Source of the DNA: Sheuella sp.
GTDB taxonomy: Bacteria; Pseudomonadota; Gammaproteobacteria; Burkholderiales; Burkholderiaceae_B
DNA: 64,000 bases
Reading direction: 5' to 3'
NCBI GenBank assembly: GCA_030650995.1
Contig: JAUSCY010000025.1
Coordinates: 1 to 64,000 of the forward strand
A program made the translations under genes and the position numbers. Positions 1 to 64,000 of the stretch are shown here, one piece after another. Under the pieces are notes generated by a model. That model was not told the DNA's origin. It saw nothing but the letters and a program-made list of their open reading frames with translations, and made no database searches. Position 1 is the first letter of the stretch; every line of letters starts with the position of its first letter.

Positions 1-371
1 GCAATAGTCGCCGCAGTCGCAACTGAAGATCCAGATACGGCTGAAAACAGCGCCGATGCACCAATATTGGTATGAAGCAGGCCTCCTGGCATTCTTTTCA
101 ACCAATCGCCAAGGGATTGATACATCTTGTCTGTCGCACCACCCCGCATCAGAATTTCACCGAGCAAAATGTACAAAGGAATAGACAACAGCAAGTAGTC
201 CTCACCTGCGGCCCAGAGCTGTTCACCCAAGGCATTAAGTGCTGGCATACCAAAATGCGTACCCGCGCCAAGCAATCCCACTACAAGCATTGTGGTGGCT
301 ACATGAAAGCCCAAAAACATCAGGCCCAGCATGAGTAACAAACCAAACAGGATTTCCAGAGGGCTGATCAT
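1..371 (-). CDS. dctM: TRAP transporter large permease (DctM), partial
   Basis: This is the large membrane subunit of a TRAP transporter, which carries an organic acid across the inner membrane with an ion gradient. Only the first 123 codons are present; the gene runs off the left edge. The translation begins MISPLEILFG, is strongly hydrophobic, and contains GEILMRGG and LFSAVSGSSVATAAT, a signature of the DctM family. The start codon overlaps the stop of the small-subunit gene (ATGA on the minus strand), so the two are translationally coupled. No DctP receptor gene lies inside the window; it may follow dctM beyond the edge. The substrate cannot be told. Confidence 0.93.
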   Translation of the reverse strand, partial: MISPLEILFGLLLMLGLMFLGFHVATTMLVVGLLGAGTHFGMPALNALGEQLWAAGEDYLLLSIPLYILLGEILMRGGATDKMYQSLGDWLKRMPGGLLHTNIGASALFSAVSGSSVATAATI

Positions 372-985
372 CTGGCCACCCCACGCGTCTGCTTTAAATG
401 AATATCGGTCTCAGCCTCGATCTCTTCTTCCAGAGTCTGAGGACCAAAAGCGATATTTATTTCTTTAGTATTTCCTTTGAAAAACAACTTTAAGCTGTAT
501 AGCGCCCCCCAGCTAGCGACTAATGAAAACAGCAAATAACCAAACAACCAGATTGACTGCGGAATCCACATCGGCGTGCTCAAGGGAGTGGCCGCCGTTG
601 AGTGCATATCGATACTATCGAGCACGACATGCGTTGCTCTCCACAAACAAAGCAGGGCAATCGCAGACAGACTGATCATCGCAAGCACGTTCAGCAAGGC
701 TTGTGTTCTGGCTGAAAACCGCGATAGTAAAAAATCGACGCGGGTATGACTTCTTGTAATCAAAGCCTGGCCAAAACCGAATGATCCGACAACAGCATAT
801 GTATAGGCACCGACCTCATCGATCCCCTGAAGAGAAAAACCAAACACTTTGCGACCGAGCATTTCAAAACACGTCATCACACTGAGGGCAAGCAGCCACC
901 ACCCACATGCCAACACCGATATGTCGGTCACCAGATTCAATCCCCGACTGACAGCCCCTGCAGGGAAGATCGTTTTGATCTTCAT
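368..985 (-). CDS. dctQ: TRAP transporter small permease (DctQ)
   Basis: Small membrane subunit that partners the overlapping DctM. The 205-residue protein is hydrophobic, with about four membrane segments (first near residues 23-45), and has the DctQ-type stretch FGQALITRSHTRVDFLLSR around residues 70-90. A GGAG lies about nine bases before the ATG. The C-terminal 25 residues are acidic and polar, which is longer than in many DctQ proteins. It is divergent from the Bug gene at 1257, and the 271 bases between them probably hold both promoters, although I cannot point to a convincing box. Confidence 0.9.
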   Translation of the reverse strand: MKIKTIFPAGAVSRGLNLVTDISVLACGWWLLALSVMTCFEMLGRKVFGFSLQGIDEVGAYTYAVVGSFGFGQALITRSHTRVDFLLSRFSARTQALLNVLAMISLSAIALLCLWRATHVVLDSIDMHSTAATPLSTPMWIPQSIWLFGYLLFSLVASWGALYSLKLFFKGNTKEINIAFGPQTLEEEIEAETDIHLKQTRGVAR

Positions 986-1256
986 ATGAAATTACTCCGT
1001 TGTCTATATTGAGATCATGAGCAAATTTCATGCCAGCATATTCAAGGCCTGCAACTAACTGCCAGCAAATATCTCAACAAGCATGCACACACCTGTTTGG
1101 TGCGTTTAAAGCACTCCTTAGTCGCCGCAAGCACCAAACTAGGGAGAGACAGAATGTCATACACCGTTATTTCATGCTATACAACGACATAAACCGCACT
1201 GAGCAACACGGCTCAGATGAGACAAGCGGAACAGCATACAAAAGTGAGAAACACGC

Positions 1257-2228
1257 ATGCGACATATTCTTTTCAAGAGCCTGTTCATTCTGGCTAGCGT
1301 ATTGATGCTTGGGCAATCTGCTCAGGCAGACACCTACCCTGACCGTCCGATTAAATGGATCGTGCCATGGCCTCCGGGCGGTGGCGCAGATGTGATTGCA
1401 CGCCTGTTGGGAAATCCTGTCGCAGAAGCTTTAGGTAAACCTGTCATCATTGACAACCGTGGCGGCGCTGCAGGCAACATCGGAGCGGTCGCAGCCGCCC
1501 GCTCTCCTGCAGATGGTTACACCATGGTGTTTGCCTACTCAGGCACACACTCAATCAATCGACATCTCTATAAAGACATGCCATTTGAGGAAAAAGATTT
1601 TTCACCCGTCATCTTCCTCACCTCTGTTCCTCAAATGCTGGTGGTCAATGCAAACCTGCCTTTTAAATCGGTGCAGGAAATCATCACGGCTGCAAAAGCG
1701 AATCCGGGAAAACTGACCTATGGCTCAAGCGGAAATGGGGCGATCAATCACCTGACCGGTCAACTTTTCAGTGATATGGCGGGGGTCAAGCTTTTACACG
1801 TGCCTTACAAAGGGGGTGGTCCCGCTGCCGCTGCGGTCATGGGTGGTGAAGTTGATATGGTGTTCGGTGAACCCTCAACACTCTTGCCGCATGTCGCATC
1901 AGGAAAGTTGCGCGCCATCGCTACAACGGGCGCTAAACGCTCAATTAGTTTGCCTGACCTGCCAACCATTGCCGAATCAGGTGTTCCGGGTTATGACGTG
2001 ACGTCCTGGAATGGTGTGCTTGTCCCCGTAGGCACACCCGCTGAAGCGATCAAGAAACTCAATGCGGAATTTAATAAAGTCCTCGCTAATCCTGCGATGC
2101 GCGAACGTCTGGTGAAAATTGGTTATGAACCTATAGGCGGAGCTCCAGATGCTTTCTCCAAACACATCGAAGCTGAAACAAAAAAGTGGGGTCCGGTTAT
2201 TAAGCAGTCTGGTCTGCAGATTAATTAA
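1257..2228 (+). CDS. Bug/TctC-family periplasmic receptor
   Basis: Bug proteins are periplasmic receptors of the tripartite tricarboxylate transporter class; they bind mostly carboxylates and are hugely expanded in Bordetella relatives. This one (323 residues) has a signal peptide ending near residue 24 (QSAQA-D), the N-terminal ligand loop PWPPGGGADVIARL, and the hinge motif HVPYKGGGPAAAAVMGGEVD around residues 180-200. No TctA/TctB permease is nearby. It is followed with no gap by the EthD-like, SDR and flavoprotein genes, so it probably delivers the substrate of that set. The ribosome site before the ATG is weak. Confidence 0.93.
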   Translation: MRHILFKSLFILASVLMLGQSAQADTYPDRPIKWIVPWPPGGGADVIARLLGNPVAEALGKPVIIDNRGGAAGNIGAVAAARSPADGYTMVFAYSGTHSINRHLYKDMPFEEKDFSPVIFLTSVPQMLVVNANLPFKSVQEIITAAKANPGKLTYGSSGNGAINHLTGQLFSDMAGVKLLHVPYKGGGPAAAAVMGGEVDMVFGEPSTLLPHVASGKLRAIATTGAKRSISLPDLPTIAESGVPGYDVTSWNGVLVPVGTPAEAIKKLNAEFNKVLANPAMRERLVKIGYEPIGGAPDAFSKHIEAETKKWGPVIKQSGLQIN

Positions 2229-2732
2229 ATGATTTTTATGAGCCAAAGCGGGATCACCGATCCTGCAAAACACGCAGAATGGTCAGAGTGGTATGTTGAG
2301 CATCTTCGCATCATGCGAAGTGTTGACGGCATTGGCTCCGCTGAACGGTTTCAGACAACCACACCGAACTGGCCTCCCTCCCTGGCGATGTACTCAATAC
2401 GATCGGCCGAGGTGTTTGTGGATCCTTATTATTTAAAGATTCGCGGCATGGGCCCCTGGGCAGGCCTGATTGAAAAACGTTTTTATCAGCGAAATCTGTT
2501 TGAAGCAGTATCACCAGGTTCATCAACACTGATTGCGCCCGATGTACCGCCACAATCTGCCCTTGTTGTCACCGACCAGATCCAGCCACATCTTGAAATT
2601 GAAGGATTGAAGCTTCTTTGGCTCAAGTCTGTCGGTCTTGATCAATCTACTCCTTACCGGGGTATCGCTGTTATTTCAAAAAATGATATCCCGATAATCA
2701 GCAAACACCAGGAATTAGCGGTGTACCTATGA
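2229..2732 (+). CDS. EthD-like dimeric alpha/beta-barrel protein
   Basis: The 167-residue protein is not a well-defined enzyme. Its N-terminal part (DPAKHAEWSEWYVEHL, then IGSAERFQ) has the pattern of EthD/dimeric alpha-beta barrel proteins (W-x-W/E-W-Y near the N-terminus followed by S-A-x-R-F), which are small proteins often found in catabolic operons. It lies directly after the Bug gene stop and overlaps the next start by four bases (ATGA). The start may be ATG 2229 or ATG 2238; neither has a strong ribosome site. An inferred role is ligand binding or a small catalytic step for the same substrate as the two following oxidoreductases. Confidence 0.6.
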   Translation: MIFMSQSGITDPAKHAEWSEWYVEHLRIMRSVDGIGSAERFQTTTPNWPPSLAMYSIRSAEVFVDPYYLKIRGMGPWAGLIEKRFYQRNLFEAVSPGSSTLIAPDVPPQSALVVTDQIQPHLEIEGLKLLWLKSVGLDQSTPYRGIAVISKNDIPIISKHQELAVYL

Positions 2733-3784
2733 CAATGCCAAAAAAAACATTAATAGCTGGCGCAACAGGTCAGATAGGCAGCAGCGTAGGGGATTATCTT
2801 GCCAGCGCGGGTGGCTGGAATCCCGTTGGTCTGTCACGCACGCCCGATGCCAGCGCACCATATCCGATGATCGCGGTAGATTTGACGAACGCGGATGATT
2901 GCCTGAAAAAAATATCAGGACTTACAGACATTACTCACATTTTGTACGCAGCGCGTTTCGATCATTTTGGCGGAGAGCTTGAATCGAAAGATACAAATGT
3001 CGAGATGCTCAAAAATTTGCTTGATGCAATCGAGCCATCATCGAAACACTTGCAACACATCCATCTGGTTCACGGCACAAAATACTACGGCCATACGATT
3101 GCACAACGCACAGTCCCCTACAAAGAGGAGGATCAGTGCGGTAATTACAAAAGTTTTTATTTCGAACAACAATCACTAGTCGAACAACGCCAGCGCGGCA
3201 AGAATTGGTCCTGGTCCATATCGCGTCCGCATGCCTTTTGCAATTACAGAACCGATGAGCCACGCAACCTGATACTTGTTGTAGCGATCTACGCAACCAT
3301 CATGCGGGAGCTTGGCTTACCACTGATTTTCCCAGGCTCACCCTCCAGTTACCTGGCTAAAACGCAATTCTCCTGGTTACCGACACTTGCTCATGCGGCC
3401 GCCTGGATGATGCAAGAGCCAACATGTGCCAATCAAGCTTACAACGTTGTCAATGGCGACCCTAAAAGCTGGTCTGAATTGTGGCCGTTGCTGGCCAGAT
3501 ACTTTGACATGGAAGCTGGTGCTCCGGACTCCAGTTCGTTTGCACGCTTTGTTTCTAATAAAGACATGATCTGGCGTGAGATCACTGAAAAGTATGGTTT
3601 GGTAAAAACCGAATTAATGCAAGTTGCCCAATGGCCTTATGGTGACTATGTCCTGTCTGTCCAGTGGGACGTTATTTCTGACATGTCAAAAGCTCTTCGC
3701 GACGGGTTTACCGAACGCATCGACTCGGAAAAAATGTGGCTGGATGGCTTTGATTACTTTCGCGCTCAAAAAATAATTCCCTGA
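2729..3784 (+). CDS. PRISE-like SDR (progesterone 5-beta-reductase/iridoid synthase type)
   Basis: NAD(P)H-dependent oxidoreductase of 351 residues. It has an atypical SDR nucleotide loop, GATGQIG at residues 11-17, then YAARF near 73-77, GTKYYG with Lys118, and SFYFEQQ with Tyr144, followed by SWSISRPHAF. This order (Lys in a TxKxY motif, Tyr in a xFYx motif) is that of PRISE enzymes, which reduce 1,4-enones such as progesterone, or the iridoid precursor 8-oxogeranial, rather than the YxxxK layout of classical SDRs. Its gene overlaps the EthD-like gene before it and is followed by a ketosteroid-dehydrogenase-like flavoprotein, which suggests enone chemistry on a cyclic or terpenoid substrate (inference). 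Confidence 0.75.
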   Translation: MTMPKKTLIAGATGQIGSSVGDYLASAGGWNPVGLSRTPDASAPYPMIAVDLTNADDCLKKISGLTDITHILYAARFDHFGGELESKDTNVEMLKNLLDAIEPSSKHLQHIHLVHGTKYYGHTIAQRTVPYKEEDQCGNYKSFYFEQQSLVEQRQRGKNWSWSISRPHAFCNYRTDEPRNLILVVAIYATIMRELGLPLIFPGSPSSYLAKTQFSWLPTLAHAAAWMMQEPTCANQAYNVVNGDPKSWSELWPLLARYFDMEAGAPDSSSFARFVSNKDMIWREITEKYGLVKTELMQVAQWPYGDYVLSVQWDVISDMSKALRDGFTERIDSEKMWLDGFDYFRAQKIIP

Positions 3785-3796
3785 TTGGAGACAGAT

Positions 3797-5284
3797 GTGT
3801 CTAGCACCACCACTGATGTATTAGTTATTGGCGCAGGCGGCACAGGCCTTGCTGCAGCCTCAGAAGCTGCAAAACTTGGTCGTAAAGTTATATTGCTTGA
3901 AAAAAACCCTCAGACTGGCGGGTCAACTTCATGGTCTGTCGGCTCAATCACAGCAACTGGCACACCACACCAGCGAAAAGCGGGTATTGAAGATAGCACT
4001 GAAGCGCATTTTGAGGATATGGGAAAACATGCCGGAGATCTTGCTCCGCGTGACAATCTTACACTTCGCAGGATACTCGTGGAAAACACACCGGACATGA
4101 TGGATTGGCTCATGAAATTAGGCGTCGTGTTTGTCGGCCCTGAAGAAGAACCACCCCATCGCGTCGCACGCATGCACAATGTCGTGCCCAACTCCAGGTC
4201 ATTTGCCTACCATCTCACTAAACACTGCCATACCCTCGGTGTCGATATCAGACTGAACACAGCGACTCAACGCATTATTGTTCAAGACGACCGCGCAGTG
4301 GGAGTGGAAGCAACGATGCCTGATGGTTCGGCCCACACATTTTTGGCACGCCATGGCGTAGTGCTGGCCAGTGGTGATTACAGTGCAGCTAAAGACCTAA
4401 AAGCTCAGCTTGCGAATGCCGATGTCGCACTGGTTGATGCTGTCAACGAAACCGCAACCGGTGATGGTCACCGTATGGCGATATCGATTGGTGCGAGTGT
4501 TGTGAATGGAGATATCGTACGCGGTCCGATTATGCGTTTTATTGCACCGACTCGTCCCAATATTTTGCAAAAACTCCCGCCTGCAACGTGGATAGCCAAA
4601 ATGATTGCGTGGTCGGCTAATGTTTTACCGCAGTGGGTACTCAGGCCATTTCTAATGAGCTTTCTGACCACTGCCGTCAGCCCTTCCATGGATCTGTATA
4701 AAGAAGGCAGCATTCTGATCAATAAAAATGGTGAGCGGTTTACCGACGAACTTGGAAAACCTAACAAAGATATGGCCAAGCAACCTGAGCGTGTGGGTTG
4801 GGTGATGTTTGACCAGCAGGTTGCACAGAAATTTTCGGCGTGGCCGTATTACATCTCTACCGCACCCGGTGTGGCCTATGCCTATCTGGATGACTATCGT
4901 CGCAACCGTCCGGATATTTTTCATCAGTTTGATTCAATCGCCGGACTAGCTGACAGCATGGGGGTTGACCCAGAGACACTCACGCATACGATTACCACTT
5001 ACAACGCCTCACAGCGCGGCGTCAGACCTGCTATCGATCACGGCCCCTACTACGCGCTGGGGCCAATCAAAAGCTACGTTGTATTCACGGATGGCGGCCT
5101 GAAAATCACCGATCGCCTGGAGGTCATCCGTCATGACGGTAGTCTGATCAAGGGTTTATATGCCGCAGGCTCTGTCGGTCAGGGTGGATTACTTCTTGAA
5201 GGCCATGGCCACCATTTGGGCTGGGCTTTTGTCTCCGGACGTATTGCAGGACGCTACGCCGCACAGTTTGAACCTGCGGCGTAG
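3797..5284 (+). CDS. FAD-dependent oxidoreductase (fumarate reductase/3-ketosteroid dehydrogenase-like)
   Basis: Flavoprotein of 495 residues. The N-terminus has the dinucleotide loop VIGAGGTGLAAASEAAKLG with GGSTSWSVG close behind, and the C-terminus has GLYAAGSVGQGG and GWAFVSGRIAG, the two FAD-contact blocks shared by fumarate reductase flavoproteins and 3-ketosteroid-delta1-dehydrogenases. I place the start at GTG 3797 because GGAG at 3787-3790 sits six bases before it; a TTG at 3785 is in frame but overlies that ribosome site. It is the last gene of the Bug/EthD/PRISE set and would add or remove a double bond next to a carbonyl or carboxylate. The substrate is unknown. Confidence 0.82.
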   Translation: MSSTTTDVLVIGAGGTGLAAASEAAKLGRKVILLEKNPQTGGSTSWSVGSITATGTPHQRKAGIEDSTEAHFEDMGKHAGDLAPRDNLTLRRILVENTPDMMDWLMKLGVVFVGPEEEPPHRVARMHNVVPNSRSFAYHLTKHCHTLGVDIRLNTATQRIIVQDDRAVGVEATMPDGSAHTFLARHGVVLASGDYSAAKDLKAQLANADVALVDAVNETATGDGHRMAISIGASVVNGDIVRGPIMRFIAPTRPNILQKLPPATWIAKMIAWSANVLPQWVLRPFLMSFLTTAVSPSMDLYKEGSILINKNGERFTDELGKPNKDMAKQPERVGWVMFDQQVAQKFSAWPYYISTAPGVAYAYLDDYRRNRPDIFHQFDSIAGLADSMGVDPETLTHTITTYNASQRGVRPAIDHGPYYALGPIKSYVVFTDGGLKITDRLEVIRHDGSLIKGLYAAGSVGQGGLLLEGHGHHLGWAFVSGRIAGRYAAQFEPAA

Positions 5285-5310
5285 TTGAACTCAAACCTCA
5301 GGTGCCTGAC

Positions 5311-6294
5311 TTAATCGTCAGCCTTGATGTTTGCCGACTTAACAACCTGCGCCCATTTATTCATATCCGTTTTGACGAATGCAGCAAAGTCAGCCTCGGT
5401 CGTAATGGTGGGCACTAAACCCTGTTTTGAGAGATTGGCAACAGTTTCTGGCTGACTAAACACCTCGAGAGCTGCCTGATGTATTTTGTTGCGAACATCC
5501 GCGGGAGTCCCTGCGGGTGCAACTAATCCATACCAGTAATCCATGTCAAAACCTCTGATGCCAGACTCAACAAAAGTCGGTACATCAGGCATTGCGGGTG
5601 AGCGCTGCTTACCTGTCACCGCCACAGCCTTGAGCTGACCACCCCGTACCAGGCCAGCAATCGAGGGGAGCGGGGCAAACATGATCATGTCTTTTTGTGA
5701 ACCGAGCATATCAGCAGCCACTGCTCCGGTCCCTTTGTATGGAACATGAGTCAACTTGATTTGGGTCGCGTAAATAAATAATTCTGCAGCCATATGCGCA
5801 CCACTGCCCGTACCTGCAGAACCAAAATTGATTTTTCCTGGATTTGCTTTGGCCTGAGAAACCAGATCCCCTGCGGTCTGGACAGAGGAAGTCGGACTGA
5901 CGACTAGAACCATCGGGGCAGCCGCCAAGGCAGTAACAGGGACAAAATCACGATCAACGTTGTAGGGCAGTTTAGGATAGATACTGGGATTGATTCCTAT
6001 TTCTGATACAGAACCAACCATGAGCGTTTTTCCGTCCGGTGCTGCGCGGGCCGTAAATTGAGCCCCAATTGCACCCGCTGCGCCAGAACGATTTTCAATT
6101 ACAGCAACTGTTCCAAGCTTTTCGGCGATTTTAGGCATGGTCATTCGTGCCAATACATCCGTTCCACCGCCCGGTGCAAACGGAATCACGATTGACAAGG
6201 GCCGATCGCCCGAAGACTGGCCATGAGCGGGGCTCATCACCAGGGAGGTAAACGTTACGGCACTCATAAATATTGTTGAAAAAACAGATTTCAA
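5311..6294 (-). CDS. Bug/TctC-family periplasmic receptor
   Basis: Receptor of 327 residues with a signal peptide ending near residue 26 (SPAHG-QS). The ligand loop is PFAPGGGTDVLARM and the hinge block is LTHVPYKGTGAVAADMLG, but the usual GGQ/GGE after it reads GSQKD, so its binding pocket differs from its paralogs. It converges on the flavoprotein gene (26 bases between stops) and is divergent from the CoA-transferase at 6438, so it may share a control region with the catabolic operon and feed it. Confidence 0.92.
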   Translation of the reverse strand: MKSVFSTIFMSAVTFTSLVMSPAHGQSSGDRPLSIVIPFAPGGGTDVLARMTMPKIAEKLGTVAVIENRSGAAGAIGAQFTARAAPDGKTLMVGSVSEIGINPSIYPKLPYNVDRDFVPVTALAAAPMVLVVSPTSSVQTAGDLVSQAKANPGKINFGSAGTGSGAHMAAELFIYATQIKLTHVPYKGTGAVAADMLGSQKDMIMFAPLPSIAGLVRGGQLKAVAVTGKQRSPAMPDVPTFVESGIRGFDMDYWYGLVAPAGTPADVRNKIHQAALEVFSQPETVANLSKQGLVPTITTEADFAAFVKTDMNKWAQVVKSANIKADD

Positions 6295-6437
6295 AATTGT
6301 CTCCTTACTTATTATTTTTTATCAGATACCTATATTACAGACTGGCGGTCGATAATGAATCAGTCAGATCACTTTGCATAGAGATATTTGGAGTGTATTC
6401 TCATCTTTCTAGAGACAAAACATACAAAAACTAAGAC

Positions 6438-7673
6438 ATGCTTCCTTACGAAAAATTGCCTCATGTTCAGGCAACAGCAGGCTTTTCACATCTTGAAGGA
6501 ATCCGGGTACTGGATTTAAGTACTTCAGTTGCCGGACCGTATGCAACGCAGTTGCTTGCTGATTTTGGGGCGACTGTCCTCAAAATAGAAAAAATAGAGG
6601 GTGGCGATGACGCACGCCAGTGGGGACCACCCTTTTTAAATGGTGCTTCGCTCTGGTTTCTCAGTGTGAACCGTAACAAACACAGCATGGCACTTGATGT
6701 CAGTCAGCCTGAGGGACGAGAAATCCTGATGTCCCTGCTAGAAACCACTGATGTACTGGTCGTGAATATGACACCGCGCGTGCAGACCAAACTTGGTCTG
6801 GATTATGCAAAGCTAGAACAAAAATTTCCACGTCTGATTCACGCATCGCTCACAGGTTTCGGCTTGACCGGTAGCCGGGCTGACCATCCATGTTATGACC
6901 TGATTTCTGAGGGCTATTCTGGCATCATGGACTTAACGGGTGAGCTTGAGAGCGATCCGCAGAAAGTCGGCACACCTGCCGCAGACATGCTGGCGGGACA
7001 AGACCTCGCTATGGCTGCACTGGCAGCGATTAACGGCCGAAACAAAACTGACAAGGGGTGCTGCATTGATGTCTCCATGCACGCCACCATGTCGCGCTTT
7101 ACTGCGCCGCGCGTTGTTGCCTACCTTGGATCTGGGGAGGTTCCACGCAGATCGGGCGGGCGCGACTCTGTGATCGCGATTTACCAAGTCTTCAACGCCT
7201 CGGATGCCCAGTTGTCACTCGGGTTGGGAAACGATGCCATCTGGAAAAGATTCTGGGAAACAGTGGGTGATATTGCATTTGGACAAACACCTGCATACGC
7301 AAACAATGCCGGCAGACGAGAACATCGGCCTGCAATCGTTGCACGCATTTCTGAAATCCTGAAATCACGAACGCGCGATCAATGGCTAGAGTTATTTGCC
7401 ATGAACCGCATCCCAGCCGGCCCGATCAATCGTGTAGACGAAGTCGTTGCCGATCAGGACTTACTGGATAAAGAGTTTTTCTATACAAGTGACTCGGCTT
7501 ACGGCCCAATCCCTCAAGTAGGCCTGGGTATTCAAATCGACGGGCAGCAGCGTGTGCACAGAAAATCACCACCCAAACTTGGCGAAGACACTCAAGTCGT
7601 ACTCAAGGACTGGCTTAACATGTCCGATACTGACATTGAAAAACTTCAACAATCCGGAATAGTGAATCGATAG
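6438..7673 (+). CDS. CaiB/BaiF family CoA-transferase
   Basis: Type III CoA-transferase of 411 residues that moves CoA between carboxylic acids through an aspartyl intermediate. Visible are the N-terminal block IRVLDLSTSVAGPYATQLLA, LKIEKIEGGDD, the LTGFGLTG turn near residue 140, and the probable catalytic Asp183 in AADMLAG. It opens the operon running to about 16935 and would activate the imported acid, or exchange CoA with a product acid. The ribosome site is weak and the 143 bases upstream are shared with the divergent Bug gene, so this is the likely promoter region of the whole operon. Confidence 0.93.
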   Translation: MLPYEKLPHVQATAGFSHLEGIRVLDLSTSVAGPYATQLLADFGATVLKIEKIEGGDDARQWGPPFLNGASLWFLSVNRNKHSMALDVSQPEGREILMSLLETTDVLVVNMTPRVQTKLGLDYAKLEQKFPRLIHASLTGFGLTGSRADHPCYDLISEGYSGIMDLTGELESDPQKVGTPAADMLAGQDLAMAALAAINGRNKTDKGCCIDVSMHATMSRFTAPRVVAYLGSGEVPRRSGGRDSVIAIYQVFNASDAQLSLGLGNDAIWKRFWETVGDIAFGQTPAYANNAGRREHRPAIVARISEILKSRTRDQWLELFAMNRIPAGPINRVDEVVADQDLLDKEFFYTSDSAYGPIPQVGLGIQIDGQQRVHRKSPPKLGEDTQVVLKDWLNMSDTDIEKLQQSGIVNR

Positions 7674-7738
7674 CATTTAGAAATAATGCTCGCGAATGAC
7701 TGACCGCTTATATTTGTACAGAAAGCACTGGAGACCTC

Positions 7739-8518
7739 ATGCAATTTGAAGAAATTATTTACGAAGAAGATGGTCCGATCGGCACCATCACATTGAATCG
7801 TCCTCAGGACGGTAATATGTTTACTGAAAAAATGTGTCATGAAATCCGTGATTGCATCAACGCAATCCGCCGTGAAACACGTACCCGCGTCATTGTGCTG
7901 ACGGGCGCAGGAGATCGTTTCTTTTGTCTGGGCGGGCGCAAAGACGGTATGGAAGATACCCAGATGTATGCAGGGGTGCTGCCTACACTTGAAATGTATG
8001 AGAGCATCGATCGCTTGCAAAAACCAGTCATTGCATCAGTCAACGGCTACGCTGTGGGCGGTGGAAACGTATTACAGATGGTGTGCGATGTCACTATCGC
8101 AGCAGACAACGCGATGTTTCGACAGGTAGGTCCGATGGTGGGCAGCTTCGATGCCGGATATGGCACGTGGTATCTGGAGGACCTCGTAGGCAAGAAGCGG
8201 GCGAAAGAGATGTGGTTCTCAAACCCAAAAATCTCACCCCAGCAAGCAGTCGATATGGGTCTGATCAATCGTGTCGTGCCTGCAGCTGAATTAAAAGCAG
8301 CGACACGCGAATGGGCACTTGAAATCGCTGATCGTGGCTCCTTCGCACTCGCATCAATCAAATCTGCTTTCAATGCACGCCACGGCGGCGTAGGTGGTCT
8401 CTCGCGTATGGCGCATGATTTGTTGTTGCGCGGCTATCTCGATACGGAAGAACATGATGAAATGGCCGCCTCCTTTGCAGAGCGGCGCAAACCTGATTCA
8501 TCCAAGTTTGGCCACTGA
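7739..8518 (+). CDS. Crotonase-fold enzyme of the BadI/MenB type
   Basis: Crotonase-family enzyme of 259 residues. It lacks both glutamates of enoyl-CoA hydratases: the oxyanion loop reads GYAVGGGNVLQMVCD (residues 103-117) and the second site reads QVGPMVGSFDAGYGT, with Asp138. That GSxDxGYG block, together with the MQFEEIIYE start and the GGGNVL loop, is what I remember of 2-ketocyclohexanecarboxyl-CoA hydrolase (BadI) and naphthoate synthase (MenB). The BadI reaction is hydrolytic ring opening of a cyclic beta-keto acyl-CoA. GGAG precedes the ATG. It lies between a CoA-transferase and an acyl-CoA ligase. An ordinary hydratase role is unlikely; assignment to BadI rather than another member of this subfamily is inference. 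Confidence 0.8.
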   Translation: MQFEEIIYEEDGPIGTITLNRPQDGNMFTEKMCHEIRDCINAIRRETRTRVIVLTGAGDRFFCLGGRKDGMEDTQMYAGVLPTLEMYESIDRLQKPVIASVNGYAVGGGNVLQMVCDVTIAADNAMFRQVGPMVGSFDAGYGTWYLEDLVGKKRAKEMWFSNPKISPQQAVDMGLINRVVPAAELKAATREWALEIADRGSFALASIKSAFNARHGGVGGLSRMAHDLLLRGYLDTEEHDEMAASFAERRKPDSSKFGH

Positions 8519-8533
8519 TCAAAGGATTTGATC

Positions 8534-10222
8534 ATGATGCTGACCTTGCATGATCCAAAAAAAACACGTGAACAATATTCAAGTGGTGCCTGGCAACAGG
8601 ACACCATGTTCATGCTGTTGCGCGAGAACGCCCGCAATAAAGGCGATGTTGTTGCTCTACGTGACGCAACAACTTCCCTGACCTGGAACGAGGTGCTTCA
8701 AGCAGTAGAGGGTGTGGCACAAAGCCTGCACATCGCAGGTCTGCGTGAAGGTGATCGCGTAGCAATCTGGCTGCCAAGTCGTGTTGAGAGTGTAATTATT
8801 TTTCTTGCCTGTTCACGCAACGGCTATGTATGCTGCCCTTCCCTGCACCAGAGTTACACCGCGGCTGAAATCATCACATTACTCAAACGCATCCGTTGCA
8901 AGGCATTTTTTACGATGCCCGCCTATGGAGCCGATGCAGCCAAGACTTCTATTTTCAACCTTGTTCAGGACGTCCCTACGCTAATTAATACCTACGCGCT
9001 TGGAGATAATTTCAATCATAATCAGGCGTGCCAGATTCCTGATACGCATCAATTTCCAAAACCTCTTGCAAGCTCTGTGGACATGCCTCCACCTGACTTG
9101 AATCCCGATAAAATTGTCTATCTGGCATTTACTTCAGGTACAACTGGCTTGCCCAAAGGCGTCATGCACAGTGACAACACCTTGCTTGCCAATGGCCGTG
9201 TGCTTGTCAAGGACTGGCACCATAACGAATTCAGTGTGCTCTTGACACTCAGTCCTCTCAGCCACCATATAGGAACGGTTGGGGTCGAGCAATGGCTAGT
9301 CGCAGGTATGCAATTAGTTATACACAACCCCGCCGCAGGCATTGCTGCCCTGGACTTGATTATCGATACCCATGCGACCTATGTGATGGGTGTTCCAACC
9401 CACGCGATGGATATTCTCGATGAGTTTCGCCGTCGAGGCCTGACGGCAATGGGCAAAGTCAAATCGTTTTATATGGCAGGGTCTCCCATTCCTCAGGAGG
9501 TTGCGGAACAATTTCTGCGCATTGGAATCACCCCGCAAAATGTCTACGGCATGACTGAAAATGGTTCTCATCAGTACACCTTGCCAACAGATCCAACACA
9601 GACCATTGTCTCGACGTGTGGACGCAGCGGGATGGGTTACGAAGTCCGGATCTTTGACGCCGAAAATTCCGATAAGGAACAAGCTGTTGGTGAAGTAGGT
9701 GAGATTGGTGGTCGGGGTGGATTGTTGATGCTGGGATATTTTGACGACCAAACAGCAACAGAAAACTCGTTTAACCGTAGTGGCTGGTTTATGACCGGTG
9801 ACCTCGGTGTGCTGGACCAACAGAACTGCCTCCAGATTGTGGGTCGGAAAAAAGATCTGATTATCCGCGGTGGACACAACATTCATCCTGCGCACATCGA
9901 AGATCTCGCGCATCGCCATACGGATATCGCCAAAGCCGCAGCATTCCCGATTGCTGACGATCGGCTCGGGGAGCGTGTTTGCCTGGCGATTATTCAGCGC
10001 CCCGGATCCAATGCAGGCGAAACACTCACAGCGAGCGAAGTCTTGATGCATCTGCACGTGATTGGCTTATCCAAATACGATATGCCCGAGTACTTTATTG
10101 TGATGGATCAGTTTCCTCTGACCGCAAGCGGAAAAATCCTAAAACGTGATCTGGTATTGATGGCTCAGCGCGGTGAAATTACTCCCGAGGCCGTACGCTT
10201 TAAAGCGACGCAAACGCAATGA
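8534..10222 (+). CDS. AMP-dependent acyl-CoA ligase (AliA/CaiC-like)
   Basis: ATP-using acid:CoA ligase of 562 residues. It carries the phosphate loop FTSGTTGLPKGVMH near residue 200, the GWFMTGDLG block, GRKKDLIIRGGHNIHP near residue 436, and the C-terminal catalytic lysine in ASGKILKRD near residue 531. The start is taken as ATG 8534, seven bases after AAAGGA; a TTG two codons upstream is less likely. It is 15 bases after the BadI-like gene and 16 before a hydratase. Its overall pattern resembles cyclohexanecarboxylate and carnitine/crotonobetaine ligases, so it probably makes the entry CoA ester of the pathway. Confidence 0.92.
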   Translation: MMLTLHDPKKTREQYSSGAWQQDTMFMLLRENARNKGDVVALRDATTSLTWNEVLQAVEGVAQSLHIAGLREGDRVAIWLPSRVESVIIFLACSRNGYVCCPSLHQSYTAAEIITLLKRIRCKAFFTMPAYGADAAKTSIFNLVQDVPTLINTYALGDNFNHNQACQIPDTHQFPKPLASSVDMPPPDLNPDKIVYLAFTSGTTGLPKGVMHSDNTLLANGRVLVKDWHHNEFSVLLTLSPLSHHIGTVGVEQWLVAGMQLVIHNPAAGIAALDLIIDTHATYVMGVPTHAMDILDEFRRRGLTAMGKVKSFYMAGSPIPQEVAEQFLRIGITPQNVYGMTENGSHQYTLPTDPTQTIVSTCGRSGMGYEVRIFDAENSDKEQAVGEVGEIGGRGGLLMLGYFDDQTATENSFNRSGWFMTGDLGVLDQQNCLQIVGRKKDLIIRGGHNIHPAHIEDLAHRHTDIAKAAAFPIADDRLGERVCLAIIQRPGSNAGETLTASEVLMHLHVIGLSKYDMPEYFIVMDQFPLTASGKILKRDLVLMAQRGEITPEAVRFKATQTQ

Positions 10223-10238
10223 ATAAGGAGAAATAACG

Positions 10239-11021
10239 ATGAGCGTTGAGCTTTCGATTGAAAATGGGCTGGCCCACATCAAACTGAATCGCCCTAAGGC
10301 GCTCAATGCGCTGAGCTTTACGATTCTGGGCGAACTTGATGCAGTAATTGATCAGGTATCACAAGCCGTGAAGAACAAAACTGTTCGGGGTTTGATTTTT
10401 ACAGGAGAAGGTGAAAAATCATTTTGTGCTGGCGCAGACATCACAGAACTCATGGACCGGTCCGTATTACAAGAGCACGAGGGAGCAAGAATCGGTCAGG
10501 CCGTATTTTCAAAAATAGCCTCGCTGGCCATTCCTTCTGTTGCCGTTATTCATGGTTATGCCTTCGGCGGCGGACTCGAACTCGCACTCGCATGCACATT
10601 CCGCGTAGCAACGGCACGCGCCAAGATGGGGTTGCCTGAAGTCAAGCTCGGTCTGATTCCTGGTTATGGTGGCACGCAGAGGTTACCGCGACTCGTTGGT
10701 GAGGGGCGTGCGCTGGATATCATCATGTCAGGCCGAACAGTCGATGCTGAAGAAGCTGAGCGGATCGGTCTTGTGAATCGCATCGTTGCAGATGCTGATC
10801 CTGTCACGATTGGCCAGGACTTCCTCGCACCATACCTCAAGCACAGCCTTGCCGCACTGGACTTCGCTCGCCAGGCCGTCACCAGGGGGTTGAATACAAC
10901 GCTGTCTGAAGGGTTACGTATCGAGCGGGACCTATCAACTCTCGCCTACCAGACTGCTGATGCAAAAGAAGGCATGAACGCCTTTGTTGAAAAACGTCCT
11001 GCACAGTTCAAAGATCACTAG
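10239..11021 (+). CDS. Enoyl-CoA hydratase (BadK-like role)
   Basis: Crotonase of 260 residues with both catalytic glutamates: Glu114 in GGGLELALAC and Glu134 in GLPEVKLGLIPGYGGTQRL. It should therefore hydrate a 2-enoyl-CoA to a 3-hydroxyacyl-CoA. A strong AAGGAG lies before the ATG. In the proposed ring-acid pathway it would hydrate a cyclohex-1-ene-carboxyl-CoA type intermediate, or act again on the opened dicarboxylyl-CoA. The gene belongs to the operon by spacing and direction. Confidence 0.93.
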   Translation: MSVELSIENGLAHIKLNRPKALNALSFTILGELDAVIDQVSQAVKNKTVRGLIFTGEGEKSFCAGADITELMDRSVLQEHEGARIGQAVFSKIASLAIPSVAVIHGYAFGGGLELALACTFRVATARAKMGLPEVKLGLIPGYGGTQRLPRLVGEGRALDIIMSGRTVDAEEAERIGLVNRIVADADPVTIGQDFLAPYLKHSLAALDFARQAVTRGLNTTLSEGLRIERDLSTLAYQTADAKEGMNAFVEKRPAQFKDH

Positions 11022-11064
11022 ACCAGACACTTATTATCGTTTCAATCACTTCTGATAAATAAAT

Positions 11065-11838
11065 ATGCAAATCAATCCAACATCTGACGCACCATCAAAA
11101 GGCTGCATCATCGTCACAGGCGCCAGTCGTGGCATAGGCGCAAGGATTGCACTGGGCTTAGCTCGCGCAGGTTTCGACGTCGGTTGTCTTTCCCGATCTG
11201 GTGACTTACCTCATATTGAGCAAGTGAGCCCGGAAATCAAAAAGCGCTGGCATCCCGCTAAGTGCGATGTCAGTCAAAGCGCACAGCTAGAACAGGCATT
11301 CCATCATATCGCTCAGCAATCAGGCAAACCCCTTGTCGGCTTAGTCAACAATGCCGGTATCCATTCGCAGGGTCGTATAGAAGCCATCACGCAGGAGGAG
11401 TTCAGGCGTGTGATGGATGTTAATACCTATTCGGTTCTGGCTGCGAGTCAGGCCATCTATCCGCACCTGCTAAATAATCAAGGTGGATTGATCGTCAATA
11501 TCGGCTCATTTTTTGACAAGCTTGGTATCAAGCAGCACTTACTTTACTGTTCAGCCAAAGCTGCAGTAGGCGCAATGACACGCTGCATGGCTGTTGAGTG
11601 GGCATCCAAAGGCATTCGCGCACTGAACGTTGCGCCTGGCTATATCATGACCGACCTGAATCGGGATGCCATGCAAACCGGACCACTCGCTGATTATCTC
11701 GCCAAGCGCATACCCGGAGGAAAACCTGGGCAGGCCGAGGATGTCGGCAATCTTGTGACCTCACTATTTGTACTTGACTCTCCATTCATGACCGGCGAAA
11801 CCATCTATATCGATGGCGCGCACGGCATGCTGGGTTAG
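11065..11838 (+). CDS. SDR-family 3-hydroxyacyl-CoA dehydrogenase/FabG-like oxidoreductase
   Basis: Classical short-chain dehydrogenase of 257 residues: TGASRGIG at 18-25, NNAG at 95-98, Asn120, Ser148 (NIGS), Tyr161 and Lys165 (YCSAK), then NVAPGYIMTDL. All four catalytic residues are present. In the operon it would oxidise the ring-hydroxyl of a hydroxyacyl-CoA, as BadH does in cyclohexanecarboxylate breakdown; the sequence alone does not distinguish this from other FabG-like enzymes. There is no clear ribosome site. A 43-base gap separates it from the hydratase and 11 bases from the next gene. Confidence 0.88.
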   Translation: MQINPTSDAPSKGCIIVTGASRGIGARIALGLARAGFDVGCLSRSGDLPHIEQVSPEIKKRWHPAKCDVSQSAQLEQAFHHIAQQSGKPLVGLVNNAGIHSQGRIEAITQEEFRRVMDVNTYSVLAASQAIYPHLLNNQGGLIVNIGSFFDKLGIKQHLLYCSAKAAVGAMTRCMAVEWASKGIRALNVAPGYIMTDLNRDAMQTGPLADYLAKRIPGGKPGQAEDVGNLVTSLFVLDSPFMTGETIYIDGAHGMLG

Positions 11839-11849
11839 AAGGAACTGAC

Positions 11850-13025
11850 ATGCATGTATTAAATCGACTCGACGCCGATCAAAAATGGTCTCAGGAAGAG
11901 ACCATGCTGCTTGACTCGGTACGTCAGTTAGCAAGAGAAAAAATCGCCCCACGCGCCGCGCATTATGACCAGACCGCCGAATTCCCTTGGGATAACGTCA
12001 AGGCGATTAATGAACTCGGTCTGAACACGATGTTCATTCCCGAGGAATATGGCGGCGCGCCACTCTCCTATGCGTGCTATCTGGCCTGTGTCCGTGAAAT
12101 CAGTCAGGCTTGCGCCTCTACGGGGATTATCTGGGCGACTAATTTCCACGCCATCAAACCACTGATGGACTATGGCAATGCGGAGCAAAAGCAACGCCTG
12201 TTACCTCGCATCGCAGAGGGTGGTTTAGCCGCCCTAGTGATCACTGAACCGAGTGCAGGTTCAGATGCAACAGGTATGAAAACCACTTTTACACCGGAGG
12301 GTGATTCGATCATCCTCAATGGCAGCAAGATTTTTATATCCAATGGGGATGTATCGGACCTGTATGTGGTGTTTGGAAAGTGGTCAGAAATTGAAGGTGC
12401 AAAGGAATCCATCTCTGCCCTGATTCTTGAAAAAAACACTCCGGGCTTTACGGTCACAGGTGTTGAAGACAAGATGGGAACAAGAGCATCGGGCACTGCT
12501 TCGCTTTCTTTTGATAACTGCCGTATCCCGCGTGCCAACCTCTTATGTAATCCTGGCGATGGCTTAAAAATATTATTAGCCTCGCTCAACAAGTCACGTC
12601 CGAGTGTCGCTGCCCACGCGCTGGGCATTGCCCGCGCCGCATTTGAAGATGCGATCGGATATATGAATGAACGCAAACAATCAGGTAAAAAATTGCTTGA
12701 ATTTCAGGGTTTGCAATTTAATATCGCAGATCTTGCCGCAGAACTTGTTATGGTCGAATCCTGGCTCTGGCGTGTCGCAAAGATGGTTGATGATAATGTC
12801 ACCGATATCGGTATCGAAGCCTCTATCCTGAAACTTAAAGCGACAGACCTGGCTATGCGCATGGCCACCGATGCGGTGCAGTTTCTTGGCGGCTATGGCT
12901 ACTGCAAAGATTATCGCGTCGAACGCTTAATGCGCGACGCAAAAATTACACAAATATGGGAAGGTACCAATCAAGTTCACCGTCAACTGATTGGTCGCAG
13001 TTTTTTGAAAAAGGATAAGAGATGA
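11850..13025 (+). CDS. Acyl-CoA dehydrogenase (AliB/CaiA-like)
   Basis: FAD-dependent acyl-CoA dehydrogenase of 391 residues. It has the substrate/FAD block ALVITEPSAGSDATGMKT, FLGGYGYCKDYRVERLMRDAKITQI, and the catalytic Glu371 in WEGTNQVHR. It introduces the alpha-beta double bond in an acyl-CoA and passes electrons to ETF. AGAAGGA precedes the ATG. The stop overlaps the next start (ATGA). It completes the dehydrogenate-hydrate-dehydrogenate-cleave set needed for ring acid or side-chain beta-oxidation in this operon. Confidence 0.94.
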   Translation: MHVLNRLDADQKWSQEETMLLDSVRQLAREKIAPRAAHYDQTAEFPWDNVKAINELGLNTMFIPEEYGGAPLSYACYLACVREISQACASTGIIWATNFHAIKPLMDYGNAEQKQRLLPRIAEGGLAALVITEPSAGSDATGMKTTFTPEGDSIILNGSKIFISNGDVSDLYVVFGKWSEIEGAKESISALILEKNTPGFTVTGVEDKMGTRASGTASLSFDNCRIPRANLLCNPGDGLKILLASLNKSRPSVAAHALGIARAAFEDAIGYMNERKQSGKKLLEFQGLQFNIADLAAELVMVESWLWRVAKMVDDNVTDIGIEASILKLKATDLAMRMATDAVQFLGGYGYCKDYRVERLMRDAKITQIWEGTNQVHRQLIGRSFLKKDKR

Positions 13026-13897
13026 ACCACAGCAAAACAATCGGTATCGTCGGCTGTGGCACCATGGGGACCGGGATCGCCATCGTCGCTGCGCGCGCTG
13101 GCTTTAAAACGCGCATTTATGACCTGCGCCCCGAACCTCTGGAAAACGCACGCAAACAGGCGGCAGCATTTCTTAAAAAATCAGTCGAACGCGGCAAACT
13201 TGCTGCCGGTGAAGACGCGCTCATCATGTCGCAGTTCCTGACAACAACTGAAATCCGTGACTTCGCAGATTGTGATCTGGTGATTGAGGCAGTTTTTGAG
13301 GATCTGAAAGTCAAACATAGCATTTTTAAGCAACTCAACGAAGTCTGTCACGCAGAAACGATCTTTGCCTCCAACACGTCTACGATATCAATTACAGAAA
13401 TCGCTGGCGGAAGTGGTCGCGCAGACCGGTTTGTCGGCATGCATTTTTGTTTGCCCGCCCAGCTCATGAAACTGGTAGAAATGTCGCCAGGAATGAATAC
13501 ATCCGAGGCGACATTCGACAAAGCCTGGAAACTCTGCGAAGACATGGGTCAGCGCCCTGTGCGCACGCGTGATACCCCCGGCTTTATCCTCAATTACTTT
13601 CTGATCCCCTTCCATAACGACGTCATCAACATGGTCGATCAGGGCGTTGCCTCCCCCGCCGATATTGACCTGGCCGTCAAAACAGCACTAGGCTACCCAC
13701 TGGGTCCACTTGAACTGCTGGATATGGTTGGAATGGATACGCAGCTTTTACTTTGCGAAGCCATGCATGGTCTGACCCACGAGCCCAGAGCGGCCTGCCC
13801 GCCTCTGGTCAAGCGCATGATCGGCGCGGGGCGACTCGGACGCAAATCAGGTCAGGGGTTTCACACCTATGACAGTAATAAAATTTTTGGAGCATGA
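13022..13897 (+). CDS. 3-hydroxyacyl-CoA dehydrogenase, N-terminal PaaH-like half
   Basis: NAD-dependent 3-hydroxyacyl-CoA dehydrogenase of 291 residues. It has GxGxxG at 11-16, SNTS near 117-120, the catalytic His141 with Glu153 (MKLVEM), and Asn190 in RDTPGFILN. The usual HFFNP around the catalytic histidine reads HFCLP here. The length is that of a 3-hydroxybutyryl-CoA dehydrogenase. Its gene overlaps the next by four bases, and that next gene encodes what in PaaH-type enzymes is the C-terminal half of the same chain, so the pair probably forms one two-subunit enzyme acting on a longer or dicarboxylyl 3-hydroxyacyl-CoA. Confidence 0.9.
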   Translation: MNHSKTIGIVGCGTMGTGIAIVAARAGFKTRIYDLRPEPLENARKQAAAFLKKSVERGKLAAGEDALIMSQFLTTTEIRDFADCDLVIEAVFEDLKVKHSIFKQLNEVCHAETIFASNTSTISITEIAGGSGRADRFVGMHFCLPAQLMKLVEMSPGMNTSEATFDKAWKLCEDMGQRPVRTRDTPGFILNYFLIPFHNDVINMVDQGVASPADIDLAVKTALGYPLGPLELLDMVGMDTQLLLCEAMHGLTHEPRAACPPLVKRMIGAGRLGRKSGQGFHTYDSNKIFGA

Positions 13898-14565
13898 TCA
13901 TGGGTTATCAGATTATTCAAGCTGACGCATCACGTTCATTTCCCGATCCACATGCGTTTTTTGACAACGCGAGCAAAGACGGTGCAGGGCTGATTTTTAT
14001 CGGACAAGAAGCTGGCGCGGCCTTTGAGGAGTCAATGGACCAAACGGCAGACGCATCTTTTGTCGCGATTGAACTAGGCACTGAATGCCTGGGTGTCCAC
14101 ATCGATCAAGACTACGGTCCTGAAAACGTTGTGGGTTTTGCAAGGTTTCGTCTCGGTGATGACGCCCCCACCAAACTCGTTGAATTAGTCCGGATGCCCT
14201 TCACGACAGAAAAGGCGCTGGCTGCTGCACGTGCATGTTTTGAATCGGCAGGATTGGTGGTTTCTGTCTGCGGTGACTTTCCCGGACGCATTCTGGATCG
14301 ACTCATCCGTCCCTATTACAACGCGGCACTGCGCAGGCTCGATGAAGGTCTGGCATCGGCAAATGATATGGATTTAACGCTACGTCTCGGACTCGGCTAT
14401 CCAGACGGTCCGATTGCTTTATTGAATCGTACAGGTTTGCATCACCACTACGAAGTGACTCAAGACCTTTTTGAACAGCTTGGTCAGGAGCCCTATGCGC
14501 CTGCACGTCGTGCGCGTAATGCCTGGATCAAACACAATCAGGAAAACGACGATGCAGCCACTTAA
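13894..14565 (+). CDS. C-terminal 3HCDH-domain protein (split PaaH partner)
   Basis: A 223-residue protein with no nucleotide-binding GxGxxG. Residues 1-120 look like the reduced Rossmann-like domain placed between the two helical domains of PaaH-type enzymes (KLVELVRMPFTTEKAL near 92-107), and residues 128-200 form a 3HCDH helical domain (GDFPGRILDRLIRPYYNAA, LGYPDGPIALLN). It cannot bind NAD alone. Starts ATG 13894 (overlapping the previous stop) or ATG 13900 are both possible. It probably assembles with the preceding dehydrogenase; a separate dimerising or regulatory role is the alternative. Confidence 0.78.
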   Translation: MIMGYQIIQADASRSFPDPHAFFDNASKDGAGLIFIGQEAGAAFEESMDQTADASFVAIELGTECLGVHIDQDYGPENVVGFARFRLGDDAPTKLVELVRMPFTTEKALAAARACFESAGLVVSVCGDFPGRILDRLIRPYYNAALRRLDEGLASANDMDLTLRLGLGYPDGPIALLNRTGLHHHYEVTQDLFEQLGQEPYAPARRARNAWIKHNQENDDAAT

Positions 14566-15664
14566 AGGCATCAAGGTTCTGGATTTCAGCACACTGCTTC
14601 CAGGACCAATGTGTAGCTTGATGCTGGCTGACGCTGGCGCAGAAGTCATCAAAATAGAGCGCAGCGCAGGAGATGAGATGCGCGCCTATATCCCGAAATT
14701 CGGGGCAGACAGTGTCAATTTCGCTCTTCTGAATCGCGGTAAGAAATCAGTTGTGGCCGATCTCAAATCACCTGGCATCATCAAGCTGATCGAGTCCCTG
14801 GTGATGCAAGCAGATGTTCTGGTTGAGCAGTTTCGTCCTGGCGTCATGGACAGGCTTGGACTTGGGTACGAGAAGCTTTCAAAACTAAATCCGCGTCTGA
14901 TCTACTGTTCCATTACGGGCTATGGTCAGACAGGGCCTTACTCACAGATTGCAGCACACGACCTGAATTACCAGGCTCAAACCGGGATGCTCAATCTGAC
15001 GGGAGATGACAGAGGTAAACCGGCATTACCACCGATGCTCACTGCAGATCTGGCGGGTGGTGCCTACCCTGCCATCATGAATATCCTGCTGGGCTTGCGC
15101 AAACGGGATCACTCAGGTGCCGGTTGTCATATTGATGTCTCTATGTCGGACAATCTCTTTACATTGATGTATTGGGGCTTGGGTAACGGCTGGACCGCTA
15201 ATCAATGGCCAACGCCAGGCAGTGATCTTGTAACCGGTGGGAGCCCACGCTACCAGATTTATCAGACTGCAGATAATAAATATCTGGCATGCGCGCCGAT
15301 TGAAGAGAAATTCTGGGCTAATTTTCTATCCGTCATCGGCGCAGTTGAACTGCACCATGAAAAAAACACCGCCCTGGTCAAAGCCAGCATCGCCAAAATT
15401 ATTGCAGGACAGACTGCAGCCTATTGGATGGAACGCTTCGGTGCTCTTGATACGTGTGTCTCTGAGATAGTTGGACTTGAGCAAGCTGTAACAGATCCTC
15501 ATTTTCAAGCCAGAGGGATTTTTGACCGAAGTATTTCCACAGCGCAAGGCGATCACATCACAGCTCTGCCAACAGCTGTGAGTAAAGTTTTCCTGGCAAA
15601 AGAGAAAGTCGATTCAAGCCCGAATCTGGGCCAGCACACAAAAGATTTTTTACAAAAAACCTGA
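14552..15664 (+). CDS. CaiB/BaiF family CoA-transferase
   Basis: Second type III CoA-transferase of the operon (370 residues). The N-terminal block is IKVLDFSTLLPGPMCSLMLA, followed by ITGYGQTGPY and the probable catalytic Asp166 in TADLAGG. The chosen ATG 14552 overlaps the end of the preceding gene by 14 bases and aligns with the family's usual N-terminus; an upstream in-frame start would add 27 unrelated residues. With the transferase at 6438 and the ligase at 8534 the operon has three ways to load CoA, which suggests CoA recycling from an end product to incoming substrate, or two substrates. Confidence 0.92.
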   Translation: MQPLKGIKVLDFSTLLPGPMCSLMLADAGAEVIKIERSAGDEMRAYIPKFGADSVNFALLNRGKKSVVADLKSPGIIKLIESLVMQADVLVEQFRPGVMDRLGLGYEKLSKLNPRLIYCSITGYGQTGPYSQIAAHDLNYQAQTGMLNLTGDDRGKPALPPMLTADLAGGAYPAIMNILLGLRKRDHSGAGCHIDVSMSDNLFTLMYWGLGNGWTANQWPTPGSDLVTGGSPRYQIYQTADNKYLACAPIEEKFWANFLSVIGAVELHHEKNTALVKASIAKIIAGQTAAYWMERFGALDTCVSEIVGLEQAVTDPHFQARGIFDRSISTAQGDHITALPTAVSKVFLAKEKVDSSPNLGQHTKDFLQKT

Positions 15665-15720
15665 CCATTTAATACCCGATTGATCATAAATAATCAGAAT
15701 ATTCATTAACGGAGCAAACT

Positions 15721-16935
15721 ATGAAACTCAAACTCACCTCACTCGCAGCGCTATCGCTCACTGCGTTATTTGCATCATGCGCCCACGCTCAGGCGAACAA
15801 ACCTGTCCGTATTGGTGCACTGGTAGATATGTCTGGCATTTACTCGGCCCATGGTGGCCCGGGAATGGTGACCGCGGTCAATATGGCAATAGAAGACTTT
15901 GGTGGAAAAGTCCTTGGTCGACCGATCGAAGTACTCTCTGCGAACTATCAAAATAAAGTTGATATCGCATCTGCGCGTGCGCGTGAGTGGTATGACCGCG
16001 ACGACGTCGATATGATTATCGAATCTACCGACTCTGCAGCCTCCCTTGCTCTGCAGCGTATTGGTGTGGAGAAAAAGAAAATTACGATTTTTGCTGGTTC
16101 AGCAACCTCAACGCTGACAAATGCGGAGTGTTCGCCATATGGCATTCACTATGTATATGACACCTACGCCTTGTCACACGGCACAGGCATTGCAGTGACA
16201 AAAGCAGGTGGAGACAGCTGGTTCTTTATCACTGCAGACTATGCCTTTGGTCAGGCACTCGAAAAAGACACGGCAGAAGTAGTCAAACAAAATAACGGCA
16301 AAGTGATTGGTTCGGTCCGCGCTCCACTCAACACACCCGACTTCTCTTCATTCCTGTTACAGGCGCAAGCATCCAAAGCTAAAGTCGTTGGACTGGCCAA
16401 TGCTGGAACAGATACCCAGAACTCAGTACGTCAAGCCAATGAGTTCGGCATCACCCAGGGTGGCCAGAAGCTCGTGACTTTGCTCGTGTTTTTACACGAC
16501 ATCAAAGGTCTTGGACTGAAAGCCGCGCAAGGTCTTCAATTTACAGATGGTTTTTACTGGGACTATAACGACGATACGCGCGCGTTTGCTAACAAGTTTT
16601 ACGCTCGACATAAAGGCATGCCCTCCATGGTGCAGGCAGGCGCTTACTCTGCAACCATGCACTACCTGAAAGCTATTGCAGCTGCCGGCTCAACCGATGC
16701 GGACGCTGTCGCAGCAAAAATGAAAGATACCCCCATTAACGATTTTTTTGCCAAGAACGGCAAAATCCGTGCAGATGGACGGATGGTGCATGACATGTAT
16801 CTCGCAGAAGCCAAAAAGCCATCTGAATCAAAAGGCGAATGGGATTTACTGAAAATCAATGCAGTCATTCCTGGCGACGAAGCATTTCGTCCGCTATCAG
16901 AAAGCGTTTGTCCTTTAGTTAAAAAACCAGGCTGA
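15721..16935 (+). CDS. ABC transporter substrate-binding protein (LivK-like, type 1)
   Basis: Periplasmic binding protein of 404 residues of the branched-chain amino acid/aromatic acid class. A signal peptide ends near AHA-QA (residue 24), the core starts VRIGALVDMSGIYS, and SADSA-like blocks (ESTDSAASLA) and FAGSATSTLTNAECSPY follow. Family members bind amino acids, amides or aromatic and alicyclic acids. It ends the operon, with a good ribosome site (CGGAG), but no LivHMGF permease or ATPase genes are present in the window, so it is an orphan that must borrow a permease. A stem-loop follows at 16951-16990. Confidence 0.9.
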   Translation: MKLKLTSLAALSLTALFASCAHAQANKPVRIGALVDMSGIYSAHGGPGMVTAVNMAIEDFGGKVLGRPIEVLSANYQNKVDIASARAREWYDRDDVDMIIESTDSAASLALQRIGVEKKKITIFAGSATSTLTNAECSPYGIHYVYDTYALSHGTGIAVTKAGGDSWFFITADYAFGQALEKDTAEVVKQNNGKVIGSVRAPLNTPDFSSFLLQAQASKAKVVGLANAGTDTQNSVRQANEFGITQGGQKLVTLLVFLHDIKGLGLKAAQGLQFTDGFYWDYNDDTRAFANKFYARHKGMPSMVQAGAYSATMHYLKAIAAAGSTDADAVAAKMKDTPINDFFAKNGKIRADGRMVHDMYLAEAKKPSESKGEWDLLKINAVIPGDEAFRPLSESVCPLVKKPG

Positions 16936-16950
16936 GATAGTCATCTCGAA

Positions 16951-16990
16951 AGCCACATTCCTGCGTGCCCTATGCACTGGAATGTGGTTT
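16951..16990 (+). terminator. Stem-loop after the catabolic operon
   Basis: CCACATTCC at 16953-16961 pairs with GGAATGTGG at 16979-16987, with an inner GTGC/GCAC stem, followed by a short TTT. It lies 15 bases after the stop of the binding-protein gene. The weak T-run makes it a possible rather than certain terminator. Confidence 0.55.
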
Positions 16991-17027
16991 AAAACCGGCA
17001 ATATATAAAAATTAATAAAGAGACATC

Positions 17028-17996
17028 ATGAAAAAATTTGTATCAAAACTACTTTTATTTACCACGCTGATCGCACCTGGCATTGCTTTAAGCGCGGATC
17101 CCTGGCCAAGTAAACCGATTCGTATTGTGGTGACTTTTGCGCCTGGCGGCACCTCTGACGTGCTATCCAGAGCGATTGCGCCAGAGCTGTCGAAAGCGCT
17201 GGGCGTACCCGTTGTTGTCGTCAACAAGCCTGGAGCCAACAGTATCATTGGCACGCAGGAAGTCGCGAAATCCGCACCTGATGGCTACACCATCGGCCTG
17301 TTCATCAGCGCCCATTCAATTAATCCTTATATCAATAAGAATTTACCTTACGACTCAAAAAAGGATTTCATCCCTCTTGCGATGCTGGCACTCATGCCCG
17401 GACTATTAACAGTCAATCCAGGTGTGCCGGTAAAGAATGTACAGGAGCTGATTGCGCTCGCCAAAGAAAAGCCAGGCACGCTTGCATACGGCACGCCTGG
17501 TGGACTGACCTCAGGCCAGCTATCCATGCAATATCTCATCAAACTGGCTGGCGTGAACATCACAGAAATTTCATATAAGGGCGGTGGCCCTGCGCTGGCA
17601 GACTTACTGGCGGGTCACATTCAGATGCTGATCAATAGCCCGACGTCAACGATCCCTCACGTTCGATCGGATAAGCTGCGGGCGCTAGCCACAACCGGCG
17701 CTAAAAGGCCTGCCGCACTGGCCGATATTCCTACGATAGCGGAGTCCGGTTTTCCTGGCTTCGAATTGTATGAGTGGTATGCATTGTTCCTGCCTGCAGG
17801 AACTCCTCAAGATATCGTGACACACTTGCACAAGGAGGTCATGAGCGTCATGGCCTCACCTGCGATGGTTAAACGCATTGCCGATATCGGAGCAGAAAGC
17901 AGCACCGATACACCTGAACAATTCGCGAAGTTTGTCGAAAAAGAAGATCAGGTATGGAGCAAAATCATTAAAGAAATCGGTGTGCGTCCAGAGTAA
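17028..17996 (+). CDS. Bug/TctC-family periplasmic receptor
   Basis: Receptor of 322 residues with signal peptide to about residue 23 (ALSA-DP). Ligand loop TFAPGGTSDVLSRA; hinge block ISYKGGGPALADLLAGHIQM, in which the usual V-P-Y-K-G reads I-S-Y-K-G. AAAGAGA precedes the ATG. It lies 92 bases after the operon and beyond a stem-loop, so it may be a separately expressed receptor for the same substrate. It converges on the SDR at 17998 with one base between the stops. Confidence 0.92.
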   Translation: MKKFVSKLLLFTTLIAPGIALSADPWPSKPIRIVVTFAPGGTSDVLSRAIAPELSKALGVPVVVVNKPGANSIIGTQEVAKSAPDGYTIGLFISAHSINPYINKNLPYDSKKDFIPLAMLALMPGLLTVNPGVPVKNVQELIALAKEKPGTLAYGTPGGLTSGQLSMQYLIKLAGVNITEISYKGGGPALADLLAGHIQMLINSPTSTIPHVRSDKLRALATTGAKRPAALADIPTIAESGFPGFELYEWYALFLPAGTPQDIVTHLHKEVMSVMASPAMVKRIADIGAESSTDTPEQFAKFVEKEDQVWSKIIKEIGVRPE

Positions 17997-17997
17997 A

Positions 17998-18762
17998 TCA
18001 GGCTCGGAAACGTGATCCCGCATCCACGGAGATCACGTCGCCACTGATGTATTTGGCTGCATCTGACGCAAAAAATACCGCAAGGCTTGCAACCTCTTCT
18101 GCCTTGCCCATCCGCCCGTAGGGGAGGTTTGCCATCAGTTTGCCATAGGCCTGGCGATCAACCTCTGTTTTTGGATGCAGCAAATTATCAGTGCGGGGCG
18201 TATGAATCAAGCCTGGATTAATTCCCAGAACGCGCACGCCATGATCAACGCTTTCAGCGCCGAAGGCCTTGGTAAAAGCGATCAGGGATGCGTTGGCAAC
18301 AGAAGTACCGATTGAATTGGGATTGAGCTTTTCACCAGCAATACCAATAATGTTAATGATGACCCCGGACTTGCGCTGCATCATATGCGGATAGATTGCA
18401 CGACTGAGCATGATGGTCGACATCACCTTGCCCTCAAAGCTTTCACGAAAACCTGCTGGATCGATATTCATCAGGCTACCGCGAGCAATGGCACCCGCGG
18501 AATTAATCAGAATATCGGTTTCGGGGAAGGCCGCACCAAGTTCTTCAGCGCTGCCTGGTTCTGATAAATTGACGGATTCAATCTGAATCTCTACCTGATA
18601 TTTGCTCTTGATTTTTTCGCGGGCCTCTTTCAGCGATTCCAGATCGCGAGCGACCAGACGCAAAGCGCAGCCTTCGGCAGCAAGTGCCTCTGCAATAGCG
18701 AAGCCGATTCCTTTCGATCCACCCGTTACCAACGCCACCTTGCCTTTGAGGTTGTAATCCAT
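17998..18762 (-). CDS. SDR-family protein lacking the catalytic triad
   Basis: Short-chain dehydrogenase fold of 254 residues with a normal cofactor loop TGGSKGIG (13-20) and NSAG at 87-90. The expected Ser-Tyr-Lys are all missing: the serine site reads NIIG (137-140), and the YxxxK site reads TSVAN, with Thr153 and Asn157. The C-terminal SGDVISVDAGSRF is normal. I recall a Burkholderiales SDR subgroup with xNAAL/xNASL in place of the YxxxK context, so this is a conserved variant rather than random decay. The reaction is unknown. Convergent with the Bug gene at 17028 and divergent from that at 18967. Confidence 0.8.
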   Translation of the reverse strand: MDYNLKGKVALVTGGSKGIGFAIAEALAAEGCALRLVARDLESLKEAREKIKSKYQVEIQIESVNLSEPGSAEELGAAFPETDILINSAGAIARGSLMNIDPAGFRESFEGKVMSTIMLSRAIYPHMMQRKSGVIINIIGIAGEKLNPNSIGTSVANASLIAFTKAFGAESVDHGVRVLGINPGLIHTPRTDNLLHPKTEVDRQAYGKLMANLPYGRMGKAEEVASLAVFFASDAAKYISGDVISVDAGSRFRA

Positions 18763-18850
18763 TGTCGCGCCATTCCTTGATATTCAATTGTTATATGCAA
18801 TCACAGATCAGGCCTGCTGATCTACGTTCACTTTATCATTCGGCGAGCAT

Positions 18851-18870
18851 TGTTTCCATATTCTGAAACA
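18851..18870. promoter_or_regulatory. Inverted repeat in a divergent promoter region
   Basis: TGTTTC and GAAACA at the ends of this 20-base element form an inverted repeat with an eight-base spacer. It lies between the SDR (minus) and Bug (plus) genes, about 90 and 95 bases from their starts, a position and size that fit a transcription factor operator. Chance occurrence is possible. Confidence 0.3.
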
Positions 18871-18966
18871 GCAGATACAAACATGGGTTGCTTAGCCTGA
18901 CGCTTCACCGCATAATCAGCCAGCACCTCAATACCTCCATACCTATTAGAAACAGAGGATATTCCG

Positions 18967-19983
18967 ATGAGAATAAAGAGACCATTCATCCAGCAAACTA
19001 AAATCTGTTTTGTCAGAATTGCTTCCATACTGACAACTTTATTTGCACTCACCGCTTCACAATGTGCAGTTGCTCAAACCGGTAATCCTTACCCGACTCA
19101 ACCGATCAAGATCGTCGTGCCTTTCCCTCCAGGAGGAGCGACCGATATCATCGCCCGCATCATCGGTCAAAAAATGTCCGAACGCATGGGGGTCAGTGTC
19201 ATTATTGAAAACAAAGCTGGGGCTAACGGCAATATCGCCAGTGAAGCCGTTTCCAGAGCACCTGCAGACGGCTATACCTTGCTCTACAACACCTCTTCGA
19301 TCGCTCTGAGCCCGGCTTTGTATAAAAACTTAAGCTTCGATACAAAAAAGGATTTTGCTCCCATCATCCTGACTACAGTCGTGCCAATGCTGCTGGCTGT
19401 CAATCCCTCATTACCGGTGAATAACGTTCAGGAATTAGCTGCATTACTTAAATCAAAACCTGGCCTCATCACCTTCGGCTCCGCAGGGATTGGCAACATT
19501 ACGCACCTGGCCCCGCTGCTGATGATGGATCAGCTTGGCGTAACCGCCAACCACATCCCTTACAAAGGTAGCGCTCCATCGGTCATGGCGGTAGTCGCGG
19601 GAGAAGTGCAATTTGACATGGAGCCTATGGCAGTCGGCTTGCAATTCGCAAAAGAAGGGCGAATCAAACCACTTGCCGTATCAACCATGCAACGCTCTCC
19701 CGCCCTGCCAAATGTACCGACTCTAGATGAAAGCGGCATGAAAGGCTTTGAAGTAGGTGCCTGGCAAGGCATCATGGCGCCGGGCAAAACGCCCCCGGCA
19801 ATCATCAACCGACTGAACACGGAAATCTCGCAAATCATTGCTTTACCTGAGATCAAAGACAAACTCCTCGCCCATGGCGCACAGGTGCTTGGCTCAACCC
19901 CAGAACAATATGCAAGCTATCTGGACTCAGAAATGAAACGCTGGGATAAAGTCGTTAAAGAAAGCAATACCAAACCAGAATAA
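18967..19983 (+). CDS. Bug/TctC-family periplasmic receptor
   Basis: Receptor of 338 residues with a longer than usual N-terminal region; the signal peptide ends near residue 37 (CAVAQ-TG). Ligand loop PFPPGGATDIIARI; hinge block HIPYKGSAPSVMAVVAGEVQFDMEP, so the GGQ is AGE. AGAGGAT precedes the ATG. Followed after 28 bases by the PcaC-like gene, suggesting import of an aromatic-derived carboxylate. Confidence 0.92.
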   Translation: MRIKRPFIQQTKICFVRIASILTTLFALTASQCAVAQTGNPYPTQPIKIVVPFPPGGATDIIARIIGQKMSERMGVSVIIENKAGANGNIASEAVSRAPADGYTLLYNTSSIALSPALYKNLSFDTKKDFAPIILTTVVPMLLAVNPSLPVNNVQELAALLKSKPGLITFGSAGIGNITHLAPLLMMDQLGVTANHIPYKGSAPSVMAVVAGEVQFDMEPMAVGLQFAKEGRIKPLAVSTMQRSPALPNVPTLDESGMKGFEVGAWQGIMAPGKTPPAIINRLNTEISQIIALPEIKDKLLAHGAQVLGSTPEQYASYLDSEMKRWDKVVKESNTKPE

Positions 19984-20011
19984 TTTAGATAAAACAAAGA
20001 GGAGACAAGCT

Positions 20012-20419
20012 ATGAATCTGGATCACATTACTTCTGAACGCTTCACGCAAGGCATGGCTTTGCGAAGAGAAACTCTCGGCGCCGAATACGTCGATGCAGC
20101 ACTCTCAAAGACAACTGCATTCACCGCCCCCTTTCAGGAACTGATTACCGAGGCCGTCTGGGGGCATGTATGGTCACGCGACGTACTGGATCACCGCGTA
20201 CGCAATCTGATTAACGTTGCGCTCATGGTTTCAATGAATCGCCCGAATGAGTTGCGGCTCTATATCAAAGCACGTCGACAAACCGGCGCCACCATTGAAG
20301 AGATTGCAGAAGTCATTCTGCACTGTACGGTTTATTGTGGCGTACCCGCATCGCTTGAGGCATTCAAGGAGTTTGAGCGGGTCCTGGCGGAAGAAAAAGA
20401 AGCCGGACTCACCCCGTAA
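20012..20419 (+). CDS. Carboxymuconolactone decarboxylase family protein (PcaC-like)
   Basis: A 135-residue all-helical protein. The pattern RRETLGAEYVD, PFQELITEAVWGHVWSR, LDHRVRNLINVALM and VYCGVPASLEAF follows gamma-carboxymuconolactone decarboxylase, which acts in the protocatechuate branch of the beta-ketoadipate pathway. The redox CxxC of AhpD-type members is absent, which favours the PcaC side. A strong ribosome site (AGAGGAG) precedes the start. No other pca gene is adjacent, so the true substrate may be a related lactone imported by the Bug protein upstream. Confidence 0.82.
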   Translation: MNLDHITSERFTQGMALRRETLGAEYVDAALSKTTAFTAPFQELITEAVWGHVWSRDVLDHRVRNLINVALMVSMNRPNELRLYIKARRQTGATIEEIAEVILHCTVYCGVPASLEAFKEFERVLAEEKEAGLTP

Positions 20420-20519
20420 ATCGCGATATTTTCAGTTTTATCCCTTCTGGCAGCTTTTAGGAAGTGAGCCGGAAGGCGAAATCAGGATTTTTACCGCTGA
20501 TTTGTGTATCGTTCTGTCT

Positions 20520-22133
20520 ATGATTCACATTACAGAACTCCGCCTGCCTGTCGAGCACGCGCCCGAGGCACTCGAAACGGCAATAATTCATCGCCTGGGC
20601 ATCACCGCCCAGGACCTGCTGGGCTTTGAACTATTCAAGCGCAGCTATGACGCACGCAAAAACAGTGCACTTTCATTCATCTACACCGTCGATGTAAACG
20701 TTAGGAACGAAACAGCTATTCTGGCTAAATTCAAGGGTGATCTGCATATCAAACCTTCGCCGGATACAAGCTATCACTTTGTTACGCATGCAGCGCAGAG
20801 CGCATCAGCATCCTCGAGACTACGTCCGGTCGTCATTGGTTTTGGACCATGCGGGATTTTTGCGGCCTTACTGCTCGCACAAATGGGATTCAAACCTATT
20901 GTGCTGGAACGCGGCAAGGCTGTGCGCGAACGTACTCAGGACACCTGGGGATTGTGGCGTAAAAACGTTTTAAATCCGGAATCTAATGTGCAGTTCGGCG
21001 AGGGTGGCGCTGGTACTTTTTCTGATGGAAAGCTCTATAGCCAGATCAAAGATCCAAAGTTCTACGGACGCAAGGTCATCCGCGAATTCATCAAAGCAGG
21101 CGCGCCTGAAGAAATTGCATATGTCGCCAAGCCCCACATCGGGACCTTCAGGCTGGTCGGTGTCGTTGAAAAAATGCGTGAAGAAATTATTTCACTTGGC
21201 GGCGAAATCCGCTTCTCGCAAAAGGTTGTCGGATTTGATATTGAAAACAGTGCAATCTGTGGCGTGAAGCTTGAAAATGGTGAAACGATATCAACCGATC
21301 ACGTTGTCCTGGCAGTCGGTCACAGTGCTCGCGATACGTTCAAGGCCTTACATGAAGCTGGCGTCTATATGGAAGCCAAACCCTTCTCCGTTGGATTCAG
21401 GATTGAGCATCCTCAATCGCTGATCGATCGCGCCCGACTTGGCCCGCATGCCGGCAATCAACTCATCGGCGCAGCCGACTACAAGCTGGTTCATCACGCT
21501 AAAAATGGTCGCACTGTTTATAGTTTTTGCATGTGCCCAGGCGGTACCGTTGTCGCCGCCACCTCCGAACCGAATCGTGTTGTGACAAACGGCATGAGCC
21601 AGTACTCTCGCAATGAACGCAATGCTAATGCCGGTATTGTGGTGGGCATCACGCCGGACGATTATCCGGGCGGACCACTCGCGGGGATCGAGTTTCAACG
21701 CGCCATTGAATCCAAGGCTTATGAATTGGGTGGAGGCACCTATGAGGCGCCTGGGCAGCTGGTAGGGGACTTTCTGATGGGTCGAGCGTCAACCGAGCTC
21801 GGCAGCGTGACGCCCTCATATAAACCAGGCGTTCATCTGACGGATCTTGCACCGAGCTTACCTGCTTACGCAATCGAAGCGATCCGCGAAGCAATCCCTG
21901 CATTTGAAAAGCAAATCAAGGGATTTTCAATGCATGATGCCGTGCTGACTGGCGTTGAAACAAGAACCTCCTCACCCTTACGTATAACGCGTGGAGATGA
22001 CCTTCAGAGCGTCAATATCAAGGGTCTTTACCCGGCAGGCGAAGGCGCAGGCTATGCGGGCGGCATTCTTTCAGCGGGTGTTGATGGGATCCGTATCGCT
22101 GAAGCAGTTGCGCTGAGCTATCAGAACGCGTGA
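20520..22133 (+). CDS. NAD(P)/FAD-dependent oxidoreductase (COG2509 type)
   Basis: Flavoprotein of 537 residues. An N-terminal domain of about 100 residues (MIHITELRLP, then FELFKRSYDARKNSALSFIYTVDV) precedes the FAD loop VIGFGPCGIFAA at residues 106-117, then VQFGEGGAGTFSDGKL, and the C-terminal YPAGEGAGYAGGILSAGVDG. This layout is that of a widely conserved uncharacterised FAD protein family. ATG 20520 is chosen because it matches the usual N-terminus; an upstream in-frame start would overlap the PcaC-like gene. It overlaps the Cho gene by four bases. The function is not known. Confidence 0.87.
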   Translation: MIHITELRLPVEHAPEALETAIIHRLGITAQDLLGFELFKRSYDARKNSALSFIYTVDVNVRNETAILAKFKGDLHIKPSPDTSYHFVTHAAQSASASSRLRPVVIGFGPCGIFAALLLAQMGFKPIVLERGKAVRERTQDTWGLWRKNVLNPESNVQFGEGGAGTFSDGKLYSQIKDPKFYGRKVIREFIKAGAPEEIAYVAKPHIGTFRLVGVVEKMREEIISLGGEIRFSQKVVGFDIENSAICGVKLENGETISTDHVVLAVGHSARDTFKALHEAGVYMEAKPFSVGFRIEHPQSLIDRARLGPHAGNQLIGAADYKLVHHAKNGRTVYSFCMCPGGTVVAATSEPNRVVTNGMSQYSRNERNANAGIVVGITPDDYPGGPLAGIEFQRAIESKAYELGGGTYEAPGQLVGDFLMGRASTELGSVTPSYKPGVHLTDLAPSLPAYAIEAIREAIPAFEKQIKGFSMHDAVLTGVETRTSSPLRITRGDDLQSVNIKGLYPAGEGAGYAGGILSAGVDGIRIAEAVALSYQNA

Positions 22134-22957
22134 TTCGCTCGACCGAATTCGAATACCCTACACATCTGCGCGCTGCGATAGATGACCTTCCGAGCTCGCC
22201 AGGCGTCTATACTTTTCACGGTGCGCAGGGCGATTTACCTCTTTATATTGGTAAAAGTATAAATTTGCGTAATCGCGTGCTCTCGCATTTACGAACGCAA
22301 GACGAAGCGCGAATGTTGCGTCAGACCCAACGCATCACCTATGTAAGAACCGCAGGAGAAATTGGGGCGTTGTTGCTCGAAGCGAGCATGATCAAGCAGC
22401 AGCAACCCCTGTTTAATCAGAAACTCAGACGCACCAAACAAATGTGCGCGTTGAGCATAGAGAAAGATCGCCCGATCATCGTGTACTCCAAGGATATAAA
22501 CTTTGCGACGCATAAGGGTCTGTTTGGTTTATTTGCCAGCAGGCAAGCCGCGATTGAAAAATTACGCAATATCGCTGACGATCAGCGCCTGTGTCTGAGT
22601 CTGTTAGGATTAGAAAAAATAAAATCCGGTCAGCCATGCTTTCGTTCGATGATTAATCGTTGCGCGGGAGCTTGCTGTGGCAAAGAGTCAGTCTCCGATC
22701 ATCAGAAAAGATTGATCAATGCACTCGACAATATTCAAATTGTTTGCTGGCCTTACCGGGCTGCGATCGGTGTGATCGAACGCCAGGAGGATATGGTGCA
22801 GATTCACGTTATTCACCACTGGTGCTATCTTGGATCTGTCGAAAATGTAGAGCAGGCACGCGCGCTTACGACCCAGGCATCCGGTTTTGATGCAGATGGC
22901 TACAAAATTTTATGCAGACCCGTCATGACGGGCCTGGCAGAAATTATCGAGCTTTGA
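22130..22957 (+). CDS. cho: Excinuclease Cho (UvrC-homologous 3' endonuclease)
   Basis: Nucleotide-excision repair nuclease of 275 residues with a GIY-YIG domain only: GVY at 25-27, YIGKS at 39-43, catalytic Arg in NLRNRVLSH, and the helix GALLLEASMIKQQQPLFN. It lacks the C-terminal UvrC endonuclease and HhH domains, which fits Cho (about 295 residues in E. coli). A cysteine-containing tail (RCAGACCGKES) is seen near residues 180-190, as in UvrC. The start is GTG overlapping the previous stop (GTGA). Cho makes the 3' incision at lesions that UvrC handles poorly. Confidence 0.87.
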   Translation: MIRSTEFEYPTHLRAAIDDLPSSPGVYTFHGAQGDLPLYIGKSINLRNRVLSHLRTQDEARMLRQTQRITYVRTAGEIGALLLEASMIKQQQPLFNQKLRRTKQMCALSIEKDRPIIVYSKDINFATHKGLFGLFASRQAAIEKLRNIADDQRLCLSLLGLEKIKSGQPCFRSMINRCAGACCGKESVSDHQKRLINALDNIQIVCWPYRAAIGVIERQEDMVQIHVIHHWCYLGSVENVEQARALTTQASGFDADGYKILCRPVMTGLAEIIEL

Positions 22958-23014
22958 AAAACCGGTCGTACAAATTATCACCAGGCGCCTCAAAGATCTG
23001 AGCGAGCTTGCTGA

Positions 23015-24103
23015 TTACTCAGGTGTAATCGCAACGTTGTTGAGTTTATTGATATGTTCTGGCCAACGGCGCTTCTGCGCCGACTGCAACAACACACGCC
23101 CCCAGGACATCCAGGCATCCCAGCCTATCCTTTTATCCCACGTATTGCCCCAGCTGGACACCAACTGAACACCACTTGCAGCATAGCGCTCAGCCTCTTC
23201 AAAATTACGGTGAGTCAGATGCAACTGTGCAAGCAGCAATTGTGGCTCGCCCACCCAGGGATTCAATTTGATCGTCTGCTCAAGTACGCCGCGCGTTGCA
23301 TCCGATGAAATCAATGGCTGATTTTGAGAAATGACAGACCAGTACAGAGACGCGGCAGAAGCCTCCTCTGCCGGATTCAAAATCTGTGTGCCCCCCGCAA
23401 ATACAGGAGGATGTGGCAAGATATCTTTCAGACCAGGATGATGCAAATAATTACCTAATCTTGACATCTGTCCTACTCTGTAAGTTGTCGGACGCATGGG
23501 GCCTGGCCATAACGCAGCAGCCCAGTGCACTTCAGCAGAGCGATTTTCGTAATCCGGATAGCCCGTGTAGATATCATCCTGCCAGCTGTACCACTGCTCA
23601 CAGATATCCGCCATTGTGGTGACGATAAATATCGCGACATCTTTGGGTGCAACAACATAGGGCTGCCCGTTTAATGTCATCGGCAAACTTCCATCCGCCT
23701 GTAATTTACCTTTGAATAACTCACGCACAAATTCCGTACGGGAAATCACACAAAACAAATGAATCAGGCGCTCAGCCTCAACGCCTACAGCTTCTTGCAG
23801 ACGTCCCCGTTCAGTATTGATATCGAATTTCATCAGGTCAACGTGCATATTGCCGTAAACACTGTGCAGCAGACCGAGCTGTCTGACCACTAAAGGCTGC
23901 TGCCAGAGGGTCAGTGTCCTTGTAACGCCGATGAGGTGGTGACGAAAGGTTCCCGCCTTATGCCAGTCTTGACCCACGCCCCGACCAAGTACGAGCGGCA
24001 TAACGGCACCCAGATCTGGATCGTGCTGCAGCCACTCCTCATCAAGCAATGCTATCGCACGGTTTAATTGTTGAGGATCAAGTGTATGTAATGAATTCTG
24101 CAT
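23015..24103 (-). CDS. DUF6817-like protein with C-terminal repeat region
   Basis: A 362-residue soluble protein. Residues 45-110 (FRHHLIGVTRTLTLWQQP, LGLLHSVYGNM) have paired histidines spaced like an HD-type metal hydrolase core, and I recall this as the DUF6817 group; a second conserved block is VAIFIVTTMADICEQW near 160. Residues 265-330 (INPWV..LLLAQLHLTHRNFEEAERYA) look like a tetratricopeptide-type helical repeat. No enzyme activity is known to me. It lies 57 bases downstream of the D-aminoacylase gene on the same strand, so it may be cotranscribed. Confidence 0.6.
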   Translation of the reverse strand: MQNSLHTLDPQQLNRAIALLDEEWLQHDPDLGAVMPLVLGRGVGQDWHKAGTFRHHLIGVTRTLTLWQQPLVVRQLGLLHSVYGNMHVDLMKFDINTERGRLQEAVGVEAERLIHLFCVISRTEFVRELFKGKLQADGSLPMTLNGQPYVVAPKDVAIFIVTTMADICEQWYSWQDDIYTGYPDYENRSAEVHWAAALWPGPMRPTTYRVGQMSRLGNYLHHPGLKDILPHPPVFAGGTQILNPAEEASAASLYWSVISQNQPLISSDATRGVLEQTIKLNPWVGEPQLLLAQLHLTHRNFEEAERYAASGVQLVSSWGNTWDKRIGWDAWMSWGRVLLQSAQKRRWPEHINKLNNVAITPE

Positions 24104-24160
24104 GAAAAACCCGCTTGTCTCTTGTCAGTATTGTTTTAAAAAAAAAATTGGAAGTGATGC

Positions 24161-25621
24161 TTAGGCCGCAGCCAATGGCCTTGACAGCACACGTCCGGGT
24201 CTTGCTCCTGTAGCGTGACCGTGATCCCAGACAACTTCTCCATTCACAATCACCATCTCAATGCCTTTGGATAAGGCGATTGGATTCTCGTACGTGGCAA
24301 CTGCGTCAACAGTATCATCGTCAAACAAGGTCAAATCAGCAAACGCACCTTCTTTCAGTACACCACGATCAGCGAGTCCGAAATTCACTGCAGTCAATCC
24401 TGTCATTTTATGGACTGCTGTCTCCAGTGAAAACAGCCCAAGTCCACGGCGGTAATGTCCAAGTACGCGTGGAAATGTAGCCCACAATCTGGGGTGCGGC
24501 GAGGCGTCGTGCGGCAAGCCATCCGAGCCGATCATCGTTGGGCCGAACTGCATGATTTTTTGCACATCGCCCTCGTCCATTCGAAAATAAATGGCTCCTG
24601 CAGGCAATAATTTCTCCACTGCGGCTTCCTGTGTCACACCCATTTTTTCTGCAATCTTATCCAGATCTTGTCCAGCGTATTCAGGCAACTTTTTAGACCA
24701 GGTCACGATTACCCGCGCAGAGGTGATAGCACGGCTCCAGGATAAAACAGTTGAGCCCGCTGCGTAAGGATAACAATCCAGACAAATTGGCTGCTTAGCC
24801 ATACTTTTTTCGATAAAGGCGAGCGTCTCATCCGAGCGACCGTAATTTTTCTGTCCAATCAGTTTATGGTGAGAAATCACAACGGGCACACCAACTTCGC
24901 GACCTATACGAAAAGTCTCCTCAAGCGAATCCATCACACCATCGGCTTCATCACGCATATGGGTGCAATACAGACCATTGAACGCTTTTAGTGGACGACA
25001 GATTTCAATCACTTCCTCAGTCGGCGCAGCAACCGCGGGTTCATAAAACAGTCCCGTTGACACGCCGATCGCACCCGCCTGCATCGCCTCAGTCACCAAC
25101 TCTTTCATCTGTTCGATTTGAGCAGGGGTTGCTGCAGTTTCCAGATCATCCATCACAGCTACGCGTAATGTCGTGTGGCCAACCAGCATGGCACGGTTGG
25201 TGGTAGCAGGTTGAGCCTTCAGGGCAGACAGATACGAAGCGAACGTTGGAAACCTGAACCAGCCGCCCTCATCATCCAGCAAATTCAACGGGGGGGTGAC
25301 TGGATCCGGGATTGGGCGCGGCATCGGCGCGAGTGATACCCCACAGTTCCCGCCGATGATGGTCGTCACGCCCTGACTGATTTTTGGAGTCATTTCCGGG
25401 TCAGACAACATCATTCGATCATCATGCGTGTGCGCATCGATAAAACCGGGCGCAGCGACTTTACCCTGCAAATCAATTTCAATTTTAGATGAACTTAAAG
25501 ACAAATCGCCGATTTTAGATATGCGATCGCCAACAATACCGATATCTGCAGTGTATCGTGGGGCACCGGTCCCATCGATCACTGTGGCATGTCGAATAAT
25601 CAAATCGAACTTTTTTTGCAT
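24161..25621 (-). CDS. N-acyl-D-amino-acid deacylase (amidohydrolase)
   Basis: Metal-dependent amidohydrolase of 486 residues that frees D-amino acids from N-acyl-D-amino acids. The metal site is readable: His64 and His66 in DAHTHDD, the cysteine in GGNCGVSLAP, histidines in YCTHMRDE and ISHHKL, and the aspartate in IGSDGLPHD. The C-terminal GRVL completes the beta-sandwich domain. It is divergent from a Bug remnant and an M20 hydrolase, so the region is about acylated amino acids. Related enzymes act on other N-acyl or ureido substrates, so D-specificity is inferred. Confidence 0.9.
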   Translation of the reverse strand: MQKKFDLIIRHATVIDGTGAPRYTADIGIVGDRISKIGDLSLSSSKIEIDLQGKVAAPGFIDAHTHDDRMMLSDPEMTPKISQGVTTIIGGNCGVSLAPMPRPIPDPVTPPLNLLDDEGGWFRFPTFASYLSALKAQPATTNRAMLVGHTTLRVAVMDDLETAATPAQIEQMKELVTEAMQAGAIGVSTGLFYEPAVAAPTEEVIEICRPLKAFNGLYCTHMRDEADGVMDSLEETFRIGREVGVPVVISHHKLIGQKNYGRSDETLAFIEKSMAKQPICLDCYPYAAGSTVLSWSRAITSARVIVTWSKKLPEYAGQDLDKIAEKMGVTQEAAVEKLLPAGAIYFRMDEGDVQKIMQFGPTMIGSDGLPHDASPHPRLWATFPRVLGHYRRGLGLFSLETAVHKMTGLTAVNFGLADRGVLKEGAFADLTLFDDDTVDAVATYENPIALSKGIEMVIVNGEVVWDHGHATGARPGRVLSRPLAAA

Positions 25622-25763
25622 AAAAAACCTTTCACGAATGTATTTTTACAGGCACAGTACAAACTATATACTGACTAGGAATCATCTACCTCACATTCCT
25701 ACAGATGCTGTTGATGCAGCCTTCTGAATGAGCCAATCATCACTCAACACTCCGAGGAACGTT

Positions 25764-26027
25764 ATGCGCTTGAAAAATTTACTGACAGGCTATGAGGTGT
25801 TTGCCTGGGGCGGGCTGGTTGGACCGGCGAATATGCCAAAAGACATCGTAGACAGGTTAAATATGGAAATGCGTAAAGCGTTAGCCAGCCCTGCCCTACA
25901 GGAAAAATTCAAAACCTTTGGTGCCTCTGCGACACCAAGTACACCAGAAGAGTTTCTGGCTCTGTCTCGAGCAGAAACTAAAAAATGGGCCGAAGTCATA
26001 AAAGCCTCCGGCGCAAAAATAGATTGA
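25764..26027 (+). pseudogene. Bug-family receptor remnant with internal deletion
   Basis: An 88-codon reading frame. After a start with a good ribosome site (GAGGAAC) and the residues MRLKNLL it runs directly into the C-terminal lobe of a Bug protein (TGYEVFAWGGLVGP, then DIVDRLN, TPEEF and KKWAEVIKASGAKID). About 220 codons, including the ligand loop and VPYKG hinge, are missing and there is no signal peptide. It cannot bind ligand as a receptor. An in-frame deletion of an ancestral receptor gene is the simplest reading. It lies seven bases before the M20 gene. Confidence 0.82.
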
Positions 26028-26033
26028 GAAACC

Positions 26034-27230
26034 ATGCAAGCCACACCTGATATCACACCCTACCTGGGCAAACTCATTAGCTTTCGACGTGATCTGCACG
26101 CACATCCAGAATTAAAGTTCGAAGAATTCCGCACCTCTGACCAGATTGCTGCCTATCTTGGAACGCTGGGTCTGAAAGTGCACCGAGGTTTAAGCAAAAC
26201 AGGTATTGTTGCCACGCTACGTGGCAATGGACCTAATGCAGATGATCCAAAACGTGCCATTGCCTTGCGTGCAGACATGGACGCGCTTCCTGTCACGGAA
26301 GTGAATCAGTTTGAACACATCAGTCGCAATATTGGACGTATGCACGCATGCGGACATGACGGACACACTGCGATGCTGCTCGGCGGTGCAACACTGTTAC
26401 AGGCCAAACCAGATTTTGATGGGACGGTGCACTTCATTTTTCAGCCTGGCGAAGAAGGTGGAGCAGGCGCGCGCATCATGATTGAAGAAGGGTTATTTGA
26501 AAAATTTCCGGCAGCCGCCGTGTTTGCGCTACACAACTGGCCAGCCATGCCTGCAGGAAAAATGGGCGTCCGCGTGGGTCCAATCATGGCCGCGACCAAC
26601 CGCTTTGAAATCCGCATTCTGGGACAGGGAGGACATGCTGCACAACCGCACAACACAGTAGACCCTATCCCTGTCGCCTGCTCTCTGGTCACCCAGTTAC
26701 AGACTCTTGTATCACGTACTATCGATCCACTGGACAGCGCAGTCGTGACCGTAGGGAAGATTGAATCCGGTACCGTCGAAAACATCATTCCGAACGAAGC
26801 CGTCATCTACGGCACATGCCGTACGCTCAAGACAGAAACGCTGAACCATCTCATCGCAGGCATGGAGCGAATGAGTGCACATGTGGCCGCCGCCCACGGA
26901 GCGACAGCTAAAGTCATCATCAAGCCCGGCTATCCGAGCACAATCAACCACGCTAGAGAAGCACGCTTTATGGCTGAAGTCATGGCAGCCACGGTCGGCA
27001 ACAAAAACACCCAGGATGACGTTTTACCCGCGATGACAGCAGAAGACTTCAGTTACATGCTTGAAAAAATTCCGGGCGCTTATGGATTTATCGGCAATGG
27101 GCATGGTGGTTTGCCCGGCATCAGCCTGCATAACGCTGCTTATGATTTCAACGATGACATACTGGGAATCGGTGCAAATTTTTGGGATCTACTGGTCCGT
27201 CAATGGCTTGAAAAGGAAGTAGCAGCATGA
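26034..27230 (+). CDS. M20 amidohydrolase/aminoacylase (HipO-like)
   Basis: Zinc/manganese amidohydrolase of 398 residues that removes acyl groups from amino acids (hippurate hydrolase, IAA-amino acid hydrolase type). Blocks: RRDLHAHPEL (18-27), ALRADMDALPVTE (77-89), HACGHDGH with Cys106 and His108, QPGEEGGAGA with Glu140/141, FALHNWP, and the late TAEDFSYMLE metal ligand. It overlaps the following Bug gene by four bases (ATGA), so receptor and hydrolase are cotranslated: the Bug protein likely imports the N-acyl amino acid or its product. Confidence 0.92.
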   Translation: MQATPDITPYLGKLISFRRDLHAHPELKFEEFRTSDQIAAYLGTLGLKVHRGLSKTGIVATLRGNGPNADDPKRAIALRADMDALPVTEVNQFEHISRNIGRMHACGHDGHTAMLLGGATLLQAKPDFDGTVHFIFQPGEEGGAGARIMIEEGLFEKFPAAAVFALHNWPAMPAGKMGVRVGPIMAATNRFEIRILGQGGHAAQPHNTVDPIPVACSLVTQLQTLVSRTIDPLDSAVVTVGKIESGTVENIIPNEAVIYGTCRTLKTETLNHLIAGMERMSAHVAAAHGATAKVIIKPGYPSTINHAREARFMAEVMAATVGNKNTQDDVLPAMTAEDFSYMLEKIPGAYGFIGNGHGGLPGISLHNAAYDFNDDILGIGANFWDLLVRQWLEKEVAA

Positions 27231-28222
27231 TGACAAGACGCAAAATCATCGGACTCGGGTTATCCGGCTTCGCCGCCTCTTTGGGCGTATTAAAGTTTGA
27301 CTCTGCACTCGCACAGGCTCCAAACTGGCCAAGCAAAGCAGTTAAGATCATTGTTCCATACCCCACAGCGGGGGTAAGCGACACCATCGTTCGTATGCTC
27401 GCAGAACGTCTGACTGCAGTTCTAGGGCAACCAGTCATCGTTGAGAACCGTGCTGGGGCAGGTGGAACTCTAGGCATGGATATGGTGGCGCGTGCCGCGC
27501 CCGATGGCTATACGCTGGGCTTTGCAGCGATCAGTCCGCTGACGCTCAATCCGCATGTCATGAAAGTACCTTACGATGCCTTAAAAGACTTTGCGCCCAT
27601 CGCATCCGCGATGTATTCGCCAATTTATTTACTGGCTACACCAAAGTTCGCAGGAAAAACTTTTGAAGATGTGATTGCCATGAGTCGCGCTAAACCTGGC
27701 TCAATTACAGTTGCTACTTCAGGCTACGGTACTGTCGGCCACATTATGGTGGAGCAATTGAACAAAAAGGCAGGTATCACACTCACTCATATCCCCTATA
27801 AAGGCGGAGCACAAATATCTACTGACGCTCTCGGTGGTCAGTTCGATCTGATGTTGGCGAATCCTTATGCAAATTTAAATGCCATGATCGAACAAGGAAA
27901 ATTGAATCCACTGGCAATCGGCTCACCTAATCGCCTGTCCAATCTGCCTCAGCTGCGCACGTTTGCGGAACTCGGTTACCCGGAAGTCAATCTCACCTCA
28001 TTATTCGGTTTTTTTGCACCAGGCGGCACGCCAGCAGCGATTGTCCAAAAACTTAATGCGGAAATCAACAAGGTGCTCAACGAGCCTGAAACTCAGGCTC
28101 GTGTGAAGAAAGTTGAAAACCTGGTGATTACGAGTACGCCTGAGGAGTTCGCAGCAAAAATCAATCAGGAATTTGCTGCAAACGCACGCATTGTTAAAGA
28201 CGCAGATATCAAGGCCGAGTAG
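27227..28222 (+). CDS. Bug/TctC-family periplasmic receptor with Tat-like signal
   Basis: Receptor of 331 residues. Unlike most paralogs here the N-terminus is a twin-arginine signal (TRRKIIGLGL) with cleavage near LAQA, suggesting export in folded form. The ligand loop is altered: PYPTAGVSDTIVRML, with TAG for the usual PGG. The hinge block is HIPYKGGAQISTDALGGQFD. It is translationally coupled to the M20 hydrolase and converges on the second M20 gene, the two stops overlapping by 14 bases. Confidence 0.92.
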   Translation: MMTRRKIIGLGLSGFAASLGVLKFDSALAQAPNWPSKAVKIIVPYPTAGVSDTIVRMLAERLTAVLGQPVIVENRAGAGGTLGMDMVARAAPDGYTLGFAAISPLTLNPHVMKVPYDALKDFAPIASAMYSPIYLLATPKFAGKTFEDVIAMSRAKPGSITVATSGYGTVGHIMVEQLNKKAGITLTHIPYKGGAQISTDALGGQFDLMLANPYANLNAMIEQGKLNPLAIGSPNRLSNLPQLRTFAELGYPEVNLTSLFGFFAPGGTPAAIVQKLNAEINKVLNEPETQARVKKVENLVITSTPEEFAAKINQEFAANARIVKDADIKAE

Positions 28223-29618
28223 ATTTGGCGATCTGGGCGCCTTCATCGCCCAGATCCCACCACAAGCCCGCCATCAGTTGCAGTGACTCGCGTGCAACTG
28301 AGCCAAGCAGGTGTTCGTTAGGTGCATGCTGGGAACAAGCAGCGTAAGAATGCGGCACCCATACAGTGGGTAAACCAAGAATCTTTGAAAACGCATCGTT
28401 TGGTAACGTACCGCCTAGGTTAGGCAAAATATCCACATCCTTACCGACAGAGCGTTTGATGGATGCGGCAGCCATTTTGACCCACGCATTATCAGGATCC
28501 AGACGCGTCGCCTCAGCAGCCTCGCCCCTGCTCGCAATGACTTCAATATCGCTATACCCATGTGCATCGAGATGTTCACGGATGTGTTCAATAAAATGTT
28601 CGTTATCGCTACCAACTACGTAACGAAGCTGACAGAATGCGATCGCGTATCCAGGGATCGCATTGACTGGCGCATCCGGATTACCTGTCTTGAACGCGAG
28701 AGTTTCAAACGTATTCCACCCAAACACACGTTCAGCTGGCGTCAAACCTGGCTCAGCCCAGTCCAGATCAATCTCGGGATCGTTAGGTCCCCCGCCGACT
28801 TCTATATTTTTTAGCGCATTTTTCACATTGTCAGGAAGGCTGCTCGGTAATAACTTGGGAACAAGAATCTTTCCCTTTTCATTACATATCGAAGCAAGAG
28901 CATTCGCCAGACGGATACCAGGATTCCTGAGAAGCCCACCCCAGTTACCGGAATGATGTGCGCCATCACGCAACGAAATTCGTAGTTCGAAATTAAAAGC
29001 GCCCCGAGAGCCGAGGAACAGTGTTGGACGTGCTGCAGAGACTCGCGGGCCATCCGAGGCGAGAAACAGATCCGCAGCCAAAAGCTCCCCGTGCAATTCA
29101 CACATTTCGCGCAGACCGGGAGACCCCATTTCCTCACCCATTTCAATCATAAGCTTGATGTCGTAGCCGAGTTTGCCATTTCGTGCATGGATAACCTGTT
29201 CCAGCGCAGCCAGATTGATACTGTGTTGGCCTTTATTGTCTGCAGTGCCGCGACCATACCAGCGATCACCTTGGATATTGAGCTTCCAGGGTTCAAGGCC
29301 TTTATGCCATTGAGGTGCATACCCGCGCACCACATCTCCATGCCCATAACTCAAGACCGTAAAAGCAGAACCGTGCTCATGGCGCTGGGCAACCAGAAAA
29401 GGCGTGCCACCCTCGACTGGATTAGGAATCAGACGACATTCAAAATCAAGCTTCTTGAGTAAGGGAATCAGCTCATCGGTCAGGTATGCCGTCAAGATCT
29501 CAAGCTTTCCTGGCTCCTGACTCTCTGTTGGCATAGCCACGCGACGAGCGAGTGTTGCCTCAAAAGTGCCTTGATCGTAATAGGCGGTCGCGAGGTCGAT
29601 AGCTTGTTGACGGCTCAT
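28209..29618 (-). CDS. M20 family metallopeptidase (dipeptidase-like)
   Basis: Metallopeptidase of 469 residues related to ArgE/DapE/CNDP dipeptidases. Blocks: VLSYGHGDVV (first His/Asp), WYGRGTADNKGQHSINL (bridging Asp), MIEMGEEMGSPGL (catalytic Glu pair), LASDGPR, and the late LGGTLPNDAF. I place the start at ATG 29618 with AGAAGAG seven bases upstream; the ATG at 29636 is only two bases from a long inverted repeat that would hide any ribosome site. It converges on the Bug gene at 27227 and is likely cytoplasmic, cleaving short peptides or acylated amino acids. Confidence 0.87.
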   Translation of the reverse strand: MSRQQAIDLATAYYDQGTFEATLARRVAMPTESQEPGKLEILTAYLTDELIPLLKKLDFECRLIPNPVEGGTPFLVAQRHEHGSAFTVLSYGHGDVVRGYAPQWHKGLEPWKLNIQGDRWYGRGTADNKGQHSINLAALEQVIHARNGKLGYDIKLMIEMGEEMGSPGLREMCELHGELLAADLFLASDGPRVSAARPTLFLGSRGAFNFELRISLRDGAHHSGNWGGLLRNPGIRLANALASICNEKGKILVPKLLPSSLPDNVKNALKNIEVGGGPNDPEIDLDWAEPGLTPAERVFGWNTFETLAFKTGNPDAPVNAIPGYAIAFCQLRYVVGSDNEHFIEHIREHLDAHGYSDIEVIASRGEAAEATRLDPDNAWVKMAAASIKRSVGKDVDILPNLGGTLPNDAFSKILGLPTVWVPHSYAACSQHAPNEHLLGSVARESLQLMAGLWWDLGDEGAQIAKSTRP

Positions 29619-29638
29619 ATAAGTACTCTTCTGCATGA

Positions 29639-29680
29639 TGTTTGAGATTTCAAAAGCTTAAGCCTTTGAGATCTCAAACA
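29639..29680. repeat. Uninterrupted 21+21 base inverted repeat
   Basis: The left half from 29639 and the right half ending at 29680 pair over 19 of 21 positions, and both mismatches can form G-U pairs in RNA. There is no loop beyond the fold itself and no T-run on either side. It sits between the sulfate-binding pseudogene and the M20 gene start, so it may be a rho-independent-like stop for the cys transcript or an operator. Confidence 0.6.
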
Positions 29681-29714
29681 CAATTAGAATCGGCCCGCCA
29701 GCAAAAGAATGCGG

Positions 29715-30548
29715 TTATTTGACAATAATCTGGTCAAAAACACCGCCGTCACTAAAATGTTTTTTCTGAACGACTTGCCAGCTTCCGAACACCTCAGCAA
29801 TCGTGACGAGATTTAACTTAGAAAATTGCGACGCGTACTTTGCTGCCACAACTCGGTCAGTCGGACGGTAATAGTGTTTGCCAGCGATATCCTGCCCCTC
29901 TGGTGAATACAAATACTCAAGGTAGGCTGTCGCTACTTTTCGGGTGTCTTTCTTATCAACAACCTTATCAACTACTGCGACGGGAGGCTCAGCCAGAATA
30001 GAGACTGATGGCGTCACGATTTCAAACTTGTCCGGACCTAACTCCTTGAGTGCGAGATAAGCCTCGTTTTCCCAGGCAAGCAACACGTCACCAATGCCAC
30101 GTTCAGCAAACGACGTGGTGGCACCTCGCGCACCTGAATCGAGCACTTTAACGTTCGCATACAGCGATTTCACAAAATCTTTTGCTGTAGCATCGTTACC
30201 ACCTGGCTGCTTGAGAGCATAGGTCCACGCAGCCAGATAATTCCACCTGGCACCACCAGAGGTTTTTGGATTAGGTGTCACCACGCCAACACCTGGTTTG
30301 ATCAAGTCATTCCAATCTATAATTTTTTTAGGATTGCCCTTACGTACGAGAAATACAATCGTGGAGGTGTAAGGAGAGGACTGGTTAGGCAGCCTTTGTT
30401 GCCAATCCTGAGGAATCAACTTGAATTGACTGATCGCATCGATATCGTAAGCCAAGGCCAGCGTCACTACATCTGCATCCAGGCCATCAATAACTGAACG
30501 GGCCTGCTTACCAGAACCTCCATGTGACTGACGCAGCGATAGAAGTAT
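29715..30548 (-). pseudogene. sbp: Sulfate-binding protein (Sbp), 5'-truncated pseudogene
   Basis: The frame is open from an in-frame TAA at 30549-30551 to the stop at 29715 and has no good start. Similarity to Sbp begins abruptly at [10 protein letters not shown] (about residue 60 of a normal 330-residue protein) and is then excellent to the end ([63 protein letters not shown]). The signal peptide and first sheet are lost, so the product could not be exported and would lack part of the sulfate site. It follows cysN in the same direction. No CysTWA permease genes are adjacent. Confidence 0.87.
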
Positions 30549-30594
30549 TTAGCTCATGCATTGCAAAGTTAAATGCTTATTACTTTTTATTTAA

Positions 30595-31968
30595 TCAAGC
30601 GTAGGCGTGACGGATCATGCCTGCAGCAACGGTGTGTTTTGTCGCATCATCAATCAATACAAATGAGCCTGTTGCAATAGATACATCATACAAATCTGCA
30701 GCAATGGGTTTTTGTAATATCAGATTTATTCGACCAATTTCGTTGGTGTGGATTGTTGCCGCACCCACCCCTTGCGATAACGTGTGAATATCAAGTACTT
30801 GTTCAATATCCTTTATCTTTGCAAACACAGTTTGCGTTGAGTGTTGCAGCAAGTACTTGCGCGATAAAGATAAAGGCTCGGTATCCAGCCAGCAGACATC
30901 AGCCTGAAGTGATTTAGCAAGCACAGGCTGACCACCTGAAGCATCAACTGAAACAATCATATCGCCACGCGATACGTCCAGATCCTCTGACAGACGAAGC
31001 ATGACTGCCTGGCCCGCTCGCGCCTGCGGAGTACCAAAATCCGTTAAATTTTCACCATAGTCATTTGCTACCTGAATCTCTGCAACAGTTGAAATCTGAC
31101 CACCAGGTAATATTTTTACAGTCTGTCCACGCACAATCTGCCCCGACTCGACCTGTCCCAGATATCCACGAAAATCCTCTGCTGCACTGCCGTCCTGACG
31201 TGCCACATACTGAACGGGAAAGCGTAAGGATTGCAATGTCGTCGACTGAACAATTTCAACCTCTTCGAGCCACTGGAGCAAGCTGGGACCTGCATACCAA
31301 GGTGTTGCATCACTTAGATCGACAACATTATCTCCCCTCAGTGCAGAAACAGGGATCATGAACGGCACTGGCAACCCAATAGTTCGAGCGAGCAATTCAA
31401 CAGAGGTTCGAATTTTATTGAAAACATTTTCATCAAAATCCAGCAAATCCATCTTGTTCACAGCAACAACCACATGTCGCAATCCCAGCAGACGCAAAAT
31501 CGAAGCATGTCGCTTTGTTTGCGCGAGCAACCCGGCTGGTTCAAGGGTCAGATCGATACGCGTTGCATCAACAAGAATAACTGCGACATCTGCTTGCGAA
31601 GCACCCGTCACGAGGTTGCGTGTGTACTGTTCGTGTCCAGGAGCATCGGCCACGATGAACTTGCGTTTAGCCGTGGCGAAATACCTGTATGCGACATCAA
31701 TAGTAATTCCTTGCTCACGCTCTGCTTCCAAGCCATCAGTGAGCAACGCCAAGTCGACCTGCGCATCATTTGCCTTCACGCGTGCGTGACGTGTTTTTGA
31801 CAGCGCAAGCAACTGGTCAGCCAGAACTGCCTTACTGTCATACAACAAACGACCAATCAGCGTACTTTTTCCATCATCCACACTCCCCGCGGTGATAAAC
31901 CGAACAACACCCAATGAATCGCTATGCTCAAGAGTCTTCGTGCTATTTGATGTGTAGCCCTGACGCAT
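30595..31968 (-). CDS. cysN: Sulfate adenylyltransferase subunit 1 (GTPase)
   Basis: GTP-driven large subunit of ATP sulfurylase, which with CysD makes APS from sulfate and ATP. The 457-residue protein has the P-loop GSVDDGKST at 28-36, the switch II block DAPGHEQYTRN, and NKMDLLDF for guanine. The length is near that of E. coli CysN (475), without a fused CysC kinase domain. The start overlaps the stop of the upstream gene by one base (TAATG). Absence of an APS kinase is consistent with the APS-type reductase encoded upstream. Confidence 0.96.
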   Translation of the reverse strand: MRQGYTSNSTKTLEHSDSLGVVRFITAGSVDDGKSTLIGRLLYDSKAVLADQLLALSKTRHARVKANDAQVDLALLTDGLEAEREQGITIDVAYRYFATAKRKFIVADAPGHEQYTRNLVTGASQADVAVILVDATRIDLTLEPAGLLAQTKRHASILRLLGLRHVVVAVNKMDLLDFDENVFNKIRTSVELLARTIGLPVPFMIPVSALRGDNVVDLSDATPWYAGPSLLQWLEEVEIVQSTTLQSLRFPVQYVARQDGSAAEDFRGYLGQVESGQIVRGQTVKILPGGQISTVAEIQVANDYGENLTDFGTPQARAGQAVMLRLSEDLDVSRGDMIVSVDASGGQPVLAKSLQADVCWLDTEPLSLSRKYLLQHSTQTVFAKIKDIEQVLDIHTLSQGVGAATIHTNEIGRINLILQKPIAADLYDVSIATGSFVLIDDATKHTVAAGMIRHAYA

Positions 31969-33674
31969 TAGAAATATCCTTCTTTTTTACGGCGTTCCAT
32001 TGAAGCTTCGCTAGTCTGATCATCCATGCGCGTCGCACCACGCTCTGTAATTTCAGATAGGGCGGTCTCATGAATAATTTCCTCAGGCGTCGCAGCCGTA
32101 CTTGCGACGGGGCACGTGCAACTGATATCACCTACTGTTCTGAACCTGACATCAAGCTGCTCACTCCTATCATGTGGCCCCTTGGGTGTAATAGAGGTAA
32201 CAGGTACCAACAATCCATTTTTTCTGACTACTTCGCGTGTGTGCGTGTAATAAATACTCGGCAATTCAAGACCTTCGCGTGCAATGTATTGCCAGATATC
32301 CAATTCCGTCCAATTCGATATTGGAAAGACTCGCATATGCTCACCAGGAGAAATACGCGCGTTATATAAACGCCAAAGTTCAGGACGCTGAGCCTTGGGA
32401 TCCCACTGACCATACTCATCGCGAAATGAAAAAATACGTTCTTTAGCACGTGCCTTTTCTTCATCGCGACGCGCACCTCCCATCAGGGCATCAAAACCAT
32501 ATTCAGCAATTGTTTCCAGCAATGTTGTTGCCTGTGCTGCGTTGCGGGAGTCAGTTTCTTTGCGCAACCTCACCGTACCTTTTCTGATTGAGTCTTCAAC
32601 GTGTCCAACAATTAACTTAGAGCCTGTTCGCGCAACTATTTCATCACGGAACTGAATAACTTCAGCATAGTTATGGCCAGTATCGATATGCACTAAAGGA
32701 AACGGTAGTTTGATATCACGCGTGCCAAACCTGAAAGCTTTGCGCGCCAGATGAAACATGACGATAGAGTCCTTTCCCCCTGAAAAAAGCATTGCTGAAT
32801 TAGCGCTTTGACCGACAACTTCACGAATGATATATATGGACTCAGCTTCGAGCCAGTCAAGATAATCATTTTTTATCACTCGCGTAGGTTTCGATCTCGT
32901 AGCCGCCTTTTCGATAATTACCTCAGTCTCCTGCACAACAGCAGGGCTAACATGCAAGCCACACTCTTTACTTTCACTTTGCAACCACCACCAGCGTCCG
33001 GCACGTACATCTTCACTTTCCCGGATGGCGCGCGTGCAGGGCTCACAACCAATACTTGCATAGCCTTGAGCATGTAAGGGGTGAATCGGTACGTTGCGTG
33101 TCAATAGGTAAGACCAAATCTCGTCTTGCGTCCAATCGAATAAGTGGTTGTATTTCACAATATCGCGTGCGGTATCTTGTTCCTTGAATGCAAGTTCTTC
33201 GCGGGTCACTGATTGTTCTTTGCGTTGCCCCGTAAGCCAGGCATCGGAACCGTCCAGCATCCTGTTCAACGGCTCAATTTTACGTATGTTGCAGCATGCT
33301 TTTTTTGCTTGCTCAGAATCATAAAAGCCGTTGATGCCAAACTGATTTATGTAGCTCTCAATATTATTTTTAAGCGGCTCTGCCCGCTCGATACTGACCT
33401 GATAATGAGACTCTGTCTGCTCAATCATCTTCAGTGTTTCAGCATGCAAACGTCCTGTATCAAGTGTAAATATTGCAATGGGTGCTTTTCTGGAAGCAAT
33501 TGCATCAGTGAGAACCATATCTTCTGCAGCAAGACTTGTTGCGAATCGGACATGGTTGTTGGTATGTATGATCTCGTTTAACCGATCGTACAGAACAGTA
33601 ATTTTTCTTTCCAGATCGTCGTGACTTACATTGATTGCAGGAATTCGCCACAACTGAATTGTTTGCTCAATCAT
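31968..33674 (-). CDS. cysH-cysD: CysH-CysD fusion: APS reductase joined to sulfate adenylyltransferase subunit 2
   Basis: One open frame of 568 residues carries two enzymes of sulfate assimilation. Residues about 20-245 are an APS/PAPS reductase: SLAAEDMVL (47-55), TLDTGR (70-75), the paired Cys127-128 with Cys210 and Cys213 (IGCEPC) that hold the [4Fe-4S] cluster of the APS-using type, and the C-terminal catalytic ECGLH at 237-241. After a linker of about 25 polar residues, residues 271-568 are CysD: YLDWLEAESIYIIREV, PP-loop SGGKDS at 298-303, HIDTGHNY, GGARRDEEKARAKER, and the ERRKKEGYF end. CysD acts with CysN, and its product APS is the reductase substrate, so the fusion joins consecutive steps. 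No stop or frameshift lies at the junction. Confidence 0.95.
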   Translation of the reverse strand: MIEQTIQLWRIPAINVSHDDLERKITVLYDRLNEIIHTNNHVRFATSLAAEDMVLTDAIASRKAPIAIFTLDTGRLHAETLKMIEQTESHYQVSIERAEPLKNNIESYINQFGINGFYDSEQAKKACCNIRKIEPLNRMLDGSDAWLTGQRKEQSVTREELAFKEQDTARDIVKYNHLFDWTQDEIWSYLLTRNVPIHPLHAQGYASIGCEPCTRAIRESEDVRAGRWWWLQSESKECGLHVSPAVVQETEVIIEKAATRSKPTRVIKNDYLDWLEAESIYIIREVVGQSANSAMLFSGGKDSIVMFHLARKAFRFGTRDIKLPFPLVHIDTGHNYAEVIQFRDEIVARTGSKLIVGHVEDSIRKGTVRLRKETDSRNAAQATTLLETIAEYGFDALMGGARRDEEKARAKERIFSFRDEYGQWDPKAQRPELWRLYNARISPGEHMRVFPISNWTELDIWQYIAREGLELPSIYYTHTREVVRKNGLLVPVTSITPKGPHDRSEQLDVRFRTVGDISCTCPVASTAATPEEIIHETALSEITERGATRMDDQTSEASMERRKKEGYF

Positions 33675-33998
33675 CTTGTTCTCTTTTGCACACCACCGAA
33701 TACAGCGGGCGTCAATTATTTCGTCCGGAGGTGACGAAACGTATTTAGTCTTTAAGATGATGATGCTACGTGTATGTGCCAGTCAGACGAACAACAAAGA
33801 ATTTATATCGTTATTTGGTCGTCGGTTATTAGCTCAGTGCTTTTTTTATAAACGCTATTTATTAATTTTTTTAGCCAGTGTTTATTATTTTTAGTCAGCG
33901 GTTATTTTTTTGATTCTATATTTTTAAGTAATTAGTCAGGGTTCTAGACAAAGAGTTAACTAGTTCGTATCAGACTTTCTCTTATCCCAAAATAAGTT
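33675..33998. promoter_or_regulatory. Long AT-rich leader of the cys operon
   Basis: These 324 bases hold no gene I can support. The region is much richer in A and T than its surroundings, with runs of T, and lies upstream of the cysH-cysD start (minus strand) and downstream of the hypothetical gene at 33999. It contains the repeat array described separately and is the likely promoter and control region of the sulfate operon. Confidence 0.6.
33829..33941. repeat. Phased TTAGYCAGNG repeat array
   Basis: A motif close to TTAG(C/T)CAG(T/C/G)G occurs at 33871, 33891 and 33932, with a one-base-insertion variant (TTAGCTCAGTG) at 33829. The start-to-start steps are 42, 20 and 41 bases, close to whole multiples of two helical turns, so all copies face the same side of the DNA. 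Two copies are followed by a related TTTATT/GTTATT stretch. This looks like a cooperative operator, perhaps for a CysB-like regulator, although it does not match a CysB consensus I can quote. Confidence 0.5.
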
Positions 33999-34559
33999 TC
34001 AGTGATAAGTAACGGATGATTGAATTTTTTCTGAGTCATCTTCTGCCTGCGATGAACTTGAAACAACGGCTGCAGTGAGTCCAGAAAACCACTGCGCCCG
34101 AATCACAATTGTTGCCATCAGCTGATGTAGACCAAGAGCAAGCTTCCTGGGTAAATTTAAATTCAGAGATTCCGCATCCTGAATAAATAGTGTAAAGCTC
34201 AAACCATCCTGTCCTCGATTACATGCAGCATTCACCACTAGCTCAGAACGCTTTCCTGCAGGAAGGATATTGCCATCAGGCATACGCTCTTCAAATGGCG
34301 TTTTAATATCAAAATCAGCAAAAGGCTCTAAAGGTTCGTTTTTTGCCTGATCTTCAGTCAGTGGTGCAGAGGCAATGGCTCCTTCAGATGCACCAGGCTG
34401 AATAGTCAAACCAAGAAAAGCATTCAGGTTCTCCAGCATAAAGCGACAGATTCGTCTCGTCAGCAGGAGCGACACGTGCTTATCCTCACCCAAGTTAATC
34501 CGCATCACCATGCGATCTTCGGTTTCCAGATAACTCAACTGAATTTGAGTAATTTCCAT
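33999..34559 (-). CDS. Conserved hypothetical protein
   Basis: A 186-residue protein that I cannot assign. Residues 1-50 (LSYLETEDRMVMRINLGED, LLLTRRICRFMLENL) have the look of a small beta-hairpin plus helix domain seen in other proteobacterial hypothetical proteins; residues 55-105 are acidic and proline-rich, and the C-terminal part has SFTLFIQDAESLNLNLPRKLALGLHQLM. There is no signal peptide or membrane segment. It is divergent from the thioesterase at 34670 and has a normal coding look, so I take it as real. Confidence 0.65.
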   Translation of the reverse strand: MEITQIQLSYLETEDRMVMRINLGEDKHVSLLLTRRICRFMLENLNAFLGLTIQPGASEGAIASAPLTEDQAKNEPLEPFADFDIKTPFEERMPDGNILPAGKRSELVVNAACNRGQDGLSFTLFIQDAESLNLNLPRKLALGLHQLMATIVIRAQWFSGLTAAVVSSSSQAEDDSEKIQSSVTYH

Positions 34560-34669
34560 GATTATTAGATATATACGAAATTAGGCGTAAATTTCACTAT
34601 AGTAAGACTGCATAATAGTTGAAAGTGAATATTCACACGATCGCAGACCCTATACCCCAGAAAAATTTG

Positions 34670-35128
34670 ATGATGACAACCCATACACTCACTCCAGCCC
34701 CCGTAAATAACAGACAACCCTGGCTCAAAAAAGATTTCATTTTTTTTGAAACAATTACCTTGCGCTGGGCAGATAACGACGCCTATGGCCATATCAATAA
34801 TGCACATTACTATTCATTTTTTGATACCGCAGTAGATGGTTTTTTATTGACGAATGACTTGCGCCAGTACATCAGTGGCGATTTACAAACACTTGTCGTA
34901 GCCTCAGAGTGTCGCTATCACAGTCAGGTTTGCGCGCCAGGCCTCATTCAGGTTGGTGTACGTGTAGGAAAGATGGGCAATAGTTCTGTCACCTACGAGG
35001 TTGCAGTATTCACAAAGGACTCCGATCTGGCTGCTGCGCAAGGGCTTTTTGTACATGTCTGCGTAAATCGGGAAACACAGCGCCCTGCTGCACTCCCTCA
35101 GAGCTTTCGTGACGCTATCGCAACATAG
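34670..35128 (+). CDS. Acyl-CoA thioesterase, 4HBT/YbgC hot-dog family
   Basis: Hot-dog fold thioesterase of 152 residues. The hallmark RWADNDAYGHINNAHYYSFFD (near 37-57) has the catalytic Asp and the helix with Asn and Tyr residues that contact the thioester. It would hydrolyse an acyl-CoA or hydroxybenzoyl-CoA type ester in the cytoplasm. I take ATG 34670 as start because the upstream in-frame TTG adds residues not expected in the family; the ribosome site is weak. It is divergent from the hypothetical protein. Confidence 0.87.
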   Translation: MMTTHTLTPAPVNNRQPWLKKDFIFFETITLRWADNDAYGHINNAHYYSFFDTAVDGFLLTNDLRQYISGDLQTLVVASECRYHSQVCAPGLIQVGVRVGKMGNSSVTYEVAVFTKDSDLAAAQGLFVHVCVNRETQRPAALPQSFRDAIAT

Positions 35129-35222
35129 TGCAGGTCAGTCTGCCGGATCAATCGACAGGAGCTCATCCTGTCAGTAACATCAGGGAAAATCACAAAATAT
35201 TCATTTTCAAGGATTGTCCGAC

Positions 35223-36002
35223 ATGCTGTCCTTTGCTACAAAAGAACACGGCCTAGCCAATAAAAATTTTTATAAAGTCCCGAATGGTCCCGACAGCTAT
35301 GTATCATCATGCATTGGTATCAATGCTGTTGAGCGCAAAGTAAAAGGTTTACCTGCGCGAGCGCCTGAAGCCTTCCCCCCACCAATCGAGCCCATCGCGT
35401 TTCTGGTCGAACAAGCGGCTAACAGCCGTCTGCCCGGTCACTATCACCAAGCGGATCAGTTTCAGGTTTTTGTCTCGGGTGAAGGCAGCTTTGGAATCAA
35501 ACCCATCACGGGTATGACTGTGCACTACGCCATGGCCTTCACTCCTTATGCTCCAATCCACGCAACGACTGCGCCGATCGAGTACTACACACTGCGCAAT
35601 GGATGGGATCCTGGTGCGCAATGGATGCCCGAAAAAAAATCTGGGCTCATGGCGCGTGTTCATTCCTATCGTCACGGCTTAGGTCTAGTACCAGCTTTAG
35701 TTGGTGAAAAGGATGGTCCAACAAATATTCAGGGTCTGCTTGAGCAAAATGTTATTCCTTTTGAACTGGATGGCCTGGGTGCAACGCTTTATCAGTCGAC
35801 ATCCGCTGTCACGATTGAAGGTCCAAGCCCAGCCTCGGGCCGTGGCCAATACTGGCTGATTCTTAAGGGACAGTGCTCAATCAACGAGCACGCTGGCAGC
35901 GAGCGTTCAATGGCATTCGTTTCACCGGATGAGCCCGCACCCACAGTCATTGCGGGCGCGGAAGGTGTATCCGTTTTAATGTTGCAATTTCCAAAACGCT
36001 AG
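35223..36002 (+). CDS. Cupin-fold protein
   Basis: A 259-residue protein with the cupin metal motif GHYHQADQFQVFVSGEG in the first half (H-x-H, then Q/E) and YAPIHATTAP as the second motif. A weaker second cupin-like unit (GRGQYWLILKGQCSINE) suggests a bicupin. Start ATG 35223 has AAGGA nine bases upstream; a TTG at 35214 directly abuts it. No enzyme can be named: such proteins include dioxygenases and isomerases. It converges on the quinone oxidoreductase with a four-base overlap of stops. Confidence 0.65.
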   Translation: MLSFATKEHGLANKNFYKVPNGPDSYVSSCIGINAVERKVKGLPARAPEAFPPPIEPIAFLVEQAANSRLPGHYHQADQFQVFVSGEGSFGIKPITGMTVHYAMAFTPYAPIHATTAPIEYYTLRNGWDPGAQWMPEKKSGLMARVHSYRHGLGLVPALVGEKDGPTNIQGLLEQNVIPFELDGLGATLYQSTSAVTIEGPSPASGRGQYWLILKGQCSINEHAGSERSMAFVSPDEPAPTVIAGAEGVSVLMLQFPKR

Positions 36003-36994
36003 TCAAGATCCGGAATAAGAACTATCGCACCGGTTGTTGTTCGTCCTTCGAGCAACCGGTGTGCCTCAGAGGCTTGCGTGAGAGGTAGTATCGCCTCTAT
36101 GTCCAGTCTGACGGATGGGTCCGCCAGTATTTCAAACGCATCGATACTCATTGCCAGCATATCTTCGCGCTTTGCAATATAGGTGCGTAAAGTCGGACGG
36201 CATACCCACAAGGAGCGTGCGTGCAAATCCTGCAACGCAAAACCTTCCACTTGCCCCGATGCTGTACCAAAGTTAATTACAAGCCCTTTTGGTGCGAGAC
36301 AGGCTACCGATCCATCAAAGGTGGTTTTACCCACCGAGTCGAACACTACACATACACCCTCATTATTGGTAATACGTTTGACCTCTGCGACAAAATCTTG
36401 TGTCGTGTAGTTGATTGCATAATCCGCTCCCAACTCTAAAGCGATCTTTACCTTCTTATCGCTGCCGGCTGTCGCGATGACACGCAACCCAAGTCGTTTT
36501 GCCCATTGCGTCAATATTTGACCGACGCCGCCTGCTGCGGCATGAATCAAAACAGTATCACCCGCCTTGAAAGGATACATTTGCTTGAGCAGATATTGCG
36601 CGGTCAATGCTCGAACGATTCCTGCCGCGACGCGTTCAGCACTGATACCAGCAGGGATCGGAATAGCCCGATCAGCCGGTAATGCCACATGCGTGCAATA
36701 GCTCCCAACACCTGCGTTGGTGTAAGTGATCAGGTCGCCGACCGCTAAGTCTTTCACCGCAGCACCGACCTCGACGATACGTCCCACGGCACTCACACCA
36801 GGAATAAATGGTGGCTCTGGATTATGAGAATGCGGCTGACCCGCGCGCAGATATACATCGACAAAGTTAACTGCAATTGCAGTATGCGCAACGACGACTT
36901 CATCAGACTTTGCGACCGGCATAGCAATCGGCTTTGGCTGGAGTACTTCAGGTCCGCCAAGCTTGGTTACATAGACAGCGTAGGGGGCTTTCAT
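35999..36994 (-). CDS. NADPH:quinone oxidoreductase, zinc-independent MDR family
   Basis: Medium-chain reductase of 331 residues. It has the quinone reductase block NFVDVYLRAGQ, GVSAVGRIVEVG, and the cofactor loop AAAGGVGQILTQWAK near residue 155. The structural-zinc cysteines of alcohol dehydrogenases are absent. It reduces quinones or enones with NADPH. The gene lies three bases after the crotonase gene on the same strand, so both may act on one unsaturated CoA or enone intermediate. Confidence 0.9.
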   Translation of the reverse strand: MKAPYAVYVTKLGGPEVLQPKPIAMPVAKSDEVVVAHTAIAVNFVDVYLRAGQPHSHNPEPPFIPGVSAVGRIVEVGAAVKDLAVGDLITYTNAGVGSYCTHVALPADRAIPIPAGISAERVAAGIVRALTAQYLLKQMYPFKAGDTVLIHAAAGGVGQILTQWAKRLGLRVIATAGSDKKVKIALELGADYAINYTTQDFVAEVKRITNNEGVCVVFDSVGKTTFDGSVACLAPKGLVINFGTASGQVEGFALQDLHARSLWVCRPTLRTYIAKREDMLAMSIDAFEILADPSVRLDIEAILPLTQASEAHRLLEGRTTTGAIVLIPDLD

Positions 36995-36997
36995 TGT

Positions 36998-37780
36998 CTA
37001 GCGTCCTTTGAACTGGGCCTGACGCTTTTCAAGAAATGCGGCACGCCCCTCTTTGAAGTCTTCGCTTGCAAAGCATTTTTCGACCATTGCCACCGCACCA
37101 GGAATATCCTGATCCTCAGGATGTGCGCAAACCTGCCTGATGTTGTATTTGGCTGCGGCAACCGTCAAGGGAGCGTTTTCGGAAATCATTTTTGTGTAAA
37201 GCTCAACGGTCGCTTCGAATTCACCAGCCGGACAGACTTTACTAACAAAGCCCATACGCAAGGCATCTGATGCATCGAAACGACGAGCCGTCACAAAGAT
37301 ATCAGTCGCATTCGCCAGACCAATAATGTCTGTAAAGCGTTTAATGCCGTGATGACCATAGCCCAGTCCCAGACGGGCAGCAGGCATTCTGAATGTCGCA
37401 TCCTCGGTGCAAATGCGTATATCGCATGCAGCAGCCATCCCCAATCCACCGCCAAAACAAAAACCACGAATTTTGGCTATCACGGGTTTTGAGCAATTCA
37501 CTGGTGCATTCATCGCGCCCGATACTGCAATTTCATATTGCTCTTGTGCATCTTGAGATGCGCGCAAATCGTTGAATTGTGAAATATCTGCGCCGGAGAT
37601 AAAGGCTTTTTCGCCATCGCCAGCCACAACAATGACCCGCACATCTGGATCGGAATCAAAAGCCTGCATTGCTTTTGGCACACCCGCCCACATCTGGACA
37701 GTCACTGCATTCATTTTTGTAGGGTTTGAAAAAGTAATGTATCCAACAGAACCTTTTTTCTCAACGATTAGCTCAGCCAT
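36998..37780 (-). CDS. Crotonase-family protein without hydratase glutamates
   Basis: Crotonase fold of 260 residues with the expected frame (PTKMNAV, FISGADISQF, FGGGLGMAAACDI, GLGYGHHGIKR). The two hydratase glutamates are replaced: Gly114 in GGGLGMA and Ala134 in RMPAARLGL, at the very positions occupied by Glu114 and Glu134 in the window's hydratase at 10239. It is therefore unlikely to hydrate enoyl-CoA; decarboxylation, isomerisation or thioester cleavage are alternatives. It is cotranscribed with the quinone oxidoreductase and divergent from a CoA-transferase. Confidence 0.87.
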   Translation of the reverse strand: MAELIVEKKGSVGYITFSNPTKMNAVTVQMWAGVPKAMQAFDSDPDVRVIVVAGDGEKAFISGADISQFNDLRASQDAQEQYEIAVSGAMNAPVNCSKPVIAKIRGFCFGGGLGMAAACDIRICTEDATFRMPAARLGLGYGHHGIKRFTDIIGLANATDIFVTARRFDASDALRMGFVSKVCPAGEFEATVELYTKMISENAPLTVAAAKYNIRQVCAHPEDQDIPGAVAMVEKCFASEDFKEGRAAFLEKRQAQFKGR

Positions 37781-37960
37781 GAAATATCCTCAAAATGTTG
37801 TCTGTATATATTGTTTTTTACTGTTATACCTGAGTACCTTGATGAGTATCTCTTGCAAAAACCCCCAAAGCAACATATAAAACATCCATCAACCCGTTCG
37901 ACGCATTCAAAATACAGAAAAGTCGGGACAAACCAGTTAACTATCTTAAAAAATTCAAAA

Positions 37961-39157
37961 ATGTCAAAAATTCAGGCTTCACCTGCGCTCTCCAATCTTC
38001 GCGTTCTCGACATGTCACGCGTACGTGCCGGTCCTAATTGTGTGCGTATTCTGGCTGATTTTGGGGCTGATGTGATCCGGATAGAACCGCCAAAGGGTGT
38101 GGATCCCAATGAAGGTATGTTCGCAGCAAACCGCGAGGGTGGTGATTTTCAGAACCTGAATCGCAACAAACGTTCGTTGACACTGAATCTGAAAAAACCA
38201 GGTGCTCTGGACATCATGATGCGCCTGGTGAAAACTGCTGATGTTGTGGTTGAAAACTGGCGACCTGACATCAAAAAGAAACTTGGCGTGGATTATGAAT
38301 CCCTCGCAGCAGTCAACCCCCGCATCATTCTGGCAAGTATTTCCGGATATGGTCAGACAGGTCCTTATGCCTCACGCCCCGGTTTCGATCAGATCATGCA
38401 AGGTATGGGTGGTTTGATGTCGGTCACAGGCATTCCAGGTGGTGGTCCCGTACGTGCCGGCCTGGCTGTCGCGGACATGAGTGCAGGCTTATACGCCAGC
38501 ATCGGCATTCTGGTGGCTCTTCAGGAACGTGAGCGCTCTGGCCGTGGTCAGTGGGTCCATGCATCGCTGCTCCACTCACAAATCGCCATGATGGATTTTC
38601 AGGCTGCCCGCTATCTGAACGAAGGTGATATCCCCGGTCAGGCAGGCAACGATCACCCGACCTCGACACCGATGGGATTATTTGAAGCCAGCGATGGCGT
38701 ATTCAATCTGGGGGCCTCTGGCCAAGGTAACTGGCTCAGACTGGTTGAGCTTTGCAATAAACCTGAATGGCTCAGCGACCCAGATTTTGCGAATGAAAAA
38801 ACACGTTCGGTTAATCGCAAGCGTTGCAACGCCGTCATCAATGAAGTATTCCGCACCAATACAGTTGAGTACTGGGTTGAGACCTTGAATAACGCAGGCG
38901 TGCCTGCCGGTCAGGTCTATAACGTACCGGAAATGTTTGAAGACAAACACATCAAACAATCACACGTATCCAAGGCGGTTAAAGACAGTGCTGGAAAAGA
39001 AAAGCATTTCATTACCCAGCCTGCCACACTGTCGCGTACACCAGCTGATGTTGTGACAACCGCACCGCAATGGGGCGAACACACTGACGAAGTTCTCGCC
39101 GATGTGGGTTATTCACCAGCAGAAATCGCTAAATTTCATGAACAGGGCGTGGTGTAG
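37961..39157 (+). CDS. CaiB/BaiF family CoA-transferase
   Basis: Type III CoA-transferase of 398 residues: LRVLDMSRVRAGPNCVRILA at the N-terminus, ISGYGQTGPY near 128-136, and the probable catalytic Asp172 in VADMSAG. The start ATG 37961 is chosen by family length; upstream codons in frame to 37811 are low-complexity and lack a ribosome site. Divergent from the crotonase/reductase pair, with which it could form a small CoA-linked pathway. A terminator follows at 39223. Confidence 0.92.
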   Translation: MSKIQASPALSNLRVLDMSRVRAGPNCVRILADFGADVIRIEPPKGVDPNEGMFAANREGGDFQNLNRNKRSLTLNLKKPGALDIMMRLVKTADVVVENWRPDIKKKLGVDYESLAAVNPRIILASISGYGQTGPYASRPGFDQIMQGMGGLMSVTGIPGGGPVRAGLAVADMSAGLYASIGILVALQERERSGRGQWVHASLLHSQIAMMDFQAARYLNEGDIPGQAGNDHPTSTPMGLFEASDGVFNLGASGQGNWLRLVELCNKPEWLSDPDFANEKTRSVNRKRCNAVINEVFRTNTVEYWVETLNNAGVPAGQVYNVPEMFEDKHIKQSHVSKAVKDSAGKEKHFITQPATLSRTPADVVTTAPQWGEHTDEVLADVGYSPAEIAKFHEQGVV

Positions 39158-39222
39158 ATTTAATGATTCAAACAATCATCTGATACCAAAACATCCCATG
39201 AGTTGACTGCTCATCACAGCAA

Positions 39223-39257
39223 AACGCCTCATTCATTTATATGAACGAGGCGTTTTT
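39223..39257. terminator. Bidirectional rho-independent terminator
   Basis: AACGCCTC-x-TTCAT pairs with ATGAA-x-GAGGCGTT around a four-base loop, with one A-C mismatch, followed by seven T on the plus strand and preceded by A-rich sequence on the other side. It sits between the converging CoA-transferase and FAH-family genes and serves both. Confidence 0.88.
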
Positions 39258-39279
39258 TTCATTAAACAGTACTCAATAC

Positions 39280-40152
39280 TCAAACCTCGTCAGCAATCGG
39301 ATTACTCAATACGCCCACGCCTTCGATATCGATCTCAATCGTGTCCCCTGCTTTCATAAATACGGGAGGTTTACGGGCGTACCCCACACCTGCAGGCGTA
39401 CCTGTGATCACCACGTCGCCGGGCTCAAGCGTCATGCACTCCGTAATGAGTACCAACGTCTCAACAATACCCCACAGGAAATTTTTGGTATTGGCATCCT
39501 GCATGATCTGGCCATTGAGTCGTGACTGAATACGCAGTCCATCGGCAGCAGGAGGCAACTCATCGGGCGTCACGAGCCAAGGTCCAAAACCACCCGTGGT
39601 GTCGAAGTTCTTACCAATTGTCCATTGTGTGGATTTTCGCTGGTAGTCGCGTAAGCTGCCATCATTAAAGGCGCTGTAGCCTGCTACATGTTCTAGTGCA
39701 TTGGCTGCAGTCAGATGACGCGCTGTCTTGCCGACAACAAAAGCCAGCTCTGCCTCATAGTCGAATTTATCAGATACTTTTGGACGGATCAGTGGCTGCA
39801 GATGCGCCGCAAGGGAGCTTGGACCACGCATGAAAAACGCTGGGTATTCCGGGCGCGCATGACCGCCTTCCGCAGCGTGATCAGCATAATTTAATCCCAG
39901 ACAAATGATCTTGCCAGGACGATCCACCAGAGGAATAAAATTTACGCCCTGGATCGATTGAATCACTGCTGCTGGTTTGTTCGCCAGCGATGCAATGTGC
40001 GACATCGCATGGCCATTAGAAATAATTTCAAGCAAAGTAGATGGCAAACTTGCATCGGTAGCAGCCAGGTCGATAAACTCACTCGAGTCCTTGGCACGCA
40101 GCAAGCCTACGCGTTTGTTGTTGTTTGAATCCTGGTAACTGAATAGACGCAT
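39280..40152 (-). CDS. Fumarylacetoacetate hydrolase family protein
   Basis: FAH-fold enzyme of 290 residues; members cleave or decarboxylate 2-keto acids, for example in aromatic meta-cleavage routes. It shows ICLGLNYADHAAEGG, the metal ligands in DYEAELAFVVG, YSAFNDGSLRDYQ, KNFDTTGGFGPWLV, and GDVVITGTPAGVG. I prefer ATG 40152, six bases after AAAGGGG, over ATG 40158, which directly abuts it. It lies downstream of the NMT1-like receptor gene on the same strand. Confidence 0.92.
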   Translation of the reverse strand: MRLFSYQDSNNNKRVGLLRAKDSSEFIDLAATDASLPSTLLEIISNGHAMSHIASLANKPAAVIQSIQGVNFIPLVDRPGKIICLGLNYADHAAEGGHARPEYPAFFMRGPSSLAAHLQPLIRPKVSDKFDYEAELAFVVGKTARHLTAANALEHVAGYSAFNDGSLRDYQRKSTQWTIGKNFDTTGGFGPWLVTPDELPPAADGLRIQSRLNGQIMQDANTKNFLWGIVETLVLITECMTLEPGDVVITGTPAGVGYARKPPVFMKAGDTIEIDIEGVGVLSNPIADEV

Positions 40153-40275
40153 GGCCATCCCCTTTGTTATGAATGGCCATGATCATAAATGATGGCGTCA
40201 AAGAAATCTCATTATTTATCAACCATGCCAACCCTGTACATCTGGCGAATGCAAGTTAGGCTGGCTTATAAATAA

Positions 40276-41271
40276 TTAGGCTGACCTATAAATCAAGGAC
40301 TGCGCCGATATCGACTGACTAAACACCTTGCGCTCAGTAAAGATATCAAACAGACGCTGTAAAGCAACCACATCGTTGGGTTTGACCTCGTTGTAATTGA
40401 TATAACCACTGATCGGCACTTCTTTGGCCAATTCCCCATCGATTGGCGTGAAACCCTTCAGATAAGCATTCGCCAGCAGGCCTTGTTGACGGACATATTC
40501 AACTCCTGCGGTATACCCTTTGAGGAAACCGGGTACCAGTGCTGATTTATCTTTGATTGTGGTCGCGTTCAGTGCCGCAGCACCGCCTATCCAGGGCAAC
40601 CCATTACCCAACACATATTTACTGATGACCCCCGCCCCCAGAGAACGTGAAATTTTCTGCTGCTTACCAATCACAGCGGAAGGCTCAAGCACATAAGCGG
40701 CATCGATCTGACCGGAAGCCAATGCCGGGAGAATCTGAGGGATAGGTAACTCAATGACTTTTGCATCCTTGATCTTATTGCCTTCAAGCACCGCTTTGGC
40801 AAGTGTCACGTTATTGATTCCAGGACCACAGGCAACTTTTTTTCCCGCTAATTCCGAAATCGATTTAATCGTCGAATCAATCGGCACAATGATTTGATCC
40901 AGAACAAACTCCTCATTGGCAAAGTTCATGCAGGTGAACTTGATTGAACCTGGAGCCTGTGCATCCGCGAGCGCAAGCGCGGTGATTGCAACCCCATTTG
41001 CGCAACCATCCAGACGACCAGCAATCATTGCATCTACAACCTGATTTGGACTGGCAAACTTGACGGCCTCAACAGAGACGCCAGCTTCTTTGAAGAATCC
41101 TCGCTCCATCGCCACATAAAAAGGCAACCCGGCTGAGAGTGGCCAATAACCGATCATGAGTTTTTTTTCCTGCGCAAAAACAGGTGAACCGATGCTGGCT
41201 AGCCCGACAGCCAATCCAGCTTTGCCAGCCATGGTTAACACTTTACGTCGCGAAATATTGGAAGGGTTCAT
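40276..41271 (-). CDS. NMT1/SsuA-like ABC substrate-binding protein
   Basis: Periplasmic binding protein of 331 residues of the nitrate/sulfonate/thiamine-precursor class. It has a Tat signal (SRRKVLTMAG) ending near FAQ-EK, then the two-lobe core LMIGYWPLSAGLPFYVAMERGFFKEAGV and ELAGKKVACGPG. AGGAG lies five bases before the ATG. No ABC permease or ATPase gene is adjacent, so it is an orphan receptor; the FAH-family enzyme downstream points to a small organic acid or aromatic ligand rather than a sulfonate (inference). Confidence 0.88.
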   Translation of the reverse strand: MNPSNISRRKVLTMAGKAGLAVGLASIGSPVFAQEKKLMIGYWPLSAGLPFYVAMERGFFKEAGVSVEAVKFASPNQVVDAMIAGRLDGCANGVAITALALADAQAPGSIKFTCMNFANEEFVLDQIIVPIDSTIKSISELAGKKVACGPGINNVTLAKAVLEGNKIKDAKVIELPIPQILPALASGQIDAAYVLEPSAVIGKQQKISRSLGAGVISKYVLGNGLPWIGGAAALNATTIKDKSALVPGFLKGYTAGVEYVRQQGLLANAYLKGFTPIDGELAKEVPISGYINYNEVKPNDVVALQRLFDIFTERKVFSQSISAQSLIYRSA

Positions 41272-41380
41272 ACGTGCTCCTGAAGATGTTTCACCTATTC
41301 AAGCAATTGCCGTGCCAAGACCTTGGGAGCATGGAAATGGCTAAATACCCAGCAAAGCACCCCTAACGCACCACTGCGGT

Positions 41381-41411
41381 GCATTGCTTCGCATTACTTC
41401 ATAACGAAGCA
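41381..41411. repeat. Tandem 10-mer with inverted copy in an intergenic region
   Basis: GCATTGCTTC at 41381 is followed at once by GCATTACTTC at 41391, and CGAAGCA at 41405-41411 is the inverse of TGCTTCG at 41385-41391. A further GCACC/GGTGC inverted pair lies just before (41368-41382). The cluster is between divergent genes, about 100 bases from each start, so it could be an operator or a transcript stem-loop. Confidence 0.35.
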
Positions 41412-41508
41412 CACATAGGAGACCTATAAAAGACCGTATAAAAAATCTTGCTTGCATGCCATACTTCAAACACTTTGAAATTACGCTCATTTTTAAGGAC
41501 TCAGCTCC

Positions 41509-42324
41509 ATGTCGATCCCCCTGTCACGCGAAGAACTCGATCGCGCTTACAACAACTCACTTGCCGTATCCGATAGCGCGCAAATCATCCAAGCATGGGG
41601 ACTGGCCAGTCAGGCGATTCGATCAACTAACACACCATATAACGACTTACCTTATGGCGATGGTCAAACATCCTCGTTTGATTTCTTTTCTGCAGGCCTT
41701 AATACCCCGATCGTGGCCTTCATTCACGGTGGTTTTTGGCAAAACCGAGCGAAAAGTGATTTCACTTTTATTGTTCCTGCATTAGTCGCCTCTGGCATCA
41801 GTGTGGCGATGCTCGGATACCGACTCGCGCCACTCGTAAAAATGAATCATATTATTGAGGACGTCCGCGCTGGCATTCGCGCAACCATTGCGCATGTGAC
41901 AAAACTAAATGGTCATTGCCCGGATATCTGGCTGACAGGTTGGTCAGCGGGTGGTCATCTTGCCGTGATGACGCTCAATGAACCTGGTGTCAAAGGTGCC
42001 ACGGCGATTAGCGGCATCTATGATCTTGAGCCCATGCGACAGTGCTATATCAATGACAAACTGGCACTCGATGCGCAAATGGTCAAGGAATTTTCACCCA
42101 TGCTGTTGCCGCAACACTCTGAAAAAATAGTCGATTTATTTGTTGGTGGTGCTGAGCTTGGAGAAATGCAGCGCCAGACAATCGACTTCGCGGCCTATCG
42201 TAAAAAATGTGGTGCCCCGGGTGCATATGTAAATCTCGCTGCGCTGAATCACTATACTATTCTCGATGAGCTTGGACAGCCCAATGGCAAAATCCTGGCA
42301 TCGATTAAAGCTCATCTCATTTAA
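41509..42324 (+). CDS. Alpha/beta hydrolase (kynurenine formamidase-like)
   Basis: Serine hydrolase of 271 residues. The oxyanion block HGGFW is near residue 73, the nucleophile elbow GWSAGGH near 145, and a late HYTILDELG carries the probable catalytic histidine. This combination is typical of the arylformamidase/carboxylesterase group. AAGGA precedes the start. Five bases separate it from the nickel/cobalt permease gene, but a shared function is not evident. Confidence 0.85.
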   Translation: MSIPLSREELDRAYNNSLAVSDSAQIIQAWGLASQAIRSTNTPYNDLPYGDGQTSSFDFFSAGLNTPIVAFIHGGFWQNRAKSDFTFIVPALVASGISVAMLGYRLAPLVKMNHIIEDVRAGIRATIAHVTKLNGHCPDIWLTGWSAGGHLAVMTLNEPGVKGATAISGIYDLEPMRQCYINDKLALDAQMVKEFSPMLLPQHSEKIVDLFVGGAELGEMQRQTIDFAAYRKKCGAPGAYVNLAALNHYTILDELGQPNGKILASIKAHLI

Positions 42325-42329
42325 CTCGC

Positions 42330-43364
42330 ATGAAACAGATTTTCCTTAATCTCGATGGCGCAATACGCACTGAAGTCTGGTGTGTTTACATCACGATTCT
42401 TTTGCTCAACATCTGCGCCTGGAGTGGTGCATTGTTACTTTTTCAAGAGCACCCTCTCTTATTAGGTACGGCACTATTATCGTTTGGACTCGGGTTAAGA
42501 CATGCGGTGGATGCTGACCATATTGCTGCGATCGACAATGTCACACGTAAACTGATTCAAAGTAAACAGCAACCGATTGGCGTTGGATTTTTTTTCGCAC
42601 TTGGCCACTCCACGGTCGTATTACTTGCGTGCATCATCATTGCTTGGGCTTCTGCTCAGATCGCAACGCAATTTGAAGATGTGAAAGAAATCGGTAGTTT
42701 GATCGGCACGCTGGTTTCCGCTTTTTTTCTGTTCATCATCGCATTATTGAATGCACTGATTCTATGGTCGACCTACAAGACCTGGCGGCGTTACAAACGC
42801 ACCGGCCACTATACGGAGGAAAGTGTTGATTTACTTGGTCCCAATACAGGTCTGCTCGGGCGACTAATCAAACCGGTATTTCGCCTGATTTCGAAAAGTT
42901 GGCACATGTATCCCCTGGGATTTTTGTTTGGATTGGGATTCGACACAGCAACTGAAATTGCTTTACTTGGAATTGCCGCGACACAATCTACTGCAGGGAT
43001 GTCTCCATGGGCGATCATGATATTTCCTTTGCTCTTTTGCGCGGGGATGACCCTGGTAGATACGCTTAATGGCCACTTGATGATCGGCGCCTATGGGTGG
43101 GCACAAGCCCAGCCCGAAAGAAAAATTCTCTACAATCTCACCATCACAACCATCTCCGTACTGACAGCTGTCGCAATCGGTCTCGTAGAGGTGATCAGTC
43201 TTGCCGGCGACAAGCTTCATCTGCAAGGTGCTCTGGTAGATATTGCAGAGGCGGTGAGCGAACATTTTTCATTGCTGGGCTACGGCATTATTGCGCTGTG
43301 CTTACTGACCTGGATGATTTCTATTTTCCTTAGCCGACCAAAACGGCAAACCAGAGTGCTATGA
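42330..43364 (+). CDS. Nickel/cobalt permease of the NiCoT (HoxN/NixA) family
   Basis: Inner-membrane metal uptake permease of 344 residues with about eight hydrophobic segments. The family signature is clear: LRHAVDADHIAAIDNVTRK (H-x4-D-H) near residue 58, GFFFALGHSTVV, and LGFDTATEIALLG. The C-terminus RPKRQTRVL is cytoplasmic and basic. It is followed by a DUF2946-like gene and a TonB receptor, which together look like an outer-to-inner membrane metal uptake set. Confidence 0.93.
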   Translation: MKQIFLNLDGAIRTEVWCVYITILLLNICAWSGALLLFQEHPLLLGTALLSFGLGLRHAVDADHIAAIDNVTRKLIQSKQQPIGVGFFFALGHSTVVLLACIIIAWASAQIATQFEDVKEIGSLIGTLVSAFFLFIIALLNALILWSTYKTWRRYKRTGHYTEESVDLLGPNTGLLGRLIKPVFRLISKSWHMYPLGFLFGLGFDTATEIALLGIAATQSTAGMSPWAIMIFPLLFCAGMTLVDTLNGHLMIGAYGWAQAQPERKILYNLTITTISVLTAVAIGLVEVISLAGDKLHLQGALVDIAEAVSEHFSLLGYGIIALCLLTWMISIFLSRPKRQTRVL

Positions 43365-43374
43365 TTTCGCCACT

Positions 43375-43761
43375 GTGAGAATAAATAAAACAAAGTCTTT
43401 CTGGTTATGGTTCACAGCCCTCGCAATGCTGATGGCTGCACTCATGCCGTCGTTATCGCACTCTGCACGCGCGCAGACTGGTACAGATGCGTTATCACCC
43501 GTCTGCACCAGCACGGGGATGAAATGGTTTAATCCCGTTTCTGGCGAAATACTCGAACAAACTGCTCAAACCGAATCAGGCTCGGCAAATGAACACTGCG
43601 ACTGGTGTAGTGTTCATCCAGTCACCTTATTTTCACCTCTCTCAGCTCCCACCCCGCTCTTTCTCGAATTAGCCGAGACAGTACTACCAGTCTATCGGGC
43701 TGTGACAGGGCCATTCTGCTGGCCTTCGTCCCACCCCAGAGCCCCTCCCAGAGTCGCTTAA
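43375..43761 (+). CDS. DUF2946-like exported protein
   Basis: A 128-residue exported protein. An N-terminal hydrophobic segment (FWLWFTALAMLMAALMPSLSHSA) acts as signal peptide; the mature part has VCTSTGMKWF and the metal-like HCDWCSVH. I recall this cysteine/histidine pattern as DUF2946, commonly beside TonB receptors for metals. The start is GTG 43375, ten bases after the NiCoT stop. A periplasmic metal-handling role is inferred. Confidence 0.72.
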   Translation: MRINKTKSFWLWFTALAMLMAALMPSLSHSARAQTGTDALSPVCTSTGMKWFNPVSGEILEQTAQTESGSANEHCDWCSVHPVTLFSPLSAPTPLFLELAETVLPVYRAVTGPFCWPSSHPRAPPRVA

Positions 43762-43890
43762 CGCGACACGCAAACAAGGCCTTCCTGCACTCGATTTTTC
43801 GAGCATGCCAGTTGCGCCACGTGTCTGAATTGCTCTTTCACAGCGTCCCTGACACTGCCAATTATCTGCCTCAGAATCTGGAATCTGGTT

Positions 43891-46095
43891 ATGAAAACCA
43901 TGCTTACCGCGCGCGCGCTCGCAGCGCTTTCAATACTATTTATTTGTACGACAGTCTCATCTCAATCGACATCAAATCATGTACCTGAGGTCTCGACACT
44001 GACCTCCATTACAGTTACAGCAGGTCGTGGCAGCGAACTCGAAAATCTCCCGATCAGTACGACCGTCATCAATCGAGAAGAAGTCCTGAATAGCCCCGAA
44101 CAACAAACCGATCAGATCATTAATAAAATTCCCGGTGTTTTTATTAATCAGATCCCCTCAACTGCTCTGCACCCGACAGGCAGCACGTTCAGCATCAGGG
44201 GCTTTGGTACCAGTACAAACGTGAATACGCTGGTGATGGTAGATGGCATTCCTTTTAACGATCCTTTTTTTCGGACGGTTAACTGGGCACGTATTCCCAA
44301 AAATTCCATTGAAAGCCTTGAGGTTATCCGCGGTGGTGGTGCGACCAGTCTTTGGGGCAATCTTGCTATGGGAGGCGTAGTCAATATTGTGACTCGCCCA
44401 CCACAGGACGATAAGTTAAGTGTGTATGCAGATTACGGGAGCTTCAACACACTGAACACAGGATTTTCGGGTGCGTTGTTTAAAACAGATAAAGTATCGA
44501 TGGGTATCAGTTATGACTACGCACAGACTCAAGGCTACAACGCCACACCCGAGCAATACCGCAGTCCTTACATGACGGCCACAGGCTCACAGGTCAACAA
44601 CCTGACGCTCTACACCTTATTTACTCCAAGCGCTAACGCTAACTATTACGCGAAACTCAATCTCAACACGACCTCAGAAACGACGGCAACCTGGGAAAAT
44701 GCCAGCAACAAATGGAACAACTACGTCTTATCAGGAGGTGGTACGACGCGTTTTGAAGATAACAGCACTATCAATATCAATGCCTGGGGCAGTTTTCAGC
44801 AAATGAAAACAACCAACTCAGCTCAGACACCTACCTATAATATTTTCACGCCTGGGATAGGTAAGCCCTATGTCAGTCAGAACGAAACAGACAACTACCA
44901 AAGCTATGGGATGTCTGTTTTTTACCAGAAAGATTTTGGACAATTCAAGGATGTGAAGTTCGGTGTCGATGGCCGAATGATTACCTCTGATGACAATATC
45001 GATCAGTTTGCATCCACGGGATTTTATTCGGCGAATCTGATCAACAAAGGTCAGAACACATTCCAGGGTTTATTTATTACAGGCACCTATCAATTCAAAG
45101 ATGCGCCTGTCGATATCAACTTTGGCCTACGCGAAGACTTTTACCAAGTCAACAACTCCAGCCTGAGCGGTACCGTGTACACACCAGGGAAAAAAGCTGC
45201 ACCCTTTGGTACAAGTCTTACCAGCAATAGCTATGCAAGTTTCGATCCGAGTCTTGGCATTAAATATTACGCCAACGATTATCTTGATTTGCGGGCGGCG
45301 GTATATCGTAACTTTGCCGCACCAGGCATGAACCAGTTATATCGTACCTTTCTCAGTGGTTCATCCATCACCATTGCGAATCCAAACCTTGCACCACAAA
45401 CAAATTTTGGACAGGAAATCGGTTTTGATCTGAGTACCAAGCAAAAAGACGCAAGCCTTTCATTAACTTTATTCAATAATAATCTGAGCAATTTTATCGA
45501 CGGTGCAACAATGTGCACCACAGCAATAACGTGTAATCCGCTCATTGCTGATACAGGTCTGGCAAAAGGAAGTATTACGCAATTGCGTCAAAACGTGAAT
45601 GCCGGGAGTGCCACATTGCGTGGCTACGAACTCCTCACTCAAGCACAGATCTTCAAGAGCGTCAGACTAAATCTTGGATTCACACAGACCTGGGCCTACC
45701 TGAACAGTTCTGACTATGACTCCGGAAGTAGTCCAGCGGATCCAACTAATGCACAGCTGGGCCAAGTGCCGCCATGGATGCTCAATGCTGGTATCCAATG
45801 GCAGGCTTCTGCGGAGTTGGCACTATCAGGACAAATACAATCTTTCCCCGCATTCTGGAACAACACTGCACACACCCAACTCAATGACGGTGCAACGCTA
45901 GTCAATATTGGCTTTCGCTATCAAATTGAAAAAAATGTACAGCTCTATGGAACGATTCAGAACGTATTCAATACCAACTACCTTGCCCAAGGCATGAGTT
46001 ATACGAGCTTTCAGGGCAGTACGATAAGTTCTTCTGGTGTGCCTGCACTGGCACCGCCACGCTGGTTTACGCTAGGAGTCAGGGCAACTTTTTAA
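43891..46095 (+). CDS. TonB-dependent outer-membrane receptor
   Basis: Outer-membrane receptor of 734 residues. A signal peptide ends near residue 26, a TonB-box-like ITVTAGR follows near 41, then the plug domain (LPISTTVINREEVL, GVFINQIPS, IRGFGTSTNVNTLVMVDGIPFND, GATSLWGNLAMGGVVNIVT) and a 22-strand-type barrel ending in the terminal aromatic residue ATF. The plug's IRGFG and IPxD blocks are those of siderophore/cobalamin/metal receptors. Context with NiCoT and the DUF2946-like protein suggests a nickel, cobalt or copper complex as ligand. The stop overlaps the converging phosphatase stop by four bases. Confidence 0.93.
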   Translation: MKTMLTARALAALSILFICTTVSSQSTSNHVPEVSTLTSITVTAGRGSELENLPISTTVINREEVLNSPEQQTDQIINKIPGVFINQIPSTALHPTGSTFSIRGFGTSTNVNTLVMVDGIPFNDPFFRTVNWARIPKNSIESLEVIRGGGATSLWGNLAMGGVVNIVTRPPQDDKLSVYADYGSFNTLNTGFSGALFKTDKVSMGISYDYAQTQGYNATPEQYRSPYMTATGSQVNNLTLYTLFTPSANANYYAKLNLNTTSETTATWENASNKWNNYVLSGGGTTRFEDNSTININAWGSFQQMKTTNSAQTPTYNIFTPGIGKPYVSQNETDNYQSYGMSVFYQKDFGQFKDVKFGVDGRMITSDDNIDQFASTGFYSANLINKGQNTFQGLFITGTYQFKDAPVDINFGLREDFYQVNNSSLSGTVYTPGKKAAPFGTSLTSNSYASFDPSLGIKYYANDYLDLRAAVYRNFAAPGMNQLYRTFLSGSSITIANPNLAPQTNFGQEIGFDLSTKQKDASLSLTLFNNNLSNFIDGATMCTTAITCNPLIADTGLAKGSITQLRQNVNAGSATLRGYELLTQAQIFKSVRLNLGFTQTWAYLNSSDYDSGSSPADPTNAQLGQVPPWMLNAGIQWQASAELALSGQIQSFPAFWNNTAHTQLNDGATLVNIGFRYQIEKNVQLYGTIQNVFNTNYLAQGMSYTSFQGSTISSSGVPALAPPRWFTLGVRATF

Positions 46096-46655
46096 GGGCT
46101 CGGATAGACCACGTGCGAAATATAGCTGCCATCTGGTTTCACTTTAACCAACACCATATCACCTACACCAACGACCTTGTTCGTGTAGGCCTCGATGTTC
46201 ACATGATGGGTGACGAGAATGAGTGGTGTGGATGGATGCTGACGCAGTTGCGTGGCGATCAACTTTTGCATTGCCAGCGTTTGGGGCTTTGCCAGACTCA
46301 TATCGTCAAAAAACGAACCTAGCGAGCTTTCAGCTTCCACCTTTCCTTTGCCAATTAATTTCGCAGTATCCAGGCAGCGACACCAGGGGCTGCTCTTGAC
46401 GTTGGCAGCGGTTACGCGTTGCTCAGTTAACCATTTACCAATGGCGACTGATTGCATGCGCCCCTTTTCGCCCAGATTTCTTTGTGTCGAGCAATTATCC
46501 AGACTGTAGCCAGGTGGATCTCCAAAACCGGGAGCATCTGCATGGCGCATCAGCAATACATGCTGACCGTCCTGCAGATCATCAAGCAGTGCAGCACGTG
46601 AAGAAGTGCTGAACATGCCTACCAATATGAAAAGTACCAACAACAGCTTGGACAT
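46092..46655 (-). CDS. Secreted histidine phosphatase family protein
   Basis: Phosphoglycerate-mutase-like phosphatase of 187 residues with a signal peptide to about residue 21 (SSRAALL). The catalytic RHG motif reads LLMRHADAP near 35, the second arginine is in SSPWCRCLDTA, and the second histidine in ILVTHHVNIEAYT. GGAG lies six bases before the ATG. Export distinguishes it from CobC. Its periplasmic substrate is unknown. Confidence 0.88.
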   Translation of the reverse strand: MSKLLLVLFILVGMFSTSSRAALLDDLQDGQHVLLMRHADAPGFGDPPGYSLDNCSTQRNLGEKGRMQSVAIGKWLTEQRVTAANVKSSPWCRCLDTAKLIGKGKVEAESSLGSFFDDMSLAKPQTLAMQKLIATQLRQHPSTPLILVTHHVNIEAYTNKVVGVGDMVLVKVKPDGSYISHVVYPSP

Positions 46656-46671
46656 TGTGAACTCCAGAATA

Positions 46672-46935
46672 TTAAGTAGTCATACCCTTTCGAATCAACT
46701 CATCAACGAGTGTATTCATGTCCATTTGCCTGGACTCAGCGAGCGTGCGTAATTCAGTTGCGAGCTGTGCGTCAATTTTGACCGCAAAAGGGATCAGCCC
46801 TTTTGCCTGATCCAGTTTTCTCTGAACCTTACGATCTAGCACTTCGCCTTGCGCAAACCGGTCGGGCGTACCAGCTTGTTTAAGTTTTCCGTCAATTTTG
46901 AGGCCTAATTTCTTGTACAGATCAGTCTTTTTCAT
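46672..46935 (-). CDS. Small ribbon-helix-helix-like protein
   Basis: An 87-residue basic protein. The last 40 residues (PFAVKIDAQLATELRTLAE, then MDMNTLVDELIRKGM) form one beta strand and two helices, as in ribbon-helix-helix DNA-binding proteins such as Arc and antitoxins. Residues 1-45 are lysine-rich. No toxin gene is adjacent; the next gene on the strand, 16 bases on, is the histidine phosphatase. It could be an orphan antitoxin or a local regulator. Confidence 0.6.
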   Translation of the reverse strand: MKKTDLYKKLGLKIDGKLKQAGTPDRFAQGEVLDRKVQRKLDQAKGLIPFAVKIDAQLATELRTLAESRQMDMNTLVDELIRKGMTT

Positions 46936-46990
46936 GAGTTTGGCCTTTTGCTTTAAGCCTGCACTTTACATCCGAATCTGATTAGTCTGT

Positions 46991-47021
46991 AAAAAAGCCC
47001 GGATCTTTAAAGATTCCGGGC
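46991..47021 (-). terminator. Rho-independent terminator after the TRAP permease
   Basis: On the minus strand a stem of GCCCGGA with the self-pairing TCTTTAAAGA inside, one bulged base, is followed by six T. It begins ten bases after the stop of the TRAP permease gene. Confidence 0.88.
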
Positions 47022-47030
47022 CGCTTAAAC

Positions 47031-49046
47031 TTACTGCGTTTCGAGTTTTCTTAGTTTGAGATGCCTGGCCCACTGCGTGAATAAAACCAGGATAAAGCAA
47101 ATAAAACCCACAATATCAGTGGTAACTGAAGGATATGCGAGCGCCACCCCACCAACAATCATTAAGGTACGCTCAAAAATATTAGTCTTTTCAATAAACC
47201 AGCCTTGCAAACCCCCTGCCAGACAAATTACACCGACGATTGCTGTAAAGGTTGTCCAGCCGATCTGCACCCAGTCCGCTTGCATCAACCCCTTCATGGA
47301 ACCCATCAACAATAGCCCAGTACCCGACTTATCCAGAGTAAACATGAAGGGAACCAGAATTGCGGGGGCTACATATTTCCAGGTTTGCATCGTCGTTTTG
47401 TAAGGATCTCCCTTGCAAATAGCAGCGGCTGCAAAGGGTGACAATGCAGTCGGTGGGGAGACTTCAGACAAGACAGCGTAGTAAAAAATGAACATGTGGG
47501 CAGCAAAGGCCGGTACACCCAGATTAATCAGGGCGGGTGCAGCGATCACGGCACAGATAATGTAGGAAGCCGTTACGGGAACAGCTAAACCGACGACCCA
47601 GACAACCAAACCGGTATAGATCGTGGTGAGCAGCAAAGAGCCGCCTGCGTACTCAATCACAATCGAACTGAATTTCAAACCCAGACCCGTCAGTGTCACC
47701 GTTCCGACGATCAGCCCTGCCCCTGCGCAGGTGACTGCGATCGCCAGAACGCCCGTTGTACCTGCGGCAAGTGCTTTAACTAGATTGGTCTGGTACAAGC
47801 CCTTCCAGAAGGGCTCTTTGCCACGCAACCAGTCGTAAGAAATGATGGCAGTGTCCCGGCGCAGCATACTGCTCGCAGCGGACACTACTGTTGCCCAGAA
47901 CACCGACATGATTGGCGAAAAACCATACATCATAAATACTACGATTGAAATCAGTGAAAAGAAATGAAACCAGTATTTTTTAGTCAATGCCCAGGCACTT
48001 TCAGCTGACTCAAAATGAATATGCTTCATTCCGTACTTGCGCACATCGATTTCAACCATTACAAACAACCCCAGGTAGAACAGAACCGTTGGGATAGTTG
48101 CCATCAATAACACATCAAGATAGGAAATCTTTAGAAAATCAGCAATCAGAAAGGCTGCGGCACCAAGAACTGGAGGAGAAATGATTGCACCCAATCCGCC
48201 TGCGGCAAGCAGTCCGCCAGCGGCATTACGCTCGTAACCGACTTTTTCCAGCATAGGTGCGGCAACCGAGCCCACCGTCACGGTCGTGGCAACACCAGAT
48301 CCAGAAGGACCACCCAGGAGAAATGACGACATCACGATTGTGCGTCCGACTCCAGAGGACTTTCCGCCCATCGCAGCAAAAGAAAAATCTATAAAAAATT
48401 TACCTGCTCCTGTGAACTGCAGAAAAGCACCAAAAATTGTAAACAGGATGATCAGCGTGGCAGATACGTCAACAGCCGTACCGAAAATCCCCTCAAGCGT
48501 CATGTACATATAGCCGACCAGACGATCGAGGTCATATCCCTTGTGCGTCCAGGGCGCAGGCAAGTAGTTGCCAAACAATGCATACAAAATAAACAAGACC
48601 GTTACGGTCAACAGAATCATGCCATTGGTCCGGCGAACGGCCTCAAGAATCAGCAGAATGAATATCACACCAACCACTACATCCATACGGTTAGGCGCAG
48701 TGTTGCGATCAGCGAAGTCATCGCCGCCACTCAGGATGTAATAAACAATAAAAATTGAAATCAGGGCGCAAATGACGTCCCACCACATCAGCCTGTTTTT
48801 AAAATAACCAGAAAGCGGAAAACTCAGATAAACAAGAAACAGCACCAGCCCCACATGGATAGTACGCAACTCCTGAGTCGGGACAATCTCATAGGCTGCA
48901 TACAGATGAAACAGAGACAACCCTACGGCGACAAGCGTAATGAACACAGCCAGTGGGCCCCTGTAATCATTTGCGTTGCCTTCTTCCTCTTTGATGAAGG
49001 CATCCAGCTGGGCTTGCGTAGTGTTGTCAATCGAAGATTGAGTCAT
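47031..49046 (-). CDS. TAXI-TRAP transporter fused permease (DctQM)
   Basis: Fused small and large membrane subunits of a TAXI-type TRAP transporter (671 residues). The N-terminal 170 residues correspond to the four-segment Q part; the rest is the M part with GGPSGSGVATTVTVG, LAAGGLGAIISPPVLGAAAF and LSEVSPPTALSPFAA, typical of the fused TRAP permease family. I choose ATG 49046, with GGA seven bases upstream, rather than ATG 49058. It lies downstream of its receptor gene, separated by a terminator-like palindrome. Confidence 0.92.
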   Translation of the reverse strand: MTQSSIDNTTQAQLDAFIKEEEGNANDYRGPLAVFITLVAVGLSLFHLYAAYEIVPTQELRTIHVGLVLFLVYLSFPLSGYFKNRLMWWDVICALISIFIVYYILSGGDDFADRNTAPNRMDVVVGVIFILLILEAVRRTNGMILLTVTVLFILYALFGNYLPAPWTHKGYDLDRLVGYMYMTLEGIFGTAVDVSATLIILFTIFGAFLQFTGAGKFFIDFSFAAMGGKSSGVGRTIVMSSFLLGGPSGSGVATTVTVGSVAAPMLEKVGYERNAAGGLLAAGGLGAIISPPVLGAAAFLIADFLKISYLDVLLMATIPTVLFYLGLFVMVEIDVRKYGMKHIHFESAESAWALTKKYWFHFFSLISIVVFMMYGFSPIMSVFWATVVSAASSMLRRDTAIISYDWLRGKEPFWKGLYQTNLVKALAAGTTGVLAIAVTCAGAGLIVGTVTLTGLGLKFSSIVIEYAGGSLLLTTIYTGLVVWVVGLAVPVTASYIICAVIAAPALINLGVPAFAAHMFIFYYAVLSEVSPPTALSPFAAAAICKGDPYKTTMQTWKYVAPAILVPFMFTLDKSGTGLLLMGSMKGLMQADWVQIGWTTFTAIVGVICLAGGLQGWFIEKTNIFERTLMIVGGVALAYPSVTTDIVGFICFILVLFTQWARHLKLRKLETQ

Positions 49047-49060
49047 CTTTCTGTCCATTT

Positions 49061-49090
49061 AAAAAATTGAGCACACGTACGTGTGCTCAA
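49061..49090 (-). terminator. Perfect 24-base palindrome with T-run between receptor and permease genes
   Basis: TTGAGCACACGT and its exact inverse meet at 49067-49090. On the minus strand the hairpin is followed at once by six T and then, within 20 bases, by the ribosome site of the permease gene. It should end a share of transcripts after the receptor gene, giving more receptor than permease. Confidence 0.82.
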
Positions 49091-49117
49091 AATATTTATT
49101 GTTATGTTTATTTTTAA

Positions 49118-50068
49118 TTAATTGAGTTTTACGCCTTTTTCATTCAGGTACTTGATGGCGCCAGGATGAAAAGGAATGGGTGTGGAGTCTGATTTTTGAT
49201 CGGCTAAAGACAGCGTTGCGTACTCCTGATGTGTACGTACGAGCTCTTCTTTATTATCAAAAACAGCTTTGACGATATCGTAAGCTTGTTTCTCGGGCAT
49301 ATTTCCATTCACCACCAGAATGTTTGCTACAGACGCGATCTTATTGTCTTGTGGCATGCCGCTATAAGTTGCTTTGGGAATGACGTCTTTGAAATACAGA
49401 TTGCCATATTTCTTATTCATGGCATCTACTTCGTTGGCATGATCAATCAGCGAGATTTTCATACCTGGGCTGTTTGCCAGATCAGTAACCGCAGCCGTTG
49501 GCAAACCACCAACCCAGAAAAACGCTTCGATCTTGCGGTCTTTGATAGCATTGACAGATTCAGAAACACCTAGGCGCTCGCGCTTGACGTCTTTATCCTT
49601 ATCCAGGCCTGCCGCTTCAAGCAGACGAAATGCCATGACTTCAGTCGCACTTCCTGGTGAGCCAGTACTGATGCGTTTACCTTTCAAGTCTTTCATGCTT
49701 TTAATACCCGTCGCCTCGACTGTCACAACATGCATGCGATTGGGGTAAAGAACCAGCAAAGTTTTGAGATCAACCTTCTTATCCTTGAACTTTCCCTCGC
49801 CGATCAATGCGTCTTTAGCTGCATCGGCCATCGTGAAAGCAAGATATGGCTTACCAGAGTTAATCAGGTTAAGGTTATCAACCGATCCTCCCGTCACCTC
49901 GGCAGTCGCTGACATACCGGCGACATGCTTGGATAGCACGGCAGCAAGACCACCACCCATCGGGTAGTAGACACCCCCTGTTCCGCCTGTTGCAATGGAT
50001 AAGTTCTGCGCTTGAACGCTATTAAAGCTGACAATAAACATCAAGGCTAATGTTTGAAAAAATTTCAT
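49118..50068 (-). CDS. TAXI-family TRAP solute receptor
   Basis: Periplasmic receptor of 316 residues with a signal peptide ending near VQA-QN (residue 21). The TAXI hallmark LSIATGGTGGVYYPMGGGLA begins the mature protein, followed by ISTGSPGSATEVMA and FWVGGLPTAAV. ATG 50068 has GGAG seven bases upstream; the longer reading frame to 50110 adds unrelated residues. Known TAXI receptors bind dicarboxylates or glutamate-like ligands; the ligand here cannot be told. It is the first gene of the transporter pair. Confidence 0.92.
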   Translation of the reverse strand: MKFFQTLALMFIVSFNSVQAQNLSIATGGTGGVYYPMGGGLAAVLSKHVAGMSATAEVTGGSVDNLNLINSGKPYLAFTMADAAKDALIGEGKFKDKKVDLKTLLVLYPNRMHVVTVEATGIKSMKDLKGKRISTGSPGSATEVMAFRLLEAAGLDKDKDVKRERLGVSESVNAIKDRKIEAFFWVGGLPTAAVTDLANSPGMKISLIDHANEVDAMNKKYGNLYFKDVIPKATYSGMPQDNKIASVANILVVNGNMPEKQAYDIVKAVFDNKEELVRTHQEYATLSLADQKSDSTPIPFHPGAIKYLNEKGVKLN

Positions 50069-50235
50069 CTCTATACTCCATCTGTTATTAGTAATCGATC
50101 CACGTTGCACCGGGCAGAATGGAGCGAATTTCTATGATGCTTAGAGACTACATCAGATCGTCAGCTGACTCAATCAGAACAAACGATAGTGCAACGCAGC
50201 ATTAAGGCTTGGTTATTGAGAAGATCGATCACGCT

Positions 50236-51735
50236 CTAATTGCGCGCTTGACTCATCCAGTGGATGGACTTGCCCAAGGCGTCTACAGCAACCGTGACGG
50301 GCATATCTTTCACAACGAATTCATATATGGCTTCCATGCCCAGATCTTCAAAAGCCAGTACACGAGCAGATTGCACGGCTTTGGATACAAGATAGGCCGC
50401 CCCACCCACAGCCACCAGATATGCACTTTTATTTTTCTTGATGGCATCGATCGCGACCGGACCTCGTTCAGCTTTACCGACCGTGAGCAGCAAACCAGTT
50501 TGCTCAAGCAGTACAGGCATAAACTTATCCATACGCGTTGATGTGGTTGGACCAGCAGGTCCGACTGCTTCGCCCTTTACTGGATCAACCGGGCCCACGT
50601 AGTAGATTGCACGATCCTGCAAACTGACTGGTAACGGTTCGTTGCGCGACAACATATCAACCATGCGTTTGTGTGCCGCATCTCGCGCTGTCAGCAAATG
50701 GCCGGATAACAAAATTAATTCGCCAGCTTTCCAAGTCCCGACTTCTTGCTTGGTCAACGTATCGAGATTGACACTTCGTCCTTGAGCTACAGGCAAGGCA
50801 TCAGGAATATCAGACCAGATTTCCGGGTCCGGATCTTCGAATACAGCAGGTCCTGAACCATCCAGAGAAAAATTAATAAAACGTGTCGCTGCACAATTTG
50901 GCATTAAAGCCACTGGCAACAAGGCCGCATGGGAAGGTGCCTGTTCGACTTTTACATCCAGGATCGTGTGATCACCACCTAAGCCCTGAGCGCCTATTCC
51001 CAGGGCATTCACACGATCAAACACCTCGAGTCGTAATGATTCGACTGGATCCGTGATGGATTTATTCCGTACATCCTGGATATCGATCGGTGTAAATAAT
51101 GCGCGCTTGGCCATCAACATGGCTTGTTCAGGCGTTCCACCAACACCAAGACCCAGAACCCCTGGCGGGCACCAGCCCGCCCCCATGCCAGGCAACTGAC
51201 TGACGACCCAGTCAGCCACGGAGTCGCTGGGGTTGAGCATTGCATAACGAGCTTTTACATCCCCACCGCCACCTTTGGCGACAACCGTAATATCTAATGC
51301 ATCTCCCTCAACGAGTTCAATGTGCACAATTGCGGGGGTGTTGTCTCCCGTATTGGAGCGATCACCGAGCGGCCGACGAATCATCGAGGCTCTCAAGGGA
51401 TTCTCCGGATACAGGTATGCACCGGCAACCCCAAGATTTGCGAGAGACTGCAGGCTTGGCGTCGGGACACCTTTTATGCCTTGCACACGCACATCCATTC
51501 CCATTTTGAAAAAGATATGCGCAACGCCCGTATCCTGGCATACCGGACGATGTGCCTGCGCACTGAGCTTGCTGTTAATCAGTAACTGCAGTAAAGCATT
51601 ACGCGCAGACGGCGATGTTTCGTGACGATATGCATTTTTTAACGCAAGAACGAAGTCTCGCGGATGGTAGTAGCTAACGAATTGCAAAGCATCAGTGATA
51701 CTTTTAATGATATCGTCAGCAGCAATCACACGCAT
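50236..51735 (-). CDS. Class I (iron-sulfur) fumarate hydratase family protein
   Basis: Oxygen-sensitive hydratase of 499 residues containing both alpha and beta parts of the class I fumarase/tartrate dehydratase family. Three cysteines for the [4Fe-4S] cluster are visible: Cys66 in VCQDTG, Cys189 in GAGWCPPG, and Cys281 in MPNCAATRF. The C-terminal domain has GPTTSTRMDKF and VGKAERG. It starts four bases after the lyase stop, so the two are one operon. Fumarate to malate is the likely reaction, but related hydroxy-diacids are possible. Confidence 0.9.
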   Translation of the reverse strand: MRVIAADDIIKSITDALQFVSYYHPRDFVLALKNAYRHETSPSARNALLQLLINSKLSAQAHRPVCQDTGVAHIFFKMGMDVRVQGIKGVPTPSLQSLANLGVAGAYLYPENPLRASMIRRPLGDRSNTGDNTPAIVHIELVEGDALDITVVAKGGGGDVKARYAMLNPSDSVADWVVSQLPGMGAGWCPPGVLGLGVGGTPEQAMLMAKRALFTPIDIQDVRNKSITDPVESLRLEVFDRVNALGIGAQGLGGDHTILDVKVEQAPSHAALLPVALMPNCAATRFINFSLDGSGPAVFEDPDPEIWSDIPDALPVAQGRSVNLDTLTKQEVGTWKAGELILLSGHLLTARDAAHKRMVDMLSRNEPLPVSLQDRAIYYVGPVDPVKGEAVGPAGPTTSTRMDKFMPVLLEQTGLLLTVGKAERGPVAIDAIKKNKSAYLVAVGGAAYLVSKAVQSARVLAFEDLGMEAIYEFVVKDMPVTVAVDALGKSIHWMSQARN

Positions 51736-51739
51736 AACG

Positions 51740-53083
51740 CTAGGCTCGCCACGCGTGCATACGATCAACCATCTGTGGGGCAGAGCCCAGATAATTAGCC
51801 GGATCACATAAGCGATCAATCAGCGCGCGATCCAGTTTATTAGCAACTTGAGGATCTTCATGCAATACCTCTGCCAACTTGCGTCCGCTTGTCGCGGCAA
51901 TACGACATGCGTCATACACGACATCGTGTGCGGTTTGACGCCCGATATGAGGAGCTAGGCCCATCATGACAGCCTCAGCCACGATCAATCCGCCTGAGAG
52001 ATCAAGATTTTTCAGCATGCGGACGGTATCAACCTCAAGGCCTGCGAGCATGAACTTGGCCTGACGTAATGCGCCTGCAGTCAAAATAAACGATTCAGGA
52101 ATGGCAGCCCATTCAATATGCCAGGGGCCTGTCGCACGCTCAAAATCCTGCACCATCGCATCCAGTGCCAGCCCTGCATGCTGACGAACTGATTTGGAAG
52201 CACTCAACATCAACTCGCAAGAAATCGGATTACGCTTTTGTGGCATCGTACTTGATGCTCCACGACCCTTGACGAACGGCTCGAATGCTTCGGCCAGTTC
52301 ATTAGTCATCATCAGCATGACATCGAGCGCAATCTTGCCCAACGACCCCGTCACAAGCGCCAGGAACTGTACGGCCTCTGTCAGCCCATCTCTGGCGACA
52401 TGCCAGGTAACAGGTGATGCTTCAAGCACTAACTCTTTCATCAGCGCAGCATGCACAGCTAAGCCCTGATCTCCGAGGGACGCCAAAGTACCCGCAGCAC
52501 CACCAAACTGGCCAATCAGAACGCGCGGTTTGAGTTGAGTAAGACGCTCGCGATGACGACGAATCATCAGCAGCCAAACGGAAACTTTATAGCCAAACGT
52601 AATTGGTAGAGCATGTTGCAAGTGCGTGCGTCCTGCCATCGGCGCATCGCGGTATTTCAAGGCCAGCGCGTCAAGGATTGCATCTAGCTCATCGAGATCC
52701 GTTTCAATCAAAGACAAAGCATCGCGCACCTGAAGGATGGTTGCGGTATCCATGATGTCTTGGGTGGTGGCACCCCAGTGAAGATATTCACCGTCAGGAC
52801 CGCACATTTTAGAGAGCTGGTGCACAAGTGGCAAAATCGGATAACCGACTATTTCAGTTTCACGCTTGAGCTCCTCCATATCCAGCATTGTGCTGTCAGC
52901 TAACCTCGCGATCGTTTCGGCAGCACTTACTGGAATAATACCCAACTCAGCTTGCACCTTGGCTAAAGCAATTTCTGTTTCGGTATAGCGGCGAACGGTC
53001 GCTGCATCATCAAAGACGGCACGCATGACTGCAGTACCAAACATATCTTTGAAAATCGAGGATTCAAGCATTGAAATAGGCAT
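51740..53083 (-). CDS. Aspartase/fumarase superfamily lyase (CMLE/PcaB-like)
   Basis: Lyase of 447 residues of the superfamily that includes adenylosuccinate lyase, argininosuccinate lyase and 3-carboxymuconate cycloisomerase. The signature loop is GASSTMPQKRNPIS near residue 280, with HWGATTQDIMDTA and AGRTHLQHALP as the other two active-site blocks. This loop is closest to the PcaB type as I remember it. ATG 53083 gives the usual family N-terminus. Superfamily members with a C-N or C-O substrate release fumarate, and the gene is directly followed by a fumarase, which suggests that role here. Confidence 0.85.
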   Translation of the reverse strand: MPISMLESSIFKDMFGTAVMRAVFDDAATVRRYTETEIALAKVQAELGIIPVSAAETIARLADSTMLDMEELKRETEIVGYPILPLVHQLSKMCGPDGEYLHWGATTQDIMDTATILQVRDALSLIETDLDELDAILDALALKYRDAPMAGRTHLQHALPITFGYKVSVWLLMIRRHRERLTQLKPRVLIGQFGGAAGTLASLGDQGLAVHAALMKELVLEASPVTWHVARDGLTEAVQFLALVTGSLGKIALDVMLMMTNELAEAFEPFVKGRGASSTMPQKRNPISCELMLSASKSVRQHAGLALDAMVQDFERATGPWHIEWAAIPESFILTAGALRQAKFMLAGLEVDTVRMLKNLDLSGGLIVAEAVMMGLAPHIGRQTAHDVVYDACRIAATSGRKLAEVLHEDPQVANKLDRALIDRLCDPANYLGSAPQMVDRMHAWRA

Positions 53084-53270
53084 ATTGTCTGATGTTTTTA
53101 ATATTGATTGCCACATAGTATGAGGTGGACTTAGCTGCGTCAACGCCCCTGCACAACAGTCCGGTGCGAGTCACTAAAAATACCTCAATACAGCATGACT
53201 CTAGTAATATGCCAGTCAATACCAAACCAGATATGTTTAAAACATACCTACGCTTTCAGGAGATAAACAC

Positions 53271-54254
53271 ATGATTAAAAATATTTTTCCTCGCATCCTG
53301 TGCACAGCACTGCTCATGTCGGCCGGCCTGTCGACAGCCATTGCTCAGGATTACCCAAATCGCACCATCACCATGGTGATGCCTTATGCTGCGGGCGGTC
53401 CTGGAGATACTATTACGCGCCTGTTTGCAACAGCGATGTCCAAACAGCTCGGTCAGCAAATCGTTGTGGACAACCCTTCTGGTGCGGGCGGTAGTATCGG
53501 TACCGCTAAAGTCGCGCGCGCCGCACCTGATGGCTATACCCTGTTGATGATACATATCAGCCACGCAACGAACCTGCTGATGATTAAAAACCTACCCTAC
53601 AGTCCAGTCACTGATTTCGAGCCCATCGGACTCACAACAGTCGGACCGATGGTTTTGACATCACGCAAAGACTTTCCAGCGAAAGACGCCAAAGAACTCA
53701 TTGCATATATTCAAGCCAACAGCAGTAAAATCAGCATGGGTCATGCGGGGATCGGATCAGCCTCGCATCTCTGCGGACTGATGTTCATGGATGCCCTCAA
53801 TACAAAAATAGAGATGGTTCCCTACAAAGGCGCCGCTCCTGCCTTGAATGATCTGATGGGTGGCCAGATTGATATTATGTGCGATCAGACAACCAGCACT
53901 ATCCCAGCTATTCAGAGTGGCCGGATTAAACCTTATGCTGTGGCAGGCACCAAACGCATTGCCTCGCTGCCTGACCTGCCTGCCCTGAGTGAATTTGGCA
54001 TCAAGGGGTTTGACATCAGCATCTGGTTCGGCCTTTATGCTCCAAAGGGCACACCGCAACCAGTCATCAATAAACTTTCCGCCGCACTTCAGCAAGCAGT
54101 TAAAGACCCCGAAGTGATCTCTCGTCTGGACAGTATTGGAACTGCGCCCGTCACCCCCGATCTGGCTGTCCCCGCAAAACTGCAGGCACATCTTAAAAAC
54201 GAAATTGAAACACTGGGGCCATTGCTTACCAAAGCCGGTGTGACTGCTAACTAA
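53271..54254 (+). CDS. Bug/TctC-family periplasmic receptor
   Basis: Receptor of 327 residues, signal peptide to about residue 25 (AIAQ-DY). Ligand loop PYAAGGPGDTITRLF; hinge block MVPYKGAAPALNDLMGGQIDIMCDQTTS, closely resembling the receptor at 60387. It is divergent from the lyase/fumarase operon with 187 bases between starts, the usual arrangement of a receptor with its catabolic genes, so a polycarboxylate that yields fumarate is a reasonable ligand guess. Confidence 0.92.
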   Translation: MIKNIFPRILCTALLMSAGLSTAIAQDYPNRTITMVMPYAAGGPGDTITRLFATAMSKQLGQQIVVDNPSGAGGSIGTAKVARAAPDGYTLLMIHISHATNLLMIKNLPYSPVTDFEPIGLTTVGPMVLTSRKDFPAKDAKELIAYIQANSSKISMGHAGIGSASHLCGLMFMDALNTKIEMVPYKGAAPALNDLMGGQIDIMCDQTTSTIPAIQSGRIKPYAVAGTKRIASLPDLPALSEFGIKGFDISIWFGLYAPKGTPQPVINKLSAALQQAVKDPEVISRLDSIGTAPVTPDLAVPAKLQAHLKNEIETLGPLLTKAGVTAN

Positions 54255-54255
54255 G

Positions 54256-54296
54256 CTAATCCGCGCGCGATATTAATCCCTAATCCGCGCGCGATA
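54256..54296. repeat. Direct repeat covering a gene end
   Basis: The 17-base unit CTAATCCGCGCGCGATA occurs at 54256 and 54280, a period of 24 bases. The second copy encodes the last residues and stop (SRAD-stop) of the minus-strand gene at 54280; the first copy lies just past the stop and, because 24 is a multiple of three, repeats the same codons and stop in frame. Confidence 0.9.
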
Positions 54297-55218
54297 GGAC
54301 TTCCCGTAATTTTTTAGCTGCTTCTTTAGCGCGATCATTTTCAGCACGGAGTCGTGCAAGCTCCTCTGGTTGCACGCACTCAACGTTTGAATAGTCACGC
54401 TTCCAGGTGTGACTATCACTCCATCGCAATGGAGATTGAACTGTCGTACGTTCTGCAGGTGCGCACTCAAGCGTTCTCAAGGCCAACTCGAGAGTGAACG
54501 CTTGCGAAGCTTTGTCCTTAGGCTTACCCGCAGCATTGCCCAGGGGAAAGTCACTAAAGAGCATGCGAGGCACGCCAACGTGCTCGACAATATCCTTTGC
54601 ACAGGCCATGATCACTGTTGATATGCCTGCTTGCTCAAGATAACGGGCGACCAGACTGCATGTCTGATGGCAGACCGGACAATTCGCCACCAGGACGACG
54701 GCCTCGACACCATCTTCACGGCAGTAACGCAAAATTTCTGGGCAATCCACCTCCAGCGTATGGCGCTGGCTACGATTAGTCGGGAGTCCATAAAACCGCT
54801 CAGATAATTTACCAATACGACCTGTGGATGCAGCCTCACGCAAAGCGGGTAGAGGGAACCAGGTGCCACTGTCCTCCATGGTCGTATTCTTGCGATCAAT
54901 CGCAACGTGCGTGATCCTGACGTCATGATCCTTGGATGAGTCACCAGAGTAAACCTGATAGAACTTAGCCTCTGCGTTATAGGCCGCCCCCGGATTTTGA
55001 TCGCCCTTACCAGGTTGAAACGGAGACGCCGTTGTGATGAGCGCTACGCAAGAGGCTCCCAAAGGTTTGATCAGCGGTTGAAAAGGGACCTCCGAATAAT
55101 GCGCCCACCGGTATGGATTGCCATAACCTAAAGCCAAATACCAGTCGCGCGTACGTTGCATGTAGCGGGTGGGCACATCTTCATCCGAAGCAAAATCTAA
55201 TTCTATTTCTGTTGACAT
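54280..55218 (-). CDS. GrdB-like reductase-family protein, cysteine homolog
   Basis: A 312-residue protein resembling component B of glycine/betaine/sarcosine/proline reductases (GrdB). Matching blocks are RITHVAID, then FPLPALREAASTGRIGKLSERFYGL (121-145), and NCPVCHQTC with Cys180, Cys183 and Cys187, followed by LEQAGISTVIMAC and VPRMLFSDFPLGN. In GrdB as I recall it the redox site is U-x-x-C; here it is C-x-x-C, so Cys180 replaces selenocysteine. The last 30 residues are a charged helix. It follows the Bug gene at 55273 on the same strand by 54 bases. A reductive role in an aerobic organism is not established. Confidence 0.75.
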   Translation of the reverse strand: MSTEIELDFASDEDVPTRYMQRTRDWYLALGYGNPYRWAHYSEVPFQPLIKPLGASCVALITTASPFQPGKGDQNPGAAYNAEAKFYQVYSGDSSKDHDVRITHVAIDRKNTTMEDSGTWFPLPALREAASTGRIGKLSERFYGLPTNRSQRHTLEVDCPEILRYCREDGVEAVVLVANCPVCHQTCSLVARYLEQAGISTVIMACAKDIVEHVGVPRMLFSDFPLGNAAGKPKDKASQAFTLELALRTLECAPAERTTVQSPLRWSDSHTWKRDYSNVECVQPEELARLRAENDRAKEAAKKLREVLSRAD

Positions 55219-55272
55219 TTTTTGAACTAATCTTTGAATATCGAAAACTGCATATAGCGAAATCTAATTGAC

Positions 55273-56310
55273 TCAATCTAATTTAACGTTTCCGTCTTTA
55301 ATGACTTTTGCCCAATATTTAGTTTCATCAGCCATCCATTTACGCAACTCTGCAGGCGAGCGGCGATCAGGATCAGAGCCCAGATCGGCAAACTGTTTGC
55401 GCATGTCTGGTTGACTGATAATTTTATTAATTTCTGCGTGTATTTTTTCGATGATCGCGGGCGGAGTCGCCGCTGGAGCCATCATGCCCTGGAATGAACC
55501 AGTGACATAACCGGGAATACGCTCAGCAATCGTAAGCGTGTCTGGAATCGGGGCAAATCTGTTTGGACTGGCGACGGCGATGAGTTTGAAATTTCCACTC
55601 CTGACCATTGGGTAAGTCGCCAGGTAGCTATTCATGGTCGCATCAATCTGCCCGCCTGCCAGATCTGTCATCACCTGGGCACCACCTTTATAACCAATGA
55701 AATTAATGGAAATGCCTTGTTTTTGTGCGAGTAACACACCAGCCAGATGCGGTGCGGCACCTAGAGGCGCTCCAAAATTAATCGGGTCTTTTTGCTTTTT
55801 AGCGTAAGCAATAAATTCATCATACGTACTGACAGGCAGCTTATTGGCTACGACCAGAATATGAGGTGAATAGGCAATGACAGAGACTGGTGTGAGATCT
55901 TTTTCCGGACTATAAGTCAGGTTTGGCATCATTGTTGGGGCCTGAGTCAACGCACTCAGATCCACAACCAGTAATGTATAGCCGTCCGGATCAGACTTCG
56001 CGACCATCGCTGCACCGATCTGCGCATTACCGCCTGGTTTATTTTCAACAACAACAGATTGGCCCCAGGCTTCAGTCAGCTTTTTTCCAATGATTCTGGA
56101 AAGCACGTCTGATGCGCCTCCCGCAGCAAAAGGCACGATAATTCGAATCGGTTTATTTGGGAAGTTAGCGGCAGTATCCTGAGCCTGTGCAACGCCCATC
56201 GCAGCTGCGACAGTGCCCAACATTGCATAGGCAACGCATTTCATACCCGTGCGAATTGAAAATCGCGAAGCAGCAGTGATTACTTGTCTGAACTGTTGGA
56301 TGCATGTCAT
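55273..56310 (-). CDS. Bug/TctC-family periplasmic receptor
   Basis: Receptor of 345 residues with an extended N-terminus; the signal cleavage is near VAQAQ (residue 44). AAGGA nine bases before ATG 56310 supports the long form; ATG 56244 would give a shorter, more usual signal. Ligand loop PFAAGGASDVLSRI; hinge block FIGYKGGAQVMTDLAGGQID, where VPYKG reads IGYKG. It is followed on the strand by the GrdB-like gene, so its ligand is likely that protein's substrate. Confidence 0.9.
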   Translation of the reverse strand: MTCIQQFRQVITAASRFSIRTGMKCVAYAMLGTVAAAMGVAQAQDTAANFPNKPIRIIVPFAAGGASDVLSRIIGKKLTEAWGQSVVVENKPGGNAQIGAAMVAKSDPDGYTLLVVDLSALTQAPTMMPNLTYSPEKDLTPVSVIAYSPHILVVANKLPVSTYDEFIAYAKKQKDPINFGAPLGAAPHLAGVLLAQKQGISINFIGYKGGAQVMTDLAGGQIDATMNSYLATYPMVRSGNFKLIAVASPNRFAPIPDTLTIAERIPGYVTGSFQGMMAPAATPPAIIEKIHAEINKIISQPDMRKQFADLGSDPDRRSPAELRKWMADETKYWAKVIKDGNVKLD

Positions 56311-56472
56311 GTTGTCTCGTCCTTAATATGGACGCCAGACATGACGCCCTTTTTTTATGATTTACTTAGGATACTGTCATTCACGTTCAAAGTCTTTGCG
56401 CATTGCCGCAATAGCGCTAAAGTCGCCTCAGATAAGGGAACACCCTGAGATTGCGCTGTTGCAATATTGCGA

Positions 56473-57399
56473 TCAGCCTGTTCGCCTGGCAGTCTGACTC
56501 TTTGATGCGCTCTTTGACGAGGTAGCCCCCAGCGCGATTCCAAAAATAATCAATGCGGTAGCAATCATCAAGATCGAATCGACTGGTTCGCTTAAAAATA
56601 TTTTCGAACTTAACAATCCAACAACTGGCACTCCAAGCAGCGCAATAGACGTTGTTGAAGCCGGCAGACCTCTGTTGACCGCATTCATTGCCCAGTAGGC
56701 AAGTGCAGTACCCACTACGCTGCCATAGCCCAGCAGGAATACTAATTCGAGCGTCCACTCAATCTGTGGGACACCTTCAAAATATAGCGCTAGGGCGAGT
56801 TGTGTAAAACCAGCCAGCAACAACTGCCAGGGCAATAATTCAAACGTTGGTGTCACGAACCGGTGAGCGCGCCCATACACGATACAAATTGCCCACATTA
56901 ATGCCGCCAGTAATATCAGCGCATGTCCGAGCAAGGTGTCTGGATTACCCCAGTCCATTGATGCTGGCTGCAAAATTAATGTCAAACCACCCATACCAAT
57001 GACAAGCCCCAGTAGTCGTCGTGGCCCAGGCTTTTCACCTAAGAACAACCACGCCGCTGGTACCACCCATAAAGGGGTTGTGTAACCGAGCACAATAGAG
57101 CGACCTGCCGGTAAATACTGCATACCGAAACTGACAAGCACAGAAAAACCGACCATATGCAGCCAGCCAACCGTAAAAATCACTGGGATATCTGCTTTGA
57201 CAGGCACAACCATGCGTCCTGAAGCAATACACAAAGCACTGAGCAGTAGGAATGCAGCAGGCAACCTTAAAAAAGATGCCCATATCGGAGGCAAGTATTC
57301 AAGGGCTGCTTTGTTAACGACCCATGTCATTCCCCAGGCGAGAATCACAATCAGCAAAAGACTGAAAGCTGTACGTCGGGAGAGCTTATCGGCTGACAT
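56473..57399 (-). CDS. EamA/DMT-family transporter
   Basis: Inner-membrane transporter of 308 residues with ten hydrophobic segments arranged as two EamA repeats (first: ILAWGMTWVVNKAALEYLPP; second starts near ILLAALMWAICIVYGR). YGSVVGTALAYWAMN is typical of the second repeat. Members export metabolites such as amino acids or purine-related compounds. It lies 22 bases downstream of the Bug gene at 57422 on the same strand. Confidence 0.9.
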   Translation of the reverse strand: MSADKLSRRTAFSLLLIVILAWGMTWVVNKAALEYLPPIWASFLRLPAAFLLLSALCIASGRMVVPVKADIPVIFTVGWLHMVGFSVLVSFGMQYLPAGRSIVLGYTTPLWVVPAAWLFLGEKPGPRRLLGLVIGMGGLTLILQPASMDWGNPDTLLGHALILLAALMWAICIVYGRAHRFVTPTFELLPWQLLLAGFTQLALALYFEGVPQIEWTLELVFLLGYGSVVGTALAYWAMNAVNRGLPASTTSIALLGVPVVGLLSSKIFLSEPVDSILMIATALIIFGIALGATSSKSASKSQTARRTG

Positions 57400-57421
57400 T
57401 CTTGGATTAATCTTCCCTGAC

Positions 57422-58399
57422 TCAGTCTTCTGTCATGTGCGCAGCACGAACAACTTCACCTAACCGCGCACGTTCTTTATCGACGAAAATCATAAATTCC
57501 GCGCGTGAACCACCAACAGGTTCAATACCCAGACTTTTCAAGCGATCAGCTACTGCAGGGGATTTCATCGCCACATCTACCGCTGCCGCGAGCTTGTCCA
57601 TAATTGCGGGCGAGACGCCAGCCGGGGCGTGAATACCCGCCCAGTGGGCGATCTGTAACTCACCAAATCCCTGCTCGGTCGCCGTCGATAACTCCGGATA
57701 GACTGACAATCGCTTGGTCCAGGTGGTTGCCAGCGCTTTAAATTTATCCCCACCACGAATATGTGGCAAGGCAACAATACTCGCCTCTGAGGTGCCCTCA
57801 ACATGTCGGCCCATTACAGCCGAAGCACTCTCAGAACCACTTTTATAAGGTACAGGAATCAGTTTTGCGCCATATTTTGTATTCAGGATCTCTGCGACGA
57901 AATGCGGTGTGCTGCCTGTGCCTGCTGTCGCAAAATTAAATCCATCGCCCTTTTTAGATGCATCAACGAATTCGCGAAGATTGTTATACGGCGACGTCGA
58001 CGACACGACAATCACGGACGGAGACAGTCCGATCATCACAACGGGCATCAGATCAGAATCCTTGTAAGGATTGACCTTCTTGATCATGCTGTTTGTAATA
58101 ACGCCCGCCGCACTAATCAGAAAGGTATATCCATCCGGTGTGCTTTTAGCCACATATGCCGAGCCAAGATTGCCACCTGCGCCAGGTTTATTTTCAATAA
58201 TGACAGGCTGGCCTAACTCCTTTGACGCACCTTCGGCGGCCGCTCTTGCCATCAGGTCATTCGCACCACCAGCAGAAAACGGAACAACAAAACGGATTGG
58301 CTTGACAGGCCAGTCCTGCGCGGCCGCCTGACTGCCTGCCAGAAGTAATGCGCAACCAAGCAAACGACTCAACACTAGATCTAATTTAATGTGATTCAT
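57422..58399 (-). CDS. Bug/TctC-family periplasmic receptor, divergent hinge
   Basis: Receptor of 325 residues with the signal peptide to about residue 29 (AAAQ-DW). Start ATG 58399 has AGGG five bases upstream. Ligand loop PFSAGGANDLMARA. The hinge is unusual: PVPYKSGSESASAVMGRHVEGT, in which YKGG is YKSG and the GGQ/GGE is GRH, so its ligand contacts differ from all others here. It lies between the Atm1-like exporter (57 bases) and the DMT transporter (22 bases). Confidence 0.9.
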   Translation of the reverse strand: MNHIKLDLVLSRLLGCALLLAGSQAAAQDWPVKPIRFVVPFSAGGANDLMARAAAEGASKELGQPVIIENKPGAGGNLGSAYVAKSTPDGYTFLISAAGVITNSMIKKVNPYKDSDLMPVVMIGLSPSVIVVSSTSPYNNLREFVDASKKGDGFNFATAGTGSTPHFVAEILNTKYGAKLIPVPYKSGSESASAVMGRHVEGTSEASIVALPHIRGGDKFKALATTWTKRLSVYPELSTATEQGFGELQIAHWAGIHAPAGVSPAIMDKLAAAVDVAMKSPAVADRLKSLGIEPVGGSRAEFMIFVDKERARLGEVVRAAHMTED

Positions 58400-58456
58400 A
58401 ACTACCCTGATTTTTTTAACTGTAATTGATAGTAAATTATTTTGATTGGTCACCGC

Positions 58457-60298
58457 TCAGACCTCAACAGACTGCCGCTTCTGCATCTGCCACATTTGGG
58501 AATAGGCACCTGCCGCCTCAATCAACTCTGCATGTGTGCCACGCTCAACAATCTCGCCATGATCCATTACAAGAATCTGATCTGCATGCACAATGGTTGA
58601 CAGTCTGTGCGCAATGATCAACGTCGTGCGATTTCGAGCCAGTCCTGACAACTCTTCTTGCAAGGCACGTTCTGTCTTTGAATCGAGCGCAGAAGTCGCC
58701 TCATCAAAAATCAGCATTGCTGGCTTTTTCAGTAAAGTTCTGGCGATTGCTACACGCTGCTTTTCACCGCCAGACAGCTTGAGTCCGCGCTCGCCAACCT
58801 GTGTCTGGTAGCGATCGGGCAAATGCTCAATAAACTGATCCATCTGCGCAGCCCTCGCCGCCCGATGGATTTCCTCCTGCGTCGCGCCGGGCCGTCCATA
58901 TGCAATGTTGTAGGCAATGGTGTCGTTAAATAACACCGTATCCTGGGGAACGATACCAATCGATTGACGCAGACTTGTCTGCTGAACAGACCTGATTTCC
59001 TGGTTATCCAGCAGAATCTTTCCTGACTGAATGTCATAAAAACGAAACAGTAATCGTGCAAGTGTGCTTTTGCCAGCGCCGCTGCGACCGACCACCGCAG
59101 TGACAGTCCCTGCGGGTATGACAAAACTAATATCTTTCAATATTTCGCGCTTTGGATCATAGTGAAAGCTGACGTGTTCAAAACGCACCTCAGGACCGAT
59201 TGCGGCATCTGCGATCTGCAAAGCAGGCGCGCCCGGTGCATCCGCCACTTCCTTGTCTGCCGTAAGCAAAGTAAACATCCGATCAAGATCGGTCAGAGAC
59301 TGTTTAATTTCGCGATAGATCACACCCAGAAAATTCAACGGGATATACAGTTGAATCATGAGGGTATTGACCAGAACCAGATCCCCGAGTGTCATCGATC
59401 CATTTGCGACACCTTCAGTTGCGCGCCAAAGTATCAACACGAGCCCGACTGCAATAATGGCTTGCTGTCCAAGATTTAAAAATGCCAATGATTGCTGAGA
59501 CTTGATCGCTGCCGCCTGATAACGAATCAAGTTTTCATCGTAACGGCCTGCTTCAAAGGCCTCATTACCGAAATATTTAACTGTTTCAAAATTCAACAGT
59601 GAATCAATCGCTTTTTGATTGGCGCGCGAATCCATGTCATTCATCGTGCGCCGCAAGTGTGTTCGCCACTCGGTGACTAAAATCGTAAAAGCAATGTAAA
59701 TAATCAATGCGGACAGGGTGATCGCTGCAAACCAGATGTCGTAAAACACCGCGAAATATCCCAGCACAAGCACGAACTCAATCACTGTTGGCAGGATGCT
59801 ATAAAGTGAATACGACACGAGCGACTGGATGGCGCGTGTACCGCGCTCAATATCTCGACTCACACCTCCGGTTTGTCTGCCCAGGTGAAATCTAAGAGAC
59901 AACGCATGCAAATGCTGGAAAACCTCCAGGGCAATCTGACGCACAGCATGTTGCGTGACGCGGGAAAATAGCGCTTCGCGTAATTCAGAAAACAACGATG
60001 CTGAAAATCTCAGCAAGCCATACCCGACAATAATGCCAACCGGCACAACCAATAAGGCTGTGGAAACGCTGGTTTTTACATCAAGCGCGTCTATGAGCTG
60101 CTTGAGCAATACAGGAATACCGAGATTGGCGAACTTTGCCGCGATCAGACAGGCAATAGCCAGAACGACTCGTGCCTTGTAAGCGAGCAAATAAGGCAAC
60201 AGGTCGCGGATCACGCGCCAGTCTGTCCGTTTGCCCTTTATTGGTGCGCTTTCTGACCCACTTGCATAATCAGTGGGCCGAGTCGAGTTTTGTCGCAA
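58457..60298 (-). CDS. ABCB-type ABC exporter (Atm1/HMT1-like)
   Basis: Half-size ABC exporter of 613 residues: six membrane segments within about residues 35-330, then the ATPase with Walker A VVGRSGAGKST near 407, signature LKLSGGEKQRVAIA near 508, and Walker B MLIFDEATSALD. The membrane part (FHLGRQTGGVSRDIERG) and ATPase resemble mitochondrial Atm1 and bacterial heavy-metal/glutathione-conjugate exporters. The start is a TTG with AAGGGA upstream. Export of glutathione-linked compounds is the family role. Confidence 0.9.
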   Translation of the reverse strand: MRQNSTRPTDYASGSESAPIKGKRTDWRVIRDLLPYLLAYKARVVLAIACLIAAKFANLGIPVLLKQLIDALDVKTSVSTALLVVPVGIIVGYGLLRFSASLFSELREALFSRVTQHAVRQIALEVFQHLHALSLRFHLGRQTGGVSRDIERGTRAIQSLVSYSLYSILPTVIEFVLVLGYFAVFYDIWFAAITLSALIIYIAFTILVTEWRTHLRRTMNDMDSRANQKAIDSLLNFETVKYFGNEAFEAGRYDENLIRYQAAAIKSQQSLAFLNLGQQAIIAVGLVLILWRATEGVANGSMTLGDLVLVNTLMIQLYIPLNFLGVIYREIKQSLTDLDRMFTLLTADKEVADAPGAPALQIADAAIGPEVRFEHVSFHYDPKREILKDISFVIPAGTVTAVVGRSGAGKSTLARLLFRFYDIQSGKILLDNQEIRSVQQTSLRQSIGIVPQDTVLFNDTIAYNIAYGRPGATQEEIHRAARAAQMDQFIEHLPDRYQTQVGERGLKLSGGEKQRVAIARTLLKKPAMLIFDEATSALDSKTERALQEELSGLARNRTTLIIAHRLSTIVHADQILVMDHGEIVERGTHAELIEAAGAYSQMWQMQKRQSVEV

Positions 60299-60386
60299 AA
60301 TAATCCCTTAAAATGCACTTCTGCCTGCTTGCTGCACATTATTGCAGGATATGTAGATCCATTTATGCTTTTTGCGAGAGACAATC

Positions 60387-61358
60387 ATGAACAAAATTAA
60401 AAAGGTTTTATTTACTACTGCGCTGGCTGCACTGCCCCTTTTTGCCGTTGCTCAAGACAAATGGCCTACTCAAAACATTACTTTCGTTGTCCCCTACCCA
60501 CCTGGTGGCCCAACCGACATCATGGCTCGGCTGTTGTCGGTCCCTCTCGGCCAGAAACTCGGTACGACAGTTGTTGTTGAAAATAAGGCGGGCGCCAGTG
60601 GCAATATCGGCAGCGGTGCTGTCGCCAAGGCCAAGCCTGACGGATACACTATTTTGCTGGCAGCAAGCGGCAATATGTCAGTGAATCAGACTTTGTTTAA
60701 AAATCTGAACTACGATCCAATCAAAGACTTTGAGCCTGTTATTCAGATTTCCAGGTTTCCTCTTGTACTCGAAGTAAAAGCTGGCTCAGACATCAAAACC
60801 TTGCAACAATACATTGACTATGCCAAAGCAAATCCAACTAAAGTAAGCTTTGGCTCCGCAGGTAATGGCTCGCCACAACACCTGTGTCCCGAGCTGATTA
60901 AGAACGCCTCTGGTGCCCCTTTGCAGCATATCCCTTACAAAGGCGCGAGTCCTGCTGTCAACGATTTACTTGGCAATCAGATTTTCAGTATGTGCGACAT
61001 CATGGCCGGCTCGATCAAATACATTCAATCCGGTCAGCTCCAGCCTATTGCCGTCACAACAATCAAGCGCTCCCCTTTGCTGCCTGAAGTTCCAACCATG
61101 GATGAGTCAGGTCTGAAAGGTTTTGATTATTTCGCATGGCACGGTATTACATTGCCTGCTAAAACTCCTCAGGAAATCGTGACGAAATACAACGTAGCTT
61201 TGAATGAAATTTTCAAAGATCCGGAATTCGCAAAACGCTGGGAAGCAATTGGCAGCGAAGTGGTTGGTGGAACTCCCGAAGCGTTTAAAGCACTGATTCT
61301 GTCCGAAGCGGACCGACTGGGCGCTTTAGTCAAAAAATTAGGCGTTCAACTAGACTAA
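60387..61358 (+). CDS. Bug/TctC-family periplasmic receptor
   Basis: Receptor of 323 residues, signal peptide to about residue 22 (FAVAQ-DK). Start ATG 60387 follows a GAGAG; the longer TTG start adds five residues. Ligand loop PYPPGGPTDIMARL; hinge block HIPYKGASPAVNDLLGNQIFSMCDIMAG. It is divergent from the ABC exporter and followed by its own terminator, so it is probably a single-gene transcript. Confidence 0.92.
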   Translation: MNKIKKVLFTTALAALPLFAVAQDKWPTQNITFVVPYPPGGPTDIMARLLSVPLGQKLGTTVVVENKAGASGNIGSGAVAKAKPDGYTILLAASGNMSVNQTLFKNLNYDPIKDFEPVIQISRFPLVLEVKAGSDIKTLQQYIDYAKANPTKVSFGSAGNGSPQHLCPELIKNASGAPLQHIPYKGASPAVNDLLGNQIFSMCDIMAGSIKYIQSGQLQPIAVTTIKRSPLLPEVPTMDESGLKGFDYFAWHGITLPAKTPQEIVTKYNVALNEIFKDPEFAKRWEAIGSEVVGGTPEAFKALILSEADRLGALVKKLGVQLD

Positions 61359-61362
61359 TTAG

Positions 61363-61391
61363 AATGGCATCCTGGTGATGCCATTTTTTTT
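61363..61391 (+). terminator. Rho-independent terminator
   Basis: AATGGCATC at 61363-61371 pairs perfectly with GATGCCATT at 61377-61385 around a five-base loop, followed by a run of eight T. It begins four bases after the Bug stop and separates it from the RraA-family gene. Confidence 0.95.
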
Positions 61392-61461
61392 AGCGCTATT
61401 TTTTATCGCTCAGATTTTGCCAGCTAATTTTATTAATCCTGATTGAGCAAGGCTGATTGAC

Positions 61462-62106
61462 ATGCTGGAAAGACTCGCAAAACTGGACACGAACACAGTA
61501 TCTGACGCACTTGATTTTTTGAATCTGAAGGGTGCGACCTACGGAATACGTCCTCTTTGGGACTGCCCCAAAATAGTCGGTCGCGCCTCAACGATACAGC
61601 TAGGTCCCAAACAAGGCACCGCCCCGACAGTGCACTTGATTTCACCGGTTATTGCAAGCATTCAAACAGAAGATCGTATTTTGGTGATCACCGGTGGCAC
61701 AGAGGGTATCTCCTGCTGGGGAGATATCCTGGCCAATGCAGCCAAAGTAAAAGGTATTCGTGGCTCTGTCATTGACGGGATGAGTCGCGATATCGAAGGC
61801 AGTGAATCCATCAGTTATCCCGTATATGGACGTGGCATTACGATGATCAGCGCACGCAACAGGCTGATTCAACTTGCTTCAGGCACGACAGTTATTATTG
61901 ACGGCGTTGCAGTCAATGAAAATGATTTTGTCATTGCTGATCGATGCGGTACAGTATTCGTGGATGCTTCGCGGATTGAAGAAGTCCTGGAGCTGGCAGA
62001 ACGTATCGCCAGCCGGCAAGACGGCATGGTGCAAGCCGTAAGATCCGGTCAATCAGTTGAAGAAGTCATGCACGACAAAAAGTTCGAAGCAATTAAACAG
62101 ATTTAA
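61462..62106 (+). CDS. RraA/HMG-aldolase family protein
   Basis: A 214-residue protein of the RraA-like fold, which includes inhibitors of RNase E and metal-dependent aldolases for 4-carboxy-4-hydroxy-2-oxoadipate and oxaloacetate decarboxylases. The block IRGSVIDGMSRDIEGSE contains the Arg and Asp that bind metal and pyruvate in the enzymes, with DRILVITGGTE and AVNENDFVIADRCGTVFV also present. In this organic-acid setting an aldolase/decarboxylase is likelier than an RNase E regulator. It is followed by cydA after 33 bases. Confidence 0.85.
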   Translation: MLERLAKLDTNTVSDALDFLNLKGATYGIRPLWDCPKIVGRASTIQLGPKQGTAPTVHLISPVIASIQTEDRILVITGGTEGISCWGDILANAAKVKGIRGSVIDGMSRDIEGSESISYPVYGRGITMISARNRLIQLASGTTVIIDGVAVNENDFVIADRCGTVFVDASRIEEVLELAERIASRQDGMVQAVRSGQSVEEVMHDKKFEAIKQI

Positions 62107-62139
62107 CATAACGGCTCTAATAGCCCTAAGAGAATAGCG

Positions 62140-63579
62140 ATGGAATGGTTTGATGCACTCACTTTAGCGCGGATGCAGTTTGCTTTTACCGTCAGTTTTC
62201 ACATCATCTTCCCCTCCTTTTCCATCGGACTCGCCAGCTATCTGGCAGTGCTGAACGGACTACACCTTTTCACAGGTAAAACCGTCTACCTGACTCTTTT
62301 CAATTACTGGAAAAAAATCTTTGCCCTCGCTTTTGGTATGGGTGTGGTCTCCGGTATTGTCATGAGCTATGAGTTCGGTACTAACTGGAGTGTCTTTGCT
62401 GACAAGGTTGGGCCAGTCATTGGCCCACTGATGGGCTACGAGGTCATGTCGGCCTTTTTTCTTGAAGCTGGCTTTCTCGGCGTGATGTTGTTCGGTCGCG
62501 AAAGAGTTGGACCACGCTTACATTTTTTTGCGACACTGATGGTCGCAGCTGGAACGGCGATGTCGGCCTTCTGGATTCTGTCTGTCAATAGCTGGATGCA
62601 AACTCCCGCAGGTTTTGGCTATAACGACGTTGGTCAATTCATTGTGAAAGACTGGCTCGAAGTTATTTTCAACCCCTCACTACCTTATCGTCTGGTACAT
62701 ATGGTGCTGGCGGCCTACCTGACCACGGCGCTTGTAGTGGGCAGCGTCGGCGCTTACCACTTGTTAAAAGGAAAGAATTCCGAATCTTCCGCAACGGCCC
62801 CTTCGCTATCAATTGAGGCTGTGCGTAAGATGTTCTCCATGGCGATGTGGATGATAGCGATCGTCGCTCCGCTACAAATGCTGGCGGGTGATCAGCACGG
62901 GCTCAACACCTTTAAATATCAGCCCCGTAAAATCGCTGCGATAGAAGGCCATTACGAAACTGTCTCACGCGCGCCCCTCATACTCTTCGGCATCCCTGAC
63001 GCCAAAGAGCAAAAAATGAATTATGTTGTTGAAATTCCTGTTCTGGGCAGCCTGATCCTGACACATACTGTGGACGGGACGATTCAGGGTATGAAAGAGT
63101 GGCCGCCTGAAGACCAGCCACCTATGGGCATTGTTTTCTTTGCGTTTAGAGGCATGGTTGGCTTAGGCATGCTAATGCTGGGCTTAGGCTTATGGAGCTT
63201 ATGGCTGCGTTACAAAGGCAGGCTGTATCAGACACCACTCATGCATCGTGCAGCGGTCTGTATGGGCCCTAGTGGTTTTATAGCAGTGCTGTGCGGATGG
63301 GTTGTGACCGAAGTCGGACGTCAGCCCTACACAGTTTACAACCTGCTCAAGACTGTAGACTCAGTCTCACCAATTGATGCCGCAGCTGTGGGTGCGACGC
63401 TGATTGCTTTCATCGTGGTGTATTTCACGCTCTTTGGTGCAGGGGTCTTTTATATTCTGCGACTCATGTCACATCCGCCTTCGACTGATCAGCCCAGCAT
63501 GACAAAGGATGCTCCCATGCGCGCAGCTGGATTCGTACCGCCCGCGCTGCTTGACACACAAGAGAGGAAACAGCCATGA
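62140..63579 (+). CDS. cydA: Cytochrome bd quinol oxidase subunit I, CIO type
   Basis: Large subunit of a cytochrome bd oxidase that reduces oxygen with quinol electrons in the inner membrane (479 residues, shorter than E. coli CydA at 522). The N-terminal LARMQFAFTVSFHIIFPSFSIG has a heme-ligand histidine near 21; GWVVTEVGRQPYTVYNLL near 390 is the conserved late block. The quinol-binding loop is short, which is the cyanide-insensitive (CioA) form. It overlaps cydB by four bases (ATGA). Confidence 0.95.
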   Translation: MEWFDALTLARMQFAFTVSFHIIFPSFSIGLASYLAVLNGLHLFTGKTVYLTLFNYWKKIFALAFGMGVVSGIVMSYEFGTNWSVFADKVGPVIGPLMGYEVMSAFFLEAGFLGVMLFGRERVGPRLHFFATLMVAAGTAMSAFWILSVNSWMQTPAGFGYNDVGQFIVKDWLEVIFNPSLPYRLVHMVLAAYLTTALVVGSVGAYHLLKGKNSESSATAPSLSIEAVRKMFSMAMWMIAIVAPLQMLAGDQHGLNTFKYQPRKIAAIEGHYETVSRAPLILFGIPDAKEQKMNYVVEIPVLGSLILTHTVDGTIQGMKEWPPEDQPPMGIVFFAFRGMVGLGMLMLGLGLWSLWLRYKGRLYQTPLMHRAAVCMGPSGFIAVLCGWVVTEVGRQPYTVYNLLKTVDSVSPIDAAAVGATLIAFIVVYFTLFGAGVFYILRLMSHPPSTDQPSMTKDAPMRAAGFVPPALLDTQERKQP

Positions 63580-64000
63580 CCATCGACTATGCACTGATTT
63601 GGGCGGGCTTAATTGCTTTTGCTGTCATCGCTTACGTGTGCCTGGATGGATTTGATCTGGGTGTGGGCATTCTTTTTCCTTTCGCTAAAAATGAGGTCCA
63701 GCGCGATGAGATGATGAACTCTGTCGCACCGGTTTGGGATGGTAATGAAACGTGGCTGGTTCTGGGTGGAGGGGGATTATTTGCAGTATTCCCTCTTGCG
63801 TACTCCATCATCATGCCAGCCTTGTATGCTCCATTTTTCATCATGCTGCTCGCTCTGGTTTTTCGAGGTGTGGCATTTGAATTTCGCTGGAAAAGTATCA
63901 ATAGACAATACTTATGGGACTGGGCGTTTGCTGGCGGCTCAATAGTCGCGACCTTTGCACAAGGCATGGCACTGGGCGGTTTAGTGCAAGGTATTCCAGT
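63576..64000 (+). CDS. cydB: Cytochrome bd quinol oxidase subunit II, partial
   Basis: Start of the second bd oxidase subunit; 141 codons are present before the right edge. The translation begins MTIDYALIWAGLIAF, with LDGFDLGVGILFPF and the block WDGNETWLVLGGGGLFAVFP that identify CydB/CioB. GAGAGGAAA precedes the ATG, which overlaps the cydA stop. Confidence 0.95.
   Translation, partial: MTIDYALIWAGLIAFAVIAYVCLDGFDLGVGILFPFAKNEVQRDEMMNSVAPVWDGNETWLVLGGGGLFAVFPLAYSIIMPALYAPFFIMLLALVFRGVAFEFRWKSINRQYLWDWAFAGGSIVATFAQGMALGGLVQGIP

Follow-up and report, generated by a model that had tools for sequence, protein, structure and literature searches.

A ten-gene operon with a third-branch MenB/BadI-group crotonase and a proposed CoA-dependent route for alicyclic carboxylic acids

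The window (the whole 64-kb stretch of DNA that was analysed) carries a co-directional operon of ten genes at 6438-16935 on the + strand, which probably encodes an oxygen-independent, CoA-dependent upper pathway that breaks down a carbocyclic carboxylic acid other than plain cyclohexanecarboxylate. Its most telling member is the crotonase encoded at 7739 (B), which, as judged by sequence, is neither BadI nor MenB but belongs to a third well-supported clade of the MenB/BadI group. The operon, whose source here is a lake bacterium, is common to many soil and water bacteria; in the open-access literature searched, neither a paper recognisable as describing it nor an assigned function for the relatives of B (360 stretches, see below) was found.

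Operon layout and enzyme classes

The reading frames, as confirmed by the ORF listing, are as follows:

6438..7673, + strand: A, type III CoA-transferase of the CaiB family, 411 aa (PF02515, 373.2 bits)
7739..8518, + strand: B, MenB/BadI-group crotonase of the third clade, proposed ring hydrolase, 259 aa (S136, D138, Y233)
8528..10222, + strand: C, AMP-forming acyl-CoA ligase (PF00501, 222 bits)
10239..11021, + strand: D, enoyl-CoA hydratase (PF00378, 200 bits; both Glu regions)
11065..11838, + strand: E, short-chain dehydrogenase (SDR), proposed ring 2-hydroxyacyl-CoA dehydrogenase (PF13561, 178 bits)
11850..13025, + strand: F, acyl-CoA dehydrogenase (PF00441/PF02771/PF02770)
13022..13897, + strand: G, 3-hydroxyacyl-CoA dehydrogenase, N-terminal PaaH-type part (PF02737 and PF00725)
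13894..14565, + strand: H, C-terminal PaaH-type part, without Rossmann motif (PF00725)
14552..15664, + strand: I, second type III CoA-transferase (PF02515, 322.6 bits; Asp motif)
15721..16935, + strand: J, periplasmic binding protein, Peripla_BP_6, branched-chain amino acid ABC type (PF13458, 355 bits)

The first-pass annotation had counted nine genes; the co-directional block stands, and the count becomes ten when the two halves of the split dehydrogenase (13022, 13894) are counted separately and the binding protein at 15721 is added. From A to J the intergenic gaps are 65, 9, 16, 43, 11, -4, -4, -17 and 56 bases if I is begun at 14549; the ORF of I was listed from 14471 and its ATG lies at 14552, so that the overlap of H and I is really 14 bases rather than 17. 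Ligase C was listed with a TTG start, and an ATG at 8534 or 8537 is also possible.

All the enzyme classes named earlier for the operon (CoA-transferases, crotonase, ligase, hydratase, SDR and dehydrogenases) were confirmed by Pfam and NCBIfam profile searches, A and I both scoring above the PF02515 cut-off of 23.3 bits for type III CoA-transferases. A motif-pattern search found the conserved Asp motif in both CoA-transferases (AAD/TAD), TSGTTGLPKG in C, both Glu regions in D, YxxxK in E, the Glu of EGT in F, and the Rossmann and HFxxP motifs in G, neither of which was found in H. The two parts of the dehydrogenase correspond to positions 5-290 (G) and 325-495 (H) of the 507 positions of profile NF006124. 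Binding protein J matched PDB entry 3i09 with 448.9 bits; for ligase C, no PDB relative was found at E 1e-50.

The earlier remark that a thiolase is missing holds locally, with no match on the contig of the window; two full type II thiolases are encoded elsewhere in the genome, one of them a PcaF equivalog (NCBIfam), and a PcaF equivalog lies near the operon in Paraburkholderia fungorum. PaaH-type dehydrogenase (split here) and PcaF thiolase (in trans here) are shared with the PaaH/PaaJ and PcaF lower pathway of phenylacetate, from which the operon differs in having neither oxygenase nor epoxide chemistry.

The place of crotonase B

In the crotonase tree, B lies in a clade of 13 rows (support 100/99) separate from BadI and MenB; the BadI group itself has a support of only 74/59, and a long-branch warning applies to both the clade of B and MenB. 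The possibility that the 7739 protein falls among the hydratases, which would have undone the first-pass annotation, was thereby set aside, and its label of a BadI/MenB-like crotonase is right as to the group and wrong if taken to mean BadI itself. B scores below the BadI equivalog cut-off (TIGR03210, 216.6 vs 467.6 bits), a model with above-cut-off matches in 8 of the 398 genomes sampled from the phylum, and below those of MenB (NF005637, 253.2 vs 380 bits; TIGR01929, 224.8 vs 342.7 bits). It is 40-46% identical to BadI-group proteins, the BadI sequences having been obtained by tblastn.

Ser138, Asp140 and Tyr235 of BadI and their MenB counterparts are catalytic, and this Ser/Asp/Tyr set is kept in B. 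S136 and D138 are in register with the residues of the group, and the invariant Y233 stands beside a one-residue insertion, so placed that HMMER aligns it with the MenB Tyr and MAFFT one column off. Group-specific changes (R128, K68, W144 and D148) were also seen in the residue comparison and could mean a different reaction. The best 40 PDB matches listed by Foldseek for the predicted structure were all MenB, for a model with a mean pLDDT of 66.9, low-confidence loops and the S136, D138 and Y233 stretches below 50. MenB (1,4-dihydroxy-2-naphthoyl-CoA synthase), which shares its fold and Ser/Asp/Tyr residues with B, makes a ring in menaquinone synthesis, whereas B stands in another clade and among catabolic genes; a menaquinone role was set aside on its position outside the MenB clade. 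A steroid C/D-ring hydrolase was also considered and dropped, no such model being among the best 25 of 72 NCBIfam matches; estrogen clusters with BadI-like genes are described in the available portions of two papers (PMC7793797, PMC12507874).

The operon could in principle be a divergent form of the bad-ali pathway of Rhodopseudomonas and Aromatoleum CIB acting on cyclohexanecarboxylate itself. The ligase AliA, the acyl-CoA dehydrogenase AliB, the hydratase BadK, the SDR BadH and the MenB-group ring hydrolase BadI are all matched by class in the operon (Pfam/NCBIfam; bad-ali set as in the available part of PMC9795900), and in both systems they are separate enzymes. Against the same substrate stands the position of B outside the BadI clade, and ligase C and dehydrogenase F likewise fall below the bad-ali models, with 243 vs 792.3 bits for AliA and 165.7 vs 575.35 bits for AliB. 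The AcrC and cyclohexane-1-carbonyl-CoA dehydrogenase models gave F 354 bits (vs 640) and 308 bits (vs 650), and the BadH model was absent from the best 25 of 226 NCBIfam matches of E. The operon further differs from the bad-ali cluster in its two CoA-transferases, its split PaaH and its gene order, the first and last of which had been pointed out in the first-pass annotation. Together with the genomic and regulatory evidence given below, these differences make the bad-ali reading improbable.

Distribution and regulation

Among species genomes, one scan confirmed a relative of B in 360 stretches, some genomes having two copies; the named loci are the best 80 of these, chosen by presence of B, and genes were matched in them by tblastn (E 1e-15, at least 45% of the query covered). 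All nine enzymes A-I were found in 42 of the 89 loci examined, and 38 are collinear, with a filter that kept only + strand matches with an identity of at least 44% and a coverage of at least 70%, and so left out the other 47, many of them short contigs. The operon is thus no local peculiarity, and the gene order, for which a synteny comparison had been proposed, is kept in other genera, which indicates that the grouping is more than chance. In the same set, the divergences of the enzymes track one another (Mantel r of B versus the other eight 0.78-0.88; none of 500 permutations as high). B evolves most slowly, with a mean identity of 0.81 as compared with 0.57-0.72 for the other enzymes, and CoA-transferase A adjoins it in relatives at 51-92% identity (tblastn). 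ORF clustering of the relative loci was noisy owing to shadow ORFs in high-GC loci, and the genus co-occurrence test ignores kinship.

On a Burkholderia multivorans plasmid, for which the gene table is incomplete, nothing belongs to the set beyond the regulator, A-I and a gene for NADPH:quinone oxidoreductase; it is flanked on one side by an MFS transporter gene and otherwise lies among unrelated genes, and hence looks self-sufficient. In Paraburkholderia xenovorans LB400, genes A, B, D, G, H and M are present at this locus and close counterparts of C, E, F and I are missing, which counts against the proposed route. Two genomes (G227 and G248) hold the clade of B alongside a separate relative of 42-44% identity, BadI-type by identity only as both lie outside the tree, which speaks against a divergent bad-ali pathway; in G227 an acyl-CoA dehydrogenase, a ligase and an SDR homologue adjoin this relative.

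Of the 44 long relative loci (longer than 19,000 bases; matches of at least 45% identity anywhere in the locus), 21 have a sigma54 activator, as a rule divergent from the operon. A -24/-12 promoter was found in 23 of 23 intergenic regions between activator and operon, counting those of 40-600 bases between regulator and A without repeated first 60 bases; several of these regions come from close relatives and are not independent, in that three of an Achromobacter-type genus have one site in common and two from Pandoraea are near-identical. Where it is present, in about half of the long relative loci, the activator is probably what turns the operon on; the 64-kb window has neither the activator nor its promoter. 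The bad-ali cluster is instead governed by the MarR repressor BadR, whose operator was not found here, either as CAATNNATTG in window positions 1-20000 or as CAAN4TTG in 6295-6437. On the NCBIfam cut-offs, the tree and this site search, a true BadI or a true bad-ali member was set aside.

Proposed pathway and linked upstream genes

From enzyme family and gene order, the following steps are proposed. The acid would be taken up by binding protein J and activated by ligase C, with CoA-transferase A or I recycling CoA from product. Acyl-CoA dehydrogenase F would introduce an alpha,beta-double bond in the ring, hydratase D would hydrate it and SDR E would oxidise the product to a cyclic beta-ketoacyl-CoA, which crotonase B would open hydrolytically through its Ser136/Asp138/Tyr233 site. 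The other CoA-transferase would then transfer CoA to the new carboxylate, and ordinary dicarboxylate beta-oxidation could follow with F or another dehydrogenase, D and G/H, ending in thiolysis by the unlinked PcaF-type thiolase. The first suggestion, a CoA-dependent pathway that contains a crotonase of ring-hydrolase type and is assembled from the same enzyme classes as cyclohexanecarboxylate degradation, is supported by the profile searches and the tree.

Plain beta-oxidation of a branched or linear acid, in which B would act as hydratase, isomerase or thioesterase without any ring being opened, would account for the generic nature of most operon enzymes, for G/H and PcaF, which suit dicarboxylic beta-oxidation, and for one genome of the same genus (G254), in which operon and regulator are kept and gene B is cleanly absent, no relative of B being found in that genome at E 1e-40. 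It explains poorly why a second hydratase would be needed beside D, and why B should be the most conserved enzyme and keep the MenB/BadI residues; we regard it as unlikely, to the same degree as the bad-ali reading.

Under a more ambitious and rather doubtful reading, set out at the end of this paragraph, the PcaF-type thiolase and PaaH-type enzymes that accompany the operon hint at an opened chain of even number, and so at a possible five-membered ring. The substrate might then be an acid of the cyclopentane-carboxylate type (iridoid-like and oxo-cyclopentane acids are examples) or alicyclic carboxyl-rich organic matter of lakes. In a 2015 paper, the available part of which was consulted, metabolic study of cyclopentane carboxylic acid was stated to be lacking (PMC4591350). 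Once its substrate is named, the operon would account for the way in which common bacteria of soil and fresh water mineralise a class of alicyclic acids, with relevance to natural dissolved organic matter and naphthenic acids, and would yield a new ring-opening enzyme. The more ambitious reading itself, that this is a widespread proteobacterial pathway, sigma54-regulated in many hosts, which opens functionalised alicyclic acids and not cyclohexanecarboxylate with its own third MenB/BadI branch, is put forward tentatively and is rather doubtful in full.

Upstream of the operon lies a linked module:

2229..2732, + strand: EthD-like protein carrying EWYxEHL, assigned to its family by eye only, kept alongside the PRISE and FAD genes
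2729..3784, + strand: PRISE-type enone reductase (PF22917, 72.2 bits, above the cut-off of 27)
3785..5284, + strand: FAD dehydrogenase/reductase of the flavocytochrome c / urocanate reductase / ketosteroid dehydrogenase group (PF00890, 180.7 bits)

The PRISE protein matched progesterone 5-beta-reductase 5mlh (9.4e-46). The PRISE and FAD enzymes probably serve to set the oxidation level of a ring enone that enters the ring-acid route, and it is only they that make a terpenoid substrate possible. Cleavage of a perillate-type monoterpene ring, as by the mrc cluster of Castellaniella defragrans (Alcaligenaceae), would follow the same reaction logic as MrcF/MrcD/MrcE, with hydratase, dehydrogenase and ring hydrolase likewise in one cluster (available part of PMC4109377), and would suit the linked enone reductase. 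The same source, however, gives MrcE, known here by description only, as BadI-like and 88% identical to Azoarcus BadI, far from the identity of B to the BadI group, and the companion genes differ; this reading is therefore most improbable.

The 2229 protein had no Pfam match, its model (mean pLDDT 62.2) gave no fold match at E 0.001, and phmmer found no link to the DUF4286-like proteins of Cupriavidus and Ancylobacter, so that the only sign of kinship with these is a motif recognised visually. A type II dehydroquinase adjoining the operon in Cupriavidus had suggested quinate/shikimate reduction, for which no further evidence was found. Within the genus the EthD-like/PRISE/FAD module is kept, and parts of it recur beside the operon in Cupriavidus and Ancylobacter.

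The operon and its diagnostic crotonase

The window is part of a 3.13 Mb draft genome whose closest named relatives are Zwartia and Jezberella (Alcaligenaceae), both assigned to the freshwater GKS98/betIII cluster (PMC10535154). Ten co-directional genes occupy 6438-16935, with spacings of -17 to 65 bases as computed by a script, and Pfam and NCBIfam profile searches confirmed the classes of their products: type III CoA-transferases (A, I), a MenB/BadI-group crotonase (B, at 7739), an AMP-forming ligase (C), an enoyl-CoA hydratase (D), an SDR (E), an acyl-CoA dehydrogenase (F), a split dehydrogenase (G, H) and an ABC binding protein (J). The one-directional run and the enzyme classes of the first-pass annotation therefore stand, while its nine genes with gaps of 0-65 bases become ten with slight overlaps. 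The split dehydrogenase is

13022-13897 and 13894-14565, PaaH-type 3-hydroxyacyl-CoA dehydrogenase in two parts (Pfam, NCBIfam)

Against the NCBIfam models, B scored 253.2 bits for MenB (cut-off 380) and 216.6 bits for BadI (cut-off 467.6). In a maximum-likelihood tree of 55 rows, B, its relatives and a 51% identical Rhodococcus homologue formed a clade of 13 (support 100/99), next to MenB (11 rows, 100/100) and BadI (23 rows, 74/59), the branching order among these three being without resolution and long branches being flagged by the tool. The clade stood apart from the eight hydratase-type rows, D included, so that the outcome named beforehand as contrary to the annotation, a 7739 protein grouping with hydratases, did not occur. 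The AlphaFold model of B was mediocre (pLDDT 66.9), and the first 40 rows of its PDB search were MenB, followed by hydratases and more MenB chains. S136, D138 and the invariant Y233 of B correspond to Ser138, Asp140 and Tyr235 of BadI (positions confirmed on aligned BadI), which we take to be catalytic; Y233 lies beside a one-residue insertion, where HMMER aligns it to the Tyr and MAFFT places it one column off. Among the positions where B's clade differs consistently from BadI as well as MenB are R128, K68, W144 and D148. On these results B looks like the MenB/BadI group, as first annotated, but it is a member of neither family; given the catabolic setting, it is probably a hydrolase.

Equating the operon with the known cyclohexanecarboxylate (bad-ali) cluster was rejected, the AliA and AliB models being far under cut-off (243 of 792.3 and 165.7 of 575.35 bits). 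No BadH model was found for E among the best 25 of 226 NCBIfam SDR matches. The enzyme classes are shared with AliA, AliB, BadH and BadI. Four BadI-type genes in the window's family (42-46% identity), which the tree places in its BadI group, have neighbours homologous to C, D and F, but at just 25-40% identity to the window's proteins. Two genomes (G227, G248) each carry a B-clade gene plus a 42-44% gene that is BadI-type by identity rather than by tree placement. The bad-ali clusters of Gram-negative bacteria are described as having a MarR repressor with a mostly CAAN4TTG operator (PMC9795900), whereas relatives of this operon have a sigma54 activator.

Conservation, distribution and regulation

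At an E value of 1e-40, 55 of the 268 genomes in the window's family gave a B relative; in 29 of these identity was at least 69% (20/32 of the genus, 9/236 others), and the other 26 had only 36-46%. Scanning of a species-genome collection gave 360 confirmed stretches encoding a B relative, the best 80 (78-98% identity) belonging by title to Burkholderiales, Hyphomicrobiales, Rhodobacterales, Sphingomonadales, Azospirillum and a few others. Conserved synteny, proposed as a check at first pass, was borne out: the operon is kept as a unit, with all nine enzymes in 42 of 89 loci (the window, 80 named loci and 8 plasmid loci) and collinearity in 38 of the 42. Since loci were selected via B, such counts describe B's company and not how often such operons contain B.

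Gene counts in the 44 kept loci longer than 19 kb (matches of at least 45% identity)
A 36, C 38, D 40, E 40, F 39, G 39, H 39, I 32
NADPH:quinone-type oxidoreductase (N) 20, sigma54 activator (R) 21, J 14, full PaaH (M) 8

B and each of the other enzymes diverged in step between loci (pairwise divergence, Mantel r 0.78-0.88; 0/500 permutations as high). Plasmid-borne copies were found in Achromobacter, Paraburkholderia, Cupriavidus, Burkholderia, Aminobacter, Salipiger, Celeribacter and Ancylobacter, the last with rearranged gene order. In Burkholderia multivorans the unit consists of R, A-I and N; an MFS transporter adjoins it and the remaining neighbours are unrelated.

From loci with a divergent regulator, 23 non-redundant intergenic regions between regulator and A could be extracted, and all of them had a -24/-12 element matching TGGCAC-N5-TTGC at 9 or 10 of 10 positions, with a mean null fraction of 0.003. 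The distance from element to A was 45-81 bases, except in one region, where it was 138. Of five relatives' activators scanned, four gave a weak PAS match, two of them over cut-off. No such element was found in window 6295-6437, and the best activator matches of the window's genome (40-46% identity) are confined to the ATPase and C-terminal part.

Several related loci were also noted. The D-E-F block occurs twice in L189 (G248:C149), about 10 kb apart, with B beside the first copy only. Clusters in Sphingomonas sp. JE1 pJE1 (L192) and Neorhizobium petrolearium (L193) are possibly sister pathways: their F proteins are 66% and 56% identical, respectively, but their B relative just 42%. In Rhodococcus opacus B4 pROB02 (L064, 7133-14774), not far from biphenyl genes, a 51% B relative adjoins CoA-transferases and a pair of 3-hydroxyacyl-CoA dehydrogenases. 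Four metagenome-assembled records that bear the name Bordetella parapertussis or Klebsiella pneumoniae (L070, L076, L081, L112) encode B relatives of 81-93% identity; the titles of the first three look like placeholders.

Linked enone module and thiolases

Upstream of the operon lie

2729-3784, PRISE protein (72.2 bits over 27; PDB matches progesterone 5-beta-reductase and iridoid synthase)
3785-5284, FAD protein of the flavocytochrome c / urocanate reductase / ketosteroid dehydrogenase group

Two Bug-type binding proteins and an EthD-like protein (2229, assigned by eye) complete a module kept across much of the genus, beside the operon in the window and four loci (L041, L043, L184, L191) and away from it in Zwartia hollandica (L182, L183). 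The FAD gene and a strong PRISE match were each found in 16/20 genus genomes with B versus 3/12 without (p 0.0035 for each, kinship ignored). Cupriavidus has a 41% identical PRISE gene directly upstream of the operon; Ancylobacter and G227 have an FAD gene (47-48%) near it, with a DUF4286-like neighbour for which phmmer showed no kinship to the 2229 protein. As PRISE is uncommon (60/268 genomes of the family), chance is an unlikely explanation for its recurrence near the operon, and the module enzymes may feed the operon's pathway.

The absence of a thiolase noted at first pass applies to the operon; at other sites the genome encodes two full type II thiolases. One of them, on contig C83, scores 697.9 bits with the PcaF equivalog model, over the cut-off of 597, and has exonuclease VII and Clp ATPase genes as neighbours. 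Near the operon, across the 89 loci, type II thiolases occur in six (three PcaF-type, three of an Aminobacter type) and SCP2-type in nine; Paraburkholderia fungorum has a PcaF equivalog (724.7 bits) there. This weakly suggests that beta-oxidation ends at 3-oxoadipyl-CoA and, therefore, that the opened chain is even-numbered.

Proposed pathway and other features of the window

Gene content, order, conservation, motifs and promoter pattern are observed, and from here we infer each reaction of what we consider the most economical scheme. The acid would be activated and its ring desaturated, hydrated and oxidized, after which B would hydrolyze the ring in a retro-Dieckmann-type reaction. CoA would then pass between the two carboxylates, and dicarboxylate beta-oxidation would be the last stage. 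Two CoA-transferases would suit such a scheme, since after hydrolysis CoA would still sit on the first carboxylate while the newly formed one would be free. The chief finding that counts against the scheme is G254, of the same genus, where the operon is kept with its sigma54 activator (L196, G254:C135, 6897-18393) and B is cleanly absent between A and C; G254 is also one of the three module-positive genomes without B. Among the papers listed by full-text searches of the open-access literature, none was recognised as describing the operon.

Another small CoA cluster at window 35999-39157 comprises a zinc-type reductase, a further crotonase and a further type III CoA-transferase. About nine Bug/TctC-like binding proteins in the 64 kb of the window were assigned by eye (1257, 5311, 17028, 18967, 27227, 53271, 55273, 57422, 60372). 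A 568-aa ORF at 31968-33674 (-) is an apparent CysH-CysD fusion, its residues 37-243 matching APS/PAPS reductase (293 bits, cut-off 154) and 256-568 the sulfate adenylyltransferase subunit CysD (476 bits, cut-off 413); a CysN-like GTPase follows next at 30595-31968 (-).
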